From: Symbiodinium natans
Lineage: Eukaryota > Sar > Dinophyceae > Suessiales > Symbiodiniaceae
NCBI GenBank assembly: GCA_905221605.1
Contig: CAJNDS010000422.1
Span: forward strand, 62,001-126,000
DNA: 64,000 nt
Direction: 5' to 3'
Below the pieces are notes generated by a model. That model was not told the DNA's origin, made no database searches, and was given only the letters and a program-made list of their open reading frames with translations. Positions within the stretch are counted from its first letter, which is position 1, and every line of letters begins with the position of its first letter. Positions 1-64,000 of this stretch are shown here, piece after piece. Position numbers and translations under genes: made by a program.

Positions 1-923
1 CAAAAAGAGGAGGGAGCGCAGTTTTGCCGGGCCTTGCCAGGCTGGCTCACGATATGGAGCTTCGCCGACGGGGATAGAAGCAAATGGAAACAGAAAATTG
101 AAGGAGGCGCGGCGCAGTCAGGTCAGTCCAGCACGTCCTCGTCAGGTCGCGAAGGAGAAGGAGGACAAAAAGGAGAGGAGAAGGCGCAAGAGGAAAAAGT
201 GCAAGACGATCAAAAAAGATGGAGGAGGCGTCGGAGTGAAACTGGAAGGGAACAAGCCTAGACCCCGTTTTCGAAGGTCCAAAGGTCTCGACACTCGAGC
301 GTCAAGTTCAAGCGACGGCGCAGTGGAGTTGGACGAGGATCCGTTTTTTTTTTTTTTTCTGGACACCCAAGGACCGCTAAGCAGACCTTGAAGGGCGAAG
401 AAAGTGTTTGGCCTACGGGGTAGGCGAGCGGACGGTGACAAAGCCGACGCAAAAGAATCACTGACGCCTTGCGCAGCAGCCGCTTTAGTCACTATAGTCT
501 GAGGGGGTCGGATCCTGCGCAGCCTGGATGTCCTCGTACAGCGGCTCAAAGCCATCGATGGTATCCAAGCGCTCCACTTTGGATCTTGCCGAACGGATAG
601 AGATCAGCAAGGAAAAATCCAGCAGCCTTTTCTTTCCAGCCGAAGCCAGTGCAGCTCTGGCAGAGACAAGATGCGAGAGGAAAGTAAATTGGGGGATGCA
701 ACACCCGTGGCAGCGTGAGGCGTGGAAAGGGAAGGGAGGAAAAGGTGCCCCACGAGGCCAGGCCCTGAGTGGGACAAAGGAGAGGAGAAGGGAGGTGGAA
801 AGAAGAAGAACCAACGAGGTGCGGGCCTCGTGTGCCAAAAAAGACAAGATAAGCCAGACCCACTTTTGCGGACATGCTTTTCAAGGAATATGGCTTCAGT
901 CCCCTGTGTCGTTGACACAAATC
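1..923. other. No gene recognised
   Basis: No conserved domain or convincing splice-joined reading frame was seen. The sequence is purine-rich at 120-240 and has a T16 run near 343. Several overlapping open frames exist on both strands but none shows a recognisable motif. It could be upstream flank or intron of the large gene that follows. Confidence 0.4.
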
Positions 924-1452
924 CTTGCAAGGACGAAGACCTGAAAGACGAACGTAGCGAGTGTAGTGTACCGTGCGATTCCAAACAATGCTCATGATGT
1001 CTGAGCAGGATCTCGAGAGGACGCCTTTCAATCATTAGCCAAACGTTTCTCATTCAAGTGCACGAGGCTTCTGATTCGGCAGTGCCAAATCATTACAAGC
1101 GCAGTGCCGTAACTGAGGAGGGAAACTATGGGAAATTCCTTAACTGTATGTTCACGTGGTTTAGGAATTGACCCACTGCGGTTGGGCTTACAGGACCAGC
1201 TTTTCTGATCCCACCCGCCCGGCCCACCCTCCCGGAAAAACAGAATGTTACAGGTCCTGTCCTGTTGCAAGGATGAGGCCTTGTAAGACGAACGTAGTGT
1301 ATACTCATGATGCCTGAGTAGGATGCCGAAAGGACACCTGTCAATTCCAATCGTTAGCCAAGTTCCAAGCAGTTCTCATTCAATTGTACAAGCCTTCTGA
1401 TTCGGCAACGCCAAAATGTAAAGCGCAGTGCCACAACAGAGAGGGGAAATTT
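924..1452. repeat. Diverged direct repeat, two copies of about 190-210 bp
   Basis: Copy 1 lies at about 924-1135 and copy 2 at about 1263-1452. Shared blocks include GACGAACGTAG, CTCATGATG, TTAGCCAA and CTTCTGATTCGGCA, in the same order in both. The copies differ by substitutions and several indels, so the duplication is old. No coding content was recognised. Confidence 0.7.
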
Positions 1453-1675
1453 CTATTTATTCTCAGAGAGCCTCTGGAGTCTTCGCCGGTGTAATTATGT
1501 TTGTGGGGTGGGGCGGGTGGTCACTGACATGCGGCTTTGGAGTTTAGGGTTTATAGGGGGCTTGACCAGATTTCTTCTCAACAGCTTCTAAGCCCCAAAC
1601 TTAGGGCTTCGAAACTCAAGGGTTTTCGTGGGGCGAGTTGCAGGTCATCCTGTGCCCTATAAGGCCCTCAGACTC

Positions 1676-4600
1676 CCAAGCAGGTTTCTTGATGTTCGGC
1701 GGCCAGCTGTTGGACAGCGCCATGTCTGGCGACCTGTACTTCTACGGAGTCTTTTCGCCCCTGGCTCTGAGATGCCTCCCCCAGTGCCCCCCCCCCCCCC
1801 CCCCCCGAAGTTCCCCGAAGTGCCATTTGTCCAGCGTACTGCGCCGCTTCAACCAGAAAGAATTTGAGAGTTATAGGGGGCACACGGAACTCTTAGGGGC
1901 GAACCCATTCAACGGCCGATTCAAGGCTCTTGAAAAACCCCCCCAAAACCTCCTGGCGTGTACAGAGAAAGACACAACAAAACCCCTTCTGAAAGAAGCC
2001 GGGCCCCCCTCCCCCCCCCTCCCCCCCCCGCCAAAAACAAAATCCTGAGAAGGAACCGTTGGACTCCGAAGTCTTCGGGCCCCGCAGCCTCTTGGCCCTT
2101 TGGGGAAGATGTTCCAGGAAAGGTCGAGGGCCTTTTTTGGCCTTTTCTCCAAATGTTGAGCAAGTTGAGCAACCCCCGAAAGATCCCAGAAGGTAATGTG
2201 ACGCAATGTGCTGCTGTTTTTTCGTCAGTTCCGCCGAAGCCCGAGGCCCGATACCGCCACTCTGCAGTGATTGACCCCACCGCCCGGGCCATGTACCTTC
2301 CGGCAGCCTTTAGCATTCCAGGGCCAAGGGTCTCAGGGCTTACTGGGCTTACTGGGCTTAGGACTTATGGCTTAGGTATGTGTGTCAAGGTGTGCTTTTG
2401 TGTTGGAGTGAATACAGGTGCCAGGGATCATGCAGGGATCATGCAGGGATCGGCATGGTTTTGGTGTTCTGACACCCGTTGGGAGTCGCAAGGGGGAGCA
2501 GGGAACCCGCCGCGAATGCGTAAGGTACGTATTTGCGGGCATGGGCCTCGGCAGCGCCGGCACAGCCAACACCTTCGGCGACCTCCATCGTTGCCCGGCC
2601 CGGATTCGGAGACATGCCTACTGCATACCGGTGGTTGGCGCGCGGTTTTGTTCGCCTGCCAGATGCCAGAAATGGCCAGAACACAGGCAAGATGAAGAAG
2701 CGGTTCAGGTCGCAGGGCGCAGGAGCAGATGTTTGCTTCGGAGGGGCGGGGACAGGACCCCCGTGCACATCTGGTCCAAGGTCTAACTCGCACGCGCATG
2801 CCAGAAAGGGTGTCTGGAGCGGGGTGCATGCCAAACGCCCAAACACTGTCAGGCTACGACGTGGACCTCGACTCCTGGACCACATGTGCACATGTGCTAG
2901 TAGGCTGGGTCCTCGAATATACAGGCAGCCCGGCGACCTCCTGCGCATGCACGCGTATCTGGGGTAAGGATTCCATTCTCGGAATGCCAGGCTTGAACAC
3001 TGCAAGCCCTAGGAGCCTTTTGCAGAAAGCAAAGCAGCCTTTTGTTGCAGGACCGAGCTCCAAGGACTCCCAGGGACGGCAGGGCGCTCGCGGCACACGG
3101 CAGTGTGGGACAGCAGCTCCGATCGCATGATCGTGTTCGGTGGCGTGGACGGCATGCTGAACAAGATGGGGGACGTCCTCGAGCCTTGGTATCTAGGGAT
3201 TTCGGCCTTTCTAGCTTGTGGAGGGGGGCGGGGTAGAGGGTTGGTCCAAAAGGTCCGAACGTTTCCAAGCGCCCTGGACATCTCTCCACTCTGAACCCGG
3301 CCCTTAACCCTGAGCCCTCTGGACCCTAAAAGAAAGACCCCGGTCACTCTCACTATCTCTAAACATCCGAAGCTCAGGAGTACGACCGGTCGTCGGAGTC
3401 CTGGTCCTTCCCACAGGTTGAGGGCCCAGCGGCGCGCGACGGCCACGTGGCCGTTTGGGATGACGCCACTGGCCCTTTGGCTGAGCTTATGGATTCTGTT
3501 TAACTGGGCTGTTCTTATATTTAGCGACACTGGGGTTCTAGGCATTTCGGGGAAATCAGGTGAATTGAGACCCAAAGAAGAATTCCAGTTGCTGAAAGCA
3601 GCTGCTCCCAGGCACCATGCTCATGTGCTGTGGCGTCACATCGGACTCTGGTGAAAGCTGGGGTGACCTGTGGTCCTATGACGGCAAGTGGGCCAAGCTC
3701 AGTCCATCCGGAGGCATCACAGCCCGGATGCGCCTCAACGCAAAATCAGCTCGAGAGATAGACCACTAAGACGCAAAGAGAGTCGTGCTTTCACAGGAGG
3801 TGGGGGGAGGGTGGCGCCGTGACCTCTGTTAACTTGATCATGAGTCATCAGGTACGCCTCGGCAGTGTGGGACCCGCAGGCGCGTGTAATGCTGGGCTTT
3901 GGGGGCAGGGAGACCAACGAGACGGCGCTCAACTCCCTGTTCCTGCGGCCTGGCGATTAAGCATTGCTAGCTTTGCCATGTCGGCTTTTGCTGCAAAAGT
4001 TGTAAGAACTTTTGGAGACTCGGAATTGTTTTCTTGGAAGCAAACTGCCAAGCAAGTTCTTCGGTCACATTGGGGGATCTCAGCCTGAGGTATTCCGCCA
4101 GCGCCAACAGCTGGAGCGAATACACGGCTGAGGGCACTCCTGCTTTTTTAGGCCCAGGCTGGCGGCTCTTAGCAAAACCAAACTTTTTCAAGACTACTTC
4201 TTCATTTTAACGCTACGCGACCTGCCCCGGCCTGGGCCTGCCCAGCGGCGAGGCATCCAAAGCGGAGATCGCGTGCAGGCGCTGTTAGGCTTCCGGGCTT
4301 CGAGCGGCTTTGTGCATTACCCAAATGGGTGAGTGTGGTAAAACCAGACGAACAAGGTAGGGCTGCCCCGGTCCTGATGCCGTCCGCTCGCGGACATCGG
4401 CTCGGGGCTACCCATTCCAGGCAAAAAAGGTACTAAAAGCGGGGTTAGGGGATTAGGTGGGACAACTGCTTACTCCTCCCCATACACCTACGGCCCGAGG
4501 CCTCGGCGGATATGAAGACGAGTGACGAGTGATCTCATTTACTAATCTTCATGATGAACCTTAGTGGTTTCTCTGGGTTTGAGGGACAGTGCCCTGAGGC

Positions 4601-4712
4601 ACCACCGCCTGGGACCCCGTGAACAGTCACCTTTACACCTACGGTGGCTTGGAGCAGGGGCCCAAAGAGTCCCTGTGGAGGTTGAATGCGACCCACACAT
4701 CCATCACCAGCA
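1676..4712 (+). CDS. Extracellular kelch-repeat module (several exons)
   Basis: Kelch-type beta-propeller blades can be read in separate exons: about 1676-1752 (FLMFGG ... GDLYFYG), 2228-2300 (ARYRHSAVIDPTARAMYL), 3090-3190 (RHTAVWDSSSDRMIVFGG), 3425-3480 (GHVAVWDDATG), 3612-3770 (GDLWSYDGKWAKLSPSGG ... ARM), 3850-3958 (SAVWDPQARVMLGFGG) and 4625-4712 (HLYTYGG ... SLWRLN). The paired glycines after a hydrophobic strand, the R-H-S/T-A-V block and the L-W/Y-x-Y ending define kelch repeats. Propellers usually bind other proteins or glycans. Introns between blades are 100-700 bp and contain C-runs. Downstream a Thr/Ser-rich linker (about 4785-5100, with NSSNSSG) leads towards the GPS motif. Confidence 0.65.
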
Positions 4713-7700
4713 CCTGCGCAGAATTTTCCGCAGGGCTTGCAGATGTTGTTGGCTCGTTAGCGGTGCCTTAGGTATGGTCGGATGCCGAAGCTATCGAAAC
4801 CACCCCAGGTACTGCAACTTCGACCGCCGCACACACAGCTACATCGACAACTTCTTCCTCATTCTCGGAAACTTCGTCCTCAAAGAGCACTGCAACAACA
4901 TCGACCGAAGTCTACCCTACCACGATTACTCAGAATGCGGGTCTGCTGTTGGGTGACCTCGACACCTCCGAAGAGGAGCTCGCGAGGCAGTTGGTAGCCG
5001 CGCTGGCCAACAGCTCCAACTCGTCGGGTATCCTGGGAAGCACCCTCACGCAGTCGGACTTGGCGACCACTCAGACTCTGGCCTTGCAACTTGGCTTTTC
5101 GGTGCGTTTCGGGTCGTTTAGGTTCTGGATGGAGGTTTGGCTGAAGGCTTGATCGCAACTTGAAGCGGCGCCGTTTCAATGCAGACCGGCACAGGGACAG
5201 CCTCGCGATCTCCGACATGAGCCGCAACGTCACGGTGCAGAGCGCCAGTGCCAGCGTGGAGGTTCCTCCGGACGTCGTGGCCCAGGTGCCAGCGGGGCCC
5301 GGTGCAGACAAGAACTCATGGAGTTCTACCATGTGTCCTTCTGTGCTTCTTTCTGAGGTGCTCCAAGTACGTGTCGCCCCCCCCCCCCCCAAGTGCTCAC
5401 AACAGGCTGCAGCAGCTGGCGGCAGCGGGCTGGTGCTGCTCAGCGTCTCGGTGGGCCTTGAAGAGCTCGGGGCTGGGCTCAACGGTTCCGAAGGAGGCGC
5501 AGGCGGGAGCACATGCGGGGGCTTCTTTCATGGTTCCTGTCTGAGGGTTTGGGCATTCTAGTCCACTTCTCGTGATTCTCGCGTTTAGTTTTCTGTGGCT
5601 TCTCTCCTTGAGGTAATGCTTTGGTCTCGCGGCCCGTGAGCATCACCTTCCGTGGGCCTGATGGCCAGAGGATTCCAATGCCGTCGCTGGCACGGCCCAT
5701 CGAGGTTCTGATCCTGGGAGCGACCGAAGGCTCCCGGTGTGCTTTCTGGGACGAGGAGCTCCGATGCTCTAAACAACTCTTTCAGCTTTTAGGCTAGCCA
5801 GCCCCGACAGCAGTCGCTGTAGCCAAACCACAGCAAGTTGGGTTCTCAGGAAGTTTGAGCGTTTAGTTTCGGATCAAGTCCAAGAAAGGACACCGGCACC
5901 TGGTCGTCGGAGGGCTTGCGTGCGGTGTCCTTCCGGGACGGGGAGTTGCTATGCCAGACCTCCCACCTCACTGCCCCTCGGCGGGGCTTTGTGTTTTTTT
6001 TGGGGCTTGAGCAGCTTGATTCAGGGTGTTCTCAAGCTCACCAAGCTCTGAAGAAGCGCTTCAAAACCCTAAATGTCCCAAGAGGGCTAAGCGCTATACC
6101 CTCAGGAAACGACCCCCAGCTGCGCCGGAGGTCTTTGGGGCGGTTCTGGAGACCTTCCTCCTCGTGCTCCGGTGCTCCACCGCCGCACAGGTGTTCTCTG
6201 CGGAGGGCCTCCAGAACCTCAGCAAGGGCACGCCCGGGGGGTGGGAATCGTGGGATTCGTGGGATTCGTGCAAATCGTGGGAACTTGGAGCTTCAGTTGC
6301 AGGGTTGACCGGTTGCATGCGCTTCCAAGTTGTGTCGCGCAACGGCGCCGGGGGTACAGACGTGGCGTGGAAACACCCCAAATTTCGAAGCCAACAGGCA
6401 CCTGGCCCGGCCATGCTGCTGCGATCATTACCTTCAGCGTTGCCTTGCTGAGCAGAGGGCAGTGGGCATGGTGGGGGGAAGTGCGTGGCAGAAGCTCTTC
6501 TTGTTAGCAAGGAGAAAGTAGATGCTGTAGTCGAGAAGCTAGTTAGCAGATGTCAGTAGTGGTGAAGTGGTCGCTGCAAGAGCCTTTGGATGTTATGACC
6601 GAAAAGCCGCGATGAAGCCTCTTTGAAGGACGTGGTGAGCACTATGTGCTGTGTTCAAAGGATCGATGTCGATTGATGATTTGTCATGATTGATGGTTGG
6701 CCGAACATGCGCACTGGATGAGCGATGGACACTCGCAATCAAGTTGTGTTGTGCCGTTTTCTTACCCAGACTTTGCGGGGCTTCTTTGCGCGCGTTTTGT
6801 ATGTGGCGATGGTCTACGAGAGTCACGAAACTGCAGCACACCGTGCGTTTTGGCCTCGCAAGCTTGGACGGAGAAGCTGGCGCAGCGTGATTTGATACCT
6901 GATATCTGTACATATCTCTACCGCGCCGCAGCATGAATGCCAAGCCCCAAGCAGCAATCTGGAGCAGCTTAAAGAGGCTTCAGGCTGTGAGATTCTAGAT
7001 TGTGTGGTGGGTTCCGATGCATCATCCGCACCAGCCACAGAAACAAAACAAAACAAACACAAAAACGAAAGCAGCGCAAACGCCACCACTGCAAGGAAAG
7101 TGGAAGCACAGATGCATCTACAACTGCAAGTGTGCCACTCCGTTTTTTTGGTTAAACCCTCGGTGGTGCCACGAATAGTTACAATGACAATTTCAATGCG
7201 AAGACTTTCTTCGGTGCCCAGCACGGGGACACAATGGGGCCCAGCAAAAGAGCGGTTCGGCTGAACTGGGGCTGCAACCGCGCCTTCTTAAAACGACATG
7301 TGTGTACTGCTGTATAGGCTGTATAGGTCATGTGGAGGTTGAGCTATTTCGCTTTGTCTTGTGGCTCTGTGAATTACGCCAACGATTCGGGGAGTGTGCT
7401 GAAAGGGGCACCATTTGGTTGTCCCACTTGCCCCCAAGGCTCTCTTCGTCTGCCTCCTGGTGCTCCTGTATGCCCTACGGCTTGACAGAAAGCGGTCGCT
7501 GTCCAGGCATGACATGGCCACAACCCTAAACCCTAAACCCTAAACCCTCAACCCTAAACCCTAAACCCTAAACCCCTAAACCCCTAAACCCTAAACCCTA
7601 AACCCTAAACCCTAAACCCTAAACCCCTAACCCCTAAACCCTAAACCCTAAACCCTAAACCCTAACCCCTAACCCCTAAACCCTAAACCCTAAACCCTAA

Positions 7701-8582
7701 ACCCTAAACCCTAAACCCTAAACCCTAAACCCTAAACCCTAAACCCTAAACCCTAAACCCTAGCCCCCCAGAATCCGGTTGAATCCCGGTCTTTAAGCTT
7801 CGAAACCCACTTTTCTCAAGCTCACCATCGTGACAGGAAGCAGGTGGAGGCCGCTTTGCTTGTCGAGTTGGAAGTGGACAAGCAGGAGCAATCCCCTCCT
7901 GCGAAAATTGGCCCCCCTCAGCCCCGAATAGAAAGATCTTCCCAACCAATATGCACTTCACTGTCGGGCACAGCAGAGCTGCGGTGAGGATGCTGCTGAC
8001 GTCTATGCGGAGGAGGGAGAGGAGGAGATACAAGCAGCGAAGGCTGCGGACATTGATTTCGGCAAGAGTCCTGCAGCTTTGACTGGTGCTGAGAGATTGG
8101 GACGTCAGGTTCGACGGTCCAGTCTGTGTTGTCAGGCTTCTTGGCAGCTGTTAAGAGCACAGAGAAGCAGAGAGGTGTTGCATAAGTTGCGTGCTGTTTG
8201 TGTGTTGCAAGCAGGCAGACCCGGGCAGAACCCTAAACTCCCGGCGGTCTCAGGCCGCGACGAGCGTGGTGTCTCCTTTCGCCTGGCTCTTCAGCCAGAT
8301 GTTCGACGTCCCCGACGTGACGGAGTTGATGAATGCCAAGGCGGACACAGCAGCTCGAAAATGCTCGAAGAAATCTCTCAAACAAGCCCTTCAAAAACGC
8401 CTTCAGAGTCCGACAAATCCCTCAGGTGGTCACGATCAACCGCTGCATCAGCTCTCTGCATGCCTACAAGAGCCATGCCGACCGTCAGAGCATCCGTGCG
8501 GCGGAGACACCGGTGGGCCACGCGCTGCTCGCCACGGAAAACAGGAGAGAGCTCTGCGGCACAAAGGGTTTGGCAGGTTCGG

Positions 8583-8617
<35 letters not shown>

Positions 8618-11139
8618 CGGGAGGCGCTCGGTGATGAGGGGGATTTGTCCCTTTTCAGCTCCGTGGGATCCGTGAGCCGAGGCGCATGCGGCACTCGAAT
8701 ACAGCCGGCATGTCGGTGACAGTCGAGGACTTCGTGCGGATGGATGAGACCATGGACTACAGGAGCAGCAAGTCCTTGGTTGCGAAGGGCTTTTTGGACA
8801 GCTTCTGGTGCAAGCGCGTGGTTCTCCTGATGCGCGCCATGCATCCCTGGGTCACCATGCAGTTCGTGAGCTTGTTCAGATCCCACGTCGTCGCCAGGCA
8901 AGAACCCGGGGATGTGTTTTTGTTGTCCTAGTTTCCCTACCCGAAAAGGCTTCTCGGCTTTGCGAGTTGCTTTTCAAAGGGTTTCGGGGGCCAACCGAGG
9001 TCCGAGCCTCCCTGATCATTCTGAAGCTGGTGTCTGCCGCCGCCGCCAACGCGCTCTTCTTCACCAGCTCGGCGGCCTCTCGGCGCGTTTGGGGCTCATG
9101 TTCCACCTATCATTGGGTGCCCCTACTACCCCCCTCTATACCACCCCTCCCATAATGAAGGCTATTTCTCGAAAACTACGCCCAATTAAGGTCATTTAAG
9201 GGAGCCCCAAAAAGAGAAAAGAGCACAACAATGGCAAGAAATCCTGCAGTTAGAGTGAGCTGAAGCCTTGAGCAGGTGGACAGACCACCCACAATCGTGC
9301 CACAACTGCCCTCGCATTTTACAGAAGCCTTTCGAAATCCACTCGCCACATCCAGCAAGATTCACAGCTCCGGCGCGCACATTCGCAGCGGACCCTAAGA
9401 CCCAGGTTGCGGCCGACGCGGACATGGACTGTGCGCCGCCAGAGACTCTCGGCGAGCGCCTGCTGCGCGCAGCCATCGTTGGCATCTTCTCCGCGTGCAT
9501 GGGCGACTTGCACTCGGGTTGCACCAAAAAAAATGGGGTTCAGGATGGTGGTTGATGAGGGTCAGCATGAGGGTCCCTGTTTCGGGCGCTAAAACACGAA
9601 TCGGGACACCGGAGTTTGAAACCGCGGGCCTTCAATAGATCTCAAAGAGATAACCGAAGGAGATTTCTTCTCTGATCTTGGGGCGACTTCAAAGCATTTC
9701 AAAGCGCTCTGAGGATCATCGTGCTGCTGGCCATGGTGCAGCGCCGGCAGGCCCCAAACGTAGCCCTTACCCAAGCAGACTGGCAATACTCCAGCGGAAA
9801 ACCCCCCATAACTTCAAGTCCATGGATGGGAAGAGACAGGTAATGATCCGGCGATGGACGGAAGAGGCCAAAGAGAGGCAGCTCAGGAGAACCGGGAACA
9901 AAGCCTCCACCATTGTAGCCGAGGCCGCTGCTGCAAACCGGCCCAAGCCCTAATTTCTGCGTTCTCTGAAACCGTCACAGGCGGTACCGGTTATTTTGGG
10001 TGGCGGGATTGGGATGGTTCTGAAACGATGAAGACATGAGTGGGGTTCGGTGAGACTACCAGTGCGAATCCAGTGTGGGAGCATCAGATGGTTGTATTCA
10101 GAGTGCATGAATACTAGAGAGGCTTCAAGGCTCAGGCCACAAAACCCGAATCACAGAAACCCAGACAAAAATTGCATCCCGCCCCTGTGCCTTTCCTGTG
10201 GCCTTTAGGGCCTTCATGTTCTGGGGCCCGATTTGCTTTCGTGTCATCCTGTGAATGAAGGAGCTGGCGCCGCCGACGTCACATCTTCTGGCTGATCTGG
10301 CTTCTCTTTTGGGAGGGTCGTTGGGTTCCAGGAATTCTAGGACACCCCCTGGCACCCTTCTCCCTGCTAGGGGTTGTCGAAAACCCACAAGACGGTGCTC
10401 CTTGTTTGGTAGGTGGGAGGACTGCGAGGTTCCTCTTCTTTAAGCTGGGGCTCTACCCGAGGTTTCTCAACGTTGGCATGTCGATTCTGTACGTATTTGG
10501 ATTCCTGGCCAACGTGAGCCAAGCAGATGGGGACAAATGGATCGAAAGAGCCCTCGCCGCGATAAAATTGTGGCCTCCTTTGCCTTGCAAGGGCTTCTCT
10601 GGGATTTTCCGAAAACTTCAGCTGTCCTCCCCGGATCCTTTGCAGTAGCTTTGACTATCTGACCATCGTTCACCTTTGTTTCCTGCAGCTGAGGCACCGG
10701 CATCAGTCTGTTGCAGGATCTCGTCCTGAAGCCGCTCTGCCTGGTGGCTGGGCTGGGATGAAAGATTGAGAAGAGCGTGCGAGATCCAGAAAGATACAGA
10801 TGTGTCGGGGTTGAGGTTGATCTAGCTAATGTAGCTGTAGCCCCGCGCGCCACCGAGGCTCTGTTGTACGCCACGGTCGCCAGCATGGTCCTGTGCTGCA
10901 GCCCAAGCGTCGGGGAAAAGATCTTGAACCAGTGGGCTCTCAACAACAAAGAGTCCGGGAACGAGGATCTGCAGAACGTTCGGCAAAACGACAACCAGTC
11001 CGGGAACGAGGATCTGCAGAACGACTGCAGCCAGCTCGGGAGCGAAGACTTCGAGGCAACTCGGCGCCCCACTCGAAACGAATCTCAAGATGAGAGTCGA
11101 AACACATTGCAGAGTGTTGACTTTTTCAGGCTCCTTTGA
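1676..11139 (+). CDS. Large intron-rich gene: kelch / GPS / multi-pass membrane protein
   Basis: Gene-level entry joining three modules described separately (kelch blades, GPS motif, membrane part). All are on the + strand, in the expected order for a cell-surface receptor or polycystin-1-like protein, and no stop-to-start break with a recognisable new N terminus lies between them. Coding stretches are short islands of 40-170 bp separated by introns rich in homopolymers and telomere-like repeats. A final islet near 10,840-11,139 encodes a short hydrophobic stretch and then two near-copies of a motif around SGNEDLQN before a stop at 11,137-11,139. The first exon, signal peptide and exact splice sites were not found. 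That this is one gene rather than two adjacent genes is inference. The likely site is the plasma or another surface membrane. Confidence 0.5.
4780..5545 (+). CDS. Ser/Thr-rich linker and juxta-GPS region of the kelch-GPS gene
   Basis: In frame after the kelch blades, 4785-4925 encodes a run dominated by Thr and Ser, typical of an O-glycosylated extracellular stalk. It continues into a moderately hydrophilic helix-like stretch at about 4925-5100 (LDTSEEELARQLVAALAN ... LATTQTLALQL). A further islet at 5200-5330 encodes NVTVQSASASVEVPPDVV, and 5400-5520 encodes a small-residue-rich hydrophobic stretch. This resembles the GAIN-type region that precedes GPS motifs, but the match is by position and character only. 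A C12 tract at 5379-5390 sits in an intron. Confidence 0.45.
5628..5965 (+). CDS. GPS (G-protein-coupled-receptor proteolysis site) motif split by an intron
   Basis: The exon at about 5637-5775 encodes SITFRGPDGQRI ... GSRCAFWDEE and the exon at about 5888-5965 encodes GTWSSEGLRAV ... LLCQTSHLTA. Together they give the spaced pattern C-x-F-W ... W-S-x-x-G ... C-x-T-x-H-L-T that defines the GPS motif of adhesion receptors and polycystin-1. Autoproteolysis there is between the L and T of HLT, leaving two non-covalently held chains. The catalytic H-L-T triad is present. One of the usual four cysteines, after the G, is replaced here by Leu. The motif places everything upstream outside the cell and predicts a membrane segment downstream. 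Confidence 0.7.
6120..6300 (+). CDS. Post-GPS exon of the kelch-GPS membrane gene
   Basis: The frame at about 6120-6235 encodes EVFGAVLETFLLVLRCSTAA followed by QVFSAEGLQNLSKG. A hydrophobic helix with Cys directly after a GPS motif fits the first membrane-proximal helix of this protein class. A short run of GTGGGATTC-like repeats follows at 6242-6280, probably intronic. The exon limits are not resolved. Confidence 0.4.
7415..10755 (+). CDS. Multi-pass membrane module of the kelch-GPS gene (several exons)
   Basis: Hydrophobic exon islets follow each other on the + strand: 7415-7520 (KALFVCLLVLLYALRLDRK, a membrane helix followed by basic residues), about 7985-8200 (acidic then LGRQVRRSSLCCQASWQLLR), 8700-8920 (FLDSFWCKRVVLLMRAMHPW ... 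QFVSLF), 9000-9090 (VRASLIILKLVSAAAANALFF), 9420-9510 (ETLGERLLRAAIVGIFSACM), 9830-9950 (charged, IRRWTEEAKERQLRR), 10440-10580 (FFKLGLYPRFLNVGMSILY) and about 10697-10755 (TGISLLQDLVLKPLCLVAG). Helix-loop order resembles the membrane part of polycystin-1-like proteins, but I cannot assign a channel or receptor family firmly. Introns between these carry the telomere-like array and a G34 tract. Confidence 0.45.
7522..7763. repeat. Interstitial telomere-type array (CCCTAAA)n, about 240 bp
   Basis: Near-perfect CCCTAAA heptamers with occasional CCCCTAAA and CCCCTAA variants. It begins immediately after a putative exon encoding a membrane helix and so appears to sit in an intron. TTTAGGG is the telomere repeat reported for dinoflagellates and plants. 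Being flanked by coding DNA on both sides, this block is interstitial and not a chromosome end. Confidence 0.9.
8584..8617. repeat. G34 homopolymer
   Basis: Thirty-four consecutive G residues on the + strand, probably inside an intron of the kelch-GPS gene. The length may be unreliable in any assembly. Confidence 0.85.
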
Positions 11140-12379
11140 GGGCTCTCTGAGGCCTGAAACCTCCCAAACTGTCCAATCCCCCGCCCCTCCCCTGAGCTTG
11201 GGACTGAGGGCGGTCCAACAGCAAAGTATCATCAATTGTCAACTTGAGTTTTAATTGATGCCAATACCCTTTCTGCTGCAGCTAAGTAAGAGCGCACAGC
11301 GTGCCTCCTCTGGGCCAAGTGGGTGGTCCCCTTTGCGTTCGGGGGTTCGGGGTCGTCTGCGTCAGGCCCGGCCGGGCCCTCACGCTCTTCGGCCAGCTTG
11401 TGAGGGAGATGACACAATATATGCGGTGTATATCGACTCGGTGTGAAGAGTTGTTCTTCGAGCAATCCCCGAAATGACGATTTAAGAAGGCTTACGGCCT
11501 TGTGTACAGTTGGAGTGGTCCCATGATGATCTAAGAAGGCTGACGGCCGAGATGATCCGAAGAGGGCTGCTGTTTCTTTTTGCACATCCTCCAACTTTGG
11601 AGGTATTAGACCTTCGATTTGTCTCAGCACTCCACTGGGTGGAACGGCAGTGCCGTCGGCATGGAACAGGTTCCAAGCCTTGGGACAAAAAGGGTCGCGC
11701 GAGCACATTGCCATTCCTTAGGGGGCCCAGTGGCATCCTGGTGAGGATTCTTTTATCACTTCTCTGCAATTGCTCTCTCAGGGCAGCAGCATCGTCTTCG
11801 TCTCCGGAACCCTAAACTGCCAAAACCTCAAACGTAAACCTCCGCTCTTTGCCTCTTTTTGCCTCTTTGGCACGCCCTCCTTCAAAGCTTCAAAATGCCC
11901 TGAGCTCTCCAAAAAAAAAAACACCGCCAACCCCTCTGCACCTGGCACCTCCCGACCTGGATTCTAAGCACCCATCACGGTCTATTCATTGACACAAGGG
12001 GGGAGGAGTTGTAGGGGGTGCCCGTTTTCGACCCCTAAATAAAGCGACACCCCAAACAGGGTATCCCTATTTCGGAACCCACCAAATACAGCTTCGGGGG
12101 TGCACCATGAAGACAAAGAGGCCCCTCTGCTTGGAGGTCCATGGTACTATCCCAATTCTGACTGTACTTCGGGGCTTATGTGGGTTATCACTACACTTTC
12201 AAATGCGTGTCTAAGTACCCTGGACCTCAGGTGGTTCTGGCCGATGCCTGGGGCATCCCTCGGGGTCCCGAGAGGAAGGGCCTCCTTCGTCATGTTCATA
12301 CACCGACGACTTAGAGATAAATCCATTGCAATAGATTTTATGCTAATCGTACTGTTTCTATCTACACAAGAATGATCAG
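11140..12379. other. Spacer with no supported gene
   Basis: A 160-codon minus-strand frame (11,232-11,714) starts with ATG but shows no recognisable domain, and all supported genes are on the other strand. Remaining sequence has short homopolymers and no clear exon. Confidence 0.35.
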
Positions 12380-12518
12380 ATTAACATGCACAAATAAACA
12401 AGTAAGTATAAATCAATAAACAAAAAATAAATAAGTAACTTTCGAAATAAAGAAATAAGCAAATTAAGAAAGAGATAAATAAAGAATAAACAAGTACAAA
12501 CAAATAGAATAACATAAA

Positions 12519-12611
12519 TAAATATAAATATAAATATAAATATAAATATAAATATAAATATAAATATAAATATAAATATAAATATAAATATAAATATAAA
12601 TATAAATATAA
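12519..12611. repeat. (TAAATA)n microsatellite, left block
   Basis: About fifteen uninterrupted TAAATA units. The same motif on the same strand resumes at 14,313 after the inverted-repeat structure, so the two blocks could be halves of one original microsatellite. Confidence 0.9.
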
Positions 12612-12740
12612 GCTACCCCCCCCCCCCCCCCCCTCAAAACCCACGTCTTACTATGTTTTCCTATCGTACACTCTGAAAACCTCTCCCCAGAGACCCAGAA
12701 TTCCAGAATTCCAGAATTCCAGATTTTCTGAGACCCCTAA

Positions 12741-12853
12741 TTCCAGAATTCCAAAATTCCAGATTTTTCAGAGGCCCCCAGTTCCAGAATTCCAGAATCT
12801 GGAATTCTGGAACTGGGGGCCCCTGAAAAATCTGGAATTCTGGAATTCTGGAA
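12741..12853. repeat. Near-perfect palindrome, 55 bp arms, 3 bp spacer
   Basis: The left arm 12,741-12,795 and right arm 12,799-12,853 are inverted copies with two mismatches, around the spacer AAT. Arms are built of repeated TTCCAGAA units plus a GGCCCCCAGTTCC core. It could extrude as a cruciform or fold as a hairpin RNA. Confidence 0.9.
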
Positions 12854-12949
12854 TTCTGGAATTCTACATTCGGAGAGCCGAGAAGAAGGTGACATTAGTG
12901 ACATTTTGAAATTAGAGACAGAAAATTAGAGTCTTACTAATCTTACCCA

Positions 12950-14000
12950 TTAAATTTTGTAGGGTTCCTTACTACTTTCTAGGCTTCCTATCAAATTAAA
13001 TATTACTCCTGTTCACTTTAATGGGGGTTCTTCGAGAAAAAGGTGACAGTTTAAACTTAGAGACGGAAAATATGAGTCTTGTGAATCTTACTCATACCCA
13101 TTACATTTACCAATACTCCAGTTCACTCTAATGGGGGTTGTTATTAAATTAATAGGGTTCCGAGTAATTTTACTAGCATTCAAATTGTTGTTGAATAGGA
13201 TTCCTGTATTTGGTTAATGGGGTTCGTATTAAATTCTAAAGGATGCCTATTAAAGGGTGCCTATTAATTTGTTCGATTTGATATTGATTCCTATTCATTT
13301 TAATCAGATTCCAAGTAGTGTTAAAAGGATTCTTCGTAGCTTTCTTATTTCTAGTAATTTGAATAGAAAGTCTAAGAATTTTAATAAGCTTCATAACAAA
13401 TTTTAGACACATCCCTATGATGTTAGTAGGCTTCTTATTCAATTTAACAAGATTTCGTACAATTGTTAATTGGACTCTTTTTGCTTTGACAAGCTTCCTA
13501 CTCATGTACATAGGTTCCTGATTAATTTGAATAGGCTTCGTATTCATTTTAACAGGGTTTCTCATTCATGTGCATGGATTCCTAATAATTTTCATAGGAT
13601 TCCTACTAGATTCAACAGTGCTCCTACTATTTTTTGAATATTGTTCCCTATTCATTTCAATTGGCCTCGAATTTTTTCTATTGTAATTCTTAATAATTTT
13701 CATTTTAGTAGGGTTCATTGCAATTTTATCAGTGCGACTCTTTTTGTTTTAAAGGGCCCACGTTACTTCTTTATAGGTTTTAACAGCACTCCTGTGAATT
13801 CAAAAGGGTTCCTATTCATTTCAATGGGATGAATCCTCTGAATTTGGGACTCCAAGAAATTTTAATAGGAGTCCTATTAATTTAATAAGCTTCTACATAT
13901 TTAAACCAGATTCCTATTAATTGTGCGTATTGATTTAAATAGGATTCCTATTGAATTCATACGAACCCTATGAATCCTATTAAATTTAATACGAACCCAA
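12950..14000. repeat. Degenerate AT-rich minisatellite, units of roughly 20-30 bp
   Basis: Many loosely similar units around GGATTCCTATTAATTTTAAT follow one another with heavy divergence. The variants TTCCTATTCATTT and GGCTTCTTATTC occur repeatedly. The decay indicates an old array. No reading frame of note. Confidence 0.6.
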
Positions 14001-14312
14001 GTTAAACTAACAGCAGTCTTATTTATATTCATAGCAATCCACGATCTCTCGATCAATTTTTTCGGGTCACTTCTGTTGAGCACTCGCTCGAGCAATTGCT
14101 GAGTGGACCTAACTATGTGAATTAAGCTTCTTGGAATCAACGAAGTTAATTAAAGCAATTAAATCAATTACATTAGACAAATTAATGAAATTGAGTAAAG
14201 TATCTAATGAATTAATAAAACGCTACCATGACCAAACCGGGAGGCCGATCTGTCGGACTTCAGGGAAGAGCATATGGAAGCGTGGGTTTTGGGGGGGGGG
14301 GGGGGGGGTACC

Positions 14313-14470
14313 AAATATAAATATAAATATAAATAAAATATAAATATAAATATAAATATAAATATAAATATAAATAAATAAATAAATAAATATATATATA
14401 TATAAATATAAATGTAAAAATATAAATATAGATATAAATGTAAATGTAAAAGTATATATGTATATATATG

Positions 14471-14505
<35 letters not shown>
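14313..14505. repeat. TAAATA / TAAA / TA microsatellite, right block
   Basis: TAAATA units pass into TAAA units, then (TA)n and TATG/TGTA variants, ending about 14,505. It is the counterpart of the left block at 12,519-12,611. Confidence 0.85.
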
Positions 14506-14520
14506 TTTTATATGCATTTG

Positions 14521-15174
14521 CCCCTCAGAAATTGTTTTGTCACTTTTTCTCAATTCTCGATCGCTAACGAAGCGAGCCAAATAGTTTGTGCGCTTTTCTT
14601 AATTCCCATTTCTTTCCATGACTATCACTGCCTGTATTAGCTGTTATTGTCAATGGATTTTCTTACGAGACATGACGAACAGATATGATCGTTGCTTTTT
14701 TTGCTCTTTTGAAATTGCTTTGTTTTTTTCTCATCGAGTCACGAACGAATGAGAAAAAGAGAGCGCAGCGAGCTGCAGCGGGGGAGGGCCCAGCTGCGCA
14801 CTTAGGGTTTAGGGTTTACGGCTGGCTGCAAGAGACCTGGATGCAAAAAAAGGGTTTAGGGTTTAGTTTGAGTCGACTGGTGATGTAGGGCGTTGATTTT
14901 CAGAGCCGCGTGCGGCCACCTCCTAAGGACACCATCGGAGTCTTTCTTTAGCCAACAGTTCGTTGTTTAGGGATTCGGCGGATGGCGGCTGTTTGCTGTT
15001 GCTTTGAAGACGAAAAGTTCCTCTCTAAAGTTGAGAAAGTCTGAGGAACGAAACTTGAAGCTTTGGAGAGAAACCGCGTTAACACAGAAAGCAGTGCTTT
15101 CCCACATATGTCCTTCGACGCAGCCTTTTTTGCAGCTGCATCTCCAAGCCACTCTCTGAGCCAAAAGCGCTGAC
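14521..15174. other. Spacer upstream of the nicotianamine-synthase-like gene
   Basis: Return to normal base composition. It contains two short TTTAGGG runs (about 14,801-14,818 and 14,850-14,865). No gene recognised. The reverse-strand 10-mer TTTTGGCTCA at 15,157-15,166 resembles the dinoflagellate spliced leader but is on the wrong strand for the gene. Confidence 0.5.
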
Positions 15175-16484
15175 ATGTTTGCCACGTTTGCCACGCTCCT
15201 GGCGTTGCTTTCCGAAGGAGCACCCGCACCTGTCGAGGACTTGCACCTCCTCCAGCGACGGGCAGCGAAGCTGAGCACAGAGGTCGTGGTAGAGGCCGTG
15301 CCCAAAGGCCAGACAAAGAGGGCACGGAGAGAGCTTCGCGCTTTTTTTGGGCTTCTGAGCATGACAGGAACTTGGGTTCGCGTCTAGTGACATGTCGGGA
15401 ACTGTAGGGAAATGTAGCTGTAGCTTGACACAACACCCCTGAGGCCTGGTTGCGGCTGACCAGCTCGACGTGAAAGGTGTCGAGGCAGCTCATGAAGAGG
15501 CCACACATGTGGCCACGCCATGCCGAAGCAAAGAGAAGAAAGAGAATCAGTCGCAGTGCATCGTTGCAACCGTCCTCGATGTTTTTGACGTGCTGCAGAG
15601 CACCGCAGACCTGTCGCCCTTGAACGCTGAAGTGGACAAGGCCTTGACTGCTTTGGTGTCTATGGTGCTGGTGCCTCAGCCAGCTGAGGTAGTCACTGCC
15701 GTGCTGGAGGATCCGCAAGTGCGAGCGATCAAGAAGCCTTTGTGGCACTTCCTGTCCGAGGCGGAGTACGAGATGGAAAGCTGGTGGGCTCGCAGATTTC
15801 TGGCAGAGCATGCGACCATGGAGGGCACCAGCGCCTTCTGGTATAGAGAGAACTACAAGGAGCTCACTGCGCTGGAGCTTGCACATCTGCACAAAGTTGG
15901 GCATCGGCCGAGTGCGGGGGACCACGTCGTGTTTGTCGGTGGCGGCCCATTGCCTTTCAGCGCCATCGAGTACATGCTCCAGAGCGGTGCAAAGGTTACC
16001 GTCGTTGAGCACAACCCTTGGGCTGTGCAACTCTCGACGGTCTTGATCAAGCAGCTGGGGTTGGAGAATGTTGCGGTGGAGTATGCCGCAGGTGAGCGCT
16101 TCGACTACGCAGGCGCCACGCACTTGATCGTTGCCGCACTTGTGCGACATGACGACGCGGTCATTCGCAGGGCGATGGACACGGCTGACTTGCGCATGGT
16201 TGGGGTGAGGCCGGCTGGGGCTGGGGGGGGGGGGGATGGAGAAGATGCTGACGGACTAGTTCGGGGCTTAAGCAAAAAGTGAAGACAAATCCATTGAAGC
16301 GAATCACATCGAATGTGCCTCCTGTCCCCGAAGGAGCGCCGACGGCCTGCGGTCTCTCTTGTACGCACCATTGGACGGCTCGCTTGACCAACTGCACCTA
16401 CAGCCCACTGGGGGCAGCGCCGTGAATGCGCGCGTGATAAACACCCTTCTGACTTTTGAGCCTGCTCACGCCAAACAGTTTTGA
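15175..16484 (+). CDS. Nicotianamine-synthase-like protein (SAM-dependent aminopropyl/aminobutanoyl transferase family)
   Basis: Nicotianamine synthases condense aminocarboxypropyl units of S-adenosylmethionine into a metal chelator. The body exon (frame open to 16,282, real coding from about 15,525) shows the family order: LWHFLSEAEYEMESWWARRF (family: LCG-x-AE-x-LE-x-HF), then FWYRENYKELTALE (family: FPYYxNYxxLxxLE), then VVFVGGGPLPFSAIEYM (family: AFVGSGPLPLTS, the SAM site), then THLIVAALVRHDD (family: VFLAALVGMDK). An intron of about 130 bp (about 16,205-16,334, borders ambiguous: GT...AGG or GC...AG) leads to a last exon encoding SADGLRSLLYAPLDGSLDQL and NARVINTLLTFE, matching the family C terminus. 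The stop is at 16,482-16,484. A first exon starting with ATG at 15,175 is plausible but unproven. A homopolymer G9 follows the body exon in the intron. Confidence 0.7.
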
Positions 16485-16847
16485 TGCATGACTTGGTTGT
16501 TGCTAGGAAAAGGCCGTGCACATGTCTGGCCGCGCTCCCCTTACGCAAAGTCGCAGGAATTAGCTTAGGTCCTTCATCGGGGATCAATGAGGGGTGGTGA
16601 CTCTTACATAGCCTTTATACATCCCAGCTCCCTCGCAGAGAATGTGCTGTGAGGATCAACGCAGGGTGCGGTAGCGGCCGCCAGTTGCTAGGCGCAAGTC
16701 GAAAAAAGTTACCATCAGCTCGTCAGTGCTGGTTTCGCAGGTAAAGGAGAGGTTTTCAGCATGTAAAGGCAGAAGCTCCACAAGCCCCTGGATATTAACT
16801 GCGCTGCACCAGGGGCATTTTTCCGTGGCCCAAGCGAGCATGGGAGC
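16485..16847. promoter_or_regulatory. Spacer between nicotianamine-synthase-like gene and CRT-like copy 1
   Basis: About 360 bp. Just upstream of the start codon at 16,848 the sequence GTGGCCCAAG (16,825-16,834) matches the spliced-leader 3' end GGCTCAAG with one mismatch. It may be a decayed relict, but the evidence is weak. No TATA-type element is claimed. Confidence 0.25.
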
Positions 16848-19800
16848 ATGGCACCTCATTTGCCCATGGAGTCGTCGGACTCTGACATCTCGGATGAAGG
16901 GAAGTCTCGCTGGAAGGGGAAGCTTCAGAGGTTTCTGGTCCCCATCGTGTTCATCACGTATGTCATCACCAAAGCCTTGGACCGGGTTTTCATCTACCGG
17001 GTACAAAAGTCGATGGCCCATTACAGCACTATTCTCATGAGCATCTACTGGCCTCCGGGCATCTGCTTGGCATGCTTCTCCTTTCTATTTCTCCTGAATG
17101 GATCCAAGAGCCTCCTTGGAATGAGGGGAAAAGATGAGATGAAGGCATTTCAGCCACTGGGCCTCGGGTGGTTTTCGCCCATCAGCGAGTTTGCTTCAGC
17201 ACAGGGTCGTGTGCCGCAGGCATGGTTTGCCCTGATCGGGTTTCTGGACCAGATCAACGCCACCTTCTCGGCTCCCCCATCGGTCTACATCCCAGTGGTC
17301 TTGCAGACGCCCTTGAATAACCTGGTGGTTTTTTGGGTGATGCTCATCTCCCTCATCTACCTGAAGATGTCCTTTAGAACGGTCCACTACGCAGGCGTGC
17401 TTCTCATCCTCTGCTCCTGCATTGTGGGTGAGCTGGTTGAGCTCCAGGGGCCACCCGATATGGTCTGCAATGGGCTCGACACTGCCCAAGAAATTTTCCA
17501 AGATGACAGCTTGCCCATCTCCCAAACAGCGAGATGGGCCGTAGGCAATGCCACTGAGAAGTGTGTGCGAGGTTTGCCGCCCTACAAGGGCTCCGATGGC
17601 CGGATCATCTACGTCCCCTTCGGAACCATCGCCTCGATGTATCTGCTTTTCATTGGCACCGTGATCCCCTATGCCTTCGTGAACGTCTACAAGCAGAAGA
17701 AGCTGAAGCAACTTCTACTGTTTAATTAGGGGACCCTATATAATCCCTCAAAGGGGAAAAACAAGGGATATAGGGAACCTCATTCCCTCATTCCATCTCA
17801 TTCCCGACGAACAGTTAAGGCAGGTGAACCTGGATGTGGCTTGGGCCTTTTTCTGGCAGAGCGCTTGGCAGGTTTTGTGGGGCCTCGTCTTCATCCCGGC
17901 CTGCTGGATCCCCTGGCCCACGCCCAGTGGCGCCAACGAGGCCTCCTTCTCCACCTTCGGCCAGGACTTAGCCGACTCCTGGACCTGCTTCATGGGCCAA
18001 AACCCGAATCCAAAGGTCACCACCTGCTCTGCCGAACCCGCCTGGGCTTGGTTTCTTTGCCATAGTTGGGTAACATCTTACATCTTTAAGGGCACTTAAA
18101 ACCCAACAATATATCATCCCATCCATGAACTAGGTTTAGCATCTACCTGCTCTTCAACGTCTTCTTCAACCTCTGCCTCATGTGGCTCATCAAGCGCATG
18201 TCCAGCACCTGGGCCGCCGTCGGCGCGATCCTCTGTGGGAACCTGGGCGGCTTCTTCAGCCAGTTTGAGCTTTTCGGGGGCAACTTTGTCATGGTTGGGG
18301 AACATTTTGCACTGTTTAAGGGTACTTAAACCCAACAAGAAACAGACATTTCAGTTCTTAAGGGTAACTTAAGCCCAATAAGGAATAGACATCTAGATTT
18401 TTAAAAGCTCTCCCAACAATGAGCTAGGCAAGTCGGCACAGCCGCTCTCCATGGAGCAGTGGATGGCGCTCATCCTCTCTACCATCGCCATGTGGGTCTA
18501 CAACATCGAGGAGCGCCCAGATGTGCCCAGATGTTGTGGTGCCGTTTTTTTGTTTTCCGGGGGCCTCCCGTATGCTTCTTTGTACCTACGTATACACTTG
18601 CGTATACTTGTGTTGACCTGCCAGAGTCAACGAGCAAGCCAGTAGTGTCAAAGGCCGCGCAAGCGTGATGCGCCTAGTGACACTGTTGTGGCTTGACCCC
18701 CTGTGGTGGCTGTTCCAGAAGGAGTTGCGCCTTCCTCTTGGTGCTGGCACCCTGATGCCGGCAATGTCACCGGGCCCGCTGATCTTGCCTGGCCCCTCGT
18801 GTGCTGCAGCATGTTATCTGGGCAGTCTTCCAAGTCTCCCGCGCTTCCACATCCGTAGAAAACATTCCAAAAGTTGGGTTTTAAAAACCCTATTCCAAAA
18901 GTTGTTAAACTGTTATGTGCTTGTCTTCGTTGCGGCTCAAAGGGCTGCCCGTTGTCGCAGCCGTGGCCTTTTGGCGCCTTTGCATCATGCCCTTTCCTCG
19001 ACCTTTCCGTGTCTTTGTCTTTTGACTTTCTGTGTTGTCTTTTGTACTTTTAGCCCCACGGCAGTGGCTACATTTGCTACATGCGCGACTTTGCCGTTGC
19101 AGTGGTTCCTGTCCCTTCGTGTTTGCTTTGCAAAATTTGACGGTTTCCTTTGCGCTCAAATGTTGGCTGCCTCCACTGGTGCTTTGATGGCAGCTCGTAG
19201 CAAATTGGCGAGCGCCCGGGACAACTCGAACCTCTGTCTTGAGTGCGACACTCGCAACATACAGGCCAACGCCCGCTACAAATCGCATCACGGCACACAC
19301 AATCCAGTAACAGACGCAACCGATCGATGCGCTGTCTTCGGACATCACAACACGTGCCCCGTGCCCGTAACCAATCGTCCCCCGGGACTTGTGTGTGACA
19401 TCGCAAAATACACAAACCAATGCCCGCATGAAATCGCACGCCCGGTCTTGTGTGCGATATCATACACAACCGACTGCCCGCCTCTATGGAGTTGTACCCC
19501 ATCCTTTGTGCAGTGCCCGAATCGTACCCCCTGTCTAGTGTGGTGTTGTCATGTCGCACAAGCCAGTGCCCGTCTTTTGTGTTGCAACATCACACCATAC
19601 ACAACCTATAGTGCCTTTGAAAAATCGTACCTCCCTCTCTTGCTTGCGATGTCACAACAAGCCCGTGCTTCGCGACATCACAGCCGTCAGTTTGTCGGTC
19701 CGTCGTCAAGTCCTCCGTTCACCGTGCCAACCCATGTTTCGAGGTCATGGATGGCTCCTTTTGCGTAGTCTATAGGTACTATCCCGCTGATTTCCGCCTG

Positions 19801-20877
19801 CAGGTGCGACGGGTAACTCGCACTGCAGTCCCTCCTCCATGGAAAGCTGCGACGTGCAGACCAAATGGCCCAAACTGTCTTCTGATCCGGCTCAAAGCTT
19901 GTGACGTTTTTGCCTCGCTTTCTACGTGCACGTTTTCCGACTGAGGCCTTCGTTCTCGGATTGGCGCCCTCTTGTTTCAATACTGAGGTTTTCGGACGCA
20001 CGCGTGTCATGGCCAAAGCCACCGCATCGCTCATCTGCACCAAGTGACCTAACTTTTCTTCTCCTCCGCTTGCGTTTTGCGTTCGCACGTTCGGAGCTTG
20101 TGGCGTTTGCGCACTGAGCCACTTTGCTTTCTTGTTGCACGGTTTCCGACTGACGCCTCCGTTTTTCCGATTGGCCCCTTTTTGTTTTCAGGTTGGGGCA
20201 TTTGGGCGCGAATGTTGGACAGTGACTCTTTGCTTTTCTCTCGCTCTCGGCGGGCATCTGTGGTAATTTGAGTCTCTACTTGTTTCATTGACTCGGCCCC
20301 TGCGTTTTCCCACTCAGTCAGGGCTCTGCGTTTTCTGAATCTGCCGTGTGCGTTTTCTGACTCTGTCCTTCCGCCGTTTTTCTGATTGGAGCCTTGCGGT
20401 TTTCTGCCCACGTTTCTCTGACTCAGCCTTCACCCAACGGCCTGCCAGCCACAAGCCACCCAAAACCCTCAGCCATGAATGCATCATAAGCCCGAACCTC
20501 TAAGCCTGAACCCAAGAAGCCTGGAGCTGCAAGCCCTATGCCGCATATGCCGCATATGCCCTAAACCCAAACAAGTCACAGGTGAGTTTGGTTGAGGTTG
20601 TCCGATCCAAAAACGATGAGAGTTCGAGTCTCGAGTGCTGTCACTTCTTGTGAAGCGGCACAAGCGTTTTGTCCCACATCATGCGGTCCGCTTATCATAA
20701 CCGTTGGCTGACAACAACTGTGAGGATGAAATGGACGCGAATGGCCGATCTGTCTACGGCGAGGTAGCACGGGGCGACCACCGCTACGATACAAAGGGGG
20801 ACATGGGCCTCGACCCTGACTCGGACGAGTTCCATTCCGACAACGAGCCGAATGCAGAGGACCACACGACTCTGTGA
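16848..20877 (+). CDS. CRT-like transporter, copy 1 (five exons)
   Basis: A predicted 490-residue polytopic carrier of the drug/metabolite-transporter superfamily, most like the chloroquine-resistance-transporter (CRT) group, which moves amino acids, peptides or thiols across vacuolar or plastid membranes. Exons 16848-17707, 17820-18050, 18134-18279, 18428-18510 and 20725-20877 join in frame, checked residue by residue against the neighbouring paralog. Hydrophobic helices include FLVPIVFITYVITKALD, ICLACFSFLFLL and VVFWVMLISLIYL. The motif FSAPPS-x-YIPVVLQTPLNN is shared with copy 2. The last exon encodes an acidic hydrophilic tail ending DHTTL. Introns are 112, 83, 148 and 2214 bp, with donors GC, GT, GC and GA. 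If exon 4 is read through instead, translation stops at 18,645. Family assignment is by overall pattern. Confidence 0.65.
17708..17819 (+). other. Intron 1 of CRT-like copy 1, GC-AG, with inverted repeat
   Basis: 112 bp intron absent from copy 2. It contains CCCTATATAATCCCT facing AGGGATATAGGG, an imperfect hairpin. Exon/intron borders share GCA on both sides (AAGCA / AAGGCA). It starts GCAACTT, as does intron 3. Confidence 0.7.
18051..18133 (+). other. Intron 2 of CRT-like copy 1, GT-AG, introner-like
   Basis: 83 bp intron absent from copy 2. GGTTT occurs at both junctions. The internal GTTGGGT ... ACCCAAC and TTTAAG ... CTTAAA inverted repeats form a hairpin. The core is clearly related in sequence to the core of intron 3. 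Confidence 0.75.
18280..18427 (+). other. Intron 3 of CRT-like copy 1, GC-AG, introner-like
   Basis: 148 bp intron absent from copy 2. GGCAA occurs at both junctions. It contains GTTGGGGAACAT, then GTTTAAG ... CTTAAAC and CCCAACAA, paralleling intron 2. A second partial copy (TTAAGGGTAACTTAAGCCCAA) follows. Both introns end in ATGA(A/G)CTAG. Confidence 0.75.
19205..19695. repeat. Degenerate minisatellite, about 50-60 bp period, in CRT copy 1 intron 4
   Basis: Recurring blocks of the type GTGCCCG ... AATCGTACCCC ... CTTGTGTG ... ACATCGCA ... ACACAACC, six or more imperfect copies. The long open frame across it is a by-product of the repeat. Confidence 0.65.
19925..20430. repeat. Degenerate T-rich minisatellite in CRT copy 1 intron 4
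   Basis: Repeated GCGTTTTCTGACTC-like and TTTTCCGACTGA-like blocks at irregular 25-60 bp spacing, decayed. Together with the preceding array it makes up much of the 2.2 kb intron. Confidence 0.55.
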
Positions 20878-21185
20878 GAGCCCGTGGGTTTCCTAGCATT
20901 TGTCCTGTAGTATTTGTTTCTGCCCAGATGGGATAGCGAGCTCGGACTTGCACGAGGGGTGGCGTTGATTGATTTGCAACGTAGCGACACCACTGTGTCT
21001 CAGGAAAATATTGTTTGTTGCCGTGCTGTGTCTGTTGAGCGCCTGCTCAGCAATCCCCAGTTTGAGTGTGGTTGGCTCTGTTGGCTCAAGGTTGTTTACC
21101 GGTGCGTTCTGTGGTGTTGGACCGTTAGACAGTGTTTGTGGCAAGCGTTTTGTTTTGGAATGATGCCTGGCTGGGCCAGTTTTCA
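20878..21185 (+). repeat. 3' flank of CRT-like copy 1, duplicated after copy 2
   Basis: The sequence from the terminal exon through about 21,185 recurs at about 23,377-23,655 behind copy 2, with scattered substitutions. Shared blocks include GAGAGCCCGTGGGTTTCC, GCCCAGATGGGATAGCGAGC and GTTGTTTACCGGTGCG. It is probably the shared 3' untranslated region, so the duplicated unit includes gene plus 3' flank. TTGGCTCAAG (21,081-21,090) is present here only. Confidence 0.75.
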
Positions 21186-21274
21186 GCTGATCAGGCGCGC
21201 AGGTTGCCAGCTTCAAGGGAGATCTTCTAAGCTAGACATCACACAACACACACACACACCCTCGGATTTCCGCA

Positions 21275-23376
21275 ATGGTCCGCTCAGCACGTGAGCTTAT
21301 AGACTCGGATTCTGAGATCGCCAACGAATCCACTGAAAGGCCGAGCACAGACGACAAAGGTGGCGGAAATGCAAGGAAGCTTGCAATGGCTGTGTTCGTT
21401 GTCTATTTGGTCACAAGGGGCCTCGCTACAGTCTTAATCTACAGAGTCTCGAAAGCCATGGCACAGTACACCACAATTCTCATGAGCATCTACTGGCCCC
21501 TGGGCATCGTTTTTTGGGCCTTCACGCTTTGCGCCTTGCGAAACTCAAGGCTTTTCAGTTCGAAGCCTGTCGGGCTCAGCTGGTTCTCTCCGTGGAGTGA
21601 GAAGGCCTCGGCGCAGGGGCCTGTGCCCCAGCACTGGTTTGTGCTGATCGCCTTCTGCAACCAACTCTGTGCCACCTTCTCAGCGCCGCCGACTCCTTTC
21701 ATTCCCGTGGTGCTGCAAACACCTCTTGCCAATCTTGTGGCTTTGTGGACGGCCATCATCTCCTGCATCTTCTTGAAGACACGTTTCACGATGGTTCACT
21801 ATGCAGGCATCTCTCTGATTTTGTATTCCTGTGTGGTGTCAGTACTGGTGGAGTTGCAGGGGCCAGCAGAGGCGGTCTGTCAAGGCCTCGACATTGCTGC
21901 GGGGACCTTGGACCAGCTCACACACTCCAACCTGATCAGCTCAGAAGCTGCGTGGAGCGTCAGCAACGCCACCGAGCACTGCGTCATCGGCCTGCCCCCT
22001 TACAAGGACACCACGGGCCAGATCCTGAAAATTCCACTTCACATCCTTGTCTCCATGTACACCTTCTACACCTTGTCCCAGGTGCCTTTCGCTTTCGTGA
22101 ACGTCTACAAGCAGAAGAAGCTGAAGCAAGTGAACCTGGACGTAGCCTGGGCCTTCTGGTGGCAGTGTGCATGGCAGGTTTTGTGGGGCCTGGTCTTCAT
22201 CCCGGCCTGCTGGATCCCCTGGCCCACGCCCAGTGGCCACAACGAGGCCTCCTTCTCCACCTTCGGCCGGGACTTAGCCGACTCCTGGACCTGCTTCATG
22301 GGCCGCAACCCGCATCCAGAGATCACCTCCTGCTCAGCAGAGCCGGTCTACGGCTGGTTCGCGATCTACTGCTTCTTCAACGTCTCCTGCAACTTGGCCC
22401 TCACCTGGCTGATCAAGCAGCTCTCAAGCACCTGGGCATCCATCGGCTCTATCCTCTGCGGAAATCTCGGGGGCTTCTTCAGCCAGTTCTCCGCCTTGGG
22501 CGGGAAGTCGGCGCAGACGGTGACATTGGAGCAGTGGATGGCGCTGATTCTCTCCTCCGTCGCCATGTGGATCTACAACGTCCAGGATGAACGGGACGTC
22601 AACGGCAAGAGCGTTTACGGCCAACAAGGACTGTTCTGAGCCGTTGAAGTCTTTGTAAAGAGAGAGGTGTCGCTAATGGGTGGGCGTCCCAGGGTAGCTT
22701 GGGGTGGCCCCACGTTTCTTCAAGGCAATTCTCATGTTGCTGTGTCCCGTTGAAGGTGCAGTCGGGGGATTGCTGTTTTGAGCTTCCAGTTCTGGGAGGG
22801 GCGGGGGTGCCTCCTTTCGAGCGTGACTTCGGGATGGCAACCTAGGATAAGGGGGGCCCTTAAAAGGGAACCCTTCTTGACCCTCTTCTGGCTCACTTAA
22901 ACAGGGGCCTCATGCCTTATGCAGACGGTCTGTATCCCCAAGAGTTCCCCTAATCCTATCCACAGAAGGGGGAGCCCCCAGTTTATCCAGTCTCCTGGGA
23001 CAGTAGGTCATTTTTTTGCCGCACAGCGCAATTTCTTCTTCTGGTTGTTGCGACAAGAAAGGGGGAGACGTTCCCAAGGTGATATGGCTTTGAATCAAAG
23101 GGGTTTAGGGAATTTCACTTAAAGCATTCAACACCACCAAGACTGGCAAATAGCAAAAGAGCAACAAGGAGTTAGTACTCCACCCTTATGGCAAAAGCAC
23201 CATGAACGCAACCAGTTTCAGTTTAGCCGCAGCTTCGTGTGCTTGATGATCCTGACTTGTGCTCAGGAAGAGGTGACCATCGCTACGATACAAAGGGCCC
23301 GATGGGCCTCGAGCCTGACTCGGACGGGTTCCAGTCCGACGACGAGCCGAATGCAGAGGACCACACGACTCTGTGA
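21275..23376 (+). CDS. CRT-like transporter, copy 2 (two exons)
   Basis: A predicted 484-residue paralog of the preceding gene. Exon 1 (21275-22619) is a single open stretch carrying about ten hydrophobic segments (for example MAVFVVYLVTRGLATVLIY, LANLVALWTAIISCIFL, ISLILYSCVVSVLVEL) and the conserved block PTPFIPVVLQTPLANL. A GC-AG intron of 647 bp (22620-23266) is predicted because joining it restores YGRGDHRYDTKG and an acidic tail ending in DHTTL, exactly as in copy 1. Without splicing the frame ends at 22,639 with GQQGLF, a 454-residue form. This intron position is uninterrupted in copy 1, and the four introns of copy 1 are absent here. The substrate is unknown. Confidence 0.7.
22620..23266 (+). 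other. Predicted 647 bp GC-AG intron specific to CRT-like copy 2
   Basis: The donor ACG|GCCAAC and acceptor CTCAG|GAAGAG restore the tail seen in copy 1. It contains GGGGGGCCCTTAAAAGGGAACCC, partly self-complementary. An in-frame stop at 22,637-22,639 lies 18 bp inside, so retention gives a truncated tail. Confidence 0.55.
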
Positions 23377-23781
23377 GAGCCCGTGGGTTTCCTAGCATTT
23401 GTCCTGTAGAATTTGTTTCTGCCCAGATGGGATAGCGAGCTTGGACTTGCACGAGGGGTGGCTTTGATTGATTCAGAACGTAGCGACACCATTGTGTCTC
23501 AGGAAAATATTGTTTGCTGCCGGGCTGTGTTCCCAAGCTTAAGTGTGGTGGGATCACGGTTGTTTACCGGTGCGTCCTGTGATGTTGGTAATCTGTTAGG
23601 CATGATTTCTGGCAAGCGTCTTGTGTTGGAATGATTGGCTGGGGCCAGGTTTCAGCTCGGGTTCGGCCTGGAACTTGTAAGCCTTGTCAGCATCAGCATG
23701 TCCACCAAAATCACGAAAATTCCCTGTTCTCGACCTGCTGCTAGAGCTTTTTCCCATTGCTGGCTGAGAATTGCGTCGAAG

Positions 23782-23802
23782 CTGTAGCAAAGCCGGCTCA
23801 AG
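23782..23802 (+). other. Relict dinoflagellate spliced leader upstream of the MFSD5-like start
   Basis: A 21-base stretch of the same length as the conserved spliced leader, matching it at 15 positions: the block GTAGC near its 5' end and GGCTCAAG at its 3' end are exact. It lies 16 bp before the ATG at 23,819. Relict leaders mark genes that once passed through a trans-spliced mRNA and were copied back to DNA. Confidence 0.55.
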
Positions 23803-23818
23803 CTTGGGGCAGGAGAAC

Positions 23819-25304
23819 ATGCCTGTCTTATCTCATGGCTCGCTGTTAACCTTCCTGATAGAGCACGTTGCTGCCAGGTCCTTCTACCACTCGGCAACTC
23901 TGCCTCTTGCACTGCTTACGGGAGCTTTGGCCCTTTGCACCCTTCCCAGCTGGGGCGCGTGGCCCAAGGGCTTCTCGCGCTTCGTGGTGATCTACCTCAG
24001 TGCCTGGACGCTTTGCGTGGCTTCGGATTGGCTGCAAGGACCGTATGTCTATGCACTCTATGAGGCCTATGGCTTCAGCCCCCACCAGATTGCGCAGCTT
24101 TTTCTGGCTGGCTTTGGAGCTGCGATGTTCTGCAGCAGCTTCGTTGGTGGACTAGCTGATCGCTATGGCCGCAAGCGCGGCTGCATTGCATACTGCTTGC
24201 TGTGCATTGTGTCCTGTGCTACGAAGCACTGGAAGAGCTACTGGATCCTCATGGTCGGACGAATCACCGGAGGCTTCGCTCAGTCTTTGCTCTTCTCCTG
24301 CTTCGAGTGCTGGATGGTCTCGGAGCACGAGGTGCGCAACCAATTCTGCTCCAGCCTCCTTCCCAGCATGTTTCTTAGGGATTCTTGGGAAGAGTTTCCA
24401 ACTTTGGGCACTGTCATCCCTAAGAAACAGCTAAGAATATGATCTTTTGCTGGGGTTCCCAGCTCAGTACAGGTTTGGAATGAAGTTCAGCCTCATGTAC
24501 CTGGTGGCGATCTGCTCGGGCTTCGTGGCGCAGTGCGGCGCGGACTCCGCCAGGTTTGCACCCCTAAGCGAGGATTCCTTGTTCCATCTTGGAGGCAACC
24601 TGGTTCCTTTTGACATGGCCGCCTGTGTTCTCGTGGTTGCCCTGGTGATCATCAGCATGCTCTGGGAGGAGAATTTCGGGCACACGGCACAAGTTGAGGG
24701 GGTGCCCCTCTGGGAGGGCCTCATCAGCATTTGTCGTAGCAAGCCGCTGCTGAAACTGGGTGTGGCGACTGCCTGCTTCGAAAGTGCCATGTACTCCTTC
24801 GTCTTTAACTGGACGCCAGCATTGGAGTCTGAAGATGAGATGCCTCCCCATGGCGTCGCCTTCGCTTTGATGATGATGGCGTGCATGTGTGGCGCCTCCG
24901 TTTCGACCCTGATCTCCGACAGGGTCTCTGCGCTTCGACGGCTGCAGCTCGTTGCTGCCATGGGATTTGGAGCCTTCGCCGTGGCTGTTGCAGCCCTAAG
25001 GCGAGGAGGAGGCCACGTCTGCTTCTGCAGCTTCCTCCTCTTCGAGTTCTGTGTGGGCATCTACTTCCCGGCAGCAGGCACTTTGAAGAGCAAGTTGGTT
25101 CCAGAGCGGATCCGGGTCACCGTGTACAACATGTACAGGGTGCCAATGAACGCTGCGGTGGTCAGCCTGCTCCTCACGAACTTGAGCACGAGCCTTTGCT
25201 TCAGGGTTTGCTGCGCTCTCATGGGCATCCTCTTCTTGGCAACGCTTGGTCTCCTCCCCGACGACCCAGAGTCGGTGCCGGAAGACTCCGGCAAGGCGAA
25301 GTGA
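23819..25304 (+). CDS. MFSD5 / molybdate-anion-transporter-like MFS carrier
   Basis: Major-facilitator carrier of the MFSD5 (MOT2, molybdate-anion transporter) type, which imports molybdate in algae. Exon 1 (23819-24365) contains the family signature DWLQGPYVYALYEAYGFS, then the GLADRYGRKRG loop after helix 2, and the TKHWKSYWILMVGRITGGFA block, all diagnostic. Exon 2 (24463-25304) carries the C-terminal helices, for example FSLMYLVAICSGFVA, ACVLVVALVIISML and the late helix VGIYFPAAGTLKSK. A 97 bp GC-AG intron (24366-24462) joins them in frame. The ATG at 23,819 is chosen because it is the first ATG after a relict spliced leader and gives a normal MFS N terminus. About 462 residues, near the family norm. 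Confidence 0.75.
24366..24462 (+). other. Introner-like GC-AG intron in the MFSD5-like gene
   Basis: 97 bp. TTCCCAGC is present at both ends (24,360-24,367 and 24,456-24,463), an 8 bp direct repeat straddling the junctions. Inside, TGTTTCTTAGGGAT (24,369-24,382) is perfectly complementary to ATCCCTAAGAAACA (24,416-24,429). Direct repeats outside inverted repeats are the structure expected of a small DNA transposon acting as an intron. Confidence 0.8.
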
Positions 25305-25913
25305 CGAAGTGAGGGAGGAGACCAGCCCCAGGGGCTTGCAATGGAGCCCCCATGGCTTGCAATTTTATGCCAAGTCACATCCAGGAAGGTGCCAAGAGCC
25401 GCCGCTGGTTTCTTTTTTTGGACCAAGCTTTTGCTCCACTGTGGATCCCCCCCCCCAATTTTGCGCTTGCTTTGTGCGGATCCCTTTTTGCTTGTCGACG
25501 CAACAGCCGTCCGATTTTGGAGCCGATTTTGTCCGTGGATGCAAAGTCCTCCAGGAAAGCGTCGCAAGGAACAAGTGGGATGTAAGGCCCCCATATCCCC
25601 CAAAAGCTTCAATCAGTGCAGATAAAGTTTTAAAGCCCTTGAAGCATTGGAAAAGGCTGCTTTAGGGGATGTGGGCCTCTTGCACCTCCCTCTCATCACA
25701 CTTCCTTGTGAAAGTAGGTCGTAGCTCGCTTCTGACACTGCCTCTGTGACAGAAGTGTCTGAGGGGTGGCGCTTCAAAAAGAGGAAACGCAAGACAAGCA
25801 CTGAGTGCCCCGAAGGAATGCGAAAGGGGTGGCAAGAATGCCCACAAATTAGCTAGTTGACGCAGAGACTCTTCGGGATTTTCGCTCCCTGCCTCCTTGC
25901 CTCTTCGGTCAAT

Positions 25914-25955
25914 ACCCTAAACCCTAAACCCTAAACCCTAAACCCTAAACCCTAG
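25914..25955. repeat. Short interstitial telomere-type array
   Basis: Six CCCTAAA-type heptamers in a row. Confidence 0.9.
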
Positions 25956-26033
25956 AAATTGCTCAAAAAACCCCTAGAGAAGGGGAGGCTACACAGTGTC
26001 TTAGCCAGAGATTGAATACTTTAGGAGGTTCAT

Positions 26034-26141
26034 GGTGCTTAGTATCCGTACTTAGAACCCAAATTATAACCTCATCAGGGTACTAAAGGGGTTGAGATGC
26101 GGTTTATATTACTACACTTATATGATGGGTTCCTAAGCACC
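26034..26141. mobile_element. MITE-like hairpin, 108 bp
   Basis: GGTGCTTAG at 26,034-26,042 is inverted as CTAAGCACC at 26,133-26,141. Internal partial complementarity (GAACCCA ... TGGGTTC) extends the stem. No clear target-site duplication was seen. Confidence 0.5.
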
Positions 26142-27659
26142 CTGACCCTGCTTGAGGGTTCCACAGATCCCTCGCTCGATCCCGGGCGCGGTTTCTCCAG
26201 CAAGTCCACCACGGTGCCCGACGCAGAGCGAGGCCGACAAAGTCCGCGGCTCACTTTTCTTCCCGGCAAAAAAATATGCCAGCTGTTTCTTTTGTTGTTC
26301 CTTGTTTGGCTTTTTTGTGCTCTTGTGGTTTCATGTCAGCGCAGCGCAGCAGCACAAGACCTTGGTAAGACTTCTCCTACTCATCGTGCCTGTGGAGAGG
26401 GAGGAAGCCCTCTCTAGCCCGGCTCTTTTATTGAGGCTTTAAGAAAGAGGGAGAAAGAGGGAGAAAGAGAAGAAAGAATGTCGCACATTCGCAGAGGACT
26501 CTCAGTAGAGAACCCCTCCGGATGCCTAATCGGAAAACGAGAAAGCACGGAAGAAAGCATAAGAGTTCTTGCGTGGTGTAGGGAGAGAGGCTTACGAGAG
26601 AGCGTAAGAGAGGCATTTACTTATCACACAAGGGGTGTGTGAGCCTCGCCATCGAGAGTTGCTCAAGTCGGTCATTACAGAGCGCTTTTGAAAGGAACTC
26701 CCGCTGGAATCCTCCTGCAGTCTTGGCAGTTCCCTCTTGTGATTTTGTAACAGTAACACGCTCTTGAACCGGCCCCCAAATATTGGGAATTGCGCCTTCC
26801 AGTTGTTTCGGGCTACGAGAGAGATTCTTTTTGCAATGCTATGCGCAGTGACAGTCTCAGGCTGACAGCACGTACTCATAGGTGAATATGACAAGACGGA
26901 TTTTGCAGTGTTGCCGAGGCCCGTACCTCCATGGTCTCCAAGCAGTCCAAGCACGTGCTATGAGCCAGGCAAGCACATCTCAGTCCTTGAAGTCTAGTGT
27001 GTCGCGTGCTTGAGTCCAGGTCTTGTGCAACAGGGCTACCTAGACTGTCGGGCTTGAGTGCCGCGATCAGTGATCCAGATGTCGCTCTGAGGCTGGCTGC
27101 GCCAGAAAGCACCGCCGGCGCGTGAAGGAAGCAGAGTGCGACTCCTAAAAAATGAGAGTTCGGCGTCGACCTGTAGCATGCCACTCCGCTGGCACATGCC
27201 CTCACAAGAATAAGCTCTTGCATGAAAAAGGTGATCACAACTGCACACGAATCATCGAGGCAATGCAAGCCTGCAAAGGCCCTCGCAGAACTGCAGTATT
27301 CAAACCGGCACTGCGCCAACCTGGATTGCAATGTTGTAGCAGGTATGTTTTCGCCCTCCTTTCCTTGGAGAGCTCAGAGGTGTCAGAAGAGACCGAAAAG
27401 CCGAAGAACAGAAAACTGGGAGGAAGGGAAAAGCAGGAAGCAAGGATACGCGGAAGCGAGCAAAAGCATGCCATGAGCAAGCATGGCTGCAGGCTTGGCG
27501 CATGTACAGCAGATGACACAAAACAGAAAACGGCTTTTGGAATGCAGACACAGAATGCAGCTTCCTTTTTGCATCTGCCTCCTTTCCGCGCCGCCGTGAG
27601 ACAGCCTCTTTGACAGCTTTCACGGGTTGGTAGCACTGTTTGTAGCGTAGCACGAAGCG

Positions 27660-30600
27660 ATGTTGCCATTCCATGTCAGCGCGCGTGGAACTCCTCCGGA
27701 CCCGAAAAGTGGCCGCAGCGGCACCGAGTTTGCCTCTGGTGAGATCTCGACGACCGGATCCTACAAGTACGGGAAGTATGAGGCCAGGATCAAGATGGCA
27801 GGGCATAGTGGGGTCATCAGCACATTCTTCTTGTGGAAGACCGGGTCCGAGAAGCCTGACACGGCCTGGAACGAGCTGGACTTCGAGAAGGCAGGCATCA
27901 ATGGCTCCGGCAGCGGCAAATTGCAGCTGAACATGATTGGCGGCATGCCAGGTCCAGAGTACAATGAGCACCACGCGGAGCCATTGTTCAATATCTGCGA
28001 CGACTTCCATATCTACGGCTTCGAGTGGACTCCGAATGAGGTGAAGTACACTCTCGACGGCAAGGAGTTGAAGAAGTTCACGGGAAGCGCGCTGGAGCAG
28101 TTCAACCAGGACATCGGGGACGGAATGGAGCTCCACTTCAATCTGTGGCCTGGTGACAAAAGGTTTGGTGGGGAGTTCGATCCGAGCATCTTGCCTCTCT
28201 ACCAGCTCATCGATTGGGTGCGCTTCTCCTCCTATTCAGAGGAAGGCTTCAAGCAGGAGTGGCAGGAGGACTTCGAGGGCGGCTCGATCCCCGAAGGTTG
28301 GGTCAAAGGAACCTGGGATGCCCCGCTGGGGCACGCCACGCACCGGGAGCAGAATGTCCTCTTCAAGAAGAGCTACGCCATCTTGGCACTCACTTCCAAG
28401 AGCTTCATCCCCGACATCGAGAGCATTCCGCTCCCGGACGACACCACGCCACCTCCTGGCCAGGGCGGCGATGGCGGCGAACCCGGCGGCCCGTCCGAAC
28501 CCGCTCCTACACCCAGCACCATTGCGTCGGCCGAGCTCTCCGATGTCAGGCCGAACATCTATGGGAAGTTTGAGGCAAGGATGAAGTATGCAGCTGGGGA
28601 TGGTATCGAGAGCGCATTCGTCCTGTGGAAGCAGGACTCGGAGAAACCCGAGGTCTTCCACAACGAGCTGGCGTTCAAGAAGCTCGCCGCCGACAAAATG
28701 CAAGTTGGCATGCTGGAGGGCAAAGATACTCCGAATCGTCACGAGAAGGTCGTGGACACGTCGAGCCTCGACATCTGCAACCAGTTCCATACGTACGGCG
28801 TCGAGTGGACCCCCCATGAGGTGAAGTACACTATCGACGGTGTAGAGGTTCACAAGATCACGGGAAGCCCTGTGGAGCAGTTCAACGCAAACGCCACGAA
28901 GTTGAAGCTATCACTCGTTGTGTTTTTTTTGGTGCTTTTGGTAACAGGCGTGACATGTTTCCGATTTTCTTCTCCAAAAACACAGGGTTGCCCCGGTTCG
29001 GTTCGGTTCGGTTTCTGAGAACCGAACCTTAATTGTGCACGGTTCGGTTCCAGTCCGGTTCGGTTCGCACGGTTCAGTTCGGCGGTTCGGACGGTTCGCA
29101 TTCAGTGCATGTCACTATAAGGGTACAGTAAAAACGCTATATAAGAAAACGGTTTTCCGGCGGTAGGGTGCTCTAAGTTTCTTAGTTTCCATTACCCATG
29201 TACCCGGGGGGGTTTGAGCCTAGGGTAGGCTTTGTTTCTAAACTAGTTTCTTAAGGGAGAAGGCTATGCCACTAGACCAAACCCACACATACGGGCAGGT
29301 TTTCGCGAGTTCCCTTCCTGTTTTTGCTTCGGGGTTCAGGGCCCGGGAGTTGTGGTGTGTGTGTGTGTGTGTCTTAGGTTCAAATCCTGCTCAAAGTTTA
29401 GGGTCCCAAAACGCGGGGGAGTCCAGTTTTAGAGCTTTTCAGGCCTGAAAAGTCCCAGAATTGTGCTCCCCACACTTCTGCCGTCCCCCGTCCCCCCCCC
29501 CCCAAAACGCAGGGGAGTACAGTTTGAGAGCTTTTCAGGCCTGAAAAGTCCTAGAATTGTACTCCCCGCGCTCCTGCCGTCCCCCGTCCCCCCAAAACGC
29601 AGGGGAGTACAGTTTGAGAGCTTTTCAGGCATGAAAAGTCCTAGAATTGTACTCCCCCGCGCTTCTGCCGTCCCCCGTCCCCCCAAAATGCAGGGGAGTA
29701 CAGTTTTGGAGCTTTTCAAGTCCCAGAATTGTACTCCCCCACGCTTGTGCCGTTCCCCGTCCCCCCAAAATGCGGGGACGTACAGTTTTAGAGCTTTTCA
29801 GGCCTGAAAAGTCCCAGAATTGTACTCCCCCGCGCTTCTGCCGTGCCCCGTGCCCCCAAAACGCGGGGGAGTACAATTTTAGAGCTTTTCAGGCAGGCCT
29901 GAAAAGTCCCAGAATTGTACTCCCCCGCACTTGTGCCGTCCCCCGTCCCCGTCCCCCCAAAACGCGGGGGAGTACAGTTTTGGAGCTTTTCGGGCCTCGT
30001 CCCCCCAAAATGCGAGAGAACAGTTTTAGTCCCAGAACTGTACCCCCCCTGGAATCCTCCGAAACGGTGGGGGGAGGGGGAGGAGCAGGGAGGCACTCGG
30101 AAGAGCACGCAATCTGGCAGCTTTGGGGCCTGGATTGCGCACTCCCCCGCGCGGGCCTGCAGGGGGTACACAATCTGGCAGCTTTGGGGCCTGAATTGTC
30201 CGAAAAGCGTACTCCCCCGCACGGGCAGGGCGGACAGGGTGACGCGGGGGAGTACGCAATCTGGCATGCGGCCATTAATTGGGGCCTGAATTGTCCGAAA
30301 AGCATTTGGGGTTTAGGGTTTGGGGGGGTTTAGGGTAACTTGCTTCCCTCTCAAGAAGCACGCAATCCCCTCCCCAAGATGTAAAGATAACGCCCCTAAA
30401 CCCTGACCCTAAGCCCTAAACCCCAGAAATCCCAAAAATCAACACAAAATGTGTTTACAAAATAGACCCCAAAATAGTTTCTACCCCACAAATCCCAAAA
30501 ACCCTACACAAACACAACCCCAAATCCCAAAAAGACTTCGCACCTTAATCCTAAACCCCCCTTAACCCCAAAACCATAAATCCGAACAAAACATATTTAC

Positions 30601-32162
30601 AAAATAGACTTCAAAATAGTTTCTACCCAAAAAATACCACCAAATCCCTTTTAAAAAGCAATACCAAAGCCCAAAAAAGACCTAAACGACCAAAACTAAA
30701 CACCCAAAATCCTACCTAACCCCTCCACTCACTCCTTCCCTCCACTTCACTCCATCCCACTCCACTCCACTCCACTCCACTCCACTCCACTCCACTGGTT
30801 AGGCTTCAGAACCTTTTCCGGTTCGGTTTTCTACGTTTCGCACCCGGTTCGGTTCGCTCTCGTTTCGGTTCTTTATCGGTTCAGTTCCCGCGGTTCCGGT
30901 TCCCGGTTCGCGGTTCGGTTCCGCGGCTTTCCTGCAAACAAACATGCGATCCTTTAAGCCTGGCATCTGCCGTTCTGGACAGGTCGGAGACGGATTGGGA
31001 ATGTACTTCCACATGTGGCCTGGGGATGAAGCCTCTGTTGGAAAGTTCGATTCGAGCAAATTGCCCGTCTTTACATACGTCGATTGGGTGCGCTTCTCTT
31101 CCATGCAGCCATCCGGGTGGAGGCAGGAATGGCACGAGGACTTCCACAACACCCCGGATTACGTCTCCAAGTTCAGGCTTAAGTTTTGGCTTCGAGGCAA
31201 TTGGGAGGGTCCTTTGTCCAAAAACAGGGAGGAGAATGTCGTCTTCACGAACAGCTATGCCATCCTCGCGGTCACTCCCACTAGCCATATCCCCGACATC
31301 GACAGCATTCCGCTTCCGACACCCGAAGCTCCTACACCCAGCACCATTGCGTCGGCCGAGCTCTCGGATGTCAGGCCGAACATCTATGGGAAGTTTGAGG
31401 CGAGGATGAAGCACGCAGCTGGGGATGGTATCGAGAGCGCATTCGTCCTGTGGAAGAAGGACTCGGAGAAACCCGAGGTCTTCCACAACGAGCTGGCGTT
31501 CAAGAAGCTCACCGCCAACAAGATGCAAGTTGGCATGGTGGAGGGCAAGGATACTCCGAATCGTCACGAGATGGTCGTGGACACGTCGAGCCTCGCCATT
31601 TGCAACCAGTTCCATACATACGGGATCGAGTGGACCCCGCATGAGGTGAAGTACACCATCGACGGTGTAGAGGTTCACAAGATCACGGGAAGCCCTGTGG
31701 AGCAGTTCAACGCAAACGTCACGAAGTTGAAGCTATCACTCGTTGTTTTTTTTTGGTGCTTTTGGTAACAGGTGTGACGTGTTTCACGTTTCCGATTTTC
31801 TTCTCCAAAAACAAACATGCGATCCTTTAAGCCTGGCGTCCGCCCGTTCTGGACAGGTCGGAGCCGGATTGGGAATGTACTTCCACATGTGGCCGGGTGA
31901 AGTTAAGGACTTCGATCCGATCAGCTTGCCCGCCTACACACACATCGAGTGGGTGCGCTTCTCTTCCATGCAGCCATCCGGTTGGAGGCAGGAATGGCAA
32001 GAGGACTTCCGCAACCCGCCCGAGGTTTGGCTTAAGGCCAATTGGGAGGGACCGCACTCCAAAAACAGGCCGGAGAATGTCCTCTTTGCGAACAACTACG
32101 CCACCTTGGCGCTCACTCGCACGCACCATGTCCCCACCGCCGACAGCGTTCCCACGCCTTGA
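27660..32162 (+). CDS. Three-domain GH16 (laminarinase/beta-glucanase family) protein
   Basis: Exons 27660-28892, 30983-31717 and 31857-32162 join in phase 0 (758 residues). Three tandem GH16 jelly-roll domains: about residues 20-210, 285-500 and 535-735. Domain 1 has GTEFASGEISTT, YGKYEARIK, the catalytic E-x-D-x-E (ELDFE, residues 72-76), FHIYGFEWTPNEV and a C-terminal DWVRFSS. Domains 2 and 3 have YGKFEARMK and FHTYG(V/I)EWTPHEV but read ELAFK at the catalytic site, so nucleophile-side residues are lost. GH16 enzymes cleave beta-1,3/1,4-glucans; degenerate domains may only bind them. The domain 1-2 linker is Pro/Gly-rich (PPPGQGGDGGEPGG). No signal peptide is visible, so an upstream exon is likely missing. 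Intron 1 is 2,090 bp with a GC donor, intron 2 is 139 bp with a GT donor, and both sit at the same place in the domain. Confidence 0.75.
29405..30050. repeat. Palindromic minisatellite, about 90 bp unit, seven or so units
   Basis: Each unit reads CCCCAAAACGCGGGGGAGTA, then a CAGTTTTAGAGCTTTTCAGG / CCTGAAAAGTCCCAGAATTG palindrome, then TACTCCCCCGCGCTTCTGCC and a short C-run. Units differ by small changes, and the last ones are shortened. Every unit can fold on itself around CAGGCCTG. Confidence 0.85.
30090..30305. repeat. Second minisatellite in the insertion, about 70-75 bp unit, three units
   Basis: Units contain CACGCAATCTGGCAGCTTTG, GGGCCTGAATTGTCCGAAAA and GTACTCCCCCGC. The last unit carries an extra ATGCGGCCATTAATTG piece. 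It shares the GTACTCCCCCGC edge with the preceding array. Confidence 0.75.
30738..30796. repeat. (TCCAC)n microsatellite
   Basis: About ten TCCAC pentamers in a row just before the 3' GGTTCGG-rich edge of the inserted segment. Confidence 0.8.
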
Positions 32163-34120
32163 GAAAAGCTGTTTCTTGGATGATGAAAGTGAGAACCTCT
32201 TTGCCTTTTTTCGCATGGAGTTCTTCAGCACCCTTAACACCAAACACAAAAGGTCTCAACCTCTATCCCCCCTTGAAAGTTCATCGCTCAGGTGAGGCAC
32301 TAAGACAATGACAAGGTGTACCCCAAGGTGGGTGCCATCAGGAAGCCTTGTTATGATTTTCCCACTGAGAATCTGAAAGAGATGCTTGAATCATTGAAGG
32401 CTCGCATAGCGAACCTGTGGCCAAACGGTCAGGAGCTCGGGCACAGAGAGGAAAAATCGGCAGAGGCTCACGAATCTGCCACTCTGTAACATGTTGCACT
32501 CGGTTTAGCATGCCCGCAAATATATCACAGGCTCCTCGAAATTCTACGAACGAAGTTTGGAATCACAAGTGTTCTCTTTCTCTGAGGGGGGAGGGGATTC
32601 GGTCGGCAGTCTGGGGGCCCCATTTTTCTTCCGTGGCTGCTTCCAAAAACTATATCGCCCTTGGGAGCTATTTTTTTGTCGTTTTTGTTTATATAAAGCC
32701 CAAGAGGATACTCAAAATACTATCTTTATGAGGGTTCTAAGGGGAGTATAGGAAAGCTCAGTTGTGCAGAGCTCTCTCTAAGGGTCTCCTGGAGGTTTCA
32801 TTCCTTATAAGGGCCCCAAGTATCTTAGAGAACCTGAGTCCGGAGAACCCAAGAAGCTAAGTCAGGCCAGCTCCATCGAAAACCGTTTGGGTTTTCTTCC
32901 CAAATGAGGCCCCAAACGGAATTTGTTCGACCTTAACTGCCAACGTTCGACGCAAGAGCTTGCAGAGCATTCTCACAGCAGTCACCTCCAATGCCCGATC
33001 CAGTACGAGGGCTTTTCGGAGTTTCTTACAAGGGAATCCTACTATTCTACTACTTGGGGGTCTGCCCCCCCCACATCGGACCATGTCTGCCCCGGCAGCC
33101 CTCCAACACATGCTCTTGGCTCTAGAATTTGCGGACACCGCAGCACACCGTACGACTAGGGGGCATATTCTGTTTGGAGCAGCCATGGGAGGTTTCTTTA
33201 ATAATGAATGGGCCAATCATAGGCGCTTTTCAACAGTCTTCAAGTTCTGTTCGTTTCCCGAGTGCTAGTCATGATGGACGCCAGTGATGAAGATGAGGAG
33301 AGGGACTTGGAACCAATCCCTCAGACGCAGATCATTTAAGGCGACCGGAAAGCCTTGGCATCAATGCAGCGACCAAGATGACCGAGGGGGTTCTAAGGAA
33401 GTGAGGCCAGATGGAGCCAAAAACAAACCAAGGAAAAGGCGATGAGGGTGATGCTGAGATATCTGCTCCAAGAGATGAGAATCAAGCAGAAAAACTAGGC
33501 CCGCCCCCCTTACGGAGCACAATGCTCGGCTGGTTGGAAGAGAAGGCGCACGGCTCGGATCTGAGAGTTGTCTGCTTCAGCCGGAGGTCATGGTCTGGGG
33601 AGTCTAGATGCCGGAAAGGAGGCCCGGCAGATGTCTGTCAGCCATTGTTTGATTGAAGCGCATTTGTTGAAAGCTTCGCTACAGAGCGGCACGTGTACAG
33701 GGCGCTGCTGCGTTCTCACAAGCCTGAATGCTGAACGGAAAAAAGAAGTGGCAGAAGCCTTTGCACTTTCAAGGCCTTTTTGGGGGGAAGGGCCTTGCAG
33801 GGCTTAGGAACCTCGTTGCCTCTGGGCCGATAGGCTGCCAGGCTCTCCGTGAGTTCCCACAGGGCCCTCAGGGCCATCATGATTCTTGCAAGCTCCTGGC
33901 ACTTCAGTGTTTTTCCCTGTTGGTCAAGCTGTGGATGTGCTGATGGTGGAGGCGTTACACTCCGTGCCCCGATCCCGCGCACCATGGCAACATCCTTTTC
34001 TCTTGCGTTGGATGACCAGAGCATCCATGCCGGTCACCACATTTCTCGTGCATTCCCTGGCCAAAGCGTCCATGCCGGCCACCATAATAGCATGCTTTTC
34101 TTCCGAGAACAAAAGCAGTG
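32163..34120. other. Spacer with no supported gene
   Basis: Open frames exist on both strands (for example 32,960-33,268 and 33,411-33,656) but I recognise no domain and no splice-joined continuation. It is best left as non-coding or unresolved. Confidence 0.35.
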
Positions 34121-34560
34121 TGCCGGAGAGTTCTGCCTTGGGGTGATGTTGCACTTTCACTGCAGGAGGCCATGGTGGATAGACGTTGTGTGACAGGCAT
34201 CGATGCGCAGCTCCTATACAAAGCATGTTGGGAGTGGGGGAGTGGGGGAGTGGGGGAGTGGGGGAGTGGAGTGGGGGGGGGGGAGGGGGGGAGTGGGGGA
34301 GTGGGGGAGTGGGGGGGGGGGAGTGGGGGAGGGGGGAGTGGGGGAGGGAGGAGTGGGGAGGAGTGGGGGAGGGAGTGGGGGAGGGAGTGGGGGAGTGGGA
34401 GGGGAGTGGGGGAGTGGGAGGGGAGTGGGGGAGTGGGAGGGCAGTGGGGGAGTGGGAGGGCAGTGAGGGAGTGGGAGGGGAGTGATGGAAGCAGTAAGGG
34501 CTGGGTTGTGCGAAGTGCATGTTCGCCATGTTACATGTTGACCTGACCTGCGGTCTGCGC
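34121..34560. repeat. Duplicated 184 bp segment, copy 1, interrupted by a G-rich array
   Basis: The same 184 bp recurs intact at 36,867-37,050. Here it is split after AAAGCATGTTGGGA by about 256 bp of (GTGGGGGAG)-type repeat (34,230-34,485) and resumes at GCAGTAAGGGCTGGG. Outside the array the two copies are nearly identical. Confidence 0.85.
34230..34485 (+). repeat. G-rich minisatellite with strong quadruplex potential
   Basis: Tandem GTGGGGGA / GTGGGAGGG units give dozens of G3-5 runs spaced by 2-4 bases on the + strand. The array is absent from the sister copy, so it expanded locally. Confidence 0.85.
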
Positions 34561-34622
34561 GCCAGCCGGACCCGCAGAGTCTTGGCCCAGAGGCTCCCGA
34601 GGTTTGCGGCAGACGAGCAGCC

Positions 34623-35861
34623 ATGGACATCAGCGTCGGACTTTGCAGGCGCTGTGCTTCAGACCTGGTCGGCGGCGGTTGGAGCTTCTTCGACGATGAC
34701 CTTGAGGTGAGCTTCAAGAAGCTTCATAGGAATGGAATTTCGGTTGTGCGGATGTCCTTTCAGGTGCCAATGCCGTGCAACATGGACGAGCTTTCCAGTA
34801 TCACTGAATGACCCGGGCCAGAGCTGTTGTGTGATGATGCAGAGCTGCGTCAAGCGGGGGCAGCCCTTGATGGTTTGCCCATGCGGCGCGTGTTACAGAT
34901 TCGGGCACCGGGCGACTGCATCGTATCAAGCGTGGCCGACGATGAGACACCTTGCCGCGAAGAAGAACGTCGGATCGGAGCTCAGGTGATGGTTTTCGCC
35001 GGGTCTGGCGCTCGCTCTCCTCGAAGTCCCCGCTTCAGACAGCGCGTCATTCACTGGCGCGACTTTCCGGAGCAGAACATGCTGACGATTGCAGAGCTGC
35101 CCATGGATGAGCAGACGCGGTCCTCCAAGTCTACGTCCGTCGCCGTTCTTGAGTTGCTTCGGGGAAGCCAACCGGCAGAGACTCAACTCATGCGCGTGAC
35201 CATGGGCTTGTTCGTGCAACAAGTTGGCTCCTGGGCCGGGGCGTCGCTGCGGTCACTCTGCGACGCCAAGCGCAAACTGTTCCAGAGCACTCTCGGCTCC
35301 ATAGGAGGAGAAGCCTTGGTTACTTTACAGAAGGCCGATCGAGACCTTTATTGTGTTCTCAGTTTGCGGACATGTCCTGGAGGATGGCCCCTCCTTCCGG
35401 GCAACATAGGCGACACCAGGGATGTGAAGCTCCCACCCTGCAAAGCCCCTGAGGCATTCCGGTTCTGGCATCGTTGGACTGGGGAGTTCTCCTTTGCGAG
35501 CTATTTGCAAGGCTTCCTGGAGGGCCTCGGCGTAAGTGACACTCAAGTCTTTTCCACGATGAATGGGAAACCGCTGGCCTTCTTTCAGGCTGCAGTCATA
35601 CGCTCCCATTGGCGCTTGCTGGCGGACTGGTTTGATCATGCCTGGCAATGTCAGACATTGGCCTACCAGCAAGACTCCGACTTTAGTCTTCGCCACACTC
35701 CCAAGATCTGTGACCACAAGACGGCACGCTTTGCTGTCGTCGAGGATCCTGAGGCGAGCATCGAAGACGAAAAGTCGCCCGTCAGCGTGCGACGCACGTT
35801 CATTCATGTCGACGACGACCCACTTTGTCCAGCACAGCACGCTCGCTCAAAGAGCAAGTAA
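34623..35861 (+). pseudogene. Unrecognised ~420-residue protein, diverged copy with a nonsense codon
   Basis: Paralog of the intact gene at 39,697. It aligns over its full length, sharing VPMP(C/G)N near residue 55, the block SLRTC(P/Q)GGWPLLPG, FSFA(S/D)YL, G(K/R)PL(A/V)F(F/Y)QA and a C-terminal VRRTF(I/L)H. An in-frame TGA at 34,809-34,811 (codon 63) stands where the intact copy has Met. Downstream the frame is open to 35,859, with no ATG close after the stop. It is either a young pseudogene or, less likely, is read from an internal start. No function is known to me. Confidence 0.6.
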
Positions 35862-36866
35862 TGTTGAGTCTAGCGACCATACACTAAAACTTCTTACAGT
35901 ACTCCAGCTCGCTTCGGTAGCTTCGGCAGCTAAGCTGGCGCGTTCCACACGCAAGTTGTACAGAAATCAGCCTGGCGTCAGTCCACAACCATGTCTCTGG
36001 CATTTGCTTGCTTGCATCGGCGAGGAGACCAGCAGCAGCTCCAGCATAAGTCGAGATTATGAAAAGGGCAGAGGCCAGCTATTTTCGTTTCAAAAGCGGG
36101 ATGTGCCTTTCAGGGCAATGTCCGGCTTCATGTTCAGAAAAGTTTTGAGGACTGCCCGTAAGCCTCTCGCCGGTTCAGGTAGTCAGGCGGCGGCAGCAAT
36201 TCGGAAGCATGAGTTGTTGAGGCATCGTTTTTCTACACATCGCGCCCGCACAGGTGTGGCATGCCAGATTCGGCATCGTGAAAAAGTCGGCGCAGCATCT
36301 GACCACACTTGTTTTGAGGCATCCTGCAAAACACTAACTTCACCTGCACATGATATCGCCCAGCGCCGACCGATTTGGTTTCAGCGTCCCTTCGGACTCC
36401 AAGAAAAAAATGCCCATCCGAGCCGAAGCCCTGAACTGAAGGTACCTGAATTCAGCCTCTCCGCCTCGAATGCCTCGATGTCGGGCGACCGTGTGCTTCA
36501 ACCACTTTTGCCTGGGCGAAGGAGTGGCGGATTGGCAGAATGATCAGCTGTTGCACGTTTCGAGACCGTGACCATGGAGTCGACAGAAGGGGGGGGTGCG
36601 GGGTTTTGGGGGGCGTGTCTTTGATCTGGGCTACCCCTTTTTGGGAGATCGGTCTCTCCATCAGAGCGGACAGCCTGCGCTGGATTGACCTTGGGCTTTT
36701 TGAACCCCACGCTGATTTGGTGGAGTAGTCGAGAGCAATCGAGCCCTTTGGGTGCTTGCGAAGCCGATCTTCGGCATTGGCACCGCTGAGGTTTTGTCTA
36801 TGTTGCCGACGTGTCTCTAGCTCTTGCCTCGAGGAGCATCACGACGCTGTCTCCGAAAAAACGAAG
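35862..36866. other. Spacer without recognised gene
   Basis: A long frame from the preceding locus runs through in another phase (to 36,543) without recognisable features. A G7/G6-rich patch lies at 36,588-36,620. Confidence 0.35.
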
Positions 36867-37050
36867 TGCCGGAGAGTTCTGCCTTGGGGTGATGTTGCAC
36901 TTTCACTGCAGGAGGCCATGGTGGATAGACGTTGTGTGACAGGCATCGATGCGCAGCTCCTATACAAAGCATGTTGGGACGCAGTAAGGGCTGGGTTGTG
37001 CGAAGTGCATGTTCGCCATGTTACATGTTGACCTGACCTGCGGTCTGCGC
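36867..37050. repeat. Duplicated 184 bp segment, copy 2, without the G-rich array
   Basis: The uninterrupted counterpart of 34,121-34,560. It translates as an open stretch (RRVLPWGDVALSLQEAMVD) in both copies, but with no recognisable family. Confidence 0.85.
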
Positions 37051-37829
37051 TGAGTCAGCCGAAGCATTAAGTTGTTGTCTTTGCCTCTGGACCTCCTCTC
37101 GGGTTTCCAAAAAGAGGTAAACAATTCCAAAGACTCCAAGCACGGCGATGATCGTCAATGTCAGTGAAGGGTTTGATGATGATGTTGTCTTCCTTGCTGC
37201 CCCTGCCCCCCCCCCCCCTCCCCTCCTGGCCGCAGTTCCTGTCTTTTGCCACCTGCGTGCTTTAGGTGGCCTTTTTTTGTGCTCGCGGTCGCTTTGCTTC
37301 TGCTGTTCTTGTTTTTAGGTGTAGCTGGGTGGGGGAGGAGGGGCCAGTGAGTGTTCAGCAGACTCACAAGTCAGCAGACGTGTTGGCTCACTCTGACGCT
37401 GATCTTGCGTCCGCCAGGGCGCTCCGAAATCCTTACCCGAAAGTGGTTGTGGAAGGGAAGGTCCCTATGAGATCTTCTTAGTCTCAACATCCCAGAAAGC
37501 AACCATTCCAGCCTGCGGCCTCCGCCTGCATCTGGCCAGCGTGGCTTCCGCATTCCCTCGCGCTGTCACTCCCCATCAGCACTGCGAACATTGAGGGGGT
37601 TCATTCGCCCCTTGTGCCTGCGCCGGAACTGAAGCCATGTTCGCAAAGCCCACGACACACATCGACTTGAACGATGCCCCAAAGCCGAAGAGTAGGAGGA
37701 ATGCGGAAGGCCGCCGGCGAGCGAAGAATGCAGAAAGCCGTCTCAGAAGAAAGGGGTTAAAATTCAAACAGCCCAAGCCAACCCGAGTCTTGCTCTGATG
37801 GCCGCTCTCTCTCTTTCCATGTGGGCCAA
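37051..37829. other. Spacer without recognised gene
   Basis: It contains a C14 tract near 37,207-37,220 and no supported coding sequence. Confidence 0.4.
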
Positions 37830-38300
37830 ACTTGAAACCCAAATGAGGTCCAGGGAGTCCAGACCCTTGTGGGCCAAACTTGAAACTCAAATCCGGCCCA
37901 AGAGCCGCGTGGGCCAAACTTGATCTGGCCCAAGAGCCCCTCGTGGGCCAAAACTTGAGAAACTTACGGCCGAAGAGCCCTCCTCTTCGTGGGCCAAACG
38001 TGAAACCCACATCCGGCCCAAGAGCCCTTTGTGGGGCAAACTTGAAGCACAAATCCGGCCCGAGAGCCCTCGTCTTCGTGGGCCACACTTGAAACCCAAA
38101 TCCGGCCCAAAAGCCCCTCACGGGCCAAAATTGAAGCCCATCCGGCCGGAGAGCCCTTTGTGTGCTAAACTTGTAAACCCAAATCCGGCCCAAGAGCCTT
38201 CCTACTTGCGGGCCAAACTTGAAACCCACATCCGGCCCAAGAGCCCTTTGTGGGCCAGATTTGAAACCCAAATCCGGCCCAAGAGGGTGCGAGCCTTCCA
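37830..38300. repeat. Minisatellite, about 45-60 bp unit, roughly nine units
   Basis: Units follow GTGGGCCAAACTTGAAACCC then AAATCCGGCCCAAGAGCCC, with length variation from internal deletions and inserts such as CTCGTCTTC. Because unit lengths vary and stops are rare, several frames on both strands are long and open. These should not be annotated as genes. Confidence 0.85.
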
Positions 38301-39417
38301 GCAACGGAACAAGGGACGGGACACTGTGGGGCATGAGCTTTGTCGAAGAGACGGGCATGACTTTGTGGGGTGCGAACTTTAAAGCAGAATTCCCCGAAAC
38401 AACTGCGGTGGGCGAGTCCTTGGCTGGGGCCGGGACGGTCTGCGGCTGGAGTTGCCCCAAAAATTTCCTTGACTCCCGAAGCCCCGAACACACGTTCGAC
38501 ATCTGACTGCGGCGGGCTTGGTTTTCTTTGGGGTTTCCGGCTCGGCCTTGTTTTGTTGGGGGTGGGTAGGGGGGGAGTGCCGCCACCTAGACTTTGTATG
38601 GCATACGCGCACAGTGCAATGCCCACGTTTTGTCAATTTTTTGTGGCAAAGACCATCATGCTATGTAGCTTACTCTAGGTGCTCCAACAACGTGAGAGGA
38701 TTATCGTTGGCTAGTTTGATGTACTCTGCACGAGCATGTTTAGGGGACGACTGTAGCCGTGCTGCTGGAGCTGACCTCCCCACTGAAACACCTAGACCCG
38801 GCAGCCGTCGCCCTCGATGCCTGAATGCTTAATGTTATCATATGTTGTCATACGTGTTGTCCCTTGTTGTAATGATTCTAAGGCTTGTCTTCGTGCACAC
38901 TCAGATTTGGGACAGTTGCAACAAGCTGCAAGTCGCCAGTTTTGGTGTACGTGGAAACCCCCTGCCGTCGCAAATCTGGCGGTGCCGACCCCGTTACTCC
39001 TTGCGTTGCTCGAGTGTTGCTCTGGCTGATCATGTGCTTTCAGGAGACCGTGGCGACCACGACGGCGAGTCACAGTCCTTTGTGCAACTCAGCCGCCTTG
39101 AGGGGGAGGTTCTCTCAGAAGTTTGTTGGGTATTTGGGGGGCGGAAAAACGCAAAAAAGGGTCCGGGTCCGCTCTCTTTCCAGAAAAAGGAGGCGACATG
39201 TTCGATTCTTCTTGGAGGCTCCCCGAGAACTCCTGGTCAATGGTACTTACTTTAATGGCACAGGAAGCATTCCACGAAGCCCCAAACCGGGTTGAGCTGC
39301 TACGTCTTTGTTTTTGTTTATGCCGCAATAGGCGTTAGGTCGTGCTGCATGTTACATTAGGAATCTGGACAAGACAGGAAACGACTGTGGGACAGGCAAG
39401 GTCCCCGATGCCACGTC
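38301..39417. other. Spacer without recognised gene
   Basis: No domain found. The sequence resumes normal composition after the minisatellite and runs into the duplicated block that carries the unknown gene. Confidence 0.35.
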
Positions 39418-41050
39418 ACTGCCAGGGATCTAGCGGGATCCGTTCCCAGCACCTGATGTGTGGCGAGTGTTTTCGATGCGGAGTTCGAATCTTGACTTCT
39501 TCGAACCTTCGTCTTGAGTGAACCCTGGCAGCGGCATGCTCCCGAGCATGTTAGCATGTTAAAGCTCTTGACTTAACACCGAGTCCGTAAAGTTCATTCT
39601 ATCCCTGAGTTCTCGTTGTCTTGACTTCATCCGCGGCTTCCGTGAGTTGGTTTTGAAGTTGTAGACCCGCAGTCCTAGACTCATCGTGCTCTCGCAATGG
39701 CCGTTAGCGACGAGCTCTTGCGCCGAGGAGCTAAGGAACTGCTCAGTGACCAATGGCAAGTTCTGAGGAATGATGCTAGCGTAGACATCTCCTTCAAGAG
39801 GCTTGATGGGCCTTGCTTGCTACGCCTTCCCTACAATGTCCCGATGCCGGGCAACGTAGACCTCTCCACTCTCGCCGACATGCCTCGCCCAGAGATCTTC
39901 TGCAACAGGAAAGAGCTGCGTGCCATGGGTGTGCAATTGGAGGCCTTCGACATCCAGCAGGTGGACAAGGTCTTCTCACCTGGAGATTGCTTTGTATCCA
40001 GCCGGCATGACAGCGAGTGCAATGACCTGTTTGCTGAAATGAAGCAAGTTGGTGCCCTTGTGGGTGCCCTCGCAGCCCCAGAGCCAGATTCGGCACCCAA
40101 GCCCGAGCTCACGGAACGCCTCCTCACCTGGCGCAACTTCCCCGTGGAGTCGGCCCTCACGATCATCGCGGTTCCTTTCGATGAAGAGGCCCAGATGTTC
40201 CGGTATCAGTACAGACAGCACTTCACTTGCATATGTGTCCTGATACCTTCGAGAGCCTTAGAAGCCGCGGACGCCCAACAAGAAGATGGCAAGAACGAGC
40301 TCCAGGTGCTGATTGGCTTGTTCACGGAAGACGTGGCTTCTTGGGCTACTGATGCCATCCAGGTCCTGCACGGCGCTATGTCGCAGTTGGTTCAGCGTGA
40401 GATGTACCTCTTGGTCGCTACGTGCTTGACGACGCCGTCACTGAAGGAGGCCGATCGGAAGTTTTACCGCTTGCTTTCTCTGCGCACGTGCCAAGGCGGG
40501 TGGCCGCTTTTGCCAGGCGAAGTAATCATGGGGGAGAATGTGGAGCTCCAGGATTCCGAAGTGCTGGAGCCTTTGTTCAAAACCTGGGCTCGTCCACTTC
40601 AGTCAACGAACTTTTCCTTTGCGGACTACCTGCACAGCTTCATGAAGAGAATTGGTGCAGAGATCAGGGTCTTCGATAGCATGGATGGTCGGCCCTTGGT
40701 CTTCTACCAAGCTGTGGTGCGGACTTCGCAGTGGGAGCTTGTGGCTCCTCGCTTTCAAGAAGCTTGGGACTACCAGAGATTGGCCTACAGCCGGATCGTT
40801 GCAACGAAGCGGCATGCGCCGAGCATCTCAGACCACCGCAATGCACGCTTCGTGGAAGTGGACGTTGGGCCCATCATCCATGAGGAGTCGCCCGTTCAGG
40901 TGCGGAACACGTTCTTGCACTTTGCAGAGCCTCAAGACTTCACTCCGAAGCGACGGCTGAGTCATTGATGTGAGAGTCCAACGCTGCCCGAAGCTGCCCG
41001 AGCATGGGCACGGGCCCAGGGCCCGTCTTGGGCAGAGTCGGGGAGTTTCT
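39418..41050. repeat. Tandem duplication unit A, about 1.63 kb
   Basis: Nearly identical to 41,697-43,331 (offset 2,279-2,281 bp). It covers about 280 bp upstream of the gene, the whole gene and about 80 bp downstream, ending GGGCAGAGTCGGGGAGTTTC. Only a handful of substitutions and two indels were seen, so the event is recent. Confidence 0.9.
39697..40968 (+). CDS. Unrecognised 423-residue protein, intact copy
   Basis: A single open frame from ATG at 39,697 to TGA at 40,966-40,968. No signal peptide, membrane helix or known catalytic motif is visible. The protein looks globular with mixed alpha/beta character. Conserved between this copy and the diverged one at 34,623 are FKRL-type N-terminal strands, VPMPGNVDLS, the central LTWRNFPVESALTIIAVP, SLRTCQGGWPLLPG, FSFADYLHSFM, FDSMDGRPLVFYQAVV and ESPVQVRNTFLHF. 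Conservation across a diverged paralog argues for a real, selected protein. It is intronless, which with its tandem copies fits spread by duplication. I cannot name a function. Confidence 0.7.
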   Translation: MAVSDELLRRGAKELLSDQWQVLRNDASVDISFKRLDGPCLLRLPYNVPMPGNVDLSTLADMPRPEIFCNRKELRAMGVQLEAFDIQQVDKVFSPGDCFVSSRHDSECNDLFAEMKQVGALVGALAAPEPDSAPKPELTERLLTWRNFPVESALTIIAVPFDEEAQMFRYQYRQHFTCICVLIPSRALEAADAQQEDGKNELQVLIGLFTEDVASWATDAIQVLHGAMSQLVQREMYLLVATCLTTPSLKEADRKFYRLLSLRTCQGGWPLLPGEVIMGENVELQDSEVLEPLFKTWARPLQSTNFSFADYLHSFMKRIGAEIRVFDSMDGRPLVFYQAVVRTSQWELVAPRFQEAWDYQRLAYSRIVATKRHAPSISDHRNARFVEVDVGPIIHEESPVQVRNTFLHFAEPQDFTPKRRLSH

Positions 41051-41696
41051 TTTGGGCCCCATCTCCTTCCATATTTCCTGTTCTTAACGAGCGCTGTAGC
41101 CTGTAGCCTGTGCAAAGCACGGCGCTGCAGTGTGGAAATTCACGCTTCTGGCGTGCGAAACGCCAGCTGCAAAGGCGTTTTGTGCCGGCAGCAATGACAT
41201 CCTTAATGCTTTCGTGTGTTGTCAAGTTGTGCCTGAAGCTTCCGGCTGATTCTGCAAAACCGTAGCCAAGCAACCAACCCATCAAAGCGGCCCAGGGTTT
41301 TGTCCTACACGTGGTTTTACCCTGGGCCGGTCTGGTGGTGAGAATGAGTCCCTAGGCCGTGTATTTCGCTAAAGATCAGCAAGTTCAGCTCCAAGGCATG
41401 GACATTGAGCCTGCATGAATCAGCCCAGAGCAGCATGACAGACCACGGTAAACACAGGCTCGCCTTGGGCCTTGTGGACATTGTTTTCGGGTCCGTCCTA
41501 CAATTCTAGGCTTTTTGCAGGTGCGAGCACGGTGCACCTGTTGTGGTCGTCGCCGTGTCTTCCTCTTTCCTGATTTCTCTGCCTTCCCGCCGGTTCAGGT
41601 GGAGGGCATTGAAAATCGGGCTCAGGCGACATCTTCCACACAAGCATGGCCGCAGAGGATGAAAAGGATGAGCTATGATGAGCTATGAGCTCAGGG
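41051..41696. other. Spacer between tandem copies
   Basis: Unique sequence between the two duplicated blocks, with no gene recognised. Confidence 0.45.
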
Positions 41697-43331
41697 GGTG
41701 CCAGGGATCTAGCGGGATCCGTTCCCAGCACCTGATGTGTGGCGAGTGTTTTCGATGCGGAGTTCGAATCTTGACTTCTTCGAACCTTCGTCTTGAGTGA
41801 ACCCTGGCAGCGGCATGCTCCCGAGCATGTTAGCATGTTAAAGCTCTTGACTTAACACCGAGTCCGTAAAGTTCATTCTATCCCTGAGTTCTCGTTGTCT
41901 TAACTTCATCCGCGGCTTCCGTGATTTGGTTTTGAAGTTGTAGACCCGCAGTCCTAGACTCATCGTGCTCTCGCAATGGCCGTTAGCGACGAGCTCTTGC
42001 GCCGAGGAGCTAAGGAACTGCTCAGTGACCAATGGCAAGTTCTGAGGAATGATGCTAGCGTAGACATCTCCTTCAAGAGGCTTAATGGGCCTTGCTTGCT
42101 ACGCCTTCCCTACAAGGTCCCGATGCCGGGCAACGTAGACCTCTCCACTCTCGCCGACATGCCTCGCCCAGAGATCTTCTGCAACAGGAAAGAGCTGCGT
42201 GCCATGGGTGTGCAATTGGAGGCCTTCGACATCCAGCAGGTGGACAAGGTCTTCTCACCTGGAGATTGCTTTGTATCCAGCCGGCATGACAGCGAGTGCA
42301 ATGACCTGTTTGCTGAAATGAAGCAAGTTGGTGCCCTTGTGGGTGCCCTCGCAGCCCCAGAGCCAGATTCGGCACCCAAGCCCGAGCTCACGGAACGCCT
42401 CCTCACCTGGCGCAACTTCCCCGTGGAGTCGGCCCTCACGATCATCGCGGTTCCTTTCGATGAAGAGGCCCAGATGTTCCGGTATCAGTACAGACAGCAC
42501 TTCACTTGCATATGTGTCCTGATACCTTCGAGAGCCTTAGAAGCCGCGGACGCCCAACAAGAAGATGGCAAGAACGAGCTCCAGGTGCTGATTGGCTTGT
42601 TCACGGAAGACGTGGCTTCTTGGGCTACTGATGCCATCCAGGTCCTGCACGGCGCTATGTCGCAGTTGGTTCAGCGTGAGATGTACCTCTTGGTCGCTAC
42701 GTGCTTGACGACGCCCGTCACTGAAGGAGGCCGATCGGAAGTTTTACCGCTTGCTTTCTCTGCGCACGTGCCAAGGCGGGTGGCCGCTTTTGCCAGGCGA
42801 AGTAATCATGGGGGAGAATGTGGAGCTCCAGGATTCCGAAGTGCTGGAGCCTTTGTTCAAAACCTGGGCTCGTCCACTTCAGTCAACGAACTTTTCCTTT
42901 GCGGACTACCTGCACAGCTTCATGAAGAGAATTGGTGCAGAGATCAGGGTCTTCGATAGCATGGATGGTCGGCCCTTGGTCTTCTACCAAGCTGTGGTGC
43001 GGACTTCGCAGTGGGAGCTTGTGGCTCCTCGCTTTCAAGAAGCTTGGGACTACCAGAGACTGGCCTACAGCCGGATCGTTGCAACGAAGCGGCATGCGCC
43101 GAGCATCTCAGACCACCGCAATGCACGCTTCGTGGAAGTGGACGTTGGGCCCATCATCCATGAGGAGTCGCCCGTTCAGGTGCGGAACACGTTCTTGCAC
43201 TTTGCAGAGCCTCAAGACTTCACTCCGAAGCGACGGCTGAGTCATTGATGTGAGAGTCCAACGCTGCCCGAAGCTGCCCGGGCCCAGGGCCCGGGCCCAG
43301 GGCCCGTCTTGGGCAGAGTCGGGGAGTTTCT
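41697..43331. repeat. Tandem duplication unit B, about 1.63 kb
   Basis: Second copy of unit A. The 3' end differs by a GGGCCCGGGCCC-rich rearrangement at 43,280-43,305, and one extra C in the coding part breaks the frame. Confidence 0.9.
41976..43248 (+). pseudogene. Unrecognised 423-residue protein, frameshifted tandem copy
   Basis: Identical to the intact copy except for a few substitutions (for example Asp to Asn and Asn to Lys near residues 37-49) and one extra C within 42,714-42,716 (CGCC versus CGCCC) at about codon 247. The shift ends the upstream frame at 42,959 with an unrelated tail, while the correct C-terminal frame continues from about 42,717 to 43,248. This is either a very young pseudogene or a sequencing/assembly error in a short C run. 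The remainder shows no decay. Confidence 0.75.
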
Positions 43332-43740
43332 GACGACCCTAAACCTTATCTAGACCCTAACCCTTTGTTTCGGGCTTGGTTAGCCTCGTCAGCAAGATAT
43401 CTCTTCCACAGCGAAAGTGTTGGGTATAGGGCTTGTGCGACAATTGCACATCTGTGCTTGCAATAGCTGCTTGCCTAAGAGACCCGTATCTCCTCGGCCC
43501 ACGCAATGTCGTTGTCTCCCAATCGCCAGAAGGATATCACATTTGCGTCAACTGGGGCAGAAACACTCGCCCGATAGCAATCCACTCCTCCAATACCAAC
43601 TACCCTGAACTGCAGTCTTAGTCTCGGCAATGCAAGCAGCCCGAAAGTACCAGTTACAAGTTTCTTGACATCAATGCAACCCAGGTCATGGTAGGATTCG
43701 TTTCGGGAGCTTGGGCAACCCTAGATTCCGAACTCTTAAA
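43332..43740. other. Spacer without recognised gene
   Basis: It contains short CCCTAAAC-like pieces (43,335-43,360) and no supported coding sequence. Confidence 0.4.
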
Positions 43741-43741
43741 C

Positions 43742-44384
43742 CCAACGCCCCTGAACCCATAATTCTCCTGGCGATGGTGGTGACACTAGGGCTGTGCAGC
43801 ATCAGCTGAAGAATGTACAGCAGGTCCAAGCATCTGGCGGCGCTTTTGCTGCCATTCTTGGCGATGGATCCGTTGTGTTCTGGGGCCATGATGGCTTTGG
43901 TGGCGACAGTAGCGCTGTACAGCATCAGCTGAAGAATGTGCAAAAGATCCAAGCCGCTCGCAGCGCTTTTGTTGCCATTCTTGACGACGGATCCGTTGTC
44001 ACGTCGGGTGCTGCTGACTATGGTGGTAACAGTAGTGCCGTGCAGAGTCTTCTGACGAATGTGCAACAGATGCAAGCCTCTGGCGGCGCTTTTGCTGCCA
44101 TTCTTGGTGATGGATCGGTTGAGACTTGGGGTCATGCTGACTTTGGTGGCGACAGCAGTGCTGCGCAGGGTCAGCTGCAGATTGTGCAGAACATTCAAGC
44201 CTCTGCACAGGCCGCAGTTCTTGACAACGGATCCGTGGTGACGTGGGGTGCTGCTGACTATGGTGACGACACTAGTACCGTGCAGAGTCAACTGACGAAT
44301 GTGCAACAGATGCAAGCCTCTGGGGGGCCATGCTGACTGTGGTGGCGACAGCAGTGCTGCACAGGACCAGCTGACGACCATTTA
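43742..44384 (+). pseudogene. RCC1-like repeat protein fragment
   Basis: Four and a half tandem units of about 41 residues encode the pattern Q-x-QLKNVQQ(V/I)QASGGAFAAILGD then GSVV-x-WG-x-x-(D/A)-(F/Y)-GG(D/N)SSAVQ, as in RCC1/HERC-type beta-propellers. The reading frame is open from before 43,794 to a stop at 44,334-44,336. There the last unit is fused to a later one by a deletion that shifts frame; the following bases in another frame still encode GHADCGGDSSAAQDQL. No start codon or partner exons were found. It is probably an exon relic or a truncated gene copy. Confidence 0.6.
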
Positions 44385-45074
44385 ATAGATCTGAGTCCGC
44401 TTGTTGGAAGCACTCGCCGCAGCACAGCAATGGATTTGCAGATGCGCGTGCCAAGACGTGCCACCGAAGCGCTGACAGGCGCTGGTATCATGTGCAGAGT
44501 CTTAAAGCCAACCCTTGACTCCTAAAAACTCCTAACCCGGCACCTCAAATCCCAAAGCCCTTAAACCCTAAACCACTCTGAATTTTGAATGCCCGACCAT
44601 CCCTGAAAGCCTCTAAGCGCTAAACCTTTGGCACTCAAGCCTAAGCCCCACACTCTCAACGCTGAGTTCTACTCCAGCCTTACCAAACGGCAAGCAGATG
44701 ACTGACTCGACGCCTTGTAGATGTTGGTGTTAGTTGTCAAGGGTTAGGGATTCCCGAAGGATGTTCACATAAATTGGGTTGGGGTGTAGGAGTGTAGGCG
44801 TGAGGCGTGTCAGGGGTCTCGATGTGCATCCTCGGGTTTGGGGTTTAGGGTTTAGGGTTTAGGGCTAGAGCTCAACCAAGGCTCCTCAACGCCGCACTGT
44901 ACACATGTACCTGCTCCAGTCAGCAGACCCCGAACCCTAAACCCTACGATTGCCGCCGACTCCCTATAACGTAATCTAAGTCTGAGCGGCCAAGGAGCAT
45001 GTGGGAGTTTCAAGGGCTCAGGGGAGATTCAATTTTTTGAGTCCACGTACTCACATAGCCGCCATACCTTCCGC
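44385..45074. other. Spacer with telomere-like motifs
   Basis: It holds a TTTAGGG run at about 44,838-44,863 and scattered CCCTAAA pieces. No gene recognised. Confidence 0.5.
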
Positions 45075-45422
45075 CACTGAACTTACTTGGTCTTAACACT
45101 GTGCTAGGATTACGAGCAGCCAAAAGGCTCCTATTTCGACATCTTTGGACCCCAGTATCCGGGTGGTTTAGAGGGAGGAAGCGCGCTCGGCCAACCACTC
45201 GGAACCCTCACCTAAACCCCCGAGCCTTAAGCCAACAGCGGCTCCAAAAGCCTCAAAAAGCAAAGCTCGTGCAGGGTTTGGGGTTTAGGGAAACCATGGG
45301 AAACCCTTAATCCTAAACACCGACATCGACAGCCTAATTGCTTGGATAGGCCACGCCTCAGGTGTGCCCTAAAGGCCTGAAGACCAAGAGCTTCTAAAGT
45401 CCAAACCTGAATTCCTTGGTTG

Positions 45423-45513
45423 CCCAGTGGTACCCTTTACCTTTTTTTTTGTTATGGGTTCCCTTATAAAAGAACGAACCCAAAAAAGGGTGCCCTTATT
45501 ATAATATGCTGGG
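45423..45513. mobile_element. MITE-like hairpin present in one duplicate only
   Basis: GGTACCCTTT (45,429-45,438) faces AAAGGGTGCC (45,485-45,494) and TGGGTTC (45,455-45,461) faces GAACCCA (45,476-45,482), with CCCAG/CTGGG outermost. The sister segment near 61,960-61,975 lacks it. Confidence 0.6.
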
Positions 45514-45912
45514 TCACAGACCCCTACCCAAATCGGCCAAGACTCCATTGCTAAGACTTTTCTTGTGGTTTGTGTACTGAAAACATGTTGCGTCTCGTGG
45601 AGTATGGTAGGCTCGATCCGCCGAATCCCACCAAGTCCTTGGACCCTTCAGGTCGCCCCAAAACCCAAACTCCCCCAACTGCCAAACTGCCAAACCTGAG
45701 ATCATGAATCTTGATCCCTCTAGGCGCAAAAAACTTACCTTAATACATTAATGCCTTATAATCCCTAAACCCCTAAACCCTTAATGACCTTAATGCCCAG
45801 TCTTTCTAGCCTCCAGAGAACCGAAGGCTGCTGCCGGCTGCTTCGCCTCACGAAGCCAACTTCGGCGTGCGGAGCCTCGGCGCTTTGTCCGTGTTCCCGG
45901 AGACTCATCGAG

Positions 45913-46093
45913 GGTTTACAGGGCATAATTTAGGGCCTTAGGGTTTATAGGGAATATAGGGTTTACAGGGTATATTTAGGGTTTTGTATGGTATACAGGG
46001 TATGTAGGGTTTAGAGGGTTTACAGGGTTTGTAGGGGCCTATCGGGTCTTTCGGGTGTTTAGGGTTTATAGGGTTCAGAGAGTTTATAGGGTT
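45913..46093. repeat. Degenerate telomere-like array present in one duplicate only
   Basis: Variants of AGGGTTTA (AGGGTTTACAGGGTATA, AGGGTTTAGAGGG) over about 180 bp. In the sister copy the flanks are joined by about 15 bp at 62,320-62,335. Confidence 0.7.
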
Positions 46094-46469
46094 TTGAGGC
46101 GATACGGACACCTGGTGCATCGAAATTCAAAGAAGAGTGATTTCGTACACCCAGTTGTTGATAGGTTTGCTCTGGGTCTTATCAGGAACCCTAAGGAACA
46201 ATATTGGCAGCTATTCGGGTTTCGACGGTTGGGGCTTTGTGTTCCAGGGTTCAGAAGTTCCGGGATTTAGTCCCTAAACCCTAAACCCGAGGGTATAGAA
46301 AATGCAGGGTTGGGGGTTTAGAAGTTCGGGGATCTAGGCGCTTCGGAGTGGGCCCGGAATTTGAAAGGAGAGCTCACGAGTTCTGAATTTCTTGGCTTTG
46401 GGTTTAGGTTAGTGTTAGGGTTTAGGATTCAGCGAAGTGCTAGAGTTTAAGGCTTAGGGTTCAGGATCC

Positions 46470-46474
46470 TGTGA
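46470..46474. repeat. Target-site duplication, left (TGTGA)
   Basis: Matches TGTGA at 55,637-55,641 directly after the 3' LTR. Confidence 0.9.
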
Positions 46475-46597
46475 TGTTTAGATTTGTAGGTGTCACACAA
46501 CATGTTTCACAATGAGTGAGCATACACATGCGACATTGGCTCAAGCCGTCAAAAGTGATTGCACCTGCAGTGTTGGTTCTGCCTTAAACTCCGTTCA
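46475..46597 (+). repeat. 5' LTR
   Basis: 123 bp, very short for copia. It contains TTGGCTCAAG (46,536-46,545), identical to the last ten bases of the dinoflagellate spliced leader. Confidence 0.95.
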
Positions 46598-46611
46598 TGG
46601 TAGCGGAGCTG
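46598..46611 (+). promoter_or_regulatory. Primer-binding site
   Basis: TGGTAGCGGAGC begins immediately at the LTR end and resembles the complement of an initiator-tRNA-Met 3' end (plant elements use TGGTATCAGAGC). The priming tRNA is inferred. Confidence 0.7.
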
Positions 46612-46620
46612 TCGGTTTGA

Positions 46621-46839
46621 ATGGACAGCAGACGCGACCTTGCTGACGAAAGTGCTGAAAGTGACAACGAAGGTTTTGCTGTGGTGCAAGCTCCCGCTGT
46701 GCACCGCTGGGAACGCTTGATCCGTTTACTCTATCGGATTAGGCGACTGCAAAGGATTTGGGGCCTCCTGGGCCAGCATCTCCAGACTTTCGTCCAAAGC
46801 AGCGAGTTCCGCCGTCGGCTGGCTAATCGTTTGCGATGA
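46621..46839 (+). CDS. Short frame upstream of Gag, overlapping it by ATGA
   Basis: 72 codons from ATG at 46,621. The product is acidic at its N terminus (DLADESAESDNEGF) then basic and amphipathic (RLIRLLYRIRRLQRIWGLL). Its stop TGA overlaps the Gag start in ATGA at 46,836-46,839, so translation of Gag could depend on termination-reinitiation, or a frameshift could fuse it as a Gag N terminus. Neither is proven. Confidence 0.4.
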   Translation: MDSRRDLADESAESDNEGFAVVQAPAVHRWERLIRLLYRIRRLQRIWGLLGQHLQTFVQSSEFRRRLANRLR

Positions 46840-49800
46840 GCAGCCAGGAACAGCAACAGGCACAAGTGACTGCAGCGCAAGTGATGCAGGAGCTTGTGAA
46901 TCTGAGAAACGAACTCACAAGGCAACGCGAAGAGAATGATCGGCTAAGGGCCGAGCAAAGCACAGCACTTGAGCGAGTGCGGCAAGAGAGTGCAGCTCAA
47001 GTTGCGGAAGTGCGAGCACAAGCGCATACGGCAGTGCAGCAGGCGACGGCTCAGATGGGCACGATGCCACAGTTGGTGAGCGACATGGTCAAGTCGAACA
47101 AGGAACTGGTTGAGGCCATGGCAAAGAAAGGAGGACCAAACGAGAAGCTCTGTTTGGTCGACACAAAGGGCCTGGGAAAGCCGACGACCTTCTCAGGTGA
47201 GAGTGAACAGTTCCTACCATGGAGGCATCGAATGTCGAGCTACGTTTGTTCGATCCACCATGATCTGCAAGAAGTTCTAGAGTGGCTCGAAGAGAGGGAG
47301 AAGCCATTCTCCTCGGAGGAGTTGGACACAGCCTTTGGAGAAAAGGCGTTGGAGGCGGATCGAGTTCCCAGACTGCAAGAAAAGTCGAGGGAGCTCGCGA
47401 ACGCGCTCCAAATGGTTACCTCGAAGGAACCATTTACGATCGTGTGCAATTGCCAGAACAACGGGTTCGAGGCATGGAGACGCCTTACGAGGCGATACGA
47501 TCCTGCGACTGCAAGCAGGAAGCGCACGATGTTGAGAGCGATTATATCGCCCCAGAAGCAGAAGCTGGAGAATCTCCCTCAGGCCATCGAAGAATGGGCC
47601 GACGCTGTGCGCACTTACGAGAAGCGCAAGGACAGCACAGGGCGACGAACGACCCTGGCTGATGAGATAAAGATGGCAGCACTGGAGGCAATGTTGCCAC
47701 AGGAGCTGGAGTCTCACATCCAGTTGAACCAGAGCCGGTTCTCCACGTACGACGACGTGCTCGACGAGGTGACTCGCTTCATCGAGTACAAGACAGGAAA
47801 GAGTCTGAAGGTGATTTCTGCAGCCGCAGCCAGTGCGGCGAGCAAGGATGATCCTATGGACCTGTCGTATGTGGAGAAAGGCAAAGGAAAAGGAGCAAGC
47901 AAGGTCGTGTGCCACAACTGCGGCAGGAGCGGACACTATGCCCGCGACTGCTGGAGCAATGGAGGCAAAGGTTCGCAGCAGCAACGGGGCTCACCCAAAG
48001 GTCCAGGGCAACAAGGAGGAAAACCAAGCAGCAAAGGAGGAAGAGGGAGCCCCAAAGGAGGAAAGGACAAAGGAAAAGGTAAGAAAGGAAAAGGCAAAAA
48101 GGGAAAAGGCAAGAAAGGTGGTAAGAACAAGAAACACGTAGGAAACATAGAAGAAGGAGGAGAGAACACAGGAGAAGGAAACCAGGACGAGAACTGGCAG
48201 GAAGGAGAAGAGGATGAAGGCTGGGAAGACGGAGACTGGGGAGAAACCTGGGAGGACGGTTGGGAGGAAGCAGAAACAAACAACCTCTACGTGGGAGCGT
48301 TAGAAAGAGAGAGCCCGAAGAGAGAGAAAGAGAAGAAGGAGAAAGAGTCGAAGCCAGACCCCGGCAGTCGTGGCTCAAGTAGGGAAGAGGGCTCCGGCCC
48401 GACCGTGCTTGGGGCCATGGCGCCAAAGAACCCGAAAAGGAAGGTTCCTCCAAAGGAGGAAAAAGACGAGGATGAAAAGGAGCTGGAAGCTCTGGAAGAG
48501 CAAATGGACAGAGCAAGGGGTCAGTTCCAAGACCTGAAGGAAAAGGTGGAACTTGCGAGGAGACGTCGCCAGGAAAGACTTCTTCAGGAAGCGGAAGAGC
48601 TGGCAGAAGCCAGGAGACGTTCCCGCGGCGAGGTGCCAGGGCAGTCCAGCTTCGGAGCGTTTTCGTCTTCGTCGCGAGGACCTCCGGAGAGAGTGCGCGA
48701 GCCAAAGGCCGGAAAGAAAGAGGAGAAGAAGGAGGTGAGGTCTAAGGCTTTGGACACGGCACCCTGGAAGCGCGTTTCGCGCTACCGGGAGCCACCAGTG
48801 CCTGAGCCCAGGACCCCTCCAAAGGCGAAGCAAGAAAGGCCGAGAACACCGCCGAAGTCACCACCGCCTTCCAGGACCAAAAGTCCGCTTCTCAAGCCGA
48901 AGGTAGAGCCAAAGAGAACAGAGCCAAAGTCACCACCTTCGAAGCCAAAGGTAGAGCCGAAGAGAACAGAACCAAAGTCACCACCTTCGAAGCCTCCACC
49001 TAGAAGTGAAGAAGTGCAGCCAAGAAGCGAAGAGGTGGAGAGACAACTTGCTACCACAGCGCCGAAGTGGGGAGCCTCAAGGAGCCAAAGACCTGTGGCG
49101 AAGGCAAAGCCAAAGCTTCTAAGGAGTCCGGCGTCTTGGGCAGGAATGCGCTTCAGGGAACGTGTGGCCCACCAAGATGCCATACGAGACAAGAAGCCCA
49201 GAGGCACCGTCGGGGAGTCCTTACTGAAGAAGCAAGGCGAGGCCTGCTCCACCTGCGTGTCGAGGCGACTGAAGTTCAGGAGCAAAGCGTCCCTTCTGCT
49301 GAAGAAGAGGATGAAAGAGTACAAGGCAGCAGCTGCAAAAGCAGCGGGCTCCCACTACGCCAGGAAAGTTTTCGAAAGAGAAAAGCTTGTGAGGGCCGAC
49401 AGGCCCAGCAAGGCTGAACTGAGGAGCGCAAAGGTAGCCGAGAAGGTGAAGCAAAGGGAGGAAGAAGCCGCTGGTGAAGAAGAAGAAGAAGACAAGTTTT
49501 CCTTGGAGCCGGAGAGCTCCGAGGACGAAAGCGACTTCGAGGATGACCCTCCAAGCGAGGGGCCCGAGGAGCCCAAGAAGGAAGAAAAGAAGAAGCCACC
49601 AAAGCAGGAAGAAGGAACCGAAGGAGCAACCGCGATCACGGCAAGCACCTCGAGCAGCATGCAGAGGATGCTAGCGTCGGGTCTTATGGAGACCAACCGT
49701 GCGAACCTCGCGGTCTTGGACCAGAGGATCGCGACAAAGAAAGAGAAGCTCGAGGGACGCGGCAGTGACCCAGAGCTGGAAGCCGAGATCGCGAGCCTGG

Positions 49801-51059
49801 AAGACGAGCGGAAGCGCCTGAAAGAGGAGCGCGAGCGCCTTAGGGCGCAGCAAGCGGGCGTGAAGAACAAGGAGCCCGAACACCGCAGAGGCCGGTCGGT
49901 GCACGACGTGCGCTACAAACGCCAAGTGGAAAAGGGAGACAGCCACTGGAAGGCTTGGCGTGCGGAAAAGGGACGAAGGAGAGCGCAAGAGCACAGACGC
50001 AGCGGTGTGGGCGAAAGAGCAAAGGAGAGGATCGAGGCCGACAAGAAGTGGCACGCCCGACACGACGTGAAAGTGAAAAAGGGCGACTTCCGCGACAACC
50101 AGAAGGAAGAGGTCGACGGCATCGACACGGAGGTTATCCACAGCGATGGGACGGAGGCCAAGCCCGAGCGGCGAAAGGACTACCGCCCCCTCACGAAAGC
50201 CGAAAGGACGAGCCACCGCGTGGATGCCGACGACGAGGAGGAGCTCTACCGGAAGGAGCTCGAAAAGCAGGAAAGGCCGAAGGCGACCGGGCGCTACTCG
50301 GCGGACCCGTCGATTGCGGCCGAGCAGAAGAAGAAGAGGAACCAAAAGAGAAACCAAAGGCGCAACAAGCTGAAGAGGAAGCTTGGGTCGACCTGGGATC
50401 CAGAGCACAAAGGAAGGAAGAAGGTCAAGAAAAGCGAAGACGACGACGAAGAGACTGTGCACTGTGAAGACTACGACGACCGCCGCGACCCAAGAGGAGA
50501 AGACCCGGAGGACCCGGGCGAAGGAGGCGTGCGCCAATCGGTGCACAGCTTCGAGACCGTGGATGCTGCCAGCCTGGGCGCTTCGCCAGGCGTGGCTAGC
50601 GTCGAGGTCAACTTTGACACGGGAGCGGCCGTGACCGTTCTGCCTGAGAAGTACGTGACGCAGCCAAAGGACAACGGCGTCCGCTACAAGACGGCGTCAG
50701 GTGAGGCGCTGAAAGACCAAGGAAAAGCCGAGGTCACCGGCACTTTGTCGGGAGGCCGTGGGGCCACGATCACCGGCCGAGGCGCCGGGGTCCACCGCAT
50801 ACTCCTGTCAGGAGCACAGGCGTGCAAGACGCATTTTGCGTTTCTGCACGGAACAGGAGGCTTGCTGGTCCCAAAAGGAACTGCTTTCGCTAAGGAGGCC
50901 GACGAGGCGTTGCGCCAGTTGGCTTGGAAGCACAAGGGTGTCGGAACCAAGATGCAAGTGAAGAACGGCATCTACGTGTTTCCTCTGCAAGACGAGAAGA
51001 AAGGAGTGAAGGGCGGAAGCAAGGGCCAAGACGGCCTGGGTTTCACGGGGCGTCCGTAG
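46836..51059 (+). CDS. Copia Gag and aspartic protease polyprotein
   Basis: 1,407 codons. The N terminus is a Gln/Glu-rich coiled coil (about residues 1-90). Next comes the UBN2/copia Gag core with FSGESEQFLPWRHRMSSYV (about 118-136) and ACDAL-type helices. A CCHC zinc knuckle C-x2-C-x4-H-x4-C (residues 359-372, CHNCGRSGHYARDC) follows, then a very long Lys/Glu/Pro-rich spacer including tandem KVEPKRTEPKSPPSKP repeats. The aspartic protease site FDTGAAVTVLP has its catalytic Asp at residue 1261. The highly charged 800-residue spacer is unusual for copia and may bind nucleic acid. The frame ends in TAG at 51,057, before integrase, so Pol must be made by frameshifting, by a separate message, or the copy is broken. 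Confidence 0.85.
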   Translation: MSSQEQQQAQVTAAQVMQELVNLRNELTRQREENDRLRAEQSTALERVRQESAAQVAEVRAQAHTAVQQATAQMGTMPQLVSDMVKSNKELVEAMAKKGGPNEKLCLVDTKGLGKPTTFSGESEQFLPWRHRMSSYVCSIHHDLQEVLEWLEEREKPFSSEELDTAFGEKALEADRVPRLQEKSRELANALQMVTSKEPFTIVCNCQNNGFEAWRRLTRRYDPATASRKRTMLRAIISPQKQKLENLPQAIEEWADAVRTYEKRKDSTGRRTTLADEIKMAALEAMLPQELESHIQLNQSRFSTYDDVLDEVTRFIEYKTGKSLKVISAAAASAASKDDPMDLSYVEKGKGKGASKVVCHNCGRSGHYARDCWSNGGKGSQQQRGSPKGPGQQGGKPSSKGGRGSPKGGKDKGKGKKGKGKKGKGKKGGKNKKHVGNIEEGGENTGEGNQDENWQEGEEDEGWEDGDWGETWEDGWEEAETNNLYVGALERESPKREKEKKEKESKPDPGSRGSSREEGSGPTVLGAMAPKNPKRKVPPKEEKDEDEKELEALEEQMDRARGQFQDLKEKVELARRRRQERLLQEAEELAEARRRSRGEVPGQSSFGAFSSSSRGPPERVREPKAGKKEEKKEVRSKALDTAPWKRVSRYREPPVPEPRTPPKAKQERPRTPPKSPPPSRTKSPLLKPKVEPKRTEPKSPPSKPKVEPKRTEPKSPPSKPPPRSEEVQPRSEEVERQLATTAPKWGASRSQRPVAKAKPKLLRSPASWAGMRFRERVAHQDAIRDKKPRGTVGESLLKKQGEACSTCVSRRLKFRSKASLLLKKRMKEYKAAAAKAAGSHYARKVFEREKLVRADRPSKAELRSAKVAEKVKQREEEAAGEEEEEDKFSLEPESSEDESDFEDDPPSEGPEEPKKEEKKKPPKQEEGTEGATAITASTSSSMQRMLASGLMETNRANLAVLDQRIATKKEKLEGRGSDPELEAEIASLEDERKRLKEERERLRAQQAGVKNKEPEHRRGRSVHDVRYKRQVEKGDSHWKAWRAEKGRRRAQEHRRSGVGERAKERIEADKKWHARHDVKVKKGDFRDNQKEEVDGIDTEVIHSDGTEAKPERRKDYRPLTKAERTSHRVDADDEEELYRKELEKQERPKATGRYSADPSIAAEQKKKRNQKRNQRRNKLKRKLGSTWDPEHKGRKKVKKSEDDDEETVHCEDYDDRRDPRGEDPEDPGEGGVRQSVHSFETVDAASLGASPGVASVEVNFDTGAAVTVLPEKYVTQPKDNGVRYKTASGEALKDQGKAEVTGTLSGGRGATITGRGAGVHRILLSGAQACKTHFAFLHGTGGLLVPKGTAFAKEADEALRQLAWKHKGVGTKMQVKNGIYVFPLQDEKKGVKGGSKGQDGLGFTGRP

Positions 51060-51182
51060 ACGGTGTAAGGCCCAACGGGCTTAGCGTTTCACCCCTAGAC
51101 GAAGAGGCTGAGATGGTTGAGGAAGCGGCCAAAAGGAAAGCCGCCGGGAAGGCAACGCTCAAGGTGTTAGCCAAGGAAGACA

Positions 51183-51186
<4 letters not shown>

Positions 51187-51237
<51 letters not shown>
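51187..51237. repeat. (GA)n microsatellite inside the element
   Basis: About 25 GA dinucleotides between the protease and integrase frames. Its length changes phase: coding character passes from frame 3 (to 51,059) to frame 2 (about 51,060-51,300) to frame 1 (from 51,292). Confidence 0.9.
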
Positions 51238-51244
<7 letters not shown>

Positions 51245-51291
51245 AGAAAGAGAGGAAAACGACACAACAAGGAGCAAGCGCAAGCATACAA

Positions 51292-54200
51292 GTGCCAGCA
51301 GCAGCGCCAGCAGCACAACAGCAACAACAGCAGCAGCAGCCAAGCGAGGAAAAAGGAGGCACTGAAGACGACCGCTTTGCCGAGGAGCCGGAGGCTCCAG
51401 GCGAAGAACAACAGAGGGCGATAGTGCCGAAGAGCCCAGACCAGCCAACAGCTGACCAGATCGCACAGCACGAAGCCTCGGGGCACGCGGTGCACCGTTC
51501 CTGGTGCGTCCACTGCCAGAGAGCGCGAAAGATGGTGAATCCACATTACCGGATTCGGAGAGCCGAACTTGAGACATCTTTGCCGACGCTACACATGGAC
51601 TACTTCTTCCTGGGCAAAGAAAAGCAGGAAGACGACGTGATGCCGCACCTGGTGGTTCGGTGCGACAAAACGCAGCGCACTTGGGCAACTTCGTTGCCCG
51701 AGAAAGGCACGCATGCGTACAACGTCACGTGGTTGGCCAGCGTGATACGCGAGGCCGGATGGAAGAGGATGTGTTTATTCTCAGATAATGAACACGCCCT
51801 CCGTGCACTCAAACTCAAGGCCTCCGAAGAAGTCCAAAATGTAGTGTTCGACTTGAGAGAGAGTCCTACAAGTACGGAACACGAGAATGCGCCATCGAAC
51901 GGCATACCCGAGGCCGCAGTGAGAGAGGTGAAGCGAATGGTCCGAGCTATCCTGTCGGAGCTGGAGACAAAGCTTAAGATCGAGGTGGGCGTGGACCACC
52001 CGATTCTCGCCTGGATCGCGAGGCACGCAGCGTTCTTGATGACACGTTTTCGCATTGGCGAAGACGGGAAGTCAGCTTACGAAAGGACGCTGGGCCGACC
52101 GTGGAGGCGACCTACCATTGTCTTTGGCGAACAGGTGATGTTCAAGCCAGTTGGTTCGAAACACAAGCGAGGAAGCCTAGATGCAAGAGTTTGCATGGGA
52201 CGTTACGTCGGAACTGCGTCGAGGAACGCAGACTTGCTGATCATGACGTCCGAGGGTATATCCCGGGGCCACTCCTTGCACAGGAGGCCCGAGGATGAGA
52301 AATGGCCTGTTGAAGGTTTCGAAGTGCTACGCGGATTGCCTTGGAGGATGTCCGGTCCACAAGAGCGAGCGTCGCCCAACCGAGTCGGTATGCCCGCTCT
52401 CGAAGGCGAACAACCCGCGCCACAACACCGAGACTTCAAGGCACGCAACCTGTACGTCATGAAGTCCGACATTGAGCTGTACGGCTACACGCCTCAGTGT
52501 CCGGGATGCGATGCGCAGCTGATGGGTCTCCCGCAGCGAGCGCACAATGACGAGTGCAGGATGAGAGTGCAGAGAAGACTGCAAGAAACCGACGAGGGAA
52601 AAGAAAGAGTGAAAAGGGCCCAAGAGCGAGTTGAAAAGGACTACGGAAAGCGGGTCAAAAGAGACCAACCCGCGCTGGAAGGAAGACCTGCCCCCGACGC
52701 AATGGATGTTGCAGCAGAGGAAGCGGCAGGCGCACCTTTGTCCAGACCAATGGAGGTCGAGGACCGCGCCGAGCCGAAACAGCGGAAGCGCGCAGCGTCC
52801 AAGGACGTCGAGGACCTTTACCGGGAAGAGCCCAGCACGAGGGCTACCGATGGTCCAGATGTCGAGGTCATTGGAGTACACGTGCAAGGGGGAGCAAGTG
52901 GCTCTGCAGGACCCGGCCTGGACCACTCACACCAACAAGCACGAGCAGATGCAGAAATGTACGACACAGCAACGGCGAATCCGCCGCCAGCCAACGAGGA
53001 AGTGCGAATGAACCTGATTACGCGGATGTTCGAACAAAAGGGGCTCAAGTGCAGCCCGACCGAAGCGAAGGCCATAAACTCTATGGTTCTACAGTTGGGA
53101 GGTAATGGCAATTCAGCTGTGCCCTGGAGCATGGTGAATGAAGGCATTATCTTGCCAATGGACCAAGAGCCGCCGATGTTCGCTCAGGCCGAGCATTTGC
53201 GTTTCTTCGAAAAGCTGGAACAAGTGAAGCCAAAGCTTCTGGTGGGCAAGCTGCCCACTGGACCCTTCCAGTCAGTACAACGTGCTTTCGACATGACCAA
53301 CAAGATTGGAGTCGAGACCAGACGCGGAAATTTGAGGAAGGCCCGATCTCAACTGGGGCTTTGCTTTGAGGCCTTCGAGGCACAGAAGGAAGCCGGAAAC
53401 TACTTCCTCTATGAGTGCCCAAGGGGAACTAAGTCCTGGGAGCATGAACTTGCTCAAAGGATGGGTTCGTACTTGGTTGAAGGCCCAATGTGCAAGTGGA
53501 AAGTTGACGAAAGTGGAAAAATGATTGCAGGCCAATCCGGCAAGAAGCGAACCCGCTGGATTACTAATTCGGCGACGGTTGCAACAGCGCTGGAAAAGCT
53601 ATGCAAGGGCAATGCGAAGGTATGGAACCGAACGCTAAGCTTCAAGGAGGGGATCGTGACGGCCAAGGCCGAGTATCCTCCGAAGCTTGAAAGAGCACTA
53701 CTGGCAGGAGTGCGAGCACAACTGGTTCTGGATGGAGAAATGAAGGAGGTGGGCCATGTGGGTGGACCTGACCCACACGAGGAGCCACCGCTCGAAGAGT
53801 ATCTCCATGATACCTTACCCAAGGCTGGGCAGCTTCACGTAAGCGAGCCCGTCATAGACGCAAACACAGGGGCACAACTTGATGCCAAAAAGGTTGCGGA
53901 AGCAAGAGCGTCAGAACTTGCCTGGGTGAAAAAGCAAGGTGTGTACGAGAAAGTCGAAGAGAGCGTGTGTTGGGACGAAACAGGTCGTCCGCCCATAACC
54001 TTGAAGTGGGTAGACCGCAACAAAGGGGATGATGTTCGGGAAAACTACCGCAGTCGTTTGGTAGTCCGCGAGGTCAAGTCACAGGGACAAGCGGCGTTGA
54101 TACCAGACTACGCACTGTTTTCCTCAATGCCACCTCTGGAAGGATTGAAGATCCTATGCAGTCTGCTGACGACACTCAAGAGGTCAAAGAGCGGAAAGAA

Positions 54201-55476
54201 GCTCACGCTGAAGCTGACAGACATATCACGTGCACACTTCTATGGAAAAGCAGAACGACGTGTGTTTGTCACACTTCCCGAGGGAGATGAAGCTCCCGGC
54301 TTTTGTGGTCTGTTGAAACGGACCATGTATGGCACCCGTGATGCCTCAGCTGTATGGCAGAGATCGTACACAAGCCTGTTACGCAAGCACGGGTTTGTCG
54401 TGGGAAAAGCATATCCGTGTACCTTTTATCATGCCGAAGCCGACGTGAGATTATTGGTGCATGGGGACGATTTCCTTGTCTTGGCAGACGAAGATGGACA
54501 TCGCTTTGTAGACAAAGTACTGTCTGAAGAGTACGAGTTCAAGTGTGATGGCCACATAGGACCTGAGTGTGAAAAGGACAGCATGACTGTCCTGAACCGG
54601 GTCGTGAGCTATGACAGCCAGACAGGAACTGTTACGTACGAAGCAGATCCAAGGCACGCGGAAGCCCTAGTGCGCGACCTTGGACTGGAGTCTGCGAAGG
54701 CGGCCAAAACGCCAGCAGAAAAGAAAAAGGGAAGTGACCTGAAAGCGATGCTTGAAGCACAGCCGTTGAATGCCGAACTTCAGAAAGCATATCGGTCTCA
54801 TACGATGAGGGCAGCGTTCCTTGCGCAGGACCGTCCAGACATTGCCGAGGCTACGAAGAGCTTAGCGCGGCACATGAAAGAACCCACAGAGTGGGCATGG
54901 GCCGATCTGAAGAGGCTTGTCCGCTACTTACGCGGAAATCCACGGCTGATCTACGAGTACCACCCGCAACGGTTCAGCAAAGAGATTGTGATGTACTGCG
55001 ACTCAGACCACGCTGGTTGCCTCATCACGCGGAGGTCAACCACGGGACTGGTGACAATGCTTGGATCGCACTGCGTGAAACACTCAAGCAACGTGCAAAG
55101 CACGATCTCCCTCTCGAGTGGAGAGAGCGAGTTTTACGCTATAGTTCGAGCAGGGTCAATAGGTCTGTCGCTACAGGCGATGCTAGAAGACTGGGGATTA
55201 AAGGTCAGTCTGCGGATTCGATCTGATTCCTCGGCGGCCCGAGGCACTACCCAGCGCCAGGGCCTGGGTCAAGCACGCCACGTGCAAACAAGATACTTGT
55301 GGGTGCAAGAGAAAGTCGCCACGCGAGCTCTGGAGCTAGAGCGTGTAGGCACGGAGAAGAACTACTCCGACATCTGCACCAAACCAATGCCCGAAGTGGC
55401 AATGCTCAAACACCTCAAGAACATGGGATTGCGTTTTCATGTTGGACGAGCCGGAGCAGCCAAACGGCTCGTGTGA
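51292..55476 (+). CDS. Copia Pol: integrase, reverse transcriptase, RNase H
   Basis: 1,394 codons; the first ATG-like start lies in a Gln-rich stretch and the true start may be upstream in another phase. The integrase zinc finger HEASGH ... CVHC starts near residue 60. Catalytic acidic residues of the core are in LHMDYFF (D103), LFSDNEH (D165) and GIPEAAVREVK (near E207). The reverse transcriptase starts near residue 900 with ITLKWVDRN, then LTDISRAHFYG (first catalytic Asp), LLKRTMYGTRDASAVWQ and LLVHGDDFLVL (D1059, D1060; HGDD in place of the usual YVDD). RNase H: YCDSDHAGC (D1237), SLSSGESEFYA, RSDSSAARG. All catalytic acids appear present. The 450-residue integrase-RT spacer is long and charged. 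Confidence 0.9.
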   Translation: MPAAAPAAQQQQQQQQPSEEKGGTEDDRFAEEPEAPGEEQQRAIVPKSPDQPTADQIAQHEASGHAVHRSWCVHCQRARKMVNPHYRIRRAELETSLPTLHMDYFFLGKEKQEDDVMPHLVVRCDKTQRTWATSLPEKGTHAYNVTWLASVIREAGWKRMCLFSDNEHALRALKLKASEEVQNVVFDLRESPTSTEHENAPSNGIPEAAVREVKRMVRAILSELETKLKIEVGVDHPILAWIARHAAFLMTRFRIGEDGKSAYERTLGRPWRRPTIVFGEQVMFKPVGSKHKRGSLDARVCMGRYVGTASRNADLLIMTSEGISRGHSLHRRPEDEKWPVEGFEVLRGLPWRMSGPQERASPNRVGMPALEGEQPAPQHRDFKARNLYVMKSDIELYGYTPQCPGCDAQLMGLPQRAHNDECRMRVQRRLQETDEGKERVKRAQERVEKDYGKRVKRDQPALEGRPAPDAMDVAAEEAAGAPLSRPMEVEDRAEPKQRKRAASKDVEDLYREEPSTRATDGPDVEVIGVHVQGGASGSAGPGLDHSHQQARADAEMYDTATANPPPANEEVRMNLITRMFEQKGLKCSPTEAKAINSMVLQLGGNGNSAVPWSMVNEGIILPMDQEPPMFAQAEHLRFFEKLEQVKPKLLVGKLPTGPFQSVQRAFDMTNKIGVETRRGNLRKARSQLGLCFEAFEAQKEAGNYFLYECPRGTKSWEHELAQRMGSYLVEGPMCKWKVDESGKMIAGQSGKKRTRWITNSATVATALEKLCKGNAKVWNRTLSFKEGIVTAKAEYPPKLERALLAGVRAQLVLDGEMKEVGHVGGPDPHEEPPLEEYLHDTLPKAGQLHVSEPVIDANTGAQLDAKKVAEARASELAWVKKQGVYEKVEESVCWDETGRPPITLKWVDRNKGDDVRENYRSRLVVREVKSQGQAALIPDYALFSSMPPLEGLKILCSLLTTLKRSKSGKKLTLKLTDISRAHFYGKAERRVFVTLPEGDEAPGFCGLLKRTMYGTRDASAVWQRSYTSLLRKHGFVVGKAYPCTFYHAEADVRLLVHGDDFLVLADEDGHRFVDKVLSEEYEFKCDGHIGPECEKDSMTVLNRVVSYDSQTGTVTYEADPRHAEALVRDLGLESAKAAKTPAEKKKGSDLKAMLEAQPLNAELQKAYRSHTMRAAFLAQDRPDIAEATKSLARHMKEPTEWAWADLKRLVRYLRGNPRLIYEYHPQRFSKEIVMYCDSDHAGCLITRRSTTGLVTMLGSHCVKHSSNVQSTISLSSGESEFYAIVRAGSIGLSLQAMLEDWGLKVSLRIRSDSSAARGTTQRQGLGQARHVQTRYLWVQEKVATRALELERVGTEKNYSDICTKPMPEVAMLKHLKNMGLRFHVGRAGAAKRLV

Positions 55477-55505
55477 AGCCAATGGGTCAAATGACCACCT
55501 GGCTT

Positions 55506-55513
55506 AGGAGGGG
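55506..55513 (+). promoter_or_regulatory. Polypurine tract
   Basis: AGGAGGGG directly abuts the 3' LTR, the expected site of plus-strand priming. Confidence 0.8.
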
Positions 55514-55636
55514 TGTTTAGATTTGTAGGTGTCACACAACATGTTTCACAATGAGTGAGCATACACATGCGACATTGGCTCAAGCCGTCAAAAGTGATTG
55601 CACCTGCAGTGTTAGTTCTGCCTTAAACTCCGTTCA
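55514..55636 (+). repeat. 3' LTR
   Basis: 123 bp; one difference from the 5' LTR (GTTAGTTC versus GTTGGTTC). TTGGCTCAAG at 55,575-55,584. Confidence 0.95.
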
Positions 55637-55641
55637 TGTGA
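55637..55641. repeat. Target-site duplication, right (TGTGA)
   Basis: Pairs with 46,470-46,474. Confidence 0.9.
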
Positions 55642-55707
55642 GTAAGCCCGGGTTTTGAAGACCGTGCGTTCATAAACTGTCAACTCTTCAATTGCTTTTC
55701 GTTGGCA

Positions 55708-55715
55708 GGCTCAAG
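55708..55715 (+). promoter_or_regulatory. Candidate trans-splice acceptor with truncated relict leader
   Basis: A pyrimidine-rich stretch ends in TTGGCAG followed by GCTCAAG, so GGCTCAAG occurs 45 bp upstream of the ATG at 55,761. The same arrangement is at 62,731-62,738 in the sister gene. Confidence 0.45.
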
Positions 55716-55760
55716 GACTGAAAGCCTGCTTCTTAAAGCCGGATCAGCACAGTCTGCCCA

Positions 55761-58700
55761 ATGTTGGCCCTTGCAGTCCGGTTGGCGACGTTTGCACAAC
55801 TTGCGCATGCTGTCGCGGGCAGTGTATGGAGGAATGATTTCTGTCCCGAGTTCGAAAAAGTCCAAGCGGGAACATTGCAAATTGAGAAAGCCCTTGTCGG
55901 AAAGCATCTTACGTTCGTTGTGCCCACCTTCGACATGACTGATCCGACTTCAAGCCACTGGAATGATGGACAGCCGGTTGGACCTCCAGAAAATGACATG
56001 GATATCACCCACAAGGTACACGGATACCACGCATCGATTCTGAAAGCAGTTTCCAAGGTCGCGAACTTCACATACACCATTCGCCTCAACACGGTTCCGG
56101 GTGCTTCAACCACCACATGGCTGTTGCAACAGTCTCCGAACTATGATGCCGTCCTCGGCTCCTGGTCGGACAGCCTTGTGCGCCGTGAAGCTGGCTTCCT
56201 GCAGCCGTACCCGCTCGTCACAAAGGATTTGAAGATGATCGTGCAGAGGAAGATTGACAGCCCGTCGGTATGGTCAGTCATGTTCACCTTCCTGAAGCCC
56301 TTCTCAACAAGCCTCTGGCTGCTGCTCTTCGTATGCTCCCTAGTGACAGCCGCGTTTTCTGGTGGCAGATCGCACTACATTTTGTTTTTTGTGCAAGGTA
56401 TGCGCCCCGGCTTCTTCAACTCCAAATCCTAAACCCGTTTCGTAATTTCCAAAACCATCTCGTCAGGCACAAGAACAGTCAAGTAAACCTTGAGTTATAT
56501 AACCCTAAACCCCTAAAGCCCCCCGGACCCTAAAACTCCAAACCGACCAAGGCGTTGCATACCCTGAATGCCCTAGAACTCCCGAACCCTAAACCCTAAA
56601 CCCTGTTGAACCCTTGGGAGGTTCATGTGGTTTTTTGAGACGTCCCGGGTCTCCATCGAGGAGGGTGGTGAAGTGGAGGTGTCGGATGGTTCGGAGGGTG
56701 CACTGAAGTCGGTGTGGCTCCTCGGTTCCCACCTGGCACCCCCTTCTTTAGGGTTTAGGGTTAAAAGGGTTTAGGGCTTAGGGTTTAAGGCAAACTGTCT
56801 TCAAGGGTTCGAGGGCTATAGGGCGTTAAGATGTCGGGCTGCATCTCGTGCACTTGTACACCTTCTTTCCCCTCGCGTTCCTTACCTCAGCTGGGTAGCG
56901 GCAAAAGGGCACCCTATGATAATAAGAGGATAGTGAGAGGGGCCCAGGCCCTCTTCCTGTTTTTGAGTCTTTTTAGGGTCTGAAGGGTTTTGGTAGGGGT
57001 TTACTGGTGGTTCATTGAGGAGTTCCTTGGCTCTTCGCAGGACAGTGTCTTCACGGGTTGTCCCCCAAATTTAGGCGATCCACACAAAACGACCAAAAAT
57101 CCTCTAAGCCAATCCTAAGCCCTAAGCTCTCCTTTTTTTTGAATCCTACCCCTAGCCGAGGCTCTCTGGCCTCCAGTTCACGGGGGGTGGGGGCTACACC
57201 CCTGTGACGGCGTGGGGTCGGCTGCTCCTGCTGTCTTGGAGCTTCCTCATCATGGTGGTCGCTGGCTCTTCATTAGGGTTTAGGATTCATAGGTTGGAAT
57301 GCTCCCGCCTTATACTAACAGTCCTTAAAAAGGATTATAGTGCCCTCTATATTGATCCCTACGAAGGACTGTTAGTCTAAGGGGGCACATCCCAATTTAT
57401 GGGGATTAGGGTGGTTGCTGGGTGTTAGGTTTTAGGGTTTGCGGCTCCTTGAGAAGCAGTGTTCTTAAACCTTTGCAGTAGTTTGCAGACAAGCCCTAGC
57501 AGTACTCAACGCAGTCTGTTCATCTCGGCGCAAAGGGGGTCTGAGGTTGGGGCCGCTTATACGGCCAATTTGGCCACCTTCCTCATCGTGCACCAGACCG
57601 CGTCGACAAGCCTCTCGTCGTTCGAGGAGGCCAAGCAGCAGAACGCCAAGGTTTGCGCACGAATGGAGTGGTCCATAGGCGAGTTCCTGAGGGACACTTC
57701 ATAGCTGAACTGTCAAAAGTTTACACTTTTGTGAGATTATTATCGCTCCCCTTTGAAGCAGAGTCCTCAAACATCGAAAATCTTTTTTTTTTAAAGCGGC
57801 TGTTGAGAGCTCGGCAACTCAGGAGATCGCGGAAGGAAAAGTCCGCTTCGTGGATGTGAGCCCCAAACATGCCGACGGAATCCGCGAGTTCCTGGACGAC
57901 GGGAAGCTCGGCGAGGACCGTAGGCCCTTTCCTCCTCCTTTTTGCGAGGGCCTAAGGCCTAGGATCCCTTGCTAAGCCCAACTTAAACCAAAAGGAAGGG
58001 CACCCTCTTTACTTCGAGGTGACCTTCTTGGGTCTAGCAGGTAGAGGCTTTTGGGACATGTTACATATGTCCCCAATGAGCCCAATTATAAGGTTCAGAT
58101 CTCAAAGGGCCCACCGAGGAAGTGCGAAGCCTATGTCAGCTACCAAGACATTGGGAAGTTGCCAGGTGGCACCTTAAGGCAAGACTTTTCATCTTTCTTG
58201 TGGTCCTACAGGGACTACTACTACGACTACGACTACGACGACTACTACTACTATTTGGTTCCGAAATGCCCTAAGGCCGAAACCCCAAACCTTAAGCCCT
58301 GCAAGCCTAAACCCCCCCCCCCCTCCACAGGCTGTACTTGAACGAAAAAGCCTTCAACGATGCCTGCAAGTACGACTTCGTCGGTCCGAGCATCAAACCG
58401 CTGACGCTCCTTTTAAGGTTTAGGGCAGTTTAGGGCTTAGGGTTTAGGGTTAATAGGGTTTATGGGGTTTAGGGTACCCTAAGGCTCGAAGAGGACTCAG
58501 AGTTGAAGGCTGCGAGGCTTTGGGGCTATTTTGAGCCTTTTAGGGGGTCACGGTTTGGGCATAATCTATCCCCCAAACAATGTGGTAAGTCTGTGGTGCT
58601 CTTCCGTTCAATACAGCGAAATGATTACGGCGGCGCCGTGGCGTTTGCACCCACTAGTACAGGATGCGTTGCAAATTTGGTCCCCCGCAATCCTATCATC

Positions 58701-60493
58701 TACATCAGGACGGCTTGTTTACAGCGAAGCCGTGCGGCCGTGCACTTCAGGGGCGTCATTGCAAATTTGTGAGTCCCGCCAGTATTTGGGGGAAAACAGT
58801 TTCGCACTGGGTCCTGGTTCCGCAAAAGTATTTGGGGGAAGGCATTTTAGCAGTGTCCTGGTTGTCTCCTGGCGGTGTCCTGGCGTCTCCTAGTGGTCGT
58901 CTGGTTGTCGTGGTGCTCTTTCACTGTATGGGGATCTATGCTGCTGCTGGCGTATGTTGTTTTGGTTCTTGGTTTAGGCATTCGCGTATTGTGGCTCTTT
59001 GTTTGGTGCGGCTTTTCCGTTTCTGGTTTCATGAACTCAGGACGGGAGGATGGCCCATCTCCATCATTCAGCACGGTTGCACCTATCCCTGCATGTTATG
59101 CATGTTAGGGTTTCCACTTGCCACATCATCCCCGAAACCCTCAACATGCGAACATCAGCTGTTAAGGAAGAGGATGCCAAAGCCATAGTTCACAATCTAT
59201 AGCCCCAAAGACGAGGACAGTTTACATTCTCCCTTATTGGGTCAGGATCAGGTGTTTCAAAAAGGCCTTACAACAACCAACCTAACAGAGGTCCCCAGCT
59301 TCTGCTGACTTCCTTGTCCGTTGCATTGAAGTACCTGGACAAGGAGGGTACGGTGAAGCGCATTTGGAGCGACTTCGCGTCAAGCAGGGCAGACATGGAC
59401 CAGTCATGCAGTGTTCCAGAGGCTTCTTGGCTCTTCCCTATAGGTTTCGGGTTGCTGGGGTTTAGAGGTTAGGTCAGGGGGCGAGCTGCGTTGTCTTTGG
59501 CTGTTCTCTGGGTGGCGTTTGGGACCTTGTCCGTTAGGGGGCATCTCTATTTGGCAGCAAAAGCTCGAAACCCCGAACCACGATGATCCTCAACTCTGGC
59601 CAAGCCGTGATGGCTTGTGCGTCTATAGTCAGGATGTCGCATTTACAGTAAAATAATGACACCCTCAACCCAAAGAAGTGAGCCCAGGTTTCAGACAGTG
59701 CTTCGATGGGTGTTTACGACATGGCCGGCGTTCTCTCGCTGCACGCTTTGTGTCTGATCCTGGCCCTAGCATTTTGGGCCTTTTGCAAGACACAGCCACT
59801 TCGCGAAAGTATGGATGAGCCTAGGCCGTCGAGCTTGCTTTTGAGGTTTTTGCATTTTCTGAAAGAGAAGCCTTTTAGTATAGTAACGATACAGAAGGAA
59901 CAACAATCACGAATTCAAGGGTCTCCAAGACTTCAAATACCGCCCAGGAGCGGACGACATTCAAAGCATGCTGGTACGAAGGTGGTGACGAAGAGTCAGT
60001 GTCACAGAGTGCCGATGAGACGAAGGTGCCTCGACTGCTGTGCAATATCGAGTCTGAGTACCATGCTAAATTTTCTATTTATCTCTAGTACTATTGAAAT
60101 TCTTTCTTAGGGTTCCTGAAAATGATTGTAGTAGTCGTACAATGAATCTAGCAGCTTGTTCTATTTACGAAGGCCAACGAGTATGCGACAAATGTTTCAC
60201 TGCCCTCGCAGGAACCGCCACGAGTAGCATCAGATGCATCAAAGCCATCGTCCTTCACACCAACATCGTTCCTATCAGTTATCAACACCACAGCACTTGA
60301 ATTCGTGAACCTGGTGCTTTACTTGCTTGTAGCTTCCCCCCCAAACAAAGCCCAAGTACGCTTTAAACCCTAAACCCAAACCCAAACCGTTCAGTGCCAG
60401 GTCACACAGAATGAGGTCGACAAAGCCTGTGACGAAGCCATGCAAGCTCTGCAGCGCTGGAGACAGGTCAGACAATCCTATCAGGATGCCTGA
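55761..60493 (+). CDS. Ionotropic-glutamate-receptor-like channel gene (about eleven exons)
   Basis: Exon 1 (55761 to about 56397) encodes a signal peptide (MLALAVRLATFAQLAHAVAG), the S1 ligand-binding lobe (YDAVLGSWSDSLVRREAGFL then QPYPLVTKDLKMIV) and the first membrane helix (FLKPFSTSLWLLLFVCSLV). Later islets give WFFETSRVS (about 56,630), the pore/second helix region WGRLLLLSWSFLIMVVAGS (57,215), the hallmark M3 segment AYTANLATFLIVHQ (57,552), S2 lobe pieces (57,800-58,660, for example FVDVSPKHADGIREFLDD and NDYGGAVAF), LKYLDKEGTVKRIWSDF (59,330), the last helix VLSLHALCLILALAFWAF (59,720) and a cytoplasmic tail ending at 60,491-60,493. The M3 motif matches SYTANLAAF of the family. Exon borders are approximate. 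The ligand is unknown. Introns are packed with telomere-like motifs. Confidence 0.75.
57301..57390. mobile_element. MITE-like hairpin in a receptor-gene intron
   Basis: ACTAACAGTCCTT (57,314-57,326) is perfectly inverted as AAGGACTGTTAGT (57,364-57,376). Outside this, GCCTTA and TAAGG-GGC continue the stem imperfectly. Confidence 0.7.
58209..58253. repeat. CTA/CGA trinucleotide repeat
   Basis: About fifteen CTAC/GAC-type triplets in an intron or exon edge of the receptor gene. Confidence 0.7.
58410..58485. repeat. Telomere-like motif cluster in a receptor-gene intron
   Basis: Several TTTAGGG and TTAGGG-type heptamers mixed with variants. Comparable clusters are near 56,507-56,605 and 56,748-56,790. 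Confidence 0.75.
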
Positions 60494-61689
60494 CATAGAA
60501 GCCTGAATAACATTCTTCCTTCAAGATTTCTTAATTATAGTTATACTAGTTAACTCGCCAAAGCCCTGATTCATTCAGCGCCGATATTGATTGCAATGAT
60601 TGTTTTTGTCACGTTGTTTGTCGTGTGCGGCATGTACAACATGTTCTGAAAAGGAACATGGAGCCTTGAATACAAAAATGGAAGTCCAGTAGGCATTCTG
60701 GCATGCAGTGCCTGCCACCCGCCCGTGGAACTCGCGCTCCCCAGGAAAGGCTGCCCTGCCATTGCGCTGCTGCATTACAATTGGCTTCCGCGATCATGAT
60801 GTTTCCTTTTCCTGTCACTAGCACCTCCTGTGCAAGCTTCCCCCCTTCGAGGTTTGGGAGGTCCAAAAGAATTACAAGGCACCTTTCATATAGACTTTAG
60901 ACCCAGGAAAAGTTGCATGCTGAATATGAGGCTGTTAAATAGGCTTTGGCACATTTGGCGCAAGGTCTGCAACTTAGGTTCCTTGCAATCGTTTCAGGTG
61001 CCTGCTCTTGGTGCTTCTCTCCGTAGCCGGGTGCCTGCAGGGCTTTCAGAAATCAGCTAAAAGAATTTCTTGGTGCTTGAAGAGTCTAGAGAGAAGTCTT
61101 CTGAACAAGGTCCCCCGCACTACCTCATCAGAAGGAATACATCAGAACACCCACGGTTCAGGATACTTCGGTTTGCACAAGGAGCTCTCGTCCAGAGAGA
61201 GGAGGCACATGTCATGTATGATACGGATGTCTGAATAGTCAGCAACCAATAGCATGCCCTGAAATTCTCGATCTAGTTGTGCTATAGTAGACACCCAACC
61301 ATCACCCAACCCCTATTTAGAAGCAATTGGTTTTTGGGTTCTGGTTCCCCATTTCCAAGACATTCTTAGAAGATCCTTTGCTTTGCCCACCTCTGATCTC
61401 TGATCCATGACTGGCCTAACGTTCAGACGTTGGATTGTCACGTCGAAAACTTCTCCAAGGTTCTACGGACAGAATGACTCGTGACGTGCAAGCTATGCCA
61501 AGTCTGTTACGTGCTCCTCAGAATCGGCCAATGCATCTCAGCCTCGGGGCTGATCACCCGCCTCCCACCCTCAAAGCGTTTTTTTTTTTCAAATCGACAA
61601 CGCCTTCTGAAGATTCGCACCGATCGTTTTGGGGGGGTTCGGGGGAAGGGGGGTTCGGGGGTTCCTACTACACCAGGTGTTCTGTTGGC
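60494..61689. other. Spacer without recognised gene
   Basis: No domain recognised on either strand. T11 tract near 61,579 and a G-rich patch at 61,630-61,660. Confidence 0.45.
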
Positions 61690-64000
61690 CTGCTGTACTG
61701 AAGTTACCTGGTCTTCACACTGCTAGGATCACGAGAAGCCAAAAAAGGTTCCTATTTGACATCCTTGGACCCCCACACAGTATCCGGGTGGTTTATAGGG
61801 AGTAAGCACACTCAGCCAACAACTCGGAACCCTCAGCTGAACCCCCCGTCAAAAACCAAGCTCGTAGGGTTTAGGGTTTAGGGAAACCCCTTAATCCTAA
61901 ACGCCGAATCGAAAGCCTTATTGCTTGGGTGGGCCATGAAGACCAAGAGCTTCCAACGTCTGAACCTGGCTTCAATCACAGACCCCTACCCAAATCTGCC
62001 AAGACTTCTTAGACTTTTGGTGCTCCATTGCTAAAACCTTTTCTTGTGGTATGTGTCCTGAAAACATATTGCTTTTGGTGGAATATGGTGGGCTCGATCT
62101 GCCGAATCCCACCAATTCCTTGGACCCTTCAGGTCAGCAGTCAAATTTACCCAGGCTCAACGCCCCGAAACCCAACTGGAGATCCTAAGCCTTGATCTCT
62201 AGGCACTAAACCTTAATACCTAGACTTTCTAGCGTCTAGAGAACCGAAGGCTGTTGCCCGCTACTTCAGATACTCACAAGCCAAGCCTCCGCGCGTTTTC
62301 GTGTTTCCCAAGGCCTCATAGGGTTTTGGCGGTGAAACGGACATCTGGTGCATCGAAATGCAAAGAAGAGTGATTTCGTACACTCAGTTTGTTGTAGTAC
62401 AGGTCTGGGTCTAATCAGGAACCCTAAGCAAGAATATTGGCCACTCAGGCTTCTAGATTCGGGTTTCGACGGTCGGGGCTTTTGTGTTCCAGGGTTCAGA
62501 GGTTCGGGGATTTAGGGTCTTCGGAGTGGGCCCGGAATCTGAAAGGAGAGCTCACGAGTTTCTCAGGTCTCTTAGCTTTGGGTTTAGGGTAGTGTCAGGG
62601 ATTAGGATCCAGGGAAGTGTTGGAGTTCAAGGTTTAGGGTTCAGGATGCTGTGGAGCAAGCCCGGGTGTTGAAGGACTGTTTTCAAAAGTTTTCATAAAC
62701 TGTCAACTCTTCAATTGCTTTTCGTTGGCAGGCTCAAGGACTGAAAGCCTGCTTCTTAAAGCCGGATCAGCACAGTCTGCCCAATGTTGGCCCTTGCAGT
62801 CCGGTTGGCGATGTTTGCACAACTTGCGCATGCTGTCGCGGGCAGTGTATGGAGGAATGATTTCTGTCCCGAGTTCGAAAAAGTCCAAGCGGGAACATTG
62901 CAAATTGAGAAAGCCCTCGTCGGAAAGCATCTTACGTTCGTTGTGCCCACCTTCGACATGACTGACCCGACTTCAAGCCACTGGAATGATGGACAGCCGG
63001 TTGGACCTCCAGAAAATGACATGGATATCACCCACAAGGTACACGGATACCACGCATCGGTTCTGAAAGCAGTTTCCAAGGTCGCGAACTTCACATACAC
63101 CATTCGCCTCAACACGGTTCCGGGTGCTTCAACCACCACATGGCTGTTGCAACAGTCTCCGAACTATGATGCCGTCCTCGGCTCCTGGTCGGACAGCCTT
63201 GTGCGCCGTGAAGCTGGCTTCCTGCAGCCGTACCCGCTCGTCACAAAGGATTTGAAGATGATCGTGCAGAGGAAGATTGACAGCCCATCGGTATGGTCAG
63301 TCATGTTCACCTTCCTGAAGCCCTTCTCAACAAGCCTCTGGCTGCTGCTCTTCGTATGCTCCCTAGTGACAGCCGCGTTTTCTGGTGGCAGATCGCACTA
63401 CATTTTGTTTTTTGTGCAAGGTATGCGCCCCGGCTTCTTCAACTCCAAATCCTAAACCCGTTTCGTAATTTCCAAAACCATCTCGTCAGGCACAAGAACA
63501 GTCAAGTAAACCTTGAGTTATATAACCCTAAACCCCTAAAGCCCCCCGGACCCTAAAACTCCAAACCGACCAAGGCGTTGCATACCCTGAATGCCCTAGA
63601 ACCCATGGAAAGCCCCTAAACCCCTACTCCCGAACCCTAAACCCTAAACCCTAAACCCTGTTGAACCCCTGGAGGTTCATGTGGTTTTTTGAGACGTCCC
63701 GGGTCTCCATCGAGGAGGGTGGTGAAGTGGAGGTGTCGGATGGTTCGGAGGGTGCACTGAAGTCGGTGTGGCTCCTCGGTTCCCACCTGGCACCCCCTTC
63801 TTTAGGGCTTAGGGTTTAAGGCTTAGGGTTTTGTAAAGCTGTCTTCAAGGGTTCGAGGGCTATAGGGCGTTAAGATGTCGGGCTGCATCTCGTGCCCTTA
63901 TACACCTTCTTTCCCCTCGCGTTCCTTACCTCAGCTGGGTAGCGGCAAAAGGGCACCCTATGATAATAAGAGGATAGTGAGAGGGGCCCAGGCCCTCTTC
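61690..64000. repeat. Segmental duplication, copy 2
   Basis: Collinear with 45,075-46,474 plus 55,637-56,980. It contains the empty copia target site (62,650-62,654, TGTGG) and the second receptor gene. It continues beyond the window. Confidence 0.85.
62784..64000 (+). CDS. Ionotropic-glutamate-receptor-like gene, second copy, truncated by the window end
   Basis: Exon 1 (62784 to about 63420) is nearly identical to that of the first copy: two residue changes were noticed, Thr to Met in the signal peptide and Ile to Val in the S1 lobe. The second exon (WFFETSRVS) follows at about 63,684. Introns are also closely similar, apart from a short insertion of CCCTAAAC-type sequence at 63,601-63,630. 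The pore-forming exons are outside the window. Confidence 0.75.

Follow-up and report, generated by a model that had tools for sequence, protein, structure and literature searches.

Two tandem CRT-like genes and their introns

The window analysed here is a stretch of 64,000 nucleotides from Symbiodinium natans contig CAJNDS010000422.1. The part under study (window positions 16848..23376, forward strand) holds two tandem genes, copy 1 and copy 2, whose products are predicted CRT-like transporters according to the Pfam profile PF08627. In agreement with the CRT-like label of the initial annotation, both score above the gathering cut-off of 26.9 bits (90.2 for spliced copy 1 and 81.3 for copy 2); part of a third paralog, on contig C69, reaches 79.1 bits. 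The best stretch in spliced copy 1, 266-437, spans junctions 1-3, and the exon 1 reading by itself (16842-17714) scores 37.9 bits. A sequence search against solved structures gave no match at E 0.001, and no relatives of the copy 2 protein in viral contigs or in bacterial and archaeal genome contigs were confirmed by tblastn. All junctions were predicted from homology and splice-site letters, giving the following features:

16848..17707, + strand: copy 1 exon 1, open frame homologous to copy 2, with a PF08627 match
17708..17819, + strand: copy 1 intron 1 (GC-AG, 112 nt), putative introner of a second family by its core matches, duplication GCAA/GCAG
17820..18050, + strand: copy 1 exon 2, holding the putative conversion core 17887-18025 (degenerate-codon identity to copy 2)
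18051..18133, + strand: copy 1 intron 2 (GT-AG, 83 nt), putative introner, short member of the intron-3 family, duplication GTTT
18134..18279, + strand: copy 1 exon 3, part of the joined open frame
18280..18427, + strand: copy 1 intron 3 (GC-AG, 148 nt), putative introner with inverted-repeat ends, duplication GCAA
18428..18510, + strand: copy 1 exon 4, part of the joined open frame
18511..20724, + strand: copy 1 intron 4 (GA-AG, 2214 nt), GAGGA at each end, absent from copy 2 and from the C69 paralog
20725..20877, + strand: copy 1 exon 5 and stop, part of the joined open frame; a second putative conversion tract begins at about 20803
20878..21188, + strand: copy 1 3' flank, aligning with 23377-23657
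21275..22628, + strand: copy 2 exon 1, equal in length to copy 1 over the junction, PF08627 match
22629..23266, + strand: copy 2 intron (GA-AG) that probably predates the copy 1 introns, with a C69 intron 1-2 nt away
22843..22961, unstranded: interspersed repeat, about 119 bp long, inside the copy 2 intron, with matching pieces elsewhere
23267..23376, + strand: final exon of copy 2 with its stop, homologous in frame to exon 5 of copy 1 and to the final exon of the C69 gene

The five exons of copy 1 join into one open frame of 1473 nt (490 aa), in agreement with the four introns initially placed after 17707, 18050, 18279 and 18510. Copy 2 starts at 21275 and displays one interruption. Its single intron and the acceptor before 23267 are kept, whereas the donor, originally set after 22619, is better placed after 22628 because the former position loses 9 nt relative to copy 1. 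This donor (CAAG/GACTG), picked with the copy 1 alignment in view, gives VYGQQGRGDH, equal in length to VYGEVARGDH of copy 1. As first reported, none of the five intron positions coincides between the copies. A possible sign of retroposition, a spliced-leader relict upstream of either copy, was dropped: the five matches in the window against 2.94 expected are not significant.

Putative introners within copy 1

Introners are transposon-derived introns. Introns 1-3 of copy 1 look like such elements, with 4-bp target-site duplications supplying the donor, and their removal leaves the coding frame intact when compared with copy 2 and the C69 paralog. Introns 2 and 3 align with 84% identity over 56 nt (E 3e-10). 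Across the 759-Mb genome, intron 3 has 44 matching pieces at no fewer than 40 places, its own included (40 scored of 944 candidates), and intron 2 has at least 40 matches, again including its own (40 scored of 592 candidates); intron 2 also matches 27 of the 29 other loci of the intron-3 family. The pieces tend to share their limits: 28 of the 44 begin at query base 3-7, base 5 being the first past the 4-nt duplication, 27 extend to the final base, 148, and 16 have both limits.

Introns 2 and 3 both have exact duplications, and 19 of the 30 intron-3-family loci, the one in the window included, are bordered by an exact 4-nt duplication, against 10 of 870 mismatched pairs. The proportion is 18/27 once the window locus and one member of each of two identical-flank pairs are removed. 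Donor letters G[C/T/A] are found at 20 of these 30 loci and AG followed by G at 18. When duplication, G[TCA] donor and AG occur together, 12 of 15 loci have open joined flanks; this holds for 4 of the 15 remaining loci and for 503 of 1378 control windows (36.5%). Since 11 of the 30 loci have no exact duplication and the joined flanks are open in only 16 of 30, some copies of the family are probably not introns. The core pattern of this element returned no match in viral contigs.

Intron 1 is a diverged member of a second putative introner family. Its core has matches at 40 or more places, its own included (40 scored of 102 candidates, core only). The family ends, CTTACTGTTGG...CCAACAGTAAG, are both recognisable at 13 of 29 other loci, where the duplication is exact in 5 and agrees at three of four letters in 4; mismatched pairs gave one exact case in 156. 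The duplication of intron 1 itself is imperfect, and the intron differs from the family consensus at 30 of 102 aligned positions, partly owing to poor alignment of the 5' end.

The consensus ends of the two families are complementary at 12/16 (introns 2 and 3) and 24/24 (intron 1) positions. Among the individual introns, complementarity amounts to 12/16 in intron 3 (26-28 of 100000 shuffles equally good) and 10/16 in intron 2 (385-399 of 100000); intron 1 has 4/16 in fixed register, with ACTGTT common to both ends once a gap is allowed. Intron 4 bears no introner hallmark by these comparisons: its ends are complementary at 2/16 positions, and its first 225 and last 274 bases are left uncovered by all 91 of the other matching pieces. 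A looser end comparison scored introns 1-3 at 6, 8 and 11, intron 4 at 8 and the copy 2 intron at 6, so that intron 4 equals intron 2 and the copy 2 intron equals intron 1. A threshold-based scan of the whole window for duplications with inverted-repeat ends found 1 and 4 matches on the two strands, compared with 0-1 in ten random sequences; as it missed introns 1-3, it was set aside.

The third paralog and the intron of copy 2

Our search of this genome yielded just three close paralogs, namely copy 1, copy 2 and the C69 gene. Two weaker CRT-like matches, L003 and L004, gave no tblastn match to either copy and were left out as outgroups. All four copy 1 intron sites are uninterrupted both in copy 2 and in the C69 paralog, where sites 1-3 are read through in one block of 217 codons and site 4 in another. 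The C69 gene is itself intron-rich, with 7 introns when tblastn blocks up to E 0.01 are counted, or 9 once two weak blocks (E 0.07-0.27) are added, in a mapped part that excludes the 5' end and some small exons. Its splice sites were chosen to preserve the frame.

Intron gain after the duplication, initially suggested as possible for both copies, is well supported for copy 1 by the introner families, the duplications and the sites empty in the two paralogs. For copy 2 it is not supported. The last C69 intron lies 1 nt from the copy 2 intron when anchored on RGDHRY, or 2 nt in the MAFFT alignment; with 9 introns in about 1450 nt, such proximity would arise by chance in 2% of cases within 1 nt and in 4% within 3 nt. 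Consequently, copy 2 probably keeps an older intron that copy 1 has lost.

Alternatively, this intron could be newly inserted, either in copy 2 alone or in an ancestor that copy 2 shares with C69. It is absent from copy 1, the C69 intron is one phase off with no detectable common sequence, and the three genes are unrooted. Nevertheless, besides the near match in position, no introner family was found to span its two ends: only the nested repeat matched, and its 40 other matching pieces (40 scored of 1442 candidates) all fall inside bases 224-354 of the 647-nt query. The ends of the intron are complementary at 4/16 positions and no duplication extends past AGGA, which is nearly given by the splice consensus. 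Between the conversion tracts described below, copy 2 and C69 form the most distant pair as well, sharing 72 of 118 amino acids, compared with 81 for copy 1 and copy 2 and 82 for copy 1 and C69. We therefore regard a new insertion as possible but rather unlikely. Were copy 2 and C69 sister genes, gain and loss could not be told apart by parsimony alone.

It could also be supposed that the interruption is no intron and that copy 2 ends at the in-frame stop 22637-22639 with an altered C-terminus, the unspliced frame being open to 22636 and encoding a 454-aa protein. This appears quite improbable, since the C69 paralog, itself old, has a conserved in-frame counterpart of the downstream exon (76% over 25 aa), and there too an intron precedes it.

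Age of the pair, probable gene conversion and a possible history

The initial annotation took the duplication to include the 3' flank. The similarity is real, with 250 of 277 aligned positions identical (90%) and 38 further gap positions between 20878-21188 and 23377-23657. Its attribution to the duplication is probably wrong: in the N-terminal half, silent sites show saturation or come close to it (pS 0.76 and 0.67) and the flank does not date the event, the flank and C-terminal similarity appearing much younger and fitting gene conversion. On these silent sites the duplication is old. Two stretches are near-identical between the copies, 17887-18025 and the last coding stretch with the 3' flank, and they probably represent tracts homogenised later by gene conversion. 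In the former (tract A) all 36 degenerate codons are identical to copy 2, a result equalled in none of 300 permutations. This cleanest tract lies wholly within copy 1 exon 2, between introns 1 and 2.

The flank identity could also reflect a tandem duplication that is recent and took in the flank, followed by fast N-terminal divergence under selection. Against this, saturation or near-saturation in the N-terminal half affects silent sites and not just replacement sites, silent divergence is uneven along the pair where this scenario predicts it to be uniform, and outside the tracts copy 1 is about equally near to C69 and to copy 2 (24 and 26 of the 63 amino acids before tract A, respectively, besides the 82 and 81 of 118 between the tracts); we hold this scenario to be very improbable. 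Likewise very improbable is an ancestor with all five introns, different ones having then disappeared from each copy, for instance through cDNA-mediated conversion: the intron-rich C69 gene, the loss of copy 2's intron from copy 1 that is likely even in the main reading and the sufficiency of four losses if copy 2 and C69 were sisters speak for it, whereas introns 1-3 belong to interspersed families with target-site duplications, the mark of insertion, and eight exact events would be needed unless copy 2 and C69, which both have none of the four copy 1 introns and form the most distant pair, were sisters.

Probably, the locus holds two old tandem CRT-like paralogs whose intron content diverged through three processes: introner gain, intron loss and gene conversion. 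The element families, their duplications and the occupied or empty sites can be read from the sequence, whereas splicing, the direction and order of the changes and the loss from copy 1 are our inference. In the history we propose, non-autonomous DNA elements of two families would have inserted into exons of copy 1 as introns 1, 2 and 3, each duplicating 4 bp, using the left-hand duplication for its GT or GC donor and bringing along its AG acceptor; once spliced out, they would leave the protein unchanged. An older intron, common to copy 2 and the C69 paralog, would have been precisely lost from copy 1. Later gene conversion would have homogenised the stretch in copy 1 exon 2 and the C-terminus with its 3' flank, for which reason the pair resembles a recent duplication. 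The suggested order is thus old duplication, introners, conversion. The idea that tract A spans intron 1, making the latter younger than the conversion, was rejected: the 12 degenerate codons to the right of intron 1 are at background (6/12), and the introners are 15-29% diverged from their families, more than the tract core.

The scheme echoes known systems. Symbiodinium microadriaticum introners are described with 4-bp target-site duplications, their own 3' splice site, a 5' splice site derived from the duplication and terminal inverted repeats (Gozashti et al. 2022, PMC9860276); introns 1-3 follow the same duplication and splice-site scheme and both families carry inverted repeats, a likeness of structure. 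Relative to the dinoflagellate introners of Roy et al. 2023 (Curr Biol), as presented in PMC11453091, our case differs by a tandem pair and a third paralog providing built-in empty sites, with conversion tracts overlaid. Separate intron gains are also reported in related, tandemly arrayed sPCP genes of Symbiodinium clades A and B (PMC4201569); the available portions of that account describe no mobile-element mechanism, whereas element families are found here. Amoebophrya introner elements similarly have direct repeats of 3-5 nt over exon/intron borders and internal inverted repeats, but were defined on introns with non-canonical splice letters, unlike the G[T/C]-AG introns seen here (PMC7789003). 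Finally, a Suessiales survey reports introner elements in 2.5-5.7% of tandem-duplicate genes per isolate (PMC10522408), a minority to which this pair would belong. Dinoflagellate introners being already published, this locus is a clear new example and not a new kind.

The pair calls for two cautions: where tandem copies differ in their introns, gains and losses may both be involved, and an old duplication may pass for a young one when its 3' flank is conserved. The origin of new spliceosomal introns is an old question, and here one gene with three putatively mobile introns of two families can be set against two paralogs serving as empty sites, with divergence enough to propose an order of events. 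We also raise a conjecture that we think improbable: inserted introners would locally block gene conversion, with introns 1-3 having arrived between the duplication and the last conversion. If true, an introner burst in one tandem copy could end concerted evolution and let paralogs diverge.

The gene pair and its splice junctions

Both genes of the tandem pair matched PF08627 (CRT-like) in a Pfam profile search:

16848-20877, + strand, copy 1, CRT-like gene of five predicted exons; introns 1-4 at 17708-17819, 18051-18133, 18280-18427 and 18511-20724
21275-23376, + strand, copy 2, CRT-like gene with a single intron before its last exon (23267-23376)

Every copy-1 junction of the initial annotation was recovered at the exact base, and joining the exons leaves an open gene of 490 codons. 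The annotation's single copy-2 intron also stood, but the donor, initially put after 22619, is better placed after 22628, because the protein length across the junction then equals that of copy 1. All five acceptors read AG/G; the donors are GC, GT, GC and GA in introns 1-4 of copy 1 and GA in the copy-2 intron. GC plus GA donors amount to 25-74% in Symbiodiniaceae according to an excerpt of PMC11453091. Together with the layout of the introners described below, these splice letters would suit a Symbiodiniaceae dinoflagellate.

Searched against the whole assembly (759,417,921 bases, 2543 contigs; the window is C422:62001-126000), the copy-2 protein gave seven matches, which come from the two copies and one further gene, a third paralog on the minus strand of contig C69. 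A Pfam search of the assembly pointed to two more, weaker CRT-like places, on C243 and C1729, for which no tblastn match to copy 1 or copy 2 was found.

Other features of the window deserve mention. The open frame 15443-16279, immediately upstream of copy 1, matches nicotianamine synthase (PF03059). Two very long open frames (46827-51056, 1410 aa; 51121-55473, 1451 aa) and a pair of frames sharing a length of 231 aa (55737-56429 and 62760-63452) hint at another tandem repeat. One 15-mer resembling the end of the spliced leader is found at 46531 and again at 55570, overall no more than chance.

Introns 1-3 of copy 1 as mobile elements

Judged from sequence, introns 1-3 of copy 1 are best read as mobile elements, namely introners, transposon-derived introns whose 4-bp target-site duplication supplies the donor. 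Intron 2 is similar to intron 3 (84% over 56 nt, E 3e-10) despite the different site. Intron 3 has at least 44 matching pieces at no fewer than 40 places in the genome, its own included (40 of 944 candidates scored); 28 of the 44 start at query bases 3-7, base 5 being the first past the 4-nt duplication, 27 reach the final query base and 16 combine the two. Genomic matches to intron 2 number at least 40 with its own locus counted (592 candidates); it also matches 27 of the 29 other loci assigned to the intron-3 family. Exact 4-nt duplications border 19 of the 30 fetched loci of this family, the window's own included, against 10 of 870 control pairs that combine the left flank of one locus with the right flank of another. 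Identical flanks occur in two pairs among the 30; with one of each pair and the window's own locus removed, the count is 18/27. Donor letters G[C/T/A] are found at 20/30 loci and AG/G at 18/30.

The 16-nt ends, compared in fixed register, are complementary at 12 positions in intron 3 and at 10 in intron 2, as good being reached by 26-28 and 385-399 of 100000 shuffles, respectively. A looser local comparison does not discriminate, because the five introns score 6, 8, 11 and 8 (introns 1-4) and 6 (copy-2 intron). With the element removed and the flanks joined, a frame is open across 150 nt in 16/30 loci, and with the element left in, over a longer stretch, in 0/30; control 150-nt windows of the same loci are open in 503/1378 cases (36.5%). 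The joined frame is open at 12 of the 15 loci combining the duplication, a G[TCA] donor and AG, and at 4/15 of the remainder, which argues that loci showing all of the signature act as introns would, while the remaining ones may lie between genes or be decayed. Of four joined frames checked against Pfam, two had a domain above cut-off, Ion_trans (locus L023) and SCP2 (L029), each stopping short of the junction; in the other two a sub-threshold match, to Ank_5 (L031) or Cyclophil_like (L007), crosses it.

Intron 1 belongs to another family, its core matching at least 42 pieces at 40 or more places, its own included (from 102 candidates). The family ends, CTTACTGTTGGTTAGTAGG...CCTACTAACCAACAGTAAG, are complementary at 24/24 consensus positions. 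Both are recognisable at 13 of 29 other loci, where the 4-nt duplication is exact in 5/13 and matches at three of four letters in 4/13 (control, 1 exact of 156). Intron 1 itself differs from the consensus at 30/102 aligned positions, partly through poor alignment at its 5' end, and its fixed-register ends (4 of 16 complementary) do not differ from shuffles. Its duplication reads GCAA on the left and GCAG on the right; in the uninterrupted genes the site reads GCAA in copy 2 and GCAG in C69.

The neighbouring MFS_5-type transporter gene carries a GT-AG intron (24370-24472) with GTTT at both borders, whose bases 47-99 match L029 871-923; it may be another introner.

The third paralog and the direction of change

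Intron 4 and the copy-2 intron differ from introns 1-3. Intron 4 is 2214 nt long, and all 91 other matching pieces listed for it fall short of both its first 225 and its last 274 bases; the fixed-register ends of intron 4 (2 of 16) and of the copy-2 intron (4 of 16) do not differ from shuffles. The copy-2 intron (query 22620-23266) is matched elsewhere only in bases 224-354 (40 of 1442 candidates scored), accounted for by a nested interspersed repeat of ~119 bp (22843-22961). The border repeats, GAGGA in intron 4 and AGGA in the copy-2 intron, would stem mostly from the AG/G splice consensus. Bases 848-1063 of intron 4 match many closely spaced copies on contig C2272.

In the C69 gene, read on the reverse complement of C69:1-16000, a single block (copy-1 codons 214-430) continues past the sites of introns 1-3, and another crosses that of intron 4. 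The gene has an intron of its own at copy-1 codon 430, with GTCC at either border. Its last intron, with splice sites picked to keep frame, sits in the K codon of VYAEK-RGDHRY. Anchored on RGDHRY, this intron and that of copy 2 lie in the same codon, 1 nt apart (phases 2 and 1, respectively); in a MAFFT alignment, with a one-residue gap in C69, they are 2 nt apart. The chance of such proximity is ~2% within 1 nt and ~4% within 3 nt for 9 introns in ~1450 nt, a count that includes two weak blocks, 7 being backed at E 0.01 or better.

Every copy-1 intron is found in 1/3 genes and the copy-2 intron in 2/3. Copy 2 and C69 form the most distant pair (72/118 aa versus 81 and 82 for the others). Unless these two are sisters, the three genes being unrooted, the simplest account would be four gains and one loss, all in copy 1. 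The initial annotation had proposed intron gain after duplication, possibly in both copies. For at least three copy-1 introns gain has good support, their mobile-element families now providing a mechanism; it is probably the wrong reading for the copy-2 intron, 1-2 nt from that of C69.

Several introns of the C69 paralog carry telomere-like CCCTAAA runs beside exons (L036/L037, C69:1-16000). The intron at 10197-11391 of the same reverse complement, with GTGGGC at both borders, is possibly another introner gain.

Age of the duplication, conversion and introners

The 3' flank, initially included in the duplication, is indeed similar between the copies (250/277 aligned positions identical), but this near-identity is probably later and does not date the event. 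In the two halves of the N-terminal half pS is 0.76 and 0.67, saturated or nearly, and only 56/128 degenerate codons are identical. Identity is complete at 17887-18025 (36/36, 0/300 permutations as strong), the core of the first tract, and at 20803-20877 (19/19), and intermediate at 18134-18510 (29/46). A two-state segmentation, with rates set by us at 0.60 and 0.95, places tracts at 17676-17998 and from 20803. Wherever C69 aligns beyond the tracts, copy 1 is about equidistant to it and to copy 2 (24/63 and 26/63 aa identical before the first tract, 82/118 and 81/118 between tracts). This argues that the duplication and the split from C69 are of similar age, and that the near-identical blocks would reflect later conversion or other homogenisation.

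Introns 2 and 3 diverge from their family consensus by 15% and intron 1 by 29%. If the source copies had not already diverged, and if change in introns keeps pace with that at silent sites, the introners would postdate the duplication and predate the conversion core. This core lies within exon 2, the exon that introns 1 and 2 border, and the 12 degenerate codons adjoining intron 1 in that exon are at background (6/12 identical), hence the idea that introner insertions form local barriers to gene conversion. Homogenised sequence also lies left of intron 1 (17676-17707, 11/11 degenerate codons identical), and with very few tract ends as its basis we consider this idea unlikely.

Among the introner and gene-conversion papers listed from open-licence PubMed Central, titles and abstract openings name neither this gene pair nor introners as conversion barriers, and nothing was found there for chloroquine resistance transporter with dinoflagellate and Symbiodinium. 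As far as excerpts of these papers go, introners of the same layout are described in Symbiodinium microadriaticum (PMC9860276), introner gain is summarised across dinoflagellates (PMC11453091) and Symbiodinium sPCP genes had separate intron gains (PMC4201569). The excerpts further put tandem duplicates with introner elements at 2.5-5.7% per Suessiales isolate (PMC10522408) and describe introner elements as more extensive in the genomes of free-living Effrenium than in those of symbiotic lineages (PMC11114475). The gene pair is a good, ordinary example of this known process.
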